Shown here: in pieces, positions 1-35,151 of the stretch
Layout of the letters: every line of letters begins with the position of its first letter
Numbering within the stretch: the first letter of the stretch is position 1
Assembly (NCBI RefSeq): GCF_900112415.1
Contig: NZ_FOLV01000039.1
Span: forward strand, 1-35,151
Length of the DNA: 35,151 bases
Direction: 5' to 3'
DNA from: Bacillus sp. 491mf
GTDB taxonomy: Bacteria; Bacillota; Bacilli; Bacillales; Bacillaceae_G
Notes under the pieces: generated by a model
What the model was told of the DNA's origin: nothing
Seen by the model: the letters and a program-made list of their open reading frames with translations, nothing else
Databases searched by the model: none
Translations under genes and position numbers: made by a program

Positions 1-1
1 T

Positions 2-985
2 ACAATTAAAAAGGTTAACGTACAAGTGAATGAAAGCGCTTTATTAGAAGTGGAAAATAAAAAGAAACCAGTACCTGAAGTACCAAAAGAAATGCTAGGA
101 TCTTTAAAAATTATGAAATTCGACGAAAATAAACAACCTTTACAAGGTGCTGTGTTTGAAGTGTCCAATGAAAAAGGTGATATCAAAACAAATATTACCT
201 CCGATCATACAGGCGTTGCGGAATTACATCAACTTCCTATCGGCACTTACAGCGTAAAAGAAATTCAAGCTCCAGAGGGATATGTACTAGATCCTACAAT
301 TAAAAAGGTTAACGTACAAGTGAATGAAAGCGCTTTATTAGAAGTGGAAAATAAACAGATGCAAGGTGAACTAGAAATCTCAAAAGTGGACTTTGCAGAT
401 CACGATAAGATGCTTTCAAATGCTGAATTTACTATATACAATAAACAAGGTAATGAAGTCGCTAAAGGTAAAACAGATGCAAACGGTGTTATCGCATTCA
501 AACTACCTTATGGAACATATACATATAAAGAAACATTAGCTCCAGAAGGATACATACTTAGCGAAAATACTGTCTCTTTTGAAATAAATGAAGATGGGCA
601 AATTGTTAAACATATAGTGGAAAATCAGAAGAAACCAATATCCGAAGTACCAGATCCATCAGAAACTTTGGAATACGAAATTACAGTAGACCCACAGCTT
701 GTAGCGAAAACTGTGAGTACAATACAATCAGAAACTCTAGTTAAGAAAATTACAGCAGACCCACAGCCTGTAGCGAAAACTGTAAGTACAATAAAACAAA
801 AGCAAGCAAAAACTCTGGTTAAGAAAATTACAGCAGACCCACAGCATATAGAGAAAACTGTGAGTAAGAAAACTGTGAGTAAGAACACAAAATCTCTACC
901 ATCTACTGGATCAAAGTTCCCATTCTTACCTCTTTTAGGAATTGGACTTATCATTGCTGGAGGTTACACATTAAAAATGAGATAA
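2..985 (+). CDS. LPXTG-anchored SpaA/Cna-B repeat surface protein (C-terminal part, cut by window start)
   Basis: The reading frame is open from the first bases, so the start lies outside the window; the in-frame ATG at 26 is internal. Two SpaA/Cna-B-like beta-sandwich repeats are visible (about nt 100-355 and 364-630). Each opens with a strand carrying a Lys (LKIMK, LEISK) and closes with E-x-x-APEGY, the pattern of self-generated Lys-Asn/Asp isopeptide bonds. The first 60 nt repeat at 295-355, so at least one more unit lies upstream. A linker (nt 640-890) holds three degenerate copies of a motif like KKITADPQ-AKTVS. It ends with LPSTG (nt 898), a hydrophobic segment and a short basic tail (KMR), a sortase sorting signal. 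It is probably a wall-anchored stalk or adhesin. The start and binding domain cannot be seen. Its domains closely resemble those of the protein at 2027-3892. Confidence 0.9.
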   Translation, partial: TIKKVNVQVNESALLEVENKKKPVPEVPKEMLGSLKIMKFDENKQPLQGAVFEVSNEKGDIKTNITSDHTGVAELHQLPIGTYSVKEIQAPEGYVLDPTIKKVNVQVNESALLEVENKQMQGELEISKVDFADHDKMLSNAEFTIYNKQGNEVAKGKTDANGVIAFKLPYGTYTYKETLAPEGYILSENTVSFEINEDGQIVKHIVENQKKPISEVPDPSETLEYEITVDPQLVAKTVSTIQSETLVKKITADPQPVAKTVSTIKQKQAKTLVKKITADPQHIEKTVSKKTVSKNTKSLPSTGSKFPFLPLLGIGLIIAGGYTLKMR

Positions 986-1012
986 TAAATATATTTTTTT
1001 TAACAAAGTGAG

Positions 1013-1039
1013 AAAAGCACCTTATTTAAGGTGCTTTTT
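1013..1039 (+). terminator. Rho-independent terminator after the first surface protein gene
   Basis: A 12-bp stem (1013-1024 with 1027-1038, core AGCACCTT/AAGGTGCT) with a 2-4 nt loop runs into a T tract, 28 bp after the stop codon. Confidence 0.85.
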
Positions 1040-1108
1040 CTGAATCTTTTGAAAATATTAAGCCGAATTTTATGGAACTTCGCTACATTACTTAAATACT
1101 TCTATTTT

Positions 1109-1146
1109 TGGACAGTAAGACCTCCACTGATAGAAGTTCACTTTAT
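1109..1146. repeat. degenerate copy of a dispersed intergenic repeat
   Basis: The core CAGTAAGACCTCCACTGAT followed by AGAAGTTCACTTTA resembles the longer copy at 3991-4050, with substitutions. Related pieces occur at 7253-7277, 23788-23815, 27796-27824 and 35021-35105. It looks like a decayed member of a B. cereus-group intergenic repeat family. No ORF is present. Confidence 0.5.
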
Positions 1147-1255
1147 TGGTATCCATCATAACTTCAAAATGTTCCAATTAAAACGAATACTAGTGCTCAA
1201 CCATTTGTAATTCCCATATAAATAATTGAAGCACACTATGTATAGAGGTGAAATT

Positions 1256-1750
1256 ATGAATCCTTCTTCATTTTACTCGATTGTGATTATAGTTGCTGCG
1301 TTAGTCTTATGGCGCAGAACTAGGGCCATGTATCGTCCGATTAAAGGAAACGGAATCCGTCTTCTCATACCCATATTATTTCTACTATTACCTAGTATTC
1401 CCATAATCCTGAATCCAAATGTACATGCTGCTGCCTGGTGGTGGATTTGTGCAGCTATCTTGGGGGGCCTTTTGTCAATTCCACTTATTTGGACCACTAA
1501 CTATGAACTCCGATCCGATCAGCATATTTATGCTGTAAGAAACAAGAGCTTTATCATCACCTTTCTCATCGTATTTATTATCCGATTTTTACTTCGTGAT
1601 TATTTAAAATGGCTAGGTCCAGAAACAGAAGCAGCATTATTTATAACTGTAGCGCTGGGATATATTTTACCTTGGAGGATTATTTCTTTCATCAAATTTC
1701 GTCAACTATACAAAAGTCGAATCCGAACTAACGACAACATTGACCTCTGA
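1256..1750 (+). CDS. CcdC-like (DUF1453) multi-pass membrane protein
   Basis: A 164-aa protein with four or five hydrophobic segments (roughly residues 5-20, 33-50, 58-78, 95-112, 125-145). The pattern RRTRAMYRPIKGNG in the first cytoplasmic loop and YILPWRIISFIKF near the C-terminus fits the CcdC/DUF1453 family of Bacillus membrane proteins. That family is named for a neighbour of ccdA and has no firmly established biochemistry. The start at 1256 is chosen because AGAGGTG lies 5 nt upstream; an in-frame TTG at 1226 has no ribosome site. It stands alone between two terminators, so it is probably monocistronic and unrelated in function to the flanking adhesins. Confidence 0.75.
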   Translation: MNPSSFYSIVIIVAALVLWRRTRAMYRPIKGNGIRLLIPILFLLLPSIPIILNPNVHAAAWWWICAAILGGLLSIPLIWTTNYELRSDQHIYAVRNKSFIITFLIVFIIRFLLRDYLKWLGPETEAALFITVALGYILPWRIISFIKFRQLYKSRIRTNDNIDL

Positions 1751-1771
1751 TCACACTGGTCATGTGAACGG

Positions 1772-1803
1772 AAAGTCCCTTCAGTTCTTCTGAAGGGACT
1801 TTT
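1772..1803 (+). terminator. Rho-independent terminator after the CcdC-like gene
   Basis: A 13-bp stem (AAGTCCCTTCAG pairing with CTGAAGGGACTT) with a 5-nt loop ends in TTTT, 21 bp after the stop codon. Confidence 0.85.
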
Positions 1804-2026
1804 AAAGATTCTGTGATGCATTGATTTTATGTTAACAAAAGGTGCTTTCATATACTGAAAACACTTTTTTAACAGAATACTAGGGTCATTTTCACGACAT
1901 TTCTCTATTTCAGAAAATTACAAAAACTTACAAAAAAACCACCTATTCTCTTTTTCGAACAACAAGTACAATAAAAGTATAAGATTTTCTATCCATAAAA
2001 TTTGATAAATGGTGGTGGAGAATGAA

Positions 2027-3892
2027 ATGAAACAAAAAATGTTAGCAAAATGGGTTTGCATGTTCAGTGTGCTTATTATGTTGCTAGGAGTTTCTGTTCC
2101 ACAAGTCAAGGCCGAAGTTATTCATCGGGAAAACTATCAAATGAATTGGAGTTATAGTAAATCAACAGGCAAAGAAGTTAAAGCGGCATTATTCAAAACT
2201 GGATCAGGAAATGTCGCCTATTGTTTAATACTAGGCTTACGTACCCCTAACGGTGAGGATTTACCAGAAATGGGGAACGCAAGTGATCCAGTATATCGTA
2301 TACTCTTACACGGATATCCACAAAAAAGTCTTGCCGAATTAGGTGTATCTACCATCGCAGAAGCACATTATGCCACCCAATTAGCGATATGGATTGCTAT
2401 GGGACAATTACAAGTAGATGATCTAGTACCCCAAAATCAAAACGTACATACTCTTATGAAACAATTAGTCAAAAAATCTAAAGATGAGTCAGAAACACAA
2501 AAGATTGTTTTCAATGTAACCCCTGCTGATCCCCAAACCGCAAAACAACATGGAGACTATTTAGAAACAGGTCTATATACAATTCAAACAAACGCAATTT
2601 CTGGAACATATACAGTTCAAACTGAAGATGCACCTCAAGGAACCCAAATCTTAAATGAAAACGGGGAAAAGAAAACTACATTTTCTATCAATGAAAAATT
2701 TAAAATTTTGATTCCTAAAAATACACCTAGTGGGGCTTTCAAATTCAAATTAAAATCAACATTAACGAATTTACAAGCAATTGCCTTTGATGGAGGAAAA
2801 GTCGTTCAAAATATAGGCGTATTACTACAAAGAAGTAGCGAAAACATGAGTACAGATTTAGTCGTAAATTGGGAAACACTAGGATCTTTACAAATTATGA
2901 AATTAGGAGAAAAGAAACAACCTTTAAAAGGTGCTGTATTTGAAGTTTCAAGTGAAAAAAGTGATATCAAAAAAAATATCACTACAAATGAGCAAGGCAT
3001 CGCTGAATCGCATCAACTTCCGATTGGAACTTACATCGTAAAAGAAATTCAAGCGCCTGATGGCTATATATTAGATAATACAGCTAAAAAAATTGAAATA
3101 AAGACAGGTGAAACTGCTTTATTAGAAGTTAGAAATGAAAATATACAAGGACAACTAGAAGTATCAAAAGTCGACAGTGCAGATAACAATAAGAAACTTC
3201 CAAATGCTGAGTTCACGATCTATGATATGCAAGGAAAAGAAGTGGCAAAAGGGAAAACGGATCAAAACGGTACTGCCACATTTAAACTTCCTTACGGCAA
3301 ATACACCTACAAAGAAACTCTAGCTCCTGATGGCTATGTTATTAACGATGAAACCTTTTCCTTTGAAATCAAAGAAGATGGGCAAATTATTAAGCATACA
3401 GTAAACGATAAAAAGATTTCTGGAGAATTACTTATCTCAAAAGTTGACAGTGCAGATAACAATAAGAAACTTCCAAATGCTGAGTTCACGATCTATGATA
3501 TACAAGGAAAAGAAGTGGCAAAAGGGAAAACGGATCAAAACGGTACTGCCACATTCAAACTTCCTTACGGCAAATATACCTACAAAGAAACTCTAGCTCC
3601 TGATGGCTATGTTATTAACAATGAAACCTTCTCTTTTGAAATTAAAGAAGATGGGCAAATTATTAAACATACAGTGAAGGATCAGAAAAAGCAAACATCA
3701 GGAACACCAGATAAACCACAAACTCCAAATAATAAATTTTCAACAACTACGCAGCAGCTTATAGATAAACCTATAAGTAAGAATAGAAGGTACCTCCCAT
3801 CTACTGGAATGAAACTTCCGTCCTTACTTCTTTTGGGAATCGGATTTATTATTGCAGGAGGCTATCTGTTAAAAATGAGGAAAAAAGTGTAA
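2027..3892 (+). CDS. thioester-domain adhesin with SpaA-like stalk and LPSTG anchor
   Basis: A 621-aa wall-anchored protein. A signal peptide covers residues 1-29 (VSVPQVKA/EV). The head has the layout of a thioester domain (TED): Cys66 in AYCLILG and Gln118 in ATQLAIWIA, the classic Cys plus TQxAxW pair that forms an internal thioester used for covalent host binding in TIE adhesins. After a beta-rich region (about 160-280) come three SpaA/Cna-B domains starting near residues 285, 374 and 465. The last two are nearly identical, including at DNA level. LPSTG lies near residue 590, followed by a hydrophobic helix and KMRKKV. The start at 2027 has GGTGGTGGAG 6 nt upstream; the ATG at 2009 lies before this ribosome site. 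The gene follows a paralogous LPXTG gene and a CcdC-like gene and has its own terminator. The thioester assignment is from motif only. Confidence 0.9.
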   Translation: MKQKMLAKWVCMFSVLIMLLGVSVPQVKAEVIHRENYQMNWSYSKSTGKEVKAALFKTGSGNVAYCLILGLRTPNGEDLPEMGNASDPVYRILLHGYPQKSLAELGVSTIAEAHYATQLAIWIAMGQLQVDDLVPQNQNVHTLMKQLVKKSKDESETQKIVFNVTPADPQTAKQHGDYLETGLYTIQTNAISGTYTVQTEDAPQGTQILNENGEKKTTFSINEKFKILIPKNTPSGAFKFKLKSTLTNLQAIAFDGGKVVQNIGVLLQRSSENMSTDLVVNWETLGSLQIMKLGEKKQPLKGAVFEVSSEKSDIKKNITTNEQGIAESHQLPIGTYIVKEIQAPDGYILDNTAKKIEIKTGETALLEVRNENIQGQLEVSKVDSADNNKKLPNAEFTIYDMQGKEVAKGKTDQNGTATFKLPYGKYTYKETLAPDGYVINDETFSFEIKEDGQIIKHTVNDKKISGELLISKVDSADNNKKLPNAEFTIYDIQGKEVAKGKTDQNGTATFKLPYGKYTYKETLAPDGYVINNETFSFEIKEDGQIIKHTVKDQKKQTSGTPDKPQTPNNKFSTTTQQLIDKPISKNRRYLPSTGMKLPSLLLLGIGFIIAGGYLLKMRKKV

Positions 3893-3921
3893 TAGAAACT
3901 ATGATAATATATAAAAAACAA

Positions 3922-3963
3922 AAGAAGATCATCAACGATATAGTAGTTGATGATCTTCTTTTC
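3922..3963 (+). terminator. Rho-independent terminator after the thioester adhesin
   Basis: A 15-bp perfect stem (AAGAAGATCATCAAC / GTTGATGATCTTCTT) with a 9-nt loop and trailing TTTTCT. Confidence 0.9.
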
Positions 3964-3990
3964 TCTTTCAATGGACTTTTTTTATGCCCT

Positions 3991-4050
3991 CAGATTTATC
4001 CCGCTATTCGTGGGCAGTAAGACCCCCACTGATGGAAGTTTCACTTTATG
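3991..4050. repeat. dispersed intergenic repeat (full-length-looking copy)
   Basis: It contains CCCGCTATTCGTGGGCAGTA then AGACCCCCACTGATGG then AAGTTTCACTTTA. The same blocks recur, in whole or in part and in either orientation, at 1109-1146, 7253-7277, 23788-23815, 27796-27824 and 35021-35105. Both GC-rich blocks can pair locally. It resembles the short repeats scattered through B. cereus-group genomes. Confidence 0.6.
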
Positions 4051-4140
4051 AGACTGTTTTGTTATTTTCACTTTATTTATGTAATAACTATATTTTTGTG
4101 GATAAACTGAAGTTTCATTTGAAAAGAAATAAAAAAACAT

Positions 4141-4236
4141 CGTTCCAAACATAAACCCTATAGCCTAATCGGGACTTAAGCGATCCTTGCATATAATTTT
4201 AAATTTCTCTAAATCCTCTTCTTTTATTTTTGTCAT
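4141..4236 (-). pseudogene. N-terminal remnant of the multi-TM candidate-immunity family
   Basis: From an ATG at 4236 the frame reads MTKIKEEDLEKF then CKDRLSPD, then TAG (4165-4167), then AIGFMFGT. This matches the N-terminus of the intact gene at 4521-5297 (IKEEDLDEF, CKDRLSPEG, GLMFGG). Nothing of the rest of the gene follows, so it is a broken N-terminal fragment with an in-frame stop. Confidence 0.7.
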
Positions 4237-4318
4237 CCACTAATCCCGCTTTCAGTTCAATATAAATCACCAAAACTTCTTTCATATTAAAATGATGTCT
4301 TCTTCGTACATAGAAAAT

Positions 4319-4512
4319 CAGTTTACGATTAGCATTTATAAATCTCATTTCAGTTTTTGTTTCGCTTTTGTTCTTCTCTTCTTCTATTTGCTATAAATTC
4401 TTAACATTCCTTTTTGTGTTGCTCCCATGTGATATTAAATGACGGAAATTTAAACCGACAGTATGCCAATAGGACGAATTCTGCAGATCTAATAGCAACT
4501 GCATATAATACT
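4319..4512 (-). pseudogene. C-terminal remnant of the multi-TM family plus duplicated downstream DNA
   Basis: On the minus strand, 4512 to 4401 encodes AVAIRSAEFVLLAYCRF then PSFNITWEQHKKEC and a stop at 4401-4403. This is nearly identical to the end of the intact gene at 10509-11246. The match continues another 80 bp past the stop (4319-4400 against 10428-10508), so this is a duplicated gene end with its 3' flank and not convergent sequence. It abuts the stop codon of the intact paralog at 4521. Confidence 0.8.
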
Positions 4513-4520
4513 CATTTCCT

Positions 4521-5297
4521 CTATGCCTTCCGTTTCGATTTACTTTTTTTATTTTTCTTTTGGTATCTTGGAGTTTCTCTTTTATGTTGCTCCCACGATG
4601 TGTTAAATGACGGAAATTTAAACCTACAATAAACTAATAACTGAAATTCCGCTGCCCCGATGGCTATGGCATACATTAAAATAGTCCCTACCACATACAG
4701 AACTACAGTATCCAACCCATAATCATTATGAAAATAAATCAAAATTAGAAGAATTAGTGCGTATATTATAGCCCACTTCATCATAGTTCCTTTTGTGTTA
4801 CTAAAAAATGAAGCAGATCTTTCATCCATACTAAACGCACCTTCACTCGCTTGTTTAAACGTATCAATCGTTGTCACAATATGAACAATCACTGCTCCTA
4901 AAAATAATAAACCCGCATACATTATTGTAATCTGGTCAATTGATTTATTAGCTATTTTAGTAACAATCAAAGCTGTGAGTCCTATTGTTGCCATTTGGAA
5001 TGCATATAATAATACGCCAAGTGTTTGTAACTTTTGAAATTTAAATTGAGCTTTCGGAAATGAATATAAAATTAAAAGGATTATTTGTAAGCTATATAAT
5101 AACACTTCTAACTTAACAACTCCTATATCAAAGAGAAGCATACAGTAATCCCAACCACTTGGTAAAACAATAGAAAAAATGATTATTGAACTATATAGTA
5201 TTCCTCCAAACATCAAACCCATAACACCTTCAGGGCTTAAACGATCTTTACATGTCATTCTAAATTCATCTAAATCTTCTTCTTTTATATTCCACAT
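4521..5297 (-). CDS. multi-TM membrane protein, candidate orphan T7SS immunity protein (copy 1)
   Basis: A 258-aa protein with about six hydrophobic segments (residues near 25-47, 60-80, 95-115, 123-143, 170-190, 198-220). It opens with a short acidic N-terminus (IKEEDLDEF) and ends with YCRFKFPSFNTSWEQHKRE and a Lys/Arg-rich tail. It is a clear paralog of 10509-11246, which sits directly behind the LXG toxin gene, and of three decayed copies here. AAAGGTG lies 8-9 nt before the start. I do not recognise a named family. The role is inferred only from the paralog's position: membrane-embedded immunity to a membrane-acting T7SS toxin. Having no toxin beside it, it would be an orphan immunity gene. 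Confidence 0.75.
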   Translation of the reverse strand: MWNIKEEDLDEFRMTCKDRLSPEGVMGLMFGGILYSSIIIFSIVLPSGWDYCMLLFDIGVVKLEVLLYSLQIILLILYSFPKAQFKFQKLQTLGVLLYAFQMATIGLTALIVTKIANKSIDQITIMYAGLLFLGAVIVHIVTTIDTFKQASEGAFSMDERSASFFSNTKGTMMKWAIIYALILLILIYFHNDYGLDTVVLYVVGTILMYAIAIGAAEFQLLVYCRFKFPSFNTSWEQHKRETPRYQKKNKKSKSKRKA

Positions 5298-5444
5298 TAT
5301 TTATCTGCACCTTTCGTGTAGTTTAATTACTACTATGTTTTTAATTACCTATTTAGTGCCTTTTCCAACACTAATACCTAGACTTTTTTCTCCAAGTACC
5401 TACCTCTATTTTTCAGAATTTTAATTTTCAAACCATCTGCACTT

Positions 5445-5550
5445 GCTTTCTCCTTTTGTTTTAAAACTTGCATGTGGCAGAAAAGGGCACTGACGCTTCT
5501 ATGTATGGCTAGATGCTCTCACCCACCAAAAAAGAATGGTTTTATGTCAA
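5445..5550 (-). pseudogene. remnant of the 69-aa T7SS-operon gene (copy A)
   Basis: The minus strand at 5465-5535 aligns with the intact small gene at 19359-19568: shared TGGCAGAAA-GGGCACTGAC-like bases, reading QCPFLPHASFKTKGE where the intact gene has QCLFLPRAMFETKVEG. An in-frame TGA and a frame change break it. It lies just downstream of the essC remnant at 5566-5850, whereas the intact copy lies upstream of essB/essC. Confidence 0.6.
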
Positions 5551-5565
5551 TTTTTTAATTTAGAT

Positions 5566-5850
5566 TTATATGGTAATATTCTCCTTTACATAATAGTATA
5601 CTTCATCTTTTCCTAAAGCTGGTTCGTTACTTACATACTTGATGTTGAAAATGCTTTGGTCGTTTAAAGCCACTGCGTTACGATATGTTATTAAATCAAT
5701 TACTTCTGGCATCCTTGGAATTGTCTTTGAATGCTCTCCTTGCCATGATTCCTTAAAGTTTGCTGGATATACGTCTTGTAGGAATATTCTCTCTGGAAGC
5801 GGTGGTAACCATGGTCTTGGCAACGCATGTGTAGAAAGTTTTTTAGCCAC
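5566..5850 (-). pseudogene. essC remnant (internal-deletion fragment)
   Basis: A 94-codon frame whose residues 8-39 (ALPRPWLPPLPERIFLQD then PANFKESW) match the intact EssC just before its second ATPase domain (about residues 967-998). At DNA level about 31 consecutive bases are identical (5784-5814 region against 15224-15254). The frame then jumps to KTIPRMPEVIDL, which resembles EssC KAIPMVPEILEY just before the third ATPase domain. The second ATPase domain is therefore deleted. The last 45 residues are only loosely EssC-like. No Walker motif survives, so it cannot be functional. It shows that a second essC 3' region once lay here. Confidence 0.8.
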
Positions 5851-5949
5851 TTTAATACAGAATGTTTTTTAGAATTAAGTTTCATAAAAAGGGCAAGCTT
5901 TTAAAGCTATTAGAAGGTATATGAGGTATTACATTAACAAACAATTCAA

Positions 5950-6000
5950 AAAAAAAAAAAAAATTAAACAACCTTAGTCCTGTTGAATTTAGAACTAAGG
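5950..6000 (-). terminator. probable terminator of the lipoprotein gene
   Basis: On the minus strand a short stem (CCTTAGT / ACTAAGG, 5972-6000) is followed by TTGTTTAA and then a run of about 16 T (the A run at 5948-5963 on the plus strand). It lies about 100 bp past the stop of the gene at 6103-7143. The stem is short with a long loop, so strength is uncertain. Confidence 0.55.
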
Positions 6001-6102
6001 CTGCTTAATGAAAATACACCTACTCTTTTACTGTCTATTTGACAGGGATAAGACCATAATACTAGAACCATCTTCTCTATAATTAAAACTCTCAAAAATA
6101 TA

Positions 6103-7143
6103 CTATTGAATAAATGCGTTCAATAGTATATTTCCATACTCGTCACTAATACGCCATTGATTTCCCTCATGTTTCTTCATACCAATTGTTATAGTCTCTT
6201 CAGTATTCGAAGTTTTTGTCTCAGATAATATTGACATTTCATAATCAAATAGTTTTTTTCTTAATTCGAAATATTCAATGTTTGGATTTTCACCTAAAAT
6301 CCTATTTTTTTCACTATCAACCTTTGAATGCATCTCACTTATCATGAGTGGCTTCACTTTTAACTCTACCTCTGTTGTCTTTCTGTCAGCAGATACAGCT
6401 ACAGCCTTTGCTTCAAATTTAGTATTCTTCTGCACTGCTTTCCTCAAATTTTTATAATAATTTTCAAATTGTTGTTCATCAATGTCATAATAAATGCCTA
6501 GCATTGAAATAGTTTTAAAGTTCTTTTTTACCTTACCCGCATATTGTTGACCATCTTCACCTGATAATTTCTTAAGTTTTTCAGCATCCTTATCATAAAA
6601 AGTAGTATTTATATAAGCACTTAACGCTTCAGCTGGTTTATCTAAATCTTTTGCTTTCTTTGCTAGTTCTTTTCCATCAATTTTAAAAGTAATTTTCTCT
6701 TCTTCTTCCTCATCTGGATCTTGGCGACCTTTTTTATAAACCAGTTCATATGAAGAAGCATCTTTTGCGTCAAAATATAATGACCCTGACACTTTTTTTT
6801 CTTTATCCACTTCGTCAGATCGTAATGAATCATCATCGCTTGAAGAATATTCTTTCATTTCTTCATCTTTTTTATAAAGCTTAAAGTCTTTTTTAGATAT
6901 ATAAAAAGGCTTATCCCCTATATTTTTTAAGTTTACTCTTACTTTAAGAATTTTATCGTTTATGTTTTTACCAAATCTTTCTGGTAAAACATATTCAGCA
7001 CTTTCAAGCTGAAGTTCAACGCTTTTTGTTTTTTCTTTGCCTCCAACTCTAGATCCCGTTACCTGTGACGAACCACATCCACTTACAATACCAATTGTAA
7101 GAAGTGATGCAAAACCAACCATTATAACTTTTTTTAATTTCAC
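6103..7143 (-). CDS. putative lipoprotein (DUF4352/DUF5105-like)
   Basis: A 346-aa protein with a basic N-terminus, a hydrophobic stretch and lipobox IVSGC (Cys23), so it should be lipid-anchored outside the membrane. Residues about 45-150 form an immunoglobulin-like region with VRVNLKNIGDKPFYIS, typical of DUF4352-type domains, with a charged loop (DEEEEEK near residue 145). The C-terminal part (about 170-340) is a mixed alpha/beta domain resembling the Bacillus DUF5105 lipoproteins. The family name is from memory and function is unknown. AAGGGGAAGG-type ribosome-site sequence precedes the ATG. It is intact in the middle of a decayed T7SS region, flanked by remnants on both sides, so it may be an arrival or a surviving cargo gene. 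Confidence 0.75.
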   Translation of the reverse strand: MKLKKVIMVGFASLLTIGIVSGCGSSQVTGSRVGGKEKTKSVELQLESAEYVLPERFGKNINDKILKVRVNLKNIGDKPFYISKKDFKLYKKDEEMKEYSSSDDDSLRSDEVDKEKKVSGSLYFDAKDASSYELVYKKGRQDPDEEEEEKITFKIDGKELAKKAKDLDKPAEALSAYINTTFYDKDAEKLKKLSGEDGQQYAGKVKKNFKTISMLGIYYDIDEQQFENYYKNLRKAVQKNTKFEAKAVAVSADRKTTEVELKVKPLMISEMHSKVDSEKNRILGENPNIEYFELRKKLFDYEMSILSETKTSNTEETITIGMKKHEGNQWRISDEYGNILLNAFIQ

Positions 7144-7252
7144 AAAAAACCTTCCCCTTTACTTAAAATGTTAAAAAATCAACATATAGTATACTTTACA
7201 ATATATTGGTTAATTTTTCATATAATAATACCACATTACTATCAAACTAAAA

Positions 7253-7277
7253 TAAAGTGAAACTTCTATCAATGAGG
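7253..7277. repeat. partial copy of the dispersed intergenic repeat
   Basis: AAAGTGAAACTTCTATCA then ATGAGG matches the outer block of the repeats at 3991-4050 (inverted) and 35021-35105 (direct). The rest of the unit is missing and DUF5085-remnant sequence follows directly, so it may mark a rearrangement edge. Confidence 0.45.
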
Positions 7278-7291
7278 ACACCATCCCCCAC

Positions 7292-7378
7292 CTATCTCTT
7301 GATCAGTGGACTTTTCACATCAACATATTGCAAGCCCTCATCACCACTAAATATATAGTAAATCGTAAAAATCATCCC
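7292..7378 (-). pseudogene. C-terminal remnant of a DUF5085-like gene
   Basis: The minus-strand frame reads IYYIFSGDEGLQYVDVKSP and stops at 7292-7294. The intact protein at 9468-9914 ends IYHIFSGDESLQYVDLK plus seven residues. DNA identity is obvious over CATCACCACTAAATATAT. Nothing upstream of about 7378 matches, so only the last 28 codons remain. Confidence 0.7.
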
Positions 7379-7415
7379 AACATATATATATAAATCCAAA
7401 TTAAAAACTTGACAT

Positions 7416-7600
7416 AACCCCCTTTTCTTTTCAGATGGTCGAAAGCGTCTGGCCATGCTTAGAAGCAGTCAGTTCCTTTTTCTGCCACGTGCGAAGTTTA
7501 AACAAAGAGAGAAAAAAAGTAGCAGGCTATTTTTTTCTTGGCATGGCGTTGACTTGTTTGTTGGAAAGTCAAGTCGGATTTATACATATAATTCGCAAAT
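7416..7600 (+). pseudogene. remnant of the 69-aa T7SS-operon gene (copy B, inverted)
   Basis: In the plus-strand frame of 7431 the translation includes SSQFLFLPRAKFKQREKKS and VDLFVGKSSRIYTYNS. The intact gene at 19359-19568 has SGQCLFLPRAMFETKVEGKS and SDLYVGKSKWIYIEKN. The frame is open but lacks the N-terminal ten or so residues and any start codon; an in-frame TGA at 7410-7412 cuts it off. It lies opposite in strand to the remnant at 5445-5550. Confidence 0.7.
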
Positions 7601-7651
7601 ACTTCAAATTTTATATTCAATATTAATTTAGCCCTCTTTATTTCCTCTAAA

Positions 7652-7861
7652 AACACTAAATATGCTGATAATGACGAGATTAAAAGAAATACACTAGCTC
7701 CTATACTCTCGTATGTTTTAAAGAAAATAGGAGCAACTATTACTCCTTTTCACGGTAGTGATTTACAAACTGTCATTAACTGTATATGTAATCTATTTGG
7801 ATTTTTAGGATGTAAAACTTATTTTATTTCTTTGACTTTTTCCTTTTCCTTCTCTTTATAA
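7652..7861 (+). other. unidentified 69-codon open stretch without a start codon
   Basis: A plus-strand frame with protein-like composition: YADNDEIKRNTLAPILS, then GATITPFHGSDLQTVIN, ending at TAA 7859-7861. There is no suitable ATG and no ribosome site. It looks like a displaced gene fragment. I do not recognise the parent protein. The end overlaps the tail of the multi-TM pseudogene on the other strand. Confidence 0.35.
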
Positions 7862-8513
7862 CGCTTTATGAATTCCTGACGTTCTATTTCATGTTTTTCC
7901 CATGAAATAGAAAATGATAGGAATTTAAACCTGCAATAGGCTAATAATTGAAACTCAGCTGCACCTGTGGTTGCCGTGTACATTATTAGAGTCCGCCCGC
8001 ATACAATCCTAAAATCTTTGGCATATAATCATTATGCACATAAATTAAAGTGAGAAGAGTTAACGCATACATTACAGCACACTTAGTTGCATTCGCCTTT
8101 GTTTTATTAAAAAATAAAGACGCACTAAATGCCCCTTACTTACCTTTCTAAAGGTATCAATAGTCGCTACAATATGAACAATGACTGCTCCTAATAATAA
8201 TAATAAACCTGCATACATTAATGTAGTTTGGTCAATTGAATTATTAGCCATTTCAGAAACAATTAACAGTGTGAATAATATTGTTGATTGTTGGAATGCA
8301 TATAATAACACGACAAGCGTTTGTAATTTTTGAAATTTAAAACGAGCCTTTGGAAATAAATATAAAACTAAAAATAGAATTTGAAGGCTATATAACACAA
8401 TTTCAATCTTAAAAATTGTTCTAACAAAAAAAGTGGTATAGTAATCCCAACCTCCTACCATAAACCCTGTAGCACCTTCAGGACTTAAACGATGTTTACT
8501 GTATAGAGATACT
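7819..8513 (-). pseudogene. multi-TM candidate-immunity family, broken copy (copy 2)
   Basis: It starts without an initiation codon as SKHRLSPEGATGFM. It then lacks the first membrane segment (MVGG joins directly to WDYY, where copy 1 has GGILYSS through LPSGWDY) and continues as a good match through IDTFRKVSKG near 8150. There it shifts frame, resumes as MYALTLLTLIYVHNDY-like sequence, and ends YCRFKFLSFSISWEKHE with a lysine-rich tail and a stop at 7819-7821. An N-terminal truncation, an internal deletion and a frameshift make it non-functional. It is closest to the intact gene at 4521-5297. Confidence 0.8.
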
Positions 8514-8541
8514 AAAGCTCTTTAATTTTATTTTCAGAAAG

Positions 8542-8582
8542 GCAATAACCTCCTATCATATTGTTTGATGGGAGGTTATTGC
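8542..8582 (-). terminator. long hairpin ending the essC-to-effector transcript
   Basis: A near-perfect 17-bp inverted repeat (GCAATAACCTCC-TATCA with TGATG-GGAGGTTATTGC) with a 7-nt loop lies 98 bp after the stop of the gene at 8680-9288. The T tract after it on the minus strand is weak (CTTTCTG), so termination is likely but not certain. Confidence 0.6.
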
Positions 8583-8679
8583 AGTTATTTTAAATCTGTT
8601 TTTCGTTTTAATGGTTTCGATTTTTGCAAATAATAATGTAGTTTAATTTGAGAAGCGAATATTTAAAACATATCCCTTC

Positions 8680-9288
8680 TTAATCTGCTTTCGTATACTC
8701 TTCTCTAGGGTCTAAGTGTACTTTACCCTTGTATATAATGACTTTAAACTTGTCTTTCATTTTTGCCTTATCAAACACTTCTTGTTTGACTGGAATTGAT
8801 TCATACTTTCCGTTTACTAGAATATCTAACTCATTTCTTGGGAATACATAATAATATGTTCTTTCTAACTTAAAGACTACGGTAGCTTCCTTTTGTTTCC
8901 CGTTTTTAATTAAGTTATCTTCTTGCCATCCTTCGATTATGCCCGTTATAGCAATGAAGAGAAAGAAACAAGCGATTCCAATAAAGATACGTTTTCTAGT
9001 CTTTTTCTTTTCTTCTTCACTCTTAGGCTTCGTTTCATCAATCTGTGAGTTAACCTGTGCTAAGATTTCTTTTATTTCTTCTATCTCTTCTTTTACTTCT
9101 TCTAGTTCTTCTTCATCTAACACCATGTCATAAATCTCGACATTGTCTTCTATCCCACCGAAATGCAAAGACTTACGTTTGTTTTCTTCCATTTCTTGCA
9201 ACTCTTCTTTTTCTAACTCAAACTTGTAATGAACATTGCCTTCTTTGTCTACTATTCGAATGATAACGAATTCTTCTTTCTCCAACAT
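8680..9288 (-). CDS. single-pass membrane protein with acidic coiled coil, unknown function
   Basis: A 202-aa protein in three parts. An N-terminal region of about 55 residues has a beta-like start (EEFVIIRIVDKEGNVHYKFE). A very acidic coiled coil follows (residues about 57-100, EEELEEVKEEIEEIKEI). A membrane helix lies at about 106-124 (IFIGIACFFLFIAITGII), then an 80-residue C-terminal domain that probably lies outside (YYYVFPRNELDILVNGKYES). AGAGGGG lies 11 nt before the ATG. It is the last gene before the hairpin at 8542-8582, in line with the DUF5085-like pair and the LXG gene, so it is probably part of the effector module. I do not recognise a family. It could be an accessory immunity or membrane adaptor protein. 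Confidence 0.75.
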   Translation of the reverse strand: MLEKEEFVIIRIVDKEGNVHYKFELEKEELQEMEENKRKSLHFGGIEDNVEIYDMVLDEEELEEVKEEIEEIKEILAQVNSQIDETKPKSEEEKKKTRKRIFIGIACFFLFIAITGIIEGWQEDNLIKNGKQKEATVVFKLERTYYYVFPRNELDILVNGKYESIPVKQEVFDKAKMKDKFKVIIYKGKVHLDPREEYTKAD

Positions 9289-9323
9289 CTGACCTACCCC
9301 TCTTAGAATAACCCTTTTCTTAA

Positions 9324-9464
9324 CTATAAAAATACCAAAATATCCTCATTTTCATCTGCCCACTTGTGCTTGAAGAACACCTTTCTTCCCCTCGAAAATA
9401 ACCCCATGGACCCCATCCAAATTAAGGTAATAGTAGCACCATTAGTTAAAATCAAAGTCTTCAT
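9324..9464 (-). CDS. possible 46-aa small protein behind the DUF5085-like genes
   Basis: An ATG at 9464 sits three bases past the stop of the gene above it, with AAGGA 7 nt upstream. The frame reads MKTLILTNGATITLIWMGS through FFKHKWADENE and stops at 9324-9326. It has a short hydrophobic stretch followed by a basic, aromatic tail. The tight spacing and ribosome site favour a real small gene or the leftover start of a longer one. There is no recognisable family. Confidence 0.35.
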   Translation of the reverse strand: MKTLILTNGATITLIWMGSMGLFSRGRKVFFKHKWADENEDILVFL

Positions 9465-9467
9465 AGG

Positions 9468-9914
9468 TTATCCTTGAATATCTACTGCAATTTTCAAATC
9501 AACATACTGTAGGCTTTCATCACCACTAAATATATGATAGATTGGTGAAACCATATCAAGTTGATTATCTTCCATGTACTGAAACATCTCAGCATACGCA
9601 TACTCTGTTAATTTTTCAAAATCTCCTGCGTATCTTTTCATTAGCATGTTATCAACGTAATAATAACTTTGAAACTTCATTGTTTCCGATTTAGGAATAC
9701 TACTCTCATGTACTGGCATAAATAATTCAATAAACATATCTCCATCTGAGGGCACATTTTTCAACGCATAAAACATTGGACCTTTGATTGTTAAATTCGC
9801 TTGCGCAATTTCTTTCAATAAATCTTCTATCGCTTTTTCCATATCAGTATAGTGAAAGAAATATTCTCTCGAAACAACATTTGTATAAGCAATACTTTGT
9901 TCTTCAATCATCAT
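9468..9914 (-). CDS. DUF5085-like protein (second of a tandem pair)
   Basis: A 148-aa soluble alpha/beta protein of the type annotated DUF5085 in Bacillus, probably with a GyrI-like effector-binding fold. It ends IYHIFSGDESLQYVDLKIAVD. Its start overlaps the stop of the preceding paralog by four bases (ATGA), showing translational coupling. It lies in the effector module behind the LXG toxin and the 6-TM gene. A broken copy of its last 28 codons lies at 7292-7378, so this gene type travelled with the decayed module too. The biochemical role is not established; chaperone or immunity accessory is an inference from position. Confidence 0.75.
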   Translation of the reverse strand: MMIEEQSIAYTNVVSREYFFHYTDMEKAIEDLLKEIAQANLTIKGPMFYALKNVPSDGDMFIELFMPVHESSIPKSETMKFQSYYYVDNMLMKRYAGDFEKLTEYAYAEMFQYMEDNQLDMVSPIYHIFSGDESLQYVDLKIAVDIQG

Positions 9915-10372
9915 CGCGCCAATTCACCTACTTCAATAATAGGAGCATAAATATCCAACCACATATCACCATACACATCTAAGCATACATGGTAAAATCT
10001 ACCATCTAATTTCATATGATTTTGTTCAGCAAACTCATTTAAAACACGATAAGCGTCTTCAATATCGCCATCTTCATCTGAAAATCTAACACAAAGCGCT
10101 TCTTCAATAACAATAGCGTCAATATACTCATACGGTGAACCCTCTTTCATATTCACTCGTCCATTTACTGGAACGCAATACATATATTCACCATATTCCG
10201 GTTCATTCTCTAATGGTGAATATGTAAAAAGAACTGGTCCTATTGGATATATATCATTATGAACTACTTGATTTCTAAGCGCGATAGCTGGTAACAACCA
10301 ATCGTCTTTTTTTACAATTTGAGTGATACTAATTAAATTTAGCATTGACAATGCTTTATAGTGAACTTTCAT
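9911..10372 (-). CDS. DUF5085-like protein (first of a tandem pair)
   Basis: A 153-aa soluble protein. Residues 1-90 (MKVHYKALSMLNLISITQIV, then IGPVLFTYSPLENEPEYGEY) and the C-terminal half (FYHVCLDVYGDMWLDIYAPI) share the layout of the following protein: a two-lobed fold with a GPVLF/GPMFY strand and a final IELF/LDIYAP strand. It overlaps the next gene by four bases. About 136 bp separate it from the 6-TM gene upstream on the transcript, with no convincing terminator in between. The family is assigned from memory of DUF5085 proteins; function is unknown. Confidence 0.75.
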   Translation of the reverse strand: MKVHYKALSMLNLISITQIVKKDDWLLPAIALRNQVVHNDIYPIGPVLFTYSPLENEPEYGEYMYCVPVNGRVNMKEGSPYEYIDAIVIEEALCVRFSDEDGDIEDAYRVLNEFAEQNHMKLDGRFYHVCLDVYGDMWLDIYAPIIEVGELAR

Positions 10373-10427
10373 AAACTCTACCCCTTATACAGTAATTTAT
10401 TTCTTTCGTCATAAATAAATAAAAATT

Positions 10428-10615
10428 AGTTTACGATTATCATTTATAAATCTCATTTCATTTTTTGTTTCGCTTTTGTTCTTCTTTTCTTCTATTTGCT
10501 ATAAATTCTTAATATTCCTTTTTATGTTGCTCCCATGTGATATTAAATGATGGAAATTTGAACCGACAATACGCCAATAGGACGAATTCTGAAGATTTAA
10601 TAGCAACTGCATATA
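10428..10615. repeat. long repeat shared with 4319-4512
   Basis: About 190 bp covering the last 36 codons of the 6-TM gene and 80 bp beyond its stop are almost identical to 4319-4512 in the same orientation. This shows duplication of gene end plus flank about 6 kb apart. Direct repeats of this length could support recombination that deletes or exchanges the DNA between them. Confidence 0.75.
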
Positions 10616-11246
10616 ATATGAATGTCTGCAAGGTATACAATACCATTGGTTTTAACACAAAATTAATACTTACAAAAATCAAAATTAAAAGCACTATTAC
10701 ATAAGTAACCATTCCAATCAACACACGTGAGTTTGAATTAGTAAAAAATGAGATAGCCTCACCTTCCAATCTATCCCCTCCATGTTTGACCTTTCTAAAG
10801 ATATCAACTGTGGCTACAATATGCATAGCTATAGCTCCTAATAATAATAAACTAAGATACACCAACGTGTTGTTATTATAAGGAAAACCAAACATATCTC
10901 TAATGACTAAAGCCATAAATGGTAATGTACACAATTGGATTGAGAAAAATAAAATAACAATTGTTTGGAACTTTTGTAATTTAAAAGCAACCTTTGGAAA
11001 CATGTATATAATAAGGAAAATGAACTCTAAGATATACAACTTTGCCTCAGTTCGTACAACTATTTTCTCAAAAAGACTTAAAGAAATCTTATCACCATTC
11101 AGCAAAACACCTAAAAACATGATCAACATTGGTATAGAAGTATATGCAAAAACTCCCCCCAAAAAAAATCTTATTTTATCGGGGCGTAACCGTTTTCCAT
11201 TTATATCCTTTAAAAAGTCTAAATCTTCTTCTTTTATATTTCTCAT
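10509..11246 (-). CDS. 6-TM membrane protein, candidate immunity protein for the LXG toxin (copy 3)
   Basis: A 245-aa integral membrane protein with about six hydrophobic segments (residues near 27-47, 62-80, 88-112, 118-140, 168-188, 195-222). The N-terminus is IKEEDLDFLKD and the C-terminus is YCRFKFPSFNITWEQHKKE; both ends are conserved in all copies. It starts 31 bp after the LXG gene stops, with AGTAGGA 6-7 nt before the ATG, so it is cotranscribed. In T7SSb loci the gene right after an LXG toxin is usually the immunity gene, and membrane-depolarising toxins (TspA, TelE) are blocked by integral membrane proteins (TsaI, TipE). That makes immunity the best inference. It does not look like DUF443 to me. 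A G6/T8 run lies in codons 28-32. Confidence 0.8.
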   Translation of the reverse strand: MRNIKEEDLDFLKDINGKRLRPDKIRFFLGGVFAYTSIPMLIMFLGVLLNGDKISLSLFEKIVVRTEAKLYILEFIFLIIYMFPKVAFKLQKFQTIVILFFSIQLCTLPFMALVIRDMFGFPYNNNTLVYLSLLLLGAIAMHIVATVDIFRKVKHGGDRLEGEAISFFTNSNSRVLIGMVTYVIVLLILIFVSINFVLKPMVLYTLQTFILYAVAIKSSEFVLLAYCRFKFPSFNITWEQHKKEY

Positions 11247-11277
11247 TCATTTATCCTACTTTCTAATGTTATACAAA

Positions 11278-12852
11278 TTACCAAAATATTGATTTCAATT
11301 TTTTAAGAGCCGCTTTCCCATTGTCCACTGTTGAGTTTGCCATTTTCATAACTTCTTTATAATTCCCAACCCTTACATTATCATAAAAATCTGCCCCCCA
11401 TTTTACCAATTTCTTTGTTCCGCTAACCACACTTTCCCCACCAAGCATATCAGATTTCGTATTCACTAGTATCGAACCAACTACACCTACCGCTGTTCCT
11501 ATCGCTGCTCCTGCTACTGTTCCAAGTGGCCCCAAAGCAGTCCCAATTACCGCTCCAGTTGCTGTTGCTCCAGCTGCAAACGCAAAGTCAACACCTGTAT
11601 CTAATACAACATCCCTTACATCCTGTAGTTGGAATCCATTGGCTTGTGACTTCACAACATTATCTACGACTGTAAGCGCCGTTCCAGCTATTGCTACACT
11701 CTTAAAGATTGTGCCAGTAGTTTTGAGGTCTTTGAATGTTTCTGGCCATTTCTTATAATTAAGATCGGTAAAATTTTTTAAAAATTCAGTTTTAAACGAA
11801 CCTTTCCATTTGTCCCCGAGTGTTTTTAACACCCCTTCTTCCGCACTAGTCATCCTAAAGTCTTGCAACGCTTCAAATTCAGGTAATTTATAAATATCTT
11901 TTTTCGCCTGTGCTATTGCAGTTCTTGTTACTTCTCCATAATCAATTTTAAATTTATCTTGAAAAATAAATTTAATAATAGCATCTTCATTTTCATCTAC
12001 GGTTAAAAGCTTCAAAATTTTTACCATATCACTCTGCTTGAGGGTTTTCAATATATGTGCTCCTTGTCCTTCTAGAGCGTTAATATCAAATTCAGAACGG
12101 AATCCAAGGATTCGTTCCATATAACCCATACGTAACGCTACAGAAAAGAAACTCATTACAAGTTTTTTCCCCTTACCAGTCCATCCCGCAGTTTTTTTTA
12201 GCGAAGCGACAATACCTGCAAACCATCCCTCAGGTAAAATTTTCTCTGCCGCACCAATAGAGAAATCTCCACCATTGGCTTGGACTCGATTCATTCCATC
12301 ATCTAGCTCACGCATCATTCCATCAAAATCTTGTAGATCCTGTTGTTGACTGTTATACGCCTCTAATTTTTCTAATGTATCACTGATTTCTTTTTGGCTA
12401 TTTACAGCCCCTTCCGTAATCCCTGATGATGATGGATATTGAATTGGTACAATGTCACTAATCGTCCCCACTGTTTGTTGCGCTTCTTCATTAGAATGAT
12501 TAAATGCTTCACTATATCCATTAACTTTTTTCTTTACCTCATCTAAATAACTACCATAAATTTTCACATCTCCATCACTGTCGACTGAACTATTAAAATC
12601 TTCAATCGCTTTTTGAAATTGAAGATTTAGCCCTTCCGCTATAACCATAAATGCAGAGATGATACCTCCTCCGTGAACTGTAGATAAATGCTTTTTAATT
12701 CCATCAGCTGTTTTCCCTTGAAAAGAGTTAATTTCCGTAAAATCACCTATTTTTTGTATTAAAGATTCCAGGTATTGATTCAACTCATTTGTACTTGCTT
12801 GAAATCTACTTTGAAGCTCTTTTACTTCCTGTAACTCAATATTTTTATCCAT
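11278..12852 (-). CDS. LXG-domain T7SS effector with glycine-zipper C-terminus (putative membrane-acting toxin)
   Basis: A 524-aa protein. Residues 1-200 form a helical LXG domain (ELQSRFQASTNELNQYLESL, then SFQGKTADGIKKHL, HGGGIISAFM), the export domain of T7SSb polymorphic toxins. The middle (about 200-400) is helical with no enzyme motif that I recognise. Residues about 424-466 are Gly/Ala-rich with small residues at regular spacing (GAVIGTALGPLG, GAAIGTAVGVVG), a glycine zipper as in the membrane toxins TspA and TelE. The last 58 residues are hydrophilic and basic. No nuclease, ADP-ribosyltransferase, NADase or lipase signature is visible. GGGGGGAG lies 4 nt before the ATG. Two helical partner genes precede it and the 6-TM candidate immunity gene follows. 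The toxin mechanism is inferred. Confidence 0.85.
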   Translation of the reverse strand: MDKNIELQEVKELQSRFQASTNELNQYLESLIQKIGDFTEINSFQGKTADGIKKHLSTVHGGGIISAFMVIAEGLNLQFQKAIEDFNSSVDSDGDVKIYGSYLDEVKKKVNGYSEAFNHSNEEAQQTVGTISDIVPIQYPSSSGITEGAVNSQKEISDTLEKLEAYNSQQQDLQDFDGMMRELDDGMNRVQANGGDFSIGAAEKILPEGWFAGIVASLKKTAGWTGKGKKLVMSFFSVALRMGYMERILGFRSEFDINALEGQGAHILKTLKQSDMVKILKLLTVDENEDAIIKFIFQDKFKIDYGEVTRTAIAQAKKDIYKLPEFEALQDFRMTSAEEGVLKTLGDKWKGSFKTEFLKNFTDLNYKKWPETFKDLKTTGTIFKSVAIAGTALTVVDNVVKSQANGFQLQDVRDVVLDTGVDFAFAAGATATGAVIGTALGPLGTVAGAAIGTAVGVVGSILVNTKSDMLGGESVVSGTKKLVKWGADFYDNVRVGNYKEVMKMANSTVDNGKAALKKLKSIFW

Positions 12853-12874
12853 GCTTCTCCCCCCCTATTTACTA

Positions 12875-13171
12875 TTACATATTATGATGAGCTGAACTGA
12901 TTCTCAATTGTCTTTCAAGTTGTTCATCTTGTTCAACCATTTTTTCTCCAGCTCGTTGAATTTTATTTAAATCATTTTCTAAAAGAGTCTCATACTGTTG
13001 CACCTTTTGAGATAACTTTTCTATCGCTTCACAATATTTAGTTAATCTATCCAAGTTGGTACGAGTCAACTTCATATCATTAAACTTTGTTTTCCCTACA
13101 TCACTCGCACCACTTTTTAGTTCACTTACTTTCGAATCAAAGACGGCTTTATTTAACTTAATTTCGCCCAT
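12875..13171 (-). CDS. LXG-associated small helical protein (YwqI/DUF5344-like, TIGR04197-type)
   Basis: A 98-aa all-helical protein with no Trp. It has a conserved-looking start (GEIKLNKAVFDSKVSEL) and two long amphipathic helices (residues about 10-25 and 45-90). It is of the size and position of the YwqI/DUF5344 partners encoded just before LXG toxins (Lap-type proteins), which bind the LXG domain and carry it to the T7SS. Its ATG overlaps the previous stop by one base (TAATG) with AAGGAG upstream, and it ends 22 bp before the LXG gene. The exact family label (DUF5344 or TIGR04197) is not certain. Confidence 0.8.
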   Translation of the reverse strand: MGEIKLNKAVFDSKVSELKSGASDVGKTKFNDMKLTRTNLDRLTKYCEAIEKLSQKVQQYETLLENDLNKIQRAGEKMVEQDEQLERQLRISSAHHNM

Positions 13172-13596
13172 TATCCATTCTCCTTCTTCTGTTTTTCAAC
13201 TTGAATATTATCGTTCACAATTGAAACACTTTTATTTAATGAAGAAATCGCTGATTCACATGAAGAAATTTGTCCATCAATTTTTTGAATCTCATGTTCA
13301 ATATCTTCTTTTACTCTATCTAACTCGCTTATAAATCTTCCTAAATTAGAGAGGACTTGTTCTTGATAGGTGGACTTGAAAGTAGTTGCTCTTTGTCCTT
13401 TCCACATACCATCATTAATTTCTAGTGATTTAAATTGTTGCTCGTTTTGCCGAATGGATTCAATATTATTTCCAAATTGTCCTTTTGCTTGTACTAATCG
13501 TTGTTTTTTTAGCTGCAGAGCCGCTAAATGGCTCTGCTGCTGACTAATGCTACTAAGTAAATTTGCTTTCTGACTATCAAGTTGCGATAATTCCAT
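13171..13596 (-). CDS. LXG-associated helical protein (YwqH/DUF5082-like) with WxG-type turn
   Basis: A 141-aa helical hairpin. A coiled coil covers residues 1-50 (QLDSQKANLLSSISQQQSHL), a central turn MWKGQRA at about 63-69 recalls the WXG100 turn, and a second coiled coil runs 75-135. It matches the YwqH/DUF5082 type, the first of the two helical partners of LXG effectors. It starts inside the essC stop (TAATG, one shared base) with AGGGGGGA 6 nt upstream, so it is translationally coupled to essC. It should form a complex with the 98-aa protein and the LXG domain. Confidence 0.8.
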   Translation of the reverse strand: MELSQLDSQKANLLSSISQQQSHLAALQLKKQRLVQAKGQFGNNIESIRQNEQQFKSLEINDGMWKGQRATTFKSTYQEQVLSNLGRFISELDRVKEDIEHEIQKIDGQISSCESAISSLNKSVSIVNDNIQVEKQKKENG

Positions 13597-16500
13597 TAAT
13601 ATCCCCCCTGAATAGTTGGTACCTTAATTTTTGTCGCATATCTATCTTTTATAAAGTATCCTTCAAAAGGATTTAACTTCGTACTACTTGAATCCTTATT
13701 GGATACATCAAACGCCATTTGTCCAGATGATTTTCTTAACAAAATAATGTGCGATTGTGTTTTGACTGCTTTTGAAGCTGAATCGTAGCGGCTATCAATC
13801 GCATCGACATCACAACCAATGACAAAATGGATTCCCATATATGCACCATTCGTAATCAATTCTGCTAAGCGATATGTTTCACTATCTTCTACACTACTAA
13901 CAACATCATTTAAGTCTGCGATGACGATAACAATTGGCTTGAACTTTTTAACATAGTCTGCTGGATTTATCGTGTCATTTGAAGCTTCTTGCTCTTCTTT
14001 AAATGCAGCTTCCCTTGATCTATAAGCACCTTCGATTTGCTGAATCGTTTTTTCTATTCCTGCTTTGTCAGCTACATATAAGGCTGTTTTGCCCTTAAAG
14101 TTTGAGAATGTTTGTGCTCTTGAATCTACAAGACCTACATCAAATCCCTGACTTTCAAGTAATTGGTGAGTAAATTGATAAATCATATTTTCAATTTGGT
14201 CTTTTTTTATTCCTGCTACAACAAGGTTTGAAGCTTCTACTAAATCTAATTTCATTGGTGTGACATTCTCAGTTTCAACCCCAAAGGATAGTTTACGAGC
14301 TTCCATAATTTTTCTCGTTTCTGGCCATGCAATAAATTCTTTATATTCCAAGATCTCTGGTACCATCGGAATGGCTTTTGGTTTTGAACCAGTCCAAAAC
14401 TCGTTCATATCTCGCCCTTCAGCTTGTATATGCTCAATTACACCGAGCACATCTTCTCCTTCTGTTGGCATACAAGTTTGGAACACTGTCGGGTCTTCGA
14501 TTTTTATTAGACCGCGACCAAATACTTCTTCGATTTTCAAATCAGTACGGCCTACGATTGCTCTAGGTTCTGTATCATCGATCATATAGAGAGCAATTTG
14601 TGCCTTAATATTCGTATTCACCTGTATTCTCAATGCATTTTGACGCATAGCCGATAATAGTAAATGAATTCCTACCGCGGCACCTTCACGAACGATTTGT
14701 GCAATCAGGCGTTCAAAATTATCAACAAATGCTGCCTCTTTCACTCCATCATAATTATCTAATGTAATGAGTATTGTCGGCAATGTTTCACCACTAGCTC
14801 GTTCATACATTTCAAGATTAGCAACGCCGTATTTGCTTAATAGTCGCTTTCTTTCCTTAAGCGTTTCTTCTATACGACGGATAAATTTCTCGCATTTTTC
14901 TGCTTGATCTAGCGTTATGATATCTGCTACGTGCGGTAGTGTTTTTAATGGCATTAATCCATTTGTTCCAAAATCAAGCAAGTACACATGCAAATGCTCT
15001 GGACTATGCTGACGTACCGCATCCATAACGACTGTTTGTAAGAAAGTTGATTTTCCATATCCTGGACTTGAGTAGACTGCAACGTGACCGTCTTTACTTA
15101 TGTCTAATGTAAGCGGTGTTTGCGCTTGTAGTTCAGGCTGGTCTAGTAAACCAACTGTTGCTTGTAATGGTTTCTTTTCACCTGACCATGCTTCCTTAAA
15201 GTTTACTGGATGTAAGTCTTGCAGGAATATTCTCTCTGGAAGCGGTGGTAACCACGGTCTTGGTAATGCTTCGATTCGGTTTTCTTCTGTGTAATCATGA
15301 ATGTAATTGATAACCGCATCAAGTTCAGTTGGTACAGTTGTGATTTCTGTTTTATCTCCGAGTCCACTCAAGTCCTCACTCAAAATCTCATACTGTCCAA
15401 GCTCATTGATCGCATAAACAGTCGTATCTAGCTGTTCTTGATCATCTTTGTCTTCAATATAATCCGCCCCGCTCCATGCACTTTGGAACAGTTCATAAAT
15501 TTCGTTATTTCCGACTTGTAAGTACGCTCGCCCTGGAAGTGTAATTTCTGCAGCGTCTGGTGTTTTTAAGATTTCATTACTGTCAGATGCATTTTGTACT
15601 TTTAGTGCTAATTTGAATTTGGAGTTACTCCAAATTTGATCATTTACGACCCCGCTCGGTTTTTGCGTTGCTAAGATTAAGTGAATTCCTAGGGAACGAC
15701 CGATACGTGCTGTTGATACTAATTCCTTCATAAAGTCAGGTTGCTCTGCTTTTAATTCCGCAAATTCATCCGAAATTAAGAATAGGTGCGGCATTGCTTC
15801 TGTCACTTTGCCTTGTTTGTATAGTTTTTGATATTGGTTAATATGGTTTACATCGTGTTCGCCAAATAAGCGTTGACGTTTTTGTAATTCTGCTTTAATC
15901 GATGCAAGGGCACGCATACTTTGGGCGCCGTCTAAGTTCGTAATTGTTCCTAATAAATGCGGTAGGTCCTTAAATAAGTTCGCCATTCCCCCGCCCTTAT
16001 AGTCAATAAGTAGGAATGCTACTTCATACGGATGGAAGTTCACCGCAAGGGATAAAATGTACGATTGAATAATTTCTGATTTACCAGATCCTGTTGTACC
16101 TGCGACTAATCCGTGTGGTCCGTGCGCTTTTTCATGTAAGTTCAAGTTGACGATGTCATCTTTACCGCGTAAGCCGAGCGGTACAGCTAAGCTCTTAAAT
16201 GTTTCATTTTTCGCCCAGCGTCCCTTAATGTTTAATTCGTGAACTTTTTCAACACCGTACATTTCAAGGAATGTAACACTTTCTGGAATACTGTTTCTTA
16301 AGTTTTGCAAGTGATTCAGCGGTGCTAATGCACGAGAGATATCTTCTTTGTTGAAGCCATCTGGGAAGTGATCAAGCGTAAAGTGGCGATTTACTAATTC
16401 CCCTTTTTCTAACATGATGTTCCCGTTTTTCGCATCGCGAATATCTATAACTGTTTTTACGTGTTCTGGTAAACTTTGCATCACATCTTCTACAAAGATG

Positions 16501-18113
16501 AGAGATACACCAAGTTCGCTTGGGTCTTCATTAAAGAATTCCATTACACTATGATCTAAAATTAGTTTTTCATCTGTAATCAATACAACGTAATGAGGTG
16601 CAAAATACACTTTTTCTTTGGAGTTGCCTTTCTCTTCCACAGCTAACTTACGTTCTTTCAAAATTTGATACAAACTGTTCAATACTTGATCTCGGCTTCG
16701 GTCATGATAAACGAACCCGCGAACATTAATATCTCGTAAACTCGCATGCGGTAACCAACGCATCCAATCCCAGCTTGCTTTTTCTTCTTCTGGGAAAATC
16801 GTAATGAATTGTAAGTCATAATAACTATGAAACAGAGCTGTCTGCATAACGAGCATTTGCAGCTGTTCGATTACCAATTTTCGTTGTCCAATATAACCTA
16901 CTGGGCCGTTTACTAAGTCGGTCACAACCGGTACATTCTTTAAACCCTCATATTGCGAACGTAGGTCTTTTGCAGCTTCTACTAATTCATCTTTGTTTTG
17001 CGTAAACTCTTCTTCGCTAAACTTAATCTCAAAACTAGAATCAACACGCCCGAGTCCAACGCGATATGTTAAGAAGTCATGGTGTAACATTGTTTTTTCA
17101 TAGACTTGAGAATCTACTCTTACTGCCATATCACGAATTTGTTCAATGTTTGGATAGTGATAATCCAGAGCGTGCCTTTGTTCTTCACTTGCAGCATACA
17201 ATTCTTGTGTTTTCTGCTTCAAATAATTTTGATAACTTTCGTTCCGCTCTTTCGTCTCAATTCTGTATTTCTTTAAATTCTTTAAATACGTGGTTAATGA
17301 AATAATTACCGTTACCACTGTCATCCCTAGTGAAGCGAGAATAAAAATTCCGCGCGGCTGAAAAATTGCAATGACTACAGTCAACACAATCATCACAATC
17401 GGCGGCACGATCATCTGCGCCAGTTGTTCACTTGGTTTTGACGGCAAATGAGATGGTTTTCCAATCGTTAGCTTTTCCTCTGGCTCACGGTAAATAATCC
17501 GCGGGGAACGATGATAATTTGGATATTCTTCCCCAAAATCATTATCAGCTTCGATTAAAGGTGTTAATTTTGTTGTAATGCGATTAGATGAAGCCAATAT
17601 TTGAATATCTTCTTTTCCAACTTTAATTGTTACACCGTCAAAATAAAGCTGGTCACCTGCCTCAAGCATTTCCTCACCAGTCATACGGAAAAAGTTGTGA
17701 TATACATAGCCGTCATTCACAATGACTTTAAAACAATCCCCTAATGTTTCACGGATGAACAGCAAGCTAGCTTTCATGTTCTTGATTATTACGTCATCGC
17801 GATCCGTTGCGCCAAACGAAATACTATATTTGGACGCTGTATCATACACATACTCTTCTTCTGCATCCGTCAAGTAAAAGTGCATTTGTTTTTCATTAGT
17901 GATATCTACTGTCACATGTTCATTTACATGTAAGGCTTCATTCTCAAGATTCCATACTTCGCCATCCCATTTCACCACTACACGCGTTTCTAAGTCCGTG
18001 TAAGTAACGGTATCGGACCATTCATTTCCGATTGTGACTAATTCACGTTTTTTCGGATTAAGATGACATTTATGCAGTTGATTGCCGTAACTAATTGTTA
18101 GTAGTTGTACCAT
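13596..18113 (-). CDS. essC: EssC/YukBA, T7SSb FtsK/SpoIIIE-type ATPase
   Basis: The 1505-aa motor and substrate receptor of the Ess system. N-terminal FHA-like domains lie at about 1-170, and two membrane helices at about 238-275 (IVMIVLTVVIAIFQ, LASLGMTVVTVIISL). Three cytoplasmic ATPase domains follow. D1 has Walker A GTTGSGKSE near residue 671 and Walker B LFLISDEF near 778. D2 has SSPGYGKST near 1019 and ILITLDNYD near 1120. D3 is degenerate, VVAGIKKDQ near 1299 with IVIVIADLND. Only D1 and D2 look nucleotide-competent. Length matches S. aureus EssC (about 1480). GGGAGATAG precedes the ATG; essB ends 40 bp upstream. The C-terminus is where EssC variants select effector modules, and it directly adjoins the LXG module here. 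Confidence 0.97.
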   Translation of the reverse strand: MVQLLTISYGNQLHKCHLNPKKRELVTIGNEWSDTVTYTDLETRVVVKWDGEVWNLENEALHVNEHVTVDITNEKQMHFYLTDAEEEYVYDTASKYSISFGATDRDDVIIKNMKASLLFIRETLGDCFKVIVNDGYVYHNFFRMTGEEMLEAGDQLYFDGVTIKVGKEDIQILASSNRITTKLTPLIEADNDFGEEYPNYHRSPRIIYREPEEKLTIGKPSHLPSKPSEQLAQMIVPPIVMIVLTVVIAIFQPRGIFILASLGMTVVTVIISLTTYLKNLKKYRIETKERNESYQNYLKQKTQELYAASEEQRHALDYHYPNIEQIRDMAVRVDSQVYEKTMLHHDFLTYRVGLGRVDSSFEIKFSEEEFTQNKDELVEAAKDLRSQYEGLKNVPVVTDLVNGPVGYIGQRKLVIEQLQMLVMQTALFHSYYDLQFITIFPEEEKASWDWMRWLPHASLRDINVRGFVYHDRSRDQVLNSLYQILKERKLAVEEKGNSKEKVYFAPHYVVLITDEKLILDHSVMEFFNEDPSELGVSLIFVEDVMQSLPEHVKTVIDIRDAKNGNIMLEKGELVNRHFTLDHFPDGFNKEDISRALAPLNHLQNLRNSIPESVTFLEMYGVEKVHELNIKGRWAKNETFKSLAVPLGLRGKDDIVNLNLHEKAHGPHGLVAGTTGSGKSEIIQSYILSLAVNFHPYEVAFLLIDYKGGGMANLFKDLPHLLGTITNLDGAQSMRALASIKAELQKRQRLFGEHDVNHINQYQKLYKQGKVTEAMPHLFLISDEFAELKAEQPDFMKELVSTARIGRSLGIHLILATQKPSGVVNDQIWSNSKFKLALKVQNASDSNEILKTPDAAEITLPGRAYLQVGNNEIYELFQSAWSGADYIEDKDDQEQLDTTVYAINELGQYEILSEDLSGLGDKTEITTVPTELDAVINYIHDYTEENRIEALPRPWLPPLPERIFLQDLHPVNFKEAWSGEKKPLQATVGLLDQPELQAQTPLTLDISKDGHVAVYSSPGYGKSTFLQTVVMDAVRQHSPEHLHVYLLDFGTNGLMPLKTLPHVADIITLDQAEKCEKFIRRIEETLKERKRLLSKYGVANLEMYERASGETLPTILITLDNYDGVKEAAFVDNFERLIAQIVREGAAVGIHLLLSAMRQNALRIQVNTNIKAQIALYMIDDTEPRAIVGRTDLKIEEVFGRGLIKIEDPTVFQTCMPTEGEDVLGVIEHIQAEGRDMNEFWTGSKPKAIPMVPEILEYKEFIAWPETRKIMEARKLSFGVETENVTPMKLDLVEASNLVVAGIKKDQIENMIYQFTHQLLESQGFDVGLVDSRAQTFSNFKGKTALYVADKAGIEKTIQQIEGAYRSREAAFKEEQEASNDTINPADYVKKFKPIVIVIADLNDVVSSVEDSETYRLAELITNGAYMGIHFVIGCDVDAIDSRYDSASKAVKTQSHIILLRKSSGQMAFDVSNKDSSSTKLNPFEGYFIKDRYATKIKVPTIQGGY

Positions 18114-18153
18114 CTCTATCTCCCGTTTCTTTTATTTTTATTTCGTATGATGT

Positions 18154-19362
18154 TTAGTTTGCTTTATTTCCTGATGGATTTTTATTTGATAAGTCACCTG
18201 AGGAATCCGTATTGTATTTCTTTTGGTAATCTTCCAACTCTTTTTGATATTTTTGTACTTTTTCTTCACGCGCCGAACCAGTTAATTTCGGATTGTTTTT
18301 CACTTGTTCGATTTGTTTAATTAACCCGTACATAATCAATTGCGGGTCATCTATATATTTCGCAAGATCTAAAGATTTAGAGAAATCTCCGCGCCCGTTG
18401 TAGATCCAATATAGTAAATAACTTTTATCACTTTTTAGACTCACATTCTTCATAATTGCTGCTTTTTGATCATCTGTTAATTTTTCTGCTTTCACGTATG
18501 AAGAAGCTAAAACATATTTAGAGGCATCTGGTAATTTCTCAGGATCTTGTTCCTTTAAAGTGCTAATTACTTTATCGTAGTCTGTCGCTAAGAAATTTTT
18601 ATCTGCTTCTAACAATTTATTTTGATACGGCATTTTTACAAAGCTGAAATAGCCAAGCGGTACAGCAAGAACAACAGAAGCAACAATCATCGAAATAGAT
18701 AATCGTTTAAATAAACGGAATCGTTTTTTCGGCACAAGTTGCATATTTTTCTCTGTAGTCGTTTGTTCTCTTCTGTACTGATCATTTAACAACTTTACAA
18801 GGTCATCAAATGTACTAACATCAACAACACTACGATCAAACGCTGTATCCTTCGCATTTTCCAATGAACCAGAATACAACTCATCAAAACTATATTTCTT
18901 CGAGAATAGCGCAACAACTAAACATTTATACTGGCGTAAAAATTTTGCATCATCTAAGCGATATGGTGGTACGATATCACGAATACCACGATAAACAAGA
19001 TATGGCATATAATTGTCATCGAATACGATATTGTCTGGATGAAGAAAGAAAGTTTTTCGAGTTTGTAAACACTCTTGAAAGCGGGCAACGTTAAGCAATA
19101 GTCGCAGTTTATCGTTTTTACCTAGTTTTTGTACATCTTGCCATTCTCTTGTTTGTTCCTTAACGTTGAACTCAAATGTAAACATATCTTCATGATCTTC
19201 TACTGTAGCCGGTACAAAGAAATTAGATTTTTCCGTAATTAACTCCAATTGCCGTATATCCTTCACACGCGTCTGCGATTTTGATAACTTCAATTTCCGT
19301 ACATGCTCAGTCGTTTCAAACAGATAATTCATCGAATCTAGCTGAATCGTTCTTTCTGTCAT
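18154..19362 (-). CDS. essB: EssB/YukC, T7SSb membrane pseudokinase subunit
   Basis: 402 aa. The cytoplasmic pseudokinase-fold domain spans about residues 1-210 (HPDNIVFDDNYMPYLVYRG resembles a kinase catalytic-loop region without active residues). One membrane helix lies at about 220-242 (SISMIVASVVLAVPLGYF), after a basic stretch. A helical outer domain (about 245-380) with TPR-like pairs follows, then a Ser/Asn-rich tail (SSGDLSNKNPSGNK). This is the EssB architecture; EssB contacts EssC and forms the membrane complex. The start codon overlaps the stop of the 69-aa gene by four bases (ATGA), and GAGGAG lies upstream. Confidence 0.95.
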   Translation of the reverse strand: MTERTIQLDSMNYLFETTEHVRKLKLSKSQTRVKDIRQLELITEKSNFFVPATVEDHEDMFTFEFNVKEQTREWQDVQKLGKNDKLRLLLNVARFQECLQTRKTFFLHPDNIVFDDNYMPYLVYRGIRDIVPPYRLDDAKFLRQYKCLVVALFSKKYSFDELYSGSLENAKDTAFDRSVVDVSTFDDLVKLLNDQYRREQTTTEKNMQLVPKKRFRLFKRLSISMIVASVVLAVPLGYFSFVKMPYQNKLLEADKNFLATDYDKVISTLKEQDPEKLPDASKYVLASSYVKAEKLTDDQKAAIMKNVSLKSDKSYLLYWIYNGRGDFSKSLDLAKYIDDPQLIMYGLIKQIEQVKNNPKLTGSAREEKVQKYQKELEDYQKKYNTDSSGDLSNKNPSGNKAN

Positions 19363-19568
19363 AGTCCTTTACTCCTCTTTGTCATGTTCTTTTCTATATA
19401 AATCCATTTTGATTTTCCCACATATAAGTCACTGCTATGTAGAAATGTCCTACTCTTGCCCTCTACCTTTGTTTCAAACATCGCACGTGGCAAAAACAGG
19501 CACTGACCGCTCCAACACACGGTCAGTTGCTCTTGTCCACCTAAAAGAAAGGTTTTTTTATCAATCAC
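19359..19568 (-). CDS. 69-aa protein of unknown function inside the T7SS core operon
   Basis: A short, mostly beta-predicted soluble protein: FLLGGQEQLTVCWSGQ, LFLPRAMFETKV, SDLYVGKSKWIYIEKN, then a basic tail (KRSKGL). There is no signal peptide or membrane helix. It lies between esaB (8 bp upstream) and essB (four-base overlap), so it is translationally locked into the operon. It has no counterpart in the S. aureus gene order that I know (esxA-esaA-essA-esaB-essB-essC). Two decayed copies occur in this window (5445-5550 and 7416-7600) next to other T7SS remnants. I do not recognise a family; it could be a small structural or regulatory subunit. Confidence 0.75.
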   Translation of the reverse strand: MIDKKTFLLGGQEQLTVCWSGQCLFLPRAMFETKVEGKSRTFLHSSDLYVGKSKWIYIEKNMTKRSKGL

Positions 19569-19576
19569 TTATGTTT

Positions 19577-19828
19577 CTATAAAACTTTCAATATATCCCC
19601 GTCCGTTACTTGATAATCACCCAACCGATCATCATCAGTTAATAACAGTTCTTTATTAACAACCTTAACAGCGCAGCGCGAAACTTCCATCACATCAAGC
19701 TTCAACGCCTCAGCAATATTCATAAGTAGCTGCTTGATGGGCTGATGGGTAGGGATGCGCAGATCGTATAATCTGCCATTCCCTTTATTAAAGTCAATGG
19801 TGACATTAATATGTGTTTGTCCTGCCAT
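19577..19828 (-). CDS. esaB: EsaB/YukD, ubiquitin-like T7SS protein
   Basis: 83 aa. It has a beta-grasp ubiquitin-like pattern: a first strand INVTIDF, a second strand YDLRIP, a helix IKQLLMNIAEAL, and an ending YQVTDGDILKVL, matching YukD/EsaB in length and motif order. It is cytoplasmic and lacks the C-terminal diglycine of conjugated ubiquitins. It is needed for or regulates T7SS activity in other Firmicutes. It lies 13 bp after essA, with GGAGAAG-type ribosome-site bases before the ATG. Confidence 0.93.
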   Translation of the reverse strand: MAGQTHINVTIDFNKGNGRLYDLRIPTHQPIKQLLMNIAEALKLDVMEVSRCAVKVVNKELLLTDDDRLGDYQVTDGDILKVL

Positions 19829-19841
19829 ACGTTCTTCTCCC

Positions 19842-20354
19842 TTATCGCCAAATTTTCCGTATTACAACATAAATACCACAGCAAATTGCTAATACCACAG
19901 CAGCTAGGATTCCTATCATTTGCTTACTAATAGGATCCGTTTCTTGTTGATTCGTATTTTGGCTAGCGTTAACAGCTGTGCTAACCGTATAATTTTGCGC
20001 AAACAAGCTGTTCTGTCTGTCCTTCACAGTTGTATCCTTCTTGTTTGATGTCACAAATAATGAGTCATTTAATTCTTTCGCGATGCCCTCTATGTCTTTT
20101 TGCTTCTCTTTAATTGCATCTTTTGTTTGTTCTTTAAACAAGTCTGGTGCATATTTATCGAGTTCAGTTTCTTGGTTTTCCTTTTGTTCCTTTTCAATTT
20201 TTTCCTGGTTCGTCTGTTCAACACGATCCGTTTTCAAATCCATCTTCCCGTTATGTTCAAGATAGCTATCCGTCTCAGCGTGAATGGACACCGGTGTAAG
20301 AATAAGCAACAAAAAAGCGGTAATGAAACTAGCCCGCATGAGAATCAGCTTCAT
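19842..20354 (-). CDS. essA: EssA, T7SSb membrane protein
   Basis: 170 aa from the ATG at 20354, which has AAGGGG 6 nt upstream. Longer starts lack a ribosome site; the ATG at 20360 is too close to it. An N-terminal signal or anchor covers about residues 1-27 (SFITAFLLLILTPVSIHA). A Lys/Glu/Gln-rich helical outer region follows (about 30-100), and a C-terminal membrane helix runs about 146-165 (IGILAAVVLAICCGIYVVI) with a basic tail. This is the EssA layout. The gene overlaps the end of esaA by 26 bp and precedes esaB. Confidence 0.92.
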   Translation of the reverse strand: MKLILMRASFITAFLLLILTPVSIHAETDSYLEHNGKMDLKTDRVEQTNQEKIEKEQKENQETELDKYAPDLFKEQTKDAIKEKQKDIEGIAKELNDSLFVTSNKKDTTVKDRQNSLFAQNYTVSTAVNASQNTNQQETDPISKQMIGILAAVVLAICCGIYVVIRKIWR

Positions 20355-23300
20355 GTCCATCCCCTTCTTCTTTCCGGTATTTGTGTACGACAAGCAAGTT
20401 TGCCACAAGGCCAATAACAGCAAATGCAATTAAGCCATACATAATAGTCAGCGAATCTGCTCGGTCGTTTGCGAAACCAGTAAGCATACTTTCAATATAT
20501 TGGAGCGGTGAAAATTCACGTATTTTAGCAGCAGTCGACATTTTATCAAGGTTCAATCCAACTGCATCTGTCAGGAACAGATACAGGCTAAATGTAGCTA
20601 GTAGAATGAACATTCCGATCATTTTCATTTGGCGTAATAAGTAGCCTGAAATGAGAACCAACACTAACATAGTGATGGTAAAAATGCTGATCCATACTAA
20701 GAATTTCGCATGACCAATTTTCAATAAATAGCCTGAAATGCCGCCAATTAGAATCCCTTCCACAATTCCAATACCAACTTGAACAGTCGTAGTTGGCACG
20801 TTTTTCAATACCAATGACAACTCTTCCTCAAAAGCGCTTTCTTCTATGCGCTTTCGTTCTTGATTTGAAATGACATAAGCCGTAAATAGAGAAACAATGA
20901 AGCAAATTAGTACTAATAAATATGGTGTAAACGTATCTGCGGCTACAACAACACCATCATTTTTTGTTTGCACTGGATTTGCAAGGAAGCTATATAAGTT
21001 TTCATTTTGTCGCTCGCCAACACGGCTATTCGCTAGAACCTTTGTGAAGTTTTTCAAGAAATCTTTATCGTCAAGCACTTTCTTACTAAAATCGATCGAA
21101 AGCCCTGTCGCCTGCTTCACTAATGTATTTCCACTATCTTGAATTGCCTTCGCTTGGTTATCGATATTATCAAACGTTTTATACACATCGTCAGCTGATA
21201 TTAAGTTACCCTTCGATTGATCCGCCAGTGTTTGACTTTGTGCAAAAATAGACTTGAATGCCCCGTCTAACGCAAGCGTTGCCGTTTGCTCACCATCGCT
21301 ATTTGTCACAACTTTTCCTTGCTGTTCAATTAACTTACGGCTTGTTTCACGCCATGTCACTAAATCTTTTAGGGCCTGCGTAAGATCTGTATTCATCACA
21401 CTAGCTTGCTTAGTTGTCTGCTCAATTGCACTTGTTAAGTCTTGAGATTTTTCACCTGCTTCCTCAACCAATTGACTGTAAGCATCTACTTTGGTTTTCA
21501 AATCTGTTTTTTGTTCACCTATTTTTTCTGTCGTTTGCTTAGCAACATATTCTGCTAGTAAGTTAATTGCATCACCTTTGTGGAACAGGTAGTATAATGT
21601 ATATGTTTCTGGGTCTTGACCTTTTTCACTGGCTATATCCGTAAGTAATTTTTCGCTAAAATCTGGTAAATCTTTTGATGCATCAATACCGTAATACAAG
21701 TTATACAAGCTAGATAGTTTTTGATAATTTTTAATCGTCTCTTCAACTGCTTGTATAAGTTTATTAGTCGTATCCTGATTCTGATCTAACGATGACATAA
21801 CTTGGTGAGTGATGTAATTATTATTTACAGGTTTCCAGCCATCCTCTGTACCCGTTTTTTTATCTTTTGTAGGAGGCTGCTCTGTTTGTGGCTGACTAGT
21901 ACCGTTTTGCGGTTGACTGTCACTTCCTCCTGGCTGACTACCACCGTTTTGTGGTTGACTATCACTTTTCTCTGCCTTCTTCAAAGAATCCGGATTAGCG
22001 ATTGCACGCGATTGACTTAATATAGGCGGTTCAGATGGTGTTGGTTTTATGACAGGTGGTAATTGAGTTAGAACATTATCCGTATCCTCTTGTGTCAAAT
22101 TCCAACTCCAAGTTACAGGTTCAAAGATAGAAATATCACTGTTAGCGTCTTTTAACCGTAATGTCACCTTGATCACAAAATCACTTTTTTCTGTAGCTGG
22201 TAAAACAATTTTTTTATTTTCAAGGTACTCCTGAGTATAATCTTTTTCTTCTCCAATAGTCAGTTTCACACTTTTCACTTCATAATCGTCTGGTACATTT
22301 AATGTGATATATTGTCCTGATTTTTTCATAGCTGGTAGTACTGCTTTATCCGTTACGTCAATACCATTACTTGCCAGATTATCCTTCACATCTTTTACCA
22401 TTTTCGTAAGCGGAATGCTATTCTCACTTCGGTTAGGTGTATAAGGTTTTTCCGAATTATATTTCTTCGTAATAGCAATAACATTTTCCAATTCTTTTTT
22501 AGTCCCATCTGATAAACCGATATTTCGAATATCATTTTCCTCTAGCGATGGCAACCCATCAATAAGCTCTTGGATTTTTTTATTCATATGCTCATCGGGT
22601 TTACTAAAAAAATTACCTTCAGAGTAATCTGGAATGTCCTTCTTCAGCTTGTCGGTTATTGCTGTCTCTAGGTCTGGCCCCAATTTATTGGCCAACTCTG
22701 TGCTATAATCACGAACTTTTTGACCGTTATCATCAAAATACTTTTGAATAGCAGCTGAATCCGATAAAATAGTAGGCTTTTCTTCCTTCAACTGAAATTG
22801 ATCATAGATTACTTTATTCGCTGATTCTAAATTAGTAAATCGCTGCAGTATATCTGTCGTACTCATCCCTTGGTCAAACTGAGCCAACTGCGTCGTGAAG
22901 TCTTTTACAACAAGGCCATTCGCTTCCTTCATTTTATTGAAATCACCAAAGGTTGTCTGATATGTTTGATTGGATTTCATACCCTCATTTAAATTGTTGC
23001 CAAACCCGTTTAAAATCTCTTGTAACCCTTTAAAACTGCCTTTCGATACACCTGTTTGATCTTGCACACTTTTAAACTGCTGTGTGTAACCAGCTAGTGG
23101 GCTATGAACCTCATCATTGTACATATTGCTGTAAGTTTGTTCTTTTTTTACAAGAGTTGTAATGTTATCCTGTGCGTTTTGCAAGTTTCCAATAATACTA
23201 GCGAAATAAACATCGATAATTCGGCGGTTAAAATCTTCAAGAATTGAACTTGCTGTTTTTTCCGCTTCTGCTTTCACATCATTATTACCAGTTGCATTCA

Positions 23301-23676
23301 CTTTGTAGTTAAGCGTCACTTTTTCCGGTGCATTCGACTCAATTGATAATGCTCTTTGTGAGAAATCGTTCGGAATAACGATCATCATATTATAAACGTT
23401 ACGTGCTAGTCCGCTCTCCGCTACCCCGCGGCTAACTACATACCAATCATGGGTAGTATCTTTTTCAACACTCGTAATAAACTCATTACCAAATTCAATC
23501 TTTTTGCCACCCAGGTTTGCACCTTGATCTTCGTTAACTAGCGCAACCGTCATTTTTTGCGTGTCTTTATTATCCTTTCCTTTCTTCACTTGATTCAGTG
23601 CTAGAAAGGAGGTTCCGGCAGACAACGCAAGCGTCAGTATAATAAAAAATACTACGCTCCATTTTATTTTTTTCAC
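20329..23676 (-). CDS. esaA: EsaA/YueB, large T7SSb membrane protein
   Basis: 1115 aa. An N-terminal membrane helix (residues 7-27) is followed by an extracellular region of about 880 residues rich in coiled coil, then about five to six membrane helices (909-1099) and a charged, His-containing tail. This matches EsaA and B. subtilis YueB, the phage SPP1 receptor. A low-complexity Gln/Pro/Ser/Gly insert lies at about residues 569-600 (SQPQNGGSQPGG-like repeats), probably a flexible exposed linker. The start is GTG at 23676 with AGGAG 9 nt upstream. It begins the esaA-essA-esaB-X-essB-essC transcript, separated from esxA by a terminator. Confidence 0.95.
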   Translation of the reverse strand: MKKIKWSVVFFIILTLALSAGTSFLALNQVKKGKDNKDTQKMTVALVNEDQGANLGGKKIEFGNEFITSVEKDTTHDWYVVSRGVAESGLARNVYNMMIVIPNDFSQRALSIESNAPEKVTLNYKVNATGNNDVKAEAEKTASSILEDFNRRIIDVYFASIIGNLQNAQDNITTLVKKEQTYSNMYNDEVHSPLAGYTQQFKSVQDQTGVSKGSFKGLQEILNGFGNNLNEGMKSNQTYQTTFGDFNKMKEANGLVVKDFTTQLAQFDQGMSTTDILQRFTNLESANKVIYDQFQLKEEKPTILSDSAAIQKYFDDNGQKVRDYSTELANKLGPDLETAITDKLKKDIPDYSEGNFFSKPDEHMNKKIQELIDGLPSLEENDIRNIGLSDGTKKELENVIAITKKYNSEKPYTPNRSENSIPLTKMVKDVKDNLASNGIDVTDKAVLPAMKKSGQYITLNVPDDYEVKSVKLTIGEEKDYTQEYLENKKIVLPATEKSDFVIKVTLRLKDANSDISIFEPVTWSWNLTQEDTDNVLTQLPPVIKPTPSEPPILSQSRAIANPDSLKKAEKSDSQPQNGGSQPGGSDSQPQNGTSQPQTEQPPTKDKKTGTEDGWKPVNNNYITHQVMSSLDQNQDTTNKLIQAVEETIKNYQKLSSLYNLYYGIDASKDLPDFSEKLLTDIASEKGQDPETYTLYYLFHKGDAINLLAEYVAKQTTEKIGEQKTDLKTKVDAYSQLVEEAGEKSQDLTSAIEQTTKQASVMNTDLTQALKDLVTWRETSRKLIEQQGKVVTNSDGEQTATLALDGAFKSIFAQSQTLADQSKGNLISADDVYKTFDNIDNQAKAIQDSGNTLVKQATGLSIDFSKKVLDDKDFLKNFTKVLANSRVGERQNENLYSFLANPVQTKNDGVVVAADTFTPYLLVLICFIVSLFTAYVISNQERKRIEESAFEEELSLVLKNVPTTTVQVGIGIVEGILIGGISGYLLKIGHAKFLVWISIFTITMLVLVLISGYLLRQMKMIGMFILLATFSLYLFLTDAVGLNLDKMSTAAKIREFSPLQYIESMLTGFANDRADSLTIMYGLIAFAVIGLVANLLVVHKYRKEEGDGHEADSHAG

Positions 23677-23787
23677 ACATCACCACTCCTGCTAGTAAAA
23701 CTCTTTGTCTGTGTACTGTTATTCGTTTACTTCTAGTGGTCACTCTTTTCATGCCCACGATAAGGTAAAACTTTTATTAATAGGAGG

Positions 23788-23815
23788 CTTATTGTCCACA
23801 AATAGCGAGATAAAT
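23788..23815. repeat. partial copy of the dispersed intergenic repeat
   Basis: TTATTGTCCACAAATAGCGA then GATAAA resembles TACTGCCCACGAATAGCGG-GATAAA, the inner block of the repeat at 3991-4050. It lies in the 360-bp gap between esxA and esaA. Apart from this and the terminator I see no gene in 23677-24037. Confidence 0.45.
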
Positions 23816-23924
23816 GCAGACAAACTTCAAGCTACCTTATACTTTTTTACTAAGCATTTATATTTATTTCTTAATATAATCCTAAGAAAAACTGTGGTAC
23901 ATACCTTTGTTTTACAAATAAATC

Positions 23925-23960
23925 CAAAAAAGCAAGCCACGCAGCACTTGCTGCGTGGCT
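23925..23960 (-). terminator. Rho-independent terminator after esxA
   Basis: A 10-12 bp stem (AGCCACGCAG / CTGCGTGGCT, 23935-23960) is followed on the minus strand by TGCTTTTTTGG. It lies 78 bp past the esxA stop and 259 bp before the esaA start codon. Confidence 0.85.
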
Positions 23961-24037
23961 CACTACTAGGAGAATTAACTCGCGCTCGTTAATATGTAAA
24001 GCATGAAAAATCCCCTAATCTACTAACATCACCGTAA

Positions 24038-24334
24038 TTAGCTAAGTCCAAAATTACGAGATAAATCTTCATCATGTCGAGCCACAGCATCTGCTGTATC
24101 TTTCAATTGTCTTTCGATGTCATGTAGTAATTGGGCAAAGTTTTTTACCTTTGGTGCTAAGTCGATAAATTGTCGGTCAAAGCCTTCAAATGCACGACCT
24201 TCCCATTCTCCGCGTAAGTCGCTTTGTAAGCGTGTTAAATCATTTAGAATGTCCTCAATTTGATTACCACCATTACCATAACGAGCTGCTTTTGATTTCA
24301 GCTCCTCTGGGCTCATACGAATTTGTCCAGCCAT
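24038..24334 (-). CDS. esxA: EsxA/YukE, WXG100 substrate of the T7SS
   Basis: A 98-aa helical hairpin with the WXG turn as W44-E-G46 (GEWEGRAF). It has a typical start, AGQIRMSPEELKSKAARYG, and a C-terminal helix ending VARHDEDLSRNFGLS. The length and motif are those of EsxA/YukE, the secreted core component that also activates EssC. AGGAGG (complement of 24342-24347) lies 7 nt before the ATG. Unlike the rest of the locus it ends at its own terminator, which fits a short, abundant transcript. Confidence 0.97.
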   Translation of the reverse strand: MAGQIRMSPEELKSKAARYGNGGNQIEDILNDLTRLQSDLRGEWEGRAFEGFDRQFIDLAPKVKNFAQLLHDIERQLKDTADAVARHDEDLSRNFGLS

Positions 24335-24393
24335 TTATATTCCTCCTATCAATTTATGAAAATTGTAAAATCAACTATAATTTTACTAATACT

Positions 24394-24399
24394 ATTATA
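24394..24399 (-). promoter_or_regulatory. probable -10 box of the esxA promoter
   Basis: The minus strand has a perfect TATAAT at 24394-24399, 60 bp before the esxA start. With a 17-nt spacer the -35 would be TTTTAT, a poor match, so an activator or another spacing may be used. Confidence 0.5.
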
Positions 24400-25022
24400 A
24401 CAATAGTCACAAAAGTATAAAACCCTTTTTGTATACAAAATATCAAATATTGGTAAAATTCTTTTATAATTATGGGACCTCATACCCCTTATCCCCCAGC
24501 AGGAGGGATTATGTATCTTCTTCAAGAGATACTGAGCATAAATGATAGTAGGTTTATATAATCTTGTTACTTCATTATTTTAAACAAACATTCAGGAAAT
24601 TATAGGATAAGGATGATTTCTCTTTTGTCGGTAACGTAAACAAATTGCGCTTGATTTCTTTCTGCTTTGCACACGTTTTTGATACATACGAAGTTGATTT
24701 TCATTCATGACTTCTATATATACTTGTAATGTATGGAGAATTTCTTGTTGAAGTGGTTGCAATCGTTTTTCAGTACGCATGGCCGTATATAACTAGCAAA
24801 TATAGAAGTTTGTTGTATTGTAGAGATTTTTTGCGTTTTAACACATTTCTAGGAAGTAAGGGTATAACTTATAACCTTTCTTGATCTTAATTTGGTAGGT
24901 TACATATTCCTTTTTTAGATTTCATTCCCACCTCCTTCTTTCCTTTATTATACCATAAAACGCTAGAAACAGAACATACATTCGTAATTTTTCAAAAATA
25001 TTTTTACGGATATAACGGCAAT
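24400..25022. other. gene-poor stretch upstream of esxA
   Basis: There is no convincing gene. A very strong ribosome site (GAAGGAGGTGGGA) precedes an ATG at 24925 on the minus strand, but the frame stops after 12 codons (MKSKKGICNLPN). Further down, a 62-codon minus frame (24592-24780, MRTEKRLQPLQQEILHTL) has no ribosome site. Together they may be the ruins of one short gene, or the first may be a leader peptide. Neither is called as a gene. Confidence 0.4.
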
Positions 25023-25163
25023 TTATCCCCACCTTGCCCTAGCTTTGAAGATAGATTTTTCTTGCTCAGTTTCCGATAAATGAAAATTATATTGAGAACT
25101 ATAACCAAACAAAAAGAGACTTAATGAAATAATCGTCTCGGTACTTTTATTAATTCGATACAT
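25023..25163 (-). CDS. possible 46-aa small protein downstream of the sortase
   Basis: An ATG at 25163 has AAAGGA 7 nt upstream. The frame reads MYRINKSTETIISLSLFLFG, then HLSETEQEKSIFKARARWG and a stop at 25023-25025. One hydrophobic segment is followed by a charged tail. The composition is gene-like and resembles the C-terminal half of small two-helix Bacillus membrane proteins, so it may be truncated. It starts 56 bp after the sortase stop. Confidence 0.4.
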   Translation of the reverse strand: MYRINKSTETIISLSLFLFGYSSQYNFHLSETEQEKSIFKARARWG

Positions 25164-25219
25164 CGATTGTTCCTTTGATTATGTTTTGCAAGCAAAACAT
25201 AACTAAATTATTGAAACTC

Positions 25220-25927
25220 TCAATAACTTGTTAGTTGAGACCTAACTTTCCCATCTACCTCTTCTAGCTTTTTCTTTGATTCTAATACCCCTTTTACTAC
25301 TAATCTTGTTTCCCCTTTATCGTCATAACAACTTATCAACGTTACTTCATTTAATCCATTCTTATCATCCATTACATGTGTTTCTTTTGGAGAAATAACA
25401 TCTTTTGAAGTTGTTTTATACGTATATACATACTCCTTATCTGTTACATATATTAAATCTCCTTTATCCATATTTCTTGTAGGTGTAAATAATAACTCTT
25501 TATTTCTCATACTATGACTACCGAGTACATAGTTTCCCACACCCATTGTCATATTTGGTTTTAAAGTACCTGCACCTAGCATCATTGTCTCATAATTTGT
25601 ACCGTATAAAATGGGGAGTTTAATATGTACATTCGGAATGTAAATCAACCCGATAATCAGATTTGTATCTAATTTACTTTTTACAGAATTAAAATCCAAC
25701 TCGTCTACGCTTTGTACACTATCGTAATCAAAAGCATTTACCTTTTTACTTGAACTATCTAAGTTCTCTTTTATCTCATTTGTAGTTATTTTGTTATAGT
25801 TTTCTTCATACGATTTTTCTAGTTGTTTAGGGATTACATAATAATTAAAAAGAGGTTGGTACACAATCAAACCAATACCAGTTACAAAGATTAATCCAAT
25901 TAACACATATAAGAATTTTTTTCTCAT
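25220..25927 (-). CDS. class A-like sortase (transpeptidase)
   Basis: 235 aa. An N-terminal membrane anchor covers about residues 5-24, then a linker. The catalytic sortase domain runs from about 88: IGLIYIPNVHIKLPIL, His138 in LGSHSM, Cys200 in VTLISCYD (the TLxTC motif) and Arg208 in GETRLVV. All three catalytic residues are present. Layout and motifs resemble Bacillus SrtA more than SrtB or SrtC, though Ser in place of the usual Thr before Cys is a small departure. The start at 25927 has AGGAGAG 6 nt upstream; an in-frame ATG at 25987 lies inside the terminator stem. It is paired with the surface protein gene just upstream, which has a non-LPXTG sorting signal. Confidence 0.92.
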   Translation of the reverse strand: MRKKFLYVLIGLIFVTGIGLIVYQPLFNYYVIPKQLEKSYEENYNKITTNEIKENLDSSSKKVNAFDYDSVQSVDELDFNSVKSKLDTNLIIGLIYIPNVHIKLPILYGTNYETMMLGAGTLKPNMTMGVGNYVLGSHSMRNKELLFTPTRNMDKGDLIYVTDKEYVYTYKTTSKDVISPKETHVMDDKNGLNEVTLISCYDDKGETRLVVKGVLESKKKLEEVDGKVRSQLTSY

Positions 25928-25960
25928 ATTAACTCTCCTATTAAAATATAGTTCACCTGT

Positions 25961-26002
25961 AATAAAGAAACCTTCATACTTATGCATGAAGGTTTCTTTA
26001 TT
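25961..26002 (-). terminator. terminator between the surface protein and the sortase
   Basis: A 17-bp perfect inverted repeat (AATAAAGAAACCTTCAT and its complement) has an 8-nt loop, starting 6 bp after the surface-protein stop. On the minus strand the stem ends in TTTCTTTATT. The sequence is nearly symmetric, so it may work both ways. Confidence 0.8.
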
Positions 26003-26008
26003 ACTATA

Positions 26009-27250
26009 TTAAGTATTCTTCCTACGTCTTACAATAAAGAATGAAACTAATGCCCCACATACTAACAATGTACCAATAAGAGTAACTGTTAAATTATTAG
26101 TTTGATTCATCTTAGGAATTTCTTTTTGTGGTTGCTTAGGCTCTTGCTTAGAAGATTCTTCTTTAGTAGATTCCTCTTTAGTAGGTTCTTCTTTAGTAGA
26201 TTCCTCTTTAGTAGGTTCTTCTTTAGCAGGTTCTTCTTTAGTAGGTTCCTCTTTTTTAGGTTCTTCTTTAGTAGGTTCTTCTTTAGTAGGTTCTTCTTTA
26301 GTAGGTTCTTCTTTAGTAGGGATTACCGTTACAACATTAGAATCTGCCGAAGCGTTATCGTTTAATTGAATAGTTGCTTTGCTGCTTATAATTTCAATAG
26401 GTGCGTTTTCGTTAATCTTGGATGTAACTACAACTTTAATCTCTTTACCTTTGATAACTTCTAATTGCTCACGAGTTAATTTTAATGTTACCAACTGTTT
26501 ATTAACATTAGCTTTTAATTCTGATTCTTTTCCATCAACAATTACTTTTGTACCTACAATTGTTAAATTGCTATCTAATGTATCAGAAAGAGTTAAAGAC
26601 TTATATCCCTCTAAGTTTTCTGGTACTACTGTTTTTAAATTGTAATTAAACTCTTTACCTTTTGCAATTTCTAAATGGTCTTTACCCTCAACATCTTTTG
26701 TTACTTTAGGAGGTACAGGTTCAGAAGAAACCTTAAACGATATATCATTAGCAAAAGCTAAATTTTCTTCTGTGTCTGACTGTAATGTTGCACTTAGGTT
26801 TACTGTATAACCGATAGGTGCACGGTTAAAAAAATTAAACTTGACAGGAATCGTTAATTTAGTATCATTAGGTACTTTTGATAGTGAAATAATCGCTACC
26901 CTTTTACCGTTTTTTACAAAACCTTTTACGTCAGTAATATAACCTTGATGTTTTGGAATCTCAATAAGATGAGCGTTAACATCCGCTAACTCTAATCTAA
27001 CTTTGTAGTCTAGAGCAACACCAGCATTAGGGGCTCCTTTAATTTCTACGTTCATATTATAAGTAACTTGTTCATCTCTTTGGAACTCTACTTTTGGAGT
27101 TCCATCTGGGTTCTTAATTACATACTCTTGATTAATCTTAGAACCATTTACAGTATCGTTACCAGCACCTAAAGTTACCATTGGTTGCATAAACGCGGTT
27201 AACGAGATAAGAAATGCTACGACTAATGACAATAACTTCTTCTTTTTCAA
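26009..27250 (-). CDS. sortase-associated surface protein with TKEEP repeats and unusual sorting signal
   Basis: 413 aa, TTG start at 27250 with AGGGG 9-10 nt upstream. A signal peptide covers about residues 1-29 (MQPMVTLGA/GN). Two beta-sandwich domains follow (about 30-185 and 187-305). The second reads KGKEFNYNLKTVVPENLEG then LTLSDTLDSNLTIVG, typical of pilin-type isopeptide-forming domains. Residues about 312-371 are twelve pentapeptides of the TKEEP type, a wall-spanning stalk. At the C-terminus the expected LPXTG is replaced by IPKMNQTNN (about 378-386), followed by a hydrophobic helix and RRRKNT. The sortase gene follows directly, suggesting a dedicated pair. Either the sortase has altered specificity or the protein stays membrane-anchored. 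Confidence 0.9.
   Translation of the reverse strand: MKKKKLLSLVVAFLISLTAFMQPMVTLGAGNDTVNGSKINQEYVIKNPDGTPKVEFQRDEQVTYNMNVEIKGAPNAGVALDYKVRLELADVNAHLIEIPKHQGYITDVKGFVKNGKRVAIISLSKVPNDTKLTIPVKFNFFNRAPIGYTVNLSATLQSDTEENLAFANDISFKVSSEPVPPKVTKDVEGKDHLEIAKGKEFNYNLKTVVPENLEGYKSLTLSDTLDSNLTIVGTKVIVDGKESELKANVNKQLVTLKLTREQLEVIKGKEIKVVVTSKINENAPIEIISSKATIQLNDNASADSNVVTVIPTKEEPTKEEPTKEEPTKEEPKKEEPTKEEPAKEEPTKEESTKEEPTKEESTKEESSKQEPKQPQKEIPKMNQTNNLTVTLIGTLLVCGALVSFFIVRRRKNT
26146..26325 (-). repeat. 15-bp tandem repeat array encoding TKEEP pentapeptides
   Basis: Twelve consecutive 15-bp units in the surface protein gene encode TKEEP with variants KKEEP, AKEEP, TKEES and SKQEP. Near-identical neighbouring units can change in number by slippage without breaking the frame, altering stalk length. 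Confidence 0.85.
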
Positions 27251-27386
27251 TACGACAACCCCTTTTACTTATTGCAAAAACTTTTACGTTTCATAATAAC
27301 GAAGGCGCTTTCAAACCTTAATAATTTAAACTACGTATATAAGTTTTTATTCCCCCTTCTTGTCTAACATACCGCTACCACTAGGT

Positions 27387-27451
27387 TTGAAATAGTTACT
27401 CTATGTAACTATTTCAATACTCTAACTTTATTAAAACACTGAAATAGTTAC
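27387..27451. promoter_or_regulatory. palindrome with additional half site, candidate operator
   Basis: TTGAAATAGTTAC (27387-27399) and its exact complement (27405-27417) form a 13-bp inverted repeat with a 5-bp centre. TGAAATAGTTAC occurs again at 27440-27451. Three copies of one 11-12 bp word in 65 bp, about 140 bp upstream of the surface protein gene, fit a repressor or activator binding region. There is no T tract, so it is not a terminator. Confidence 0.45.
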
Positions 27452-27795
27452 ATAATTTTATTATCCAATTATGTGGGCACGCTAAAAAACAAGGAAAATC
27501 TATTTTTCAATGCATTAAAGAATGCATTGAAACGGGAGAATTAGATCTTTCCCCAACCAAAGGTTAGAGCTAGCGCTTCGTACCAATTGCCCCTATTTGT
27601 CTTGCGTTTTTAAATACGGATTGAGTAGTTACAATTTTTTGAAATTAATTGATTATATTATAACAATAATTATAAAACCTTGAGAAGAGATATTTACTTT
27701 TTTGTATATTTTTATCACATATTGTTGTTTTTTCCATTCCGACATGTGAATAAAGAAATGGGGCAAAACCTCTAAATTGAGCGCTTGAAAAGTAG

Positions 27796-27824
27796 AGCTT
27801 ACCGCCCACGAATAGCAGGATAAA
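27796..27824. repeat. partial copy of the dispersed intergenic repeat
   Basis: TTACCGCCCACGAATAGCAG then GATAAA matches the inner block of the 3991-4050 repeat in the opposite orientation, with no outer block. Confidence 0.5.
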
Positions 27825-27854
27825 AAACGATTTTGGGAACTGTAGCTACTATGC

Positions 27855-27893
27855 AAAAAAGAGACTTAATGAAAATTCATCAAGTCTCTTTTT
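27855..27893. terminator. probably bidirectional terminator
   Basis: A stem AAAAAGAGACTT / AAGTCTCTTTTT with a 14-nt loop partly closed by TGAA/TTCA is flanked by A on one side and T on the other. It could end the menFDHB transcript after it reads through the hairpin repeats. Confidence 0.65.
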
Positions 27894-27902
27894 GCGTTTT
27901 TA

Positions 27903-28145
27903 TCTTATCTAGCTACAGCGGCTAGAATCTCCAGTCGTTTCGCACCCTCGGACGAGGCAAAAAGCGCCTCTCTGTCGGGTACTCCAACATCCTGCGATTC
28001 TGAGCGAGCCGCTTTCGCTTTTATCCTATCCAGCTGCGCCTCCTAGACCCTTCCGTCTAAGAACCTCCCCCGCCAGAAGACAAAAAGCGCCTTCTGCGGG
28101 AGAGAACCTTAGCCAACGGGTCTAAACAGTCGGCTCCGCTTTTAA
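27903..28145. repeat. two tandem hairpin repeat units of B. cereus-group (bcr-like) type
   Basis: Read on the minus strand, each unit starts AAAAGCG (one as GAAAGCGGCTCG, the other as GAGCCGACTG), contains a GC-rich foldback around AGGCGCTTTTTG, and ends in a GCTAGATAAGATA or GCTGGATAGGATA block. The boundary is near 28020. The start of a further copy (GCGGAAGCGGCTCGTTCAGA) lies at 35122-35151 at the window edge. They are GC-rich compared with the surroundings. The bcr label is by resemblance only. Confidence 0.65.
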
Positions 28146-28964
28146 TCACGGAAAACGAGGGAATTGTCCAAAGTCCGGACTGCGTTTTTCTTTGAACGCA
28201 TCGCGGCCTTCTTTTGCTTCGTCTGTTGTGTAGTATAGTAGCGTTGCATCGCCAGCTAGTTGCTGAATACCTGCAAGGCCGTCTGTGTCTGCATTAAATG
28301 CAGCTTTTAAGAAGCGAAGTGCCATTGGGCTGTTTGCTAAAATTTCTTCTGCCCACTTCACAGTTTCTTCTTCTAGTTGTTCTAATGGTACAACTGTGTT
28401 AATTAAGCCCATATCAAGCGCTTCTTGTGCGTTGTATTGACGGCATAGGTACCAAATTTCGCGAGCTTTTTTATGACCAACCATACGAGCTAAATAACCA
28501 GCGCCGTATCCTCCGTCAAAGCTTCCTACTTTTGGACCTGTTTGGCCAAATACTGCGTTCTCTGCTGCGATTGTTAAATCACATACGATGTGAAGTACAT
28601 GTCCGCCGCCGATTGCATAACCTGCTACCATTGCGATAACTGGTTTTGGAATTGCGCGAATTAAGCGTTGTAAGTCTAATACGTTTAGGCGTGGAATTTG
28701 ATCTTCTCCAACGTATCCACCATGGCCGCGAACTTTTTGGTCGCCGCCAGAACAGAATGCACGTCCACCTTCACCTGTTAAAATAATAACGCCAACATTT
28801 TGGTCATCGCGTGCATGTGCAAACGCATCGATTAACTCCATTACCGTTTTTGGACGGAATGCATTATGTACTTCAGGACGGTTAATCGAAATCTTTGCGA
28901 TTCCATTGTATGTGGAGTAAATAATATCTTCGTAATTGCCTTCTTTTACCCATTCAATCGTCAT
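28146..28964 (-). CDS. menB: MenB, 1,4-dihydroxy-2-naphthoyl-CoA synthase
   Basis: A 272-aa enzyme of the crotonase fold that closes the second ring, converting o-succinylbenzoyl-CoA to 1,4-dihydroxy-2-naphthoyl-CoA in menaquinone synthesis. MenB marks: [15 protein letters not shown] near the N-terminus, [11 protein letters not shown] (about 79-89), [10 protein letters not shown] (about 114-123, oxyanion hole), and [15 protein letters not shown] (about 146-160) carrying the MenB-specific Asp/Tyr region. It ends [13 protein letters not shown], the canonical C-terminus. Length matches B. subtilis MenB. It overlaps menH by four bases and is the last recognisable men gene on this strand in the window; menE and menC do not follow. 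Confidence 0.97.
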
Positions 28965-29788
28965 GTATTTCTACCTCCTTTTATGGTTTGCAAAAAGCCC
29001 CTTACTATTGTATCAAACTTTTGCGGTTGTTCCACATGAATTGCATGGCCAGATCCAATAATTTGCACAAATTCCGCATGAGGGATCTGTTTTTTCATCT
29101 TTGTTAAAATGTGAAAGAACTTTTCATCATATTCTCCGCTCATGAGTAAGACGGGCATTTGCAAGTGTTCCAGTTCATTCCACCAAGATGGCTGCGCTCC
29201 TGTTCCCATACCTCGCAGGCTATTCGCAAGGCCTCTTGGATGATTCGCTAATCTTTCTTCACGTACACTTGCTTGTACATGAAGAGGTAATTTTTTTTGC
29301 GTAGCAAAGAGCGGAATGTTTTCCCACTTTTCAACAAACGCCGCTACGCCTTCTTGTTCAATCTTGTTTGCAAGCTGTTCATCCTTCTGTCTACGCTCTT
29401 TCCGTTCTTCTTCCGTTACAAGTCCTGCTGTGCAGTTTTCTAATAAAAGCGACGAGATGCGCTTTGGATATAAACAAGCAAGCGTAAGTGCCAGACGTCC
29501 CCCCATAGAATACCCTAACAAATGCGCTTTCTCAATTTGTAAATGATCAAGCACCGCAATGAGATGCGCAGCTACCGTTTTGATATGATAGTGCTGAACT
29601 TCTTTTGGACTGTCTGTTTTACCGTGCCCGATAAGATCAACTAAAATAACTTGAAACTGCTCGCTCCACGCCGGAACAAACGAACGCCACGTTTCCATAC
29701 TGCCAGTGAAGCCATGAAGGACAAGAAGCGGCTCGCCGCTTCCGATCACTTCATATTCGTAAGAAACTCCATGTACATGTACTTTCAC
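28961..29788 (-). CDS. menH: MenH, SHCHC synthase (alpha/beta hydrolase)
   Basis: 275 aa. The enzyme eliminates pyruvate from SEPHCHC to give SHCHC. An alpha/beta-hydrolase fold is visible with [12 protein letters not shown] near the N-terminus, nucleophile Ser94 in [10 protein letters not shown], the acid in MSGEYDEKF (about 216-224), and the catalytic His in [11 protein letters not shown] (about 250). Four-base overlaps with menD upstream and menB downstream show a tightly coupled operon. Length fits YtxM/MenH of Bacillus. Confidence 0.95.
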
Positions 29789-31539
29789 TTTTCTTCACCT
29801 TGCAATGCTTGTGAAACAACTACTGCTGCTTTTGCCATCATGTCACGGTGAAGCTGCAAGTTTTCTTCACGATCTGTTTTTATTTCAATAACGTGTAGTC
29901 CCTTTTCTCTCGTCCCTTTGTTCACCTCGTGACCAAAAGCTTCCCACGTATGGACACGCTCGAATGAACCGTTATACATTTTCACGACATGTTCATAATC
30001 AAGTCCGAGCGGCGTGCCAAATAGCGCTTCAAAATGTTCTTTTTGTTCATACTGTGGTAAAAATGAGAAAATACCGCCGCCATCATTATTTACAACAACA
30101 ATCGTTGCATGTAAATCATGCAGTTTTGCCGCTAATAATCCATTTAAGTCATGGTAAAATGATAAATCTCCTACAACTAAGACAAGCGGCTTGCGAGCTA
30201 CACTTACGCCAAGCGCTGTTGAAACAATGCCGTCAATACCGTTTACACCGCGATTAGCTACTACTTCAATATTCTTCTCATTTGTGAAGAAAAACGTATC
30301 TGTATCGCGAATTGGCATACTGTTACTTACAAATAAAGTTGCCTCCTCCGGCAAAACATCTACAAGTTCTGTAATGACTTTTCCTTCAAAAGCATGCTCA
30401 TACGATTTTATATCCGCAAGCTTTTCTTTTACTACGGCATTCATATGCTGCCACATATGGAGCCACTCTCGCTTGCTTTGCTGCTTCGTACCATTTACAA
30501 GTTGCTCACAAAATGCAGCGTCATTTGCATACACAACTTCTGTGGATATAAGCGCTGGATCTCGCCAGTTTCCGGATTCGTCAACGACAATGTGCAGTGC
30601 TCCCGTTTGCTTTTTCAAATACTGCATAAGTGCTTTGGAAACTGGCATACCGCCGAAGCGAATAATTACATCGGGCTTCCAGCTATCACGAAGCCTTTCA
30701 TTTCGTAAAAAAGTATCATAGCAATCGATAATCGTCTCTTTATCATGAAGACCGCTGCGAAGACCAGAAAGCGGATCTGCAACAATTGGATAACCGTATG
30801 CTTTTGAAAACGCCACGACAGCTTCGGCAATATCCGGATGACTATCATCTCCACATATAATAAGCCCCTTTTCCATATGCGAAAGGCGCTCTCGTAAAGA
30901 TGCTGCATATTCATCCGTCACCGCTATTGTGCCTTGATGAACAGTTGCTCCGTATTCTCCGCGGCCTTTTTCCCATAATTCCTCTAAAGAAAAGTCAGGA
31001 ATTAGCGGCTCACGAAGCGGAAAGTTTACATGAACAGGTCCTTTTGGCGTTTGCAACGCCCCTGCTACTGCTCGCCCAGCTGTCATCCGTGCATACCGAT
31101 ACATTGGTTCTGCTGCTTCTGGAAGTGCCATTTCGATAAATTGTTTTGCAAACGAACCGAACAAATGAAATTGATTCATCGCTTGCGGTGCCCCAATATC
31201 TCGTAATTCATGCGGACGATCCGCTGTCAACACGAGAAGTGGCACCCGCGAATGAAATGCTTCGCATACAGCGGGATAATAGTTTGCTGCCGCTGTTCCT
31301 GACGTACATAACAAGGCAACAGGACGTTTTTTTGCCTTGGCAATGCCAAGCGCAAAAAAGGCCGCTGATCTTTCATCTACGTGTAAATATGTGCGAATTT
31401 GTTCATGCTGCGCCATTAATAAGGCAAGCGGAGTTGACCGCGAACCAGGGCTAATGACGATATCCTCTACATGAAGGCGCGCCAATTCATCAACAAACGC
31501 GCCTAAGTAATATGATAATGCTTCTATATGATTGCTCAT
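29785..31539 (-). CDS. menD: MenD, SEPHCHC synthase (ThDP-dependent)
   Basis: 584 aa. The thiamine-diphosphate enzyme adds the succinyl semialdehyde unit from 2-oxoglutarate to isochorismate. The N-terminal pyrimidine-binding domain has [13 protein letters not shown] (about 29-41) and [16 protein letters not shown] with the cofactor-activating Glu (about 56). The C-terminal PP domain has [15 protein letters not shown] and [15 protein letters not shown] (about 450-490), a GD...NN motif binding Mg and diphosphate. Length matches B. subtilis MenD (about 580). ATGA overlaps on both sides couple it to menF and menH. Confidence 0.97.
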
Positions 31540-32930
31540 CTAGATAGTCCCTCCAAAGCAGAAAGCATCGGCTTAAATTTCAATCTTGTTTCTTCATACT
31601 CTAAATGCGGCTTCGAATCGATGACAATACCGCAGCCGGAAAATAATGAAACATGTTTGCCAGACAATAACCCGCAGCGAAGTGCTACCGCAAACTCACC
31701 GTTCCCTTGCTCATCAATCCAGCCAATTGGTCCTCCGTATAAACCACGGTCTAACAGCTCTACTTCACGAATCAGTTTTAAAGCTTCTTCTCGCGGCGTT
31801 CCTCCAAGAGCTGGCGTTGGATGAAGCTCTTCAACAATCGACAGCAAATCACCGGTTCCCTTTGCCTCTACTGATGTATATAAATGAAGTAAATTTTTCG
31901 TCTTCAATAAACTCGGTTCATATGGAATTTCAACGGTTTCACAATGCTTTGTTAACACACTGCGAATCATGTTTACTACATAACTATGCTCTGCTAAATT
32001 TTTTTCATCATTCAAAAGTTCATATCCATTCTCTTTCGTTTCCTCTTCTGAAGCACCTCGTCCAATCGAACCAGCAAGACACATAGATGTATATATTTCT
32101 CCCTCTTTACGAAGAAGCCTCTCTGGCGTTGCTCCTAAGAAACACGTTCCTTTATAATCAAACGCAAATACATAACAATCCGGTTGTCCCATGCGAAGTG
32201 CTGCCAAAACAGAAGTCGAATCCACATCTTTATCCATAACAAGTTGCATTTCCCGAGCTAATACAACTTTTTGAACAGCTCCTCGCTTCATTTCTTCCTG
32301 CACTTGTTCAATTGCTTTAAGCCATTGCTTCGGTTCTATCTCTACTTTTGAAAGAATGGTTACATGTTCTTCTGCGGAAGAATGCTTGCTTTGCTGTAAC
32401 AACTGCTTCTCAGCACTTTGCAATTCCTCGTAAATCTGCTTTGCACAATCATTTCCAGATACGAAACGGTTTACTGTTAACCAAGCTTTTTCATTCTTTA
32501 CTGTTAATAAAAAGGCTGGTAATTGCAGCGTCGTATCGTCAAACGCATTCCATAAATCTGTTCTTTCTTTTCGCGGGTCAAAAGAAAAACCACCAAATAA
32601 AAGTGGGCCTGTTCCAAATTCATAAGCACCGCGGTGAATGACTGCTTCTCCTTTCACCTTCTGCCACTCTTCACGAGCGTTTTGAAAGCGCTTTTCAGAA
32701 GAATTTGCTATAGTAAAAGCAGAACCTACTCCAGCGAAAATAACATGCTGCGCTGGGTCTGCAAAGTAACATCTATCTTTATATCCAAATTGTGTTCCTG
32801 CTGCATAAAAAAGGAGTGGATCGATCCATTCCACTTGCTTTACAACACTAACGAGTACTTGCTCTTCAGCTGCACGCTGAATTGCAGTCAGAATCACATC
32901 TTTGACATCATGTTGTTTCGTTTGAATCAC
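31536..32930 (-). CDS. menF: MenF, isochorismate synthase
   Basis: 464 aa. It converts chorismate to isochorismate, the entry step to menaquinone, and belongs to the chorismate-binding family (anthranilate synthase I fold). Signature blocks lie in the C-terminal half: [48 protein letters not shown] and LFSGCGIV. The start is GTG at 32930 with GGGGGGAG 6-7 nt upstream. It heads the menF-D-H-B operon. Its promoter faces the menA promoter across a 225-bp gap. The family also contains siderophore isochorismate synthases, but the operon settles the role. Confidence 0.95.
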
Positions 32931-32979
32931 AGAATCTCCCCCCTATGGGCGAAAAATAGTCATAAATACGCTTGATTTT

Positions 32980-33009
32980 AAGATACACCTCAAATGAAAG
33001 GTGTGTCAA
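32980..33009 (-). promoter_or_regulatory. probable menF operon promoter
   Basis: On the minus strand, -35 TTGACA (33004-33009), 18-nt spacer, -10 TATCTT (32980-32985), 50 bp before the GTG start. The -35 lies in one arm (33004-33015) of a perfect 12-bp inverted repeat whose other arm covers the menA -35. Confidence 0.65.
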
Positions 33010-33057
33010 TGTTTAGCATTTCTGAGAGAATCCGAGCACATTCCTAGAAAATAAACA

Positions 33058-33086
33058 TTGACACTATATGAGGCATTTCCTACACT
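33058..33086 (+). promoter_or_regulatory. probable menA promoter
   Basis: -35 TTGACA (33058-33063), 17-nt spacer, -10 TACACT (33081-33086), a sigma-A type promoter 70 bp before the menA start codon. TAAACATTGACA (33052-33063) is the mirror image of 33004-33015. Confidence 0.7.
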
Positions 33087-33155
33087 TAATTGTGGGCTTT
33101 ACCCATTGTTAGAACTTATTTTATTTTATCCGATAGACAGATAGGAGGATTCCAT

Positions 33156-34103
33156 ATGGAAACAAAAGTTGAGACGAACTCCTCTCCCGTGCAGCCAAGT
33201 AAACAAACAGGCTGGCGTATTTGGTGGAGCTTATTACGTCCTCATACATTAACAGCAGCTTTTGTTCCTGTTTTTATTGGAACAACTTATGCGATGCAAG
33301 TTGAAGGTATTAACAAAATAAATGTACCTCTTTTTCTTATCATGCTTCTTGCTTGCCTTCTCATACAAGCAGCAACAAACATGTTTAATGAATACTTCGA
33401 TTACAAAAGAGGACTCGATCATGAAGGATCTGTTGGGATTGGCGGTGCAATCGTTCGCGATGGCATTCAGCCGAAAACAGTATTGAACTTAGCGTTCGGA
33501 TTCTTTGGCATTGCGATTTTATTAGGAGTTTACATTTGTATGAACTCTAGTTGGTGGCTCGCAGCGATTGGCCTTATTTGTATGGCTGTTGCCTATTTAT
33601 ATACTGGAGGGCCACTTCCAATTGCCTATACACCTTTTGGTGAATTAACAGCAGGTTTATTTATGGGTGTTATTATTATTGGAATTTCATTCTTTATTCA
33701 AACCGGAATCGTAACATCAGAGGTTGTATTACTGTCCATTCCAAATGCAATTTTAATCGGGGCCATTTTACTTGCGAATAATATTCGCGATTTAGATGGC
33801 GACAAAGAAAACGGTAGAAGAACATTAGCTATTTTAGTTGGACGAAACAATGCAATTGGCGTATTAGCATCTATGTTCATCATTTCTTATATATGGACGA
33901 TCGCTCTTATTCTTGTCGGAATTGCCTCACCGTGGATGCTTGTCGTCTTTTTAAGCGCTCCAAAAGCGTTTAAAGCAGCGAAGGGATTCGTCGGAAAGAG
34001 CATTCCAATGGAAATGGCACCTGCAATGATTGCTACCGCAAAAACGAATACAATTTTTGGATTTTTAATGGGGATTGGAGTATTACTCGGATATTTCCTA
34101 TAA
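33156..34103 (+). CDS. menA: MenA, 1,4-dihydroxy-2-naphthoate polyprenyltransferase
   Basis: A 315-aa integral membrane prenyltransferase of the UbiA family. It attaches the polyprenyl chain to DHNA to form demethylmenaquinone. About eight or nine membrane helices are visible. The first Asp-rich motif is NMFNEYFDYKRGLDHE (about 75-90) and the second NNIRDLDGDKENGRRTLA (about 208-225), both for Mg-diphosphate binding. The start at 33156 has AGGAGG 7 nt upstream; in-frame codons back to 33090 overlap the promoter. Divergent from menF, as in other Bacilli. Confidence 0.96.
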   Translation: METKVETNSSPVQPSKQTGWRIWWSLLRPHTLTAAFVPVFIGTTYAMQVEGINKINVPLFLIMLLACLLIQAATNMFNEYFDYKRGLDHEGSVGIGGAIVRDGIQPKTVLNLAFGFFGIAILLGVYICMNSSWWLAAIGLICMAVAYLYTGGPLPIAYTPFGELTAGLFMGVIIIGISFFIQTGIVTSEVVLLSIPNAILIGAILLANNIRDLDGDKENGRRTLAILVGRNNAIGVLASMFIISYIWTIALILVGIASPWMLVVFLSAPKAFKAAKGFVGKSIPMEMAPAMIATAKTNTIFGFLMGIGVLLGYFL

Positions 34104-34109
34104 GAAAAG

Positions 34110-34138
34110 CGCGAGTGCGAGAGCACTTGCGTTTTTTT
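34110..34138 (+). terminator. Rho-independent terminator after menA
   Basis: A 9-bp stem with one mismatch (CGCGAGTGC / GCACTTGCG), GAGA loop and seven T, 7 bp after the menA stop. Confidence 0.85.
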
Positions 34139-34289
34139 ATTGCGCATGTATGTCATATGCTGTCGAAGCGTCTTTATACTGTGTCAAAAGGTCTTTATCT
34201 TGTATAAAAGCGCCGATATATTAGCGTAATAATTCCCGCAATTGAGCTCATACTACTTAAAGAAACAGAATTGTAGGAAGGTGGATTTT

Positions 34290-35021
34290 ATGCTAACTCC
34301 ACAACAAATAAATCATTTTCAATCTGCATTGCAAAAGCAAAAAGAAGAGCTAGAACAAACGCTGCAAAATCATGAACATCGCGGGCAAGCATCTGAACGC
34401 GATGCAGTTGGCGAACTCTCTGCCTATGATAATCATCCCGGGGATATGGGAACAGAATTGTATGAACGAGAAAAAGACTTAGGATTAGTAGAATTTTGGC
34501 ATAAACAACTGACAGATGTAAAACACGCTTTGGAAAAAATAGAAGCTGGAACATATGGAACTTGCGAAGTATCAGGCGAACCCATTCCGCTTGAACGTTT
34601 AGAAGCAATGCCAACCGCAACGACTTGCATTGAACACACGCATAATAAGCTAATCCTAGGCGCGCGTCCGATTGAAGAAGAACTGATCGAACCGCCTTTT
34701 GGTAAATATGATATGGATAGTGCCGTTGGATATGATGCTGAAGATGCTTGGCAAGATGTTGCTTTATATGGAACATCCGAAACACCTGCTGATTTAGAGC
34801 GCCGCGACTCTAAAAACTTTAATGAAATGTATGTAGACGCCGAGGAGCCACGCGGATATGTGGAGGATTTTGAAAACTTTATCGGAACAGACATATATGG
34901 AAAGAATGTACAAGTATACGCTACAGAAGAACATGAAGAATATGAACAAATGCTAGATGACTACGAAGCAAGAACCTTTAAAGGCGAACTTTCCTCAGAC
35001 GAGTCCAGTTCAAGGCCATAA
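34290..35021 (+). CDS. YteA-like DksA/TraR-family protein
   Basis: 243 aa. An N-terminal coiled coil (about 1-100, QQINHFQSALQKQKEELEQT) contains the DNHPGDMGTELYEREKDLGL stretch typical of Bacillus YteA proteins. A zinc-finger-like module follows at about 88-118 (GTYGTCEVSGEPIPLERLEA then TCIEH) and an acidic C-terminal tail (EEHEEYEQMLDDYE). Of the four Cys of classical DksA only two are present (C-E-V-S and C-I-E-H), which is usual for this branch as I recall it. The start at 34290 has GAAGGTGG 6 nt upstream. The likely role is RNA polymerase-associated regulation in the sporulating cell; this is inferred from the family and not shown. Confidence 0.85.
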   Translation: MLTPQQINHFQSALQKQKEELEQTLQNHEHRGQASERDAVGELSAYDNHPGDMGTELYEREKDLGLVEFWHKQLTDVKHALEKIEAGTYGTCEVSGEPIPLERLEAMPTATTCIEHTHNKLILGARPIEEELIEPPFGKYDMDSAVGYDAEDAWQDVALYGTSETPADLERRDSKNFNEMYVDAEEPRGYVEDFENFIGTDIYGKNVQVYATEEHEEYEQMLDDYEARTFKGELSSDESSSRP

Positions 35022-35105
35022 AGTGAAACTTTAATCAGTGGGGGTTCTCTTCAGCCCCCACTGATTATTAGTTGAACCAATCGGGCTTTTACGGGCAGTT
35101 TATCT
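35021..35105. repeat. dispersed intergenic repeat, also supplying a terminator hairpin
   Basis: It starts AAAGTGAAACTTTAATCAGT, has a perfect 12-bp stem AATCAGTGGGGG / CCCCCACTGATT (35033-35044 with 35055-35066), and continues through GGGCTTTTACGGGCAGTTTA. The outer block is the same as in the repeat at 3991-4050. The stem lies 11 bp after the YteA-like stop and probably ends that transcript, though the T tract is poor. Confidence 0.65.
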
Positions 35106-35121
35106 CCCACCTAACTTCTTA

Positions 35122-35151
35122 AGAAAAGCGGAAGCGGCTCGTTCAGAATCG
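35122..35151. repeat. start of a bcr-like hairpin repeat, cut by window end
   Basis: AAAAGCGGAAGCGGCTCGTT then CAGAATCG matches, in inverted orientation and with two differences, the unit edge at about 27993-28022. Confidence 0.6.

What the first reader, a model, noticed from the sequence alone, without database searches (positions are those of the whole stretch)
10509..12852. LXG effector with a glycine zipper next to a 6-TM protein: candidate membrane-acting toxin-immunity pair
The LXG protein has no enzyme signature. Instead it has a Gly/Ala zipper at residues 424-466. The next gene, 31 bp on, encodes a 6-TM protein. Known T7SS membrane toxins (TspA in S. aureus, TelE in S. gallolyticus) combine a glycine-zipper C-terminus with an integral membrane immunity protein. 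This immunity candidate does not look like DUF443 (TsaI) to me, so it may be a separate immunity family.
Basis: partly seen in the sequence, partly recalled or inferred. Interest (0 to 1): 0.75.

Follow-up and report, generated by a model that had tools for sequence, protein, structure and literature searches.

The report
Membrane-puncturing bacterial toxin with two-layer immunity
This stretch most likely encodes a secreted protein that damages rival bacteria's membranes, together with two different kinds of self-protection, one for inside the cell and one in the membrane; the layout matches toxin loci described in Staphylococcus and Streptococcus, but the membrane protection belongs to an unnamed, rapidly varying family.

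Summary
In detail: an LXG protein (11278-12852) with a glycine zipper beyond chance, no enzyme domain above any cut-off, and a six-helix membrane protein 31 bp downstream (10509-11246). The reading is half right. In published work DUF5085 proteins (TipE; ExiB of ExiAB) neutralise such toxins inside the producer; TelE's immunity protein is soluble, not integral membrane as claimed. Six-TM proteins (ExiC with ExiD) protect against toxin arriving from outside. I infer the same division here. Listeria and Enterococcus loci share the gene order; one carries a displaced toxin C-terminus with its own 6-TM gene. Intact 6-TM genes also stand where DUF5085 genes are decayed (L001) or not found (L005). 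The 6-TM family has no Pfam/NCBIfam match above cut-off (DUF443, DUF5079, DUF5080 not hit); predicted cytoplasmic loops are conserved, outer loops vary. Its kinship is good to Listeria, fair to one Enterococcus locus, unproven to the other. Nothing was tested experimentally. New variant of a known kind.

The parts
11278..12852 (-). LXG toxin, 524 aa; LXG domain residues 3-191, C-terminal toxin region
   Evidence: PF04740 E 4.6e-20; residues 354-461 homologous to the Listeria LXG C-terminus, blastp E 3e-12, and without the zipper (354-423) E 2.8e-10
11455..11583 (-). glycine zipper hairpin, residues 424-466 (GxxxGxxxG-PL-GxxxGxxxGxxxG)
   Evidence: shuffle tests; local alignment to the EsxX zipper peptide printed in PMC12744356 scores 74, 0 of 2000 segment shuffles reach it
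10509..11246 (-). 6-TM membrane protein (type A), candidate immunity protein against toxin from outside
   Evidence: six hydropathy peaks; a membrane protein in the same slot in Listeria and two Enterococcus loci; no Pfam/NCBIfam family above cut-off
9911..10372 (-). DUF5085-type protein A (ExiA position), 153 aa
   Evidence: PF16895 E 4.2e-6, below the gathering cut-off (27.7 vs 30 bits); blastp E 1.6e-22 to Listeria copy A
9468..9914 (-). DUF5085 protein B (ExiB/TipE position), 148 aa; overlaps A by 4 bp
   Evidence: PF16895 E 1.5e-57; blastp E 6e-23 to Listeria B, 2.5e-29 to E. faecalis B
12875..13171 (-). DUF5344 small helical protein (Lap3-like)
   Evidence: PF17279 E 2.3e-11; TIGR04197 E 1.7e-15
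13171..13596 (-). YwqH-like small helical protein (DUF5082/Lap4-like)
   Evidence: PF16888 E 3.1e-16; that YwqH-like equals DUF5082 is recalled
13596..18113 (-). EssC secretion ATPase, 1505 aa
   Evidence: PF01580, PF12538; 60% to Listeria EssC
18154..19362 (-). YukC/EssB
   Evidence: PF10140 E 1.2e-130
19577..19828 (-). YukD
   Evidence: PF08817 E 1e-13
24038..24334 (-). WXG100 (EsxA-like) protein
   Evidence: PF06013 E 3.3e-21
4521..5297 (-). second intact 6-TM paralogue (type B), 258 aa, 41% identical to type A
7822..8521 (-). broken 6-TM copy, spread over three reading-frame pieces
   Evidence: HMM hits E 2.6e-50, 3.6e-19, 1.2e-9
4015..4236 (-). fragment of a further 6-TM copy
   Evidence: tblastn E 5e-10
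7313..7381 (-). fragment of a DUF5085 B gene (23 aa, 65% identity)
   Evidence: tblastn E 7.5e-6
5734..5802 (-). essC remnant (23 aa, 78% identity to EssC 957-979)
   Evidence: tblastn E 1.6e-5

Best explanation
The module encodes a T7SSb-secreted antibacterial toxin whose C-terminal glycine-zipper hairpin inserts into a rival's cytoplasmic membrane, oligomerises and depolarises it. The two small helical proteins (DUF5082, DUF5344) dock on the LXG domain for export. Self-protection has two layers. A soluble DUF5085 pair (9911-10372, 9468-9914) holds the zipper in the cytoplasm before export. The 6-TM protein (10509-11246) sits in the membrane and blocks toxin arriving from outside. Orphan and tandem 6-TM copies then protect against variant toxins of neighbours. 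Shown here: gene order, homologies, zipper, six hydropathy peaks, duplicated and decayed copies. Inferred from published EsxX and TelE experiments: membrane insertion, depolarisation, export, both immunity roles.
For: Gene order and sizes match the EsxX locus (DUF5344 98, DUF5082 134, EsxX 517, DUF5079 228, DUF5085 149, DUF5085 149 aa; PMC6834553 passage; PMC12744356); window in order: 141, 98, 524, 245, 153, 148 aa, the two small helical genes being swapped. The zipper aligns with the EsxX zipper. The same order of LXG, membrane protein, DUF5085 A, B lies in Listeria L003 and Enterococcus L004 and L006; these loci were found with DUF5085 B as query, so its presence there is no independent support, but the LXG and membrane genes beside it are. 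DUF5085 A and B fall on two sides of one split (100/99). In L006 a displaced toxin C-terminus (3392-3796) is followed by its own 6-TM gene (3793-4476), with one DUF5085 pair in the 7 kb read. Intact 6-TM genes without intact DUF5085: five in tandem in L001, which has only a stop-containing DUF5085 A fragment, and one in L005, where DUF5085 and LXG queries find nothing.
Against: No function was tested. ExiC or ExiD alone did not protect; both were needed, and the only partner candidate here is a second copy of the same family 5.2 kb away. Gallo_0563 did not protect E. coli from TelE. Homology of the window 6-TM protein to the Enterococcus ones is weak: L006 copy c E 2.2e-6; L004 copy E 0.028, and in the earlier test its best-domain score (9.5 bits) did not beat the best shuffled decoy (10.2); L006 copies a and b are not found by the nine-sequence HMM. 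L001 ends at the contig edge, so a toxin beyond it is not excluded. AlphaFold of the toxin failed (pLDDT 38.7); the 6-TM model is mediocre (pLDDT 66).
Confidence: 0.75

Rival explanations
1. One reading: a zipper toxin neutralised by the 6-TM protein alone, as TspA with TsaI; the DUF5085 genes do something else.
For: The 6-TM gene is directly downstream (31 bp); in L006 a displaced toxin C-terminus travels with a 6-TM gene and no DUF5085 of its own; L005 carries a lone 6-TM gene.
Against: DUF5085 proteins neutralise zipper toxins in two published systems. An A/B pair follows the 6-TM gene(s) in 4 of 4 LXG loci read here (window, L003, L004 with a split LXG gene, L006), though three of these were found by searching with DUF5085 B.
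Confidence: 0.13
2. The 6-TM protein is not an immunity protein but an export or delivery partner of the toxin.
For: Constant place beside the toxin; ExiC alone and Gallo_0563 did not protect in the assays reported.
Against: Intact 6-TM copies without a toxin module in view (L001, L005) and a displaced toxin end with its own 6-TM gene fit immunity genes better than export parts.
Confidence: 0.08
3. Residues 200-390 hold an unrecognised enzyme and the zipper is only a translocation segment that carries it into the target cell.
For: The stretch is unassigned and could not be modelled.
Against: No enzyme hit above cut-off in Pfam, NCBIfam or PDB sequence searches, with single sequence or three-sequence profile; in blastp with composition adjustment the similarity to the Listeria toxin outside the LXG domain is confined to 354-461, the zipper and the 70 residues before it.
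Confidence: 0.06

Closest known systems
EsxX with LapX3/X4, ExiA, ExiB, ExiC, ExiD (S. aureus ST398, essC2)
   Same: essC-small helical pair-LXG zipper toxin-6-TM-DUF5085-DUF5085 layout, near-equal protein sizes, similar zipper with a GP-containing turn, membrane-immunity genes also found without the soluble pair
   Different: Order of the two small helical genes reversed; 6-TM protein not hit by DUF5079 or DUF5080; no DUF5080 (ExiD) gene recognised among the downstream proteins scanned, but paralogues of the same 6-TM family lie further downstream
TelE/TipE (Streptococcus gallolyticus)
   Same: LXG toxin with C-terminal glycine zipper, six-pass protein next to it, DUF5085 immunity protein as the second of two
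   Different: Direct sequence comparison not made (sequences not held here)
TspA/TsaI (DUF443, S. aureus)
   Same: LXG membrane-depolarising toxin with a membrane immunity protein
   Different: 6-TM protein not hit by DUF443; window has the soluble DUF5085 pair, TspA has a single membrane immunity protein (PMC12744356)
Listeria LXG toxins of variable region 1 (essC5-7) with orphan immunity genes
   Same: L003 carries the same module; PMC10327511 reports that the predicted immunity gene of an essC5 LXG toxin also occurs in essC1-4 strains (passages), which the L005 6-TM gene resembles
   Different: I could not verify that their gene is this 6-TM gene or which essC type L003 and L005 are

Membership tests
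LXG toxins (PF04740) | N-terminal LXG domain | tested here: met
   E 4.6e-20, residues 3-191
EsxX/TelE-type zipper toxins | C-terminal extended glycine zipper without a recognised enzyme domain | tested here: met
EsxX/TelE-type zipper toxins | DUF5085 protein(s) encoded downstream | tested here: met
   PF16895 E 1.5e-57 (B) and 4.2e-6, below cut-off (A)
EsxX/TelE-type zipper toxins | membrane depolarisation or destabilisation; zipper glycines essential (shown for TelE) | not testable with these tools
   needs bench work
EsxX/TelE-type zipper toxins | full-length sequence homology to EsxX or TelE | tested here: inconclusive
   only the 29-residue EsxX peptide printed in PMC12744356 was compared (score 74, 0 of 2000 shuffles); full sequences were not held
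EsxX-type targeting complex | FxG in the LXG domain and FxxxD in Lap3 | tested here: inconclusive
   FQG at 44-46 of the LXG protein; no strict FxxxD in either small protein; an MxxxD at 78-82 of the DUF5344 protein, read directly
DUF443 (TsaI) | match to the DUF443 Pfam profile | tested here: not met
   not among hits at E up to 10 for 7 of 7 family members; HMMER filters limit weak hits
ExiC/ExiD (DUF5079/DUF5080) | match to DUF5079 or DUF5080 profile | tested here: not met
   not among hits at E up to 10 for the 7 members, L003 and L004 copies and three L006 copies; no profile-profile test was possible
ExiC/ExiD | six TM helices, slot between toxin and DUF5085 pair, copies without toxin | tested here: met
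   hydropathy only for TM count; the L004 protein shows eight peaks
ExiC/ExiD | two unlike 6-TM proteins needed together | not testable with these tools
   paralogues of one family are present; pairing untested

The most novel reading that the evidence does not exclude
The 6-TM proteins are an unnamed family of outer-face immunity proteins shared by the window's host, Listeria and Enterococcus. They recognise the zipper hairpin itself: the zipper is the polymorphic, swappable part of the toxin, the variable outer loops (and TM helices) of the 6-TM protein are the matching specificity surface, and tandem arrays act as a library against many zipper variants, while one conserved DUF5085 pair handles the toxin inside the cell.
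Probability: 0.35. Interest if true: 0.65.

Novelty: new variant of a known kind. Interest (0 to 1): 0.45.

Why it matters
It suggests that the two-compartment immunity described for EsxX in 2025 is a general arrangement of Bacillota zipper toxins and not a staphylococcal peculiarity. It gives the membrane layer an unnamed protein family, and the tandem arrays and the displaced toxin end provide natural material to ask how a membrane protein recognises one channel-forming hairpin and not another.

Tried and rejected
Whole-genome routes failed: no genome is held for the window; two genome contigs pattern scans, with the 6-TM protein and with the EssC C-terminus, found no relative. These scans need short near-exact matches, so the absence means little. 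The window and P0001 6-TM proteins have no match in plasmids and the window one none in phages; window 4000-24500 has no near DNA match in plasmids; viral scans with the LXG protein, DUF5085 B and the two-LXG alignment found nothing, those with 6-TM alignments one contig. The organism was not identified. AlphaFold of toxin residues 195-524 from one sequence was useless; Foldseek with the 6-TM model never ran. Weak hits over the zipper stretch, DUF6861 (E 0.0015), Gly-zipper_YMGG (0.3), a sugar isomerase model (0.0079), LeoB (0.001) and two PHROGs (0.003), were rejected as Gly/Ala composition (below the curated cut-off where there is one). PD-T4-6 on the 202-aa protein at 8680-9288 (E 0.00048) was rejected as a likely coiled-coil match. 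The DUF5085 profile found no PDB relative at E up to 1, so the GyrI-like fold rests on PMC12744356 only. No promoter, RNA or composition tool was run.
Full report
What is there. The window's minus strand carries a T7SSb locus: WXG100 protein, YukD, YukC/EssB, EssC, then YwqH-like (DUF5082) and DUF5344 small helical proteins, the LXG protein, the 6-TM protein and two DUF5085-type proteins. The zipper reads GxxxGxxxG, a PL turn, then GxxxGxxxGxxxG (residues 433-456, read directly), with two TM-length hydrophobic peaks either side of the turn. It is beyond chance: 0 of 2000 whole-protein shuffles and 7 of 5000 segment shuffles reach the observed triplet count. No enzyme domain reached a cut-off.

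Directly after the 6-TM gene (136 bp on) lie DUF5085-type A (9911-10372; E 4.2e-6, under the Pfam cut-off) and DUF5085 B (9468-9914; E 1.5e-57), overlapping by 4 bp. The window also holds a second intact 6-TM gene (4521-5297, 41% identical), a broken one (7822-8521), a fragment of another (4015-4236), a DUF5085 B fragment (7313-7381) and an essC remnant (5734-5802).

Literature. PMC12744356 (abstract, introduction, results, discussion, first part of figure legends and tables) shows that EsxX is an LXG toxin with a zipper that depolarises membranes and is toxic from either side; a soluble DUF5085 heterodimer ExiAB (ExiB binding the zipper) protects inside, and two 6-TM proteins ExiC (DUF5079) and ExiD (DUF5080), needed together, protect against toxin from outside; exiCD occur as orphans in antitoxin islands. 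PMC10434224 (passages): TelE is antagonised by the DUF5085 protein TipE; the six-pass protein next to telE did not protect E. coli. So the statement in the finding that TelE has an integral membrane immunity protein is wrong. Sizes in the S. aureus locus (98, 134, 517, 228, 149, 149 aa; PMC6834553 passages) nearly equal those here (141 and 98 swapped, then 524, 245, 153, 148). A local alignment of the printed 29-residue EsxX zipper peptide to the window toxin scores 74; 0 of 2000 shuffles of the window zipper reach it; the same peptide scores 30 against the Listeria toxin and 48 against the L004 piece. Six paper searches were made; among the listed papers I saw none on this module in a Bacillus-like host, but I read passages of only some of them.

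Relatives. A tblastn search with DUF5085 B against 72,556 plasmid-collection records found 3 records and against 50,697 phage records 1. I read three of these four loci; the fourth, LR962679, a second E. faecalis record, was not fetched. L003 (Listeria), also hit by the LXG query: EssC, two small proteins, LXG, 6-TM, DUF5085 A, DUF5085 B, then a frameshifted 6-TM copy. L004 (E. faecalis): LXG in two ORFs, a membrane protein (328 aa, eight hydropathy peaks), A, B. L006 (Enterococcus contig filed as phage): LXG, 6-TM, a stand-alone toxin C-terminus, 6-TM, 6-TM, A, B. Because these loci were found through DUF5085 B, its presence in them is not independent evidence. The LXG C-terminus of the window matches Listeria by blastp at E 3e-12 (354-461), and at E 2.8e-10 without the zipper (354-423); 0 of 2000 shuffles reach either score. 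tblastn with composition adjustment reported only the LXG part of that match. It matches the L004 piece at 8e-4 (391-442), with 0 of 2000 shuffles reaching the score, but L006 only in the LXG domain. DUF5085 A and B of window, L003 and L004 fall on two sides of one split (100/99; six sequences, long branches flagged by the program); L006 A and B match their window counterparts at E 6.7e-8 and 8e-23. Pfam did not recognise the A proteins of L004 and L006 as DUF5085. blastp E-values here are for pairs, not databases.

The 6-TM family. An HMM of 7 window/L001 sequences finds the Listeria copy at E 3e-5, one piece of its second copy at 0.0067 (the other piece 0.36) and the L004 protein at 0.0076 among 498 ORF pieces; over 1000 shuffled decoys of the Listeria protein the best full-sequence score was 5.8 bits against 17.8 for Listeria and 10.4 for L004, but the best single-domain decoy score seen was 10.2, against 17.6 for Listeria and 9.5 for L004. 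Profile-profile comparison with two Listeria copies: probability 92%, E 6e-7 over 221 columns. With Listeria added, one of three L006 copies is found (E 2.2e-6), L004 stays weak (0.028), and L006 copies a and b are linked only through copy c (the three are 28-34% identical to each other). hhalign of the nine-sequence profile against the L006 trio gave probability 66% over 83 columns. So the link is good to Listeria, fair to L006, unproven to L004. No Pfam match above cut-off; DUF443, DUF5079 and DUF5080 do not appear at E up to 10.

Why immunity, and why outside. (a) L006: a displaced toxin C-terminus followed by its own 6-TM gene is a classic sign of a toxin/immunity cassette (recalled principle). 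The two toxin ends agree at 52 of 60 positions in the first three 20-column bins, 13 of 20 in the next, 14 of 40 in the two bins that hold most of the zipper, and 11 of 14 at the end. Fisher p for 52 of 60 against 14 of 40 is 1.2e-7, but the bins were chosen after seeing them, and it rests on one pair of toxins. (b) L001, an IMG/VR contig end, has five 6-TM genes in tandem, the first starting at the contig edge; between the first two sits a stop-containing fragment of DUF5085 A, 84% identical to the window's first 43 residues. The first 6-TM groups with the window's type A (91/100, not starred) and the last with the window's second copy (96/94). The toxin side of that locus is off the contig, so its absence is not shown. 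(c) L005 (Listeria NCTC7974) has one 6-TM gene, 64% identical to L003's, at the end of its T7SS region; none of the 9 annotated proteins between essC and it hits LXG or DUF5085 in Pfam at E up to 0.01, and 8 DUF5085 and 5 LXG queries find nothing in the 12.7 kb at E up to 0.1. Thus, in these two loci, membrane-layer genes are kept where the soluble layer is decayed or not found, as reported for exiCD. (d) Topology by hydropathy and charge: K+R 17-26 in inner loops and tails against 1-6 in outer loops in 12 of 12 proteins (inner parts are also longer). Invariant columns, inner against outer: 24 of 83 vs 3 of 48 (window/L001 seven), 76 of 95 vs 17 of 31 (two Listeria), 22 of 87 vs 0 of 34 (three L006); Fisher p 0.0016, 0.009, 0.0004. 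Columns are not independent, TM helices vary too (in the Listeria pair as much as outer loops), and looser constraint on outer loops would look the same, so this is suggestive only.

What remains open. ExiC and ExiD are two families acting together; here one family occurs in one to five copies per locus. Whether the window's type A (10509) acts alone or with type B (4521) is untested. Whether the family is a diverged DUF5079 cannot be excluded by HMM scan alone. The source organism was not identified: EssC is 60% identical to Listeria EssC, and genes that look like a men cluster (my inference from Pfam hits) lie upstream.

Verdict. Toxin class: confident by homology and layout. Two-layer immunity: likely, by analogy with experiments elsewhere. 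The 6-TM family as a library of zipper-specific outer-face immunity proteins: an attractive, testable extension.

Noticed in passing
L006:3392-3796: Stand-alone toxin C-terminus (134 aa) with its own 6-TM gene, differing from the full toxin mainly in the zipper; the record is filed as an unverified Enterococcus phage but this end holds a bacterial T7SS toxin locus.
   Followed up: partly
L001:1-4293: Five tandem 6-TM paralogues, then a DUF3952 lipoprotein and phage-like genes, on a contig end from IMG/VR; an immunity array beside a prophage.
   Followed up: partly
5560-5850: essC remnant whose ORF continues with a C-terminus that does not match the window's EssC; may be the relic of another EssC variant, as second truncated essC copies are known in Listeria (PMC10327511 passages).
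   Followed up: partly
8680-9288: 202-aa protein with a charged coiled-coil-like N-terminus and one hydrophobic segment (read by eye), no family above cut-off, between the DUF5085 genes and the 6-TM relics.
   Followed up: no
6103-7143: Lipoprotein-like protein with DUF4352 and DUF5105 domains between the 6-TM copies; L001 has a different lipoprotein (DUF3952) after its 6-TM array.
   Followed up: no
26-3892: Two surface proteins with SpaA-type domains, one with a thioester domain and one with an LPXTG-type anchor, and a sortase at 25220-25987 on the other side of the T7SS locus.
   Followed up: no
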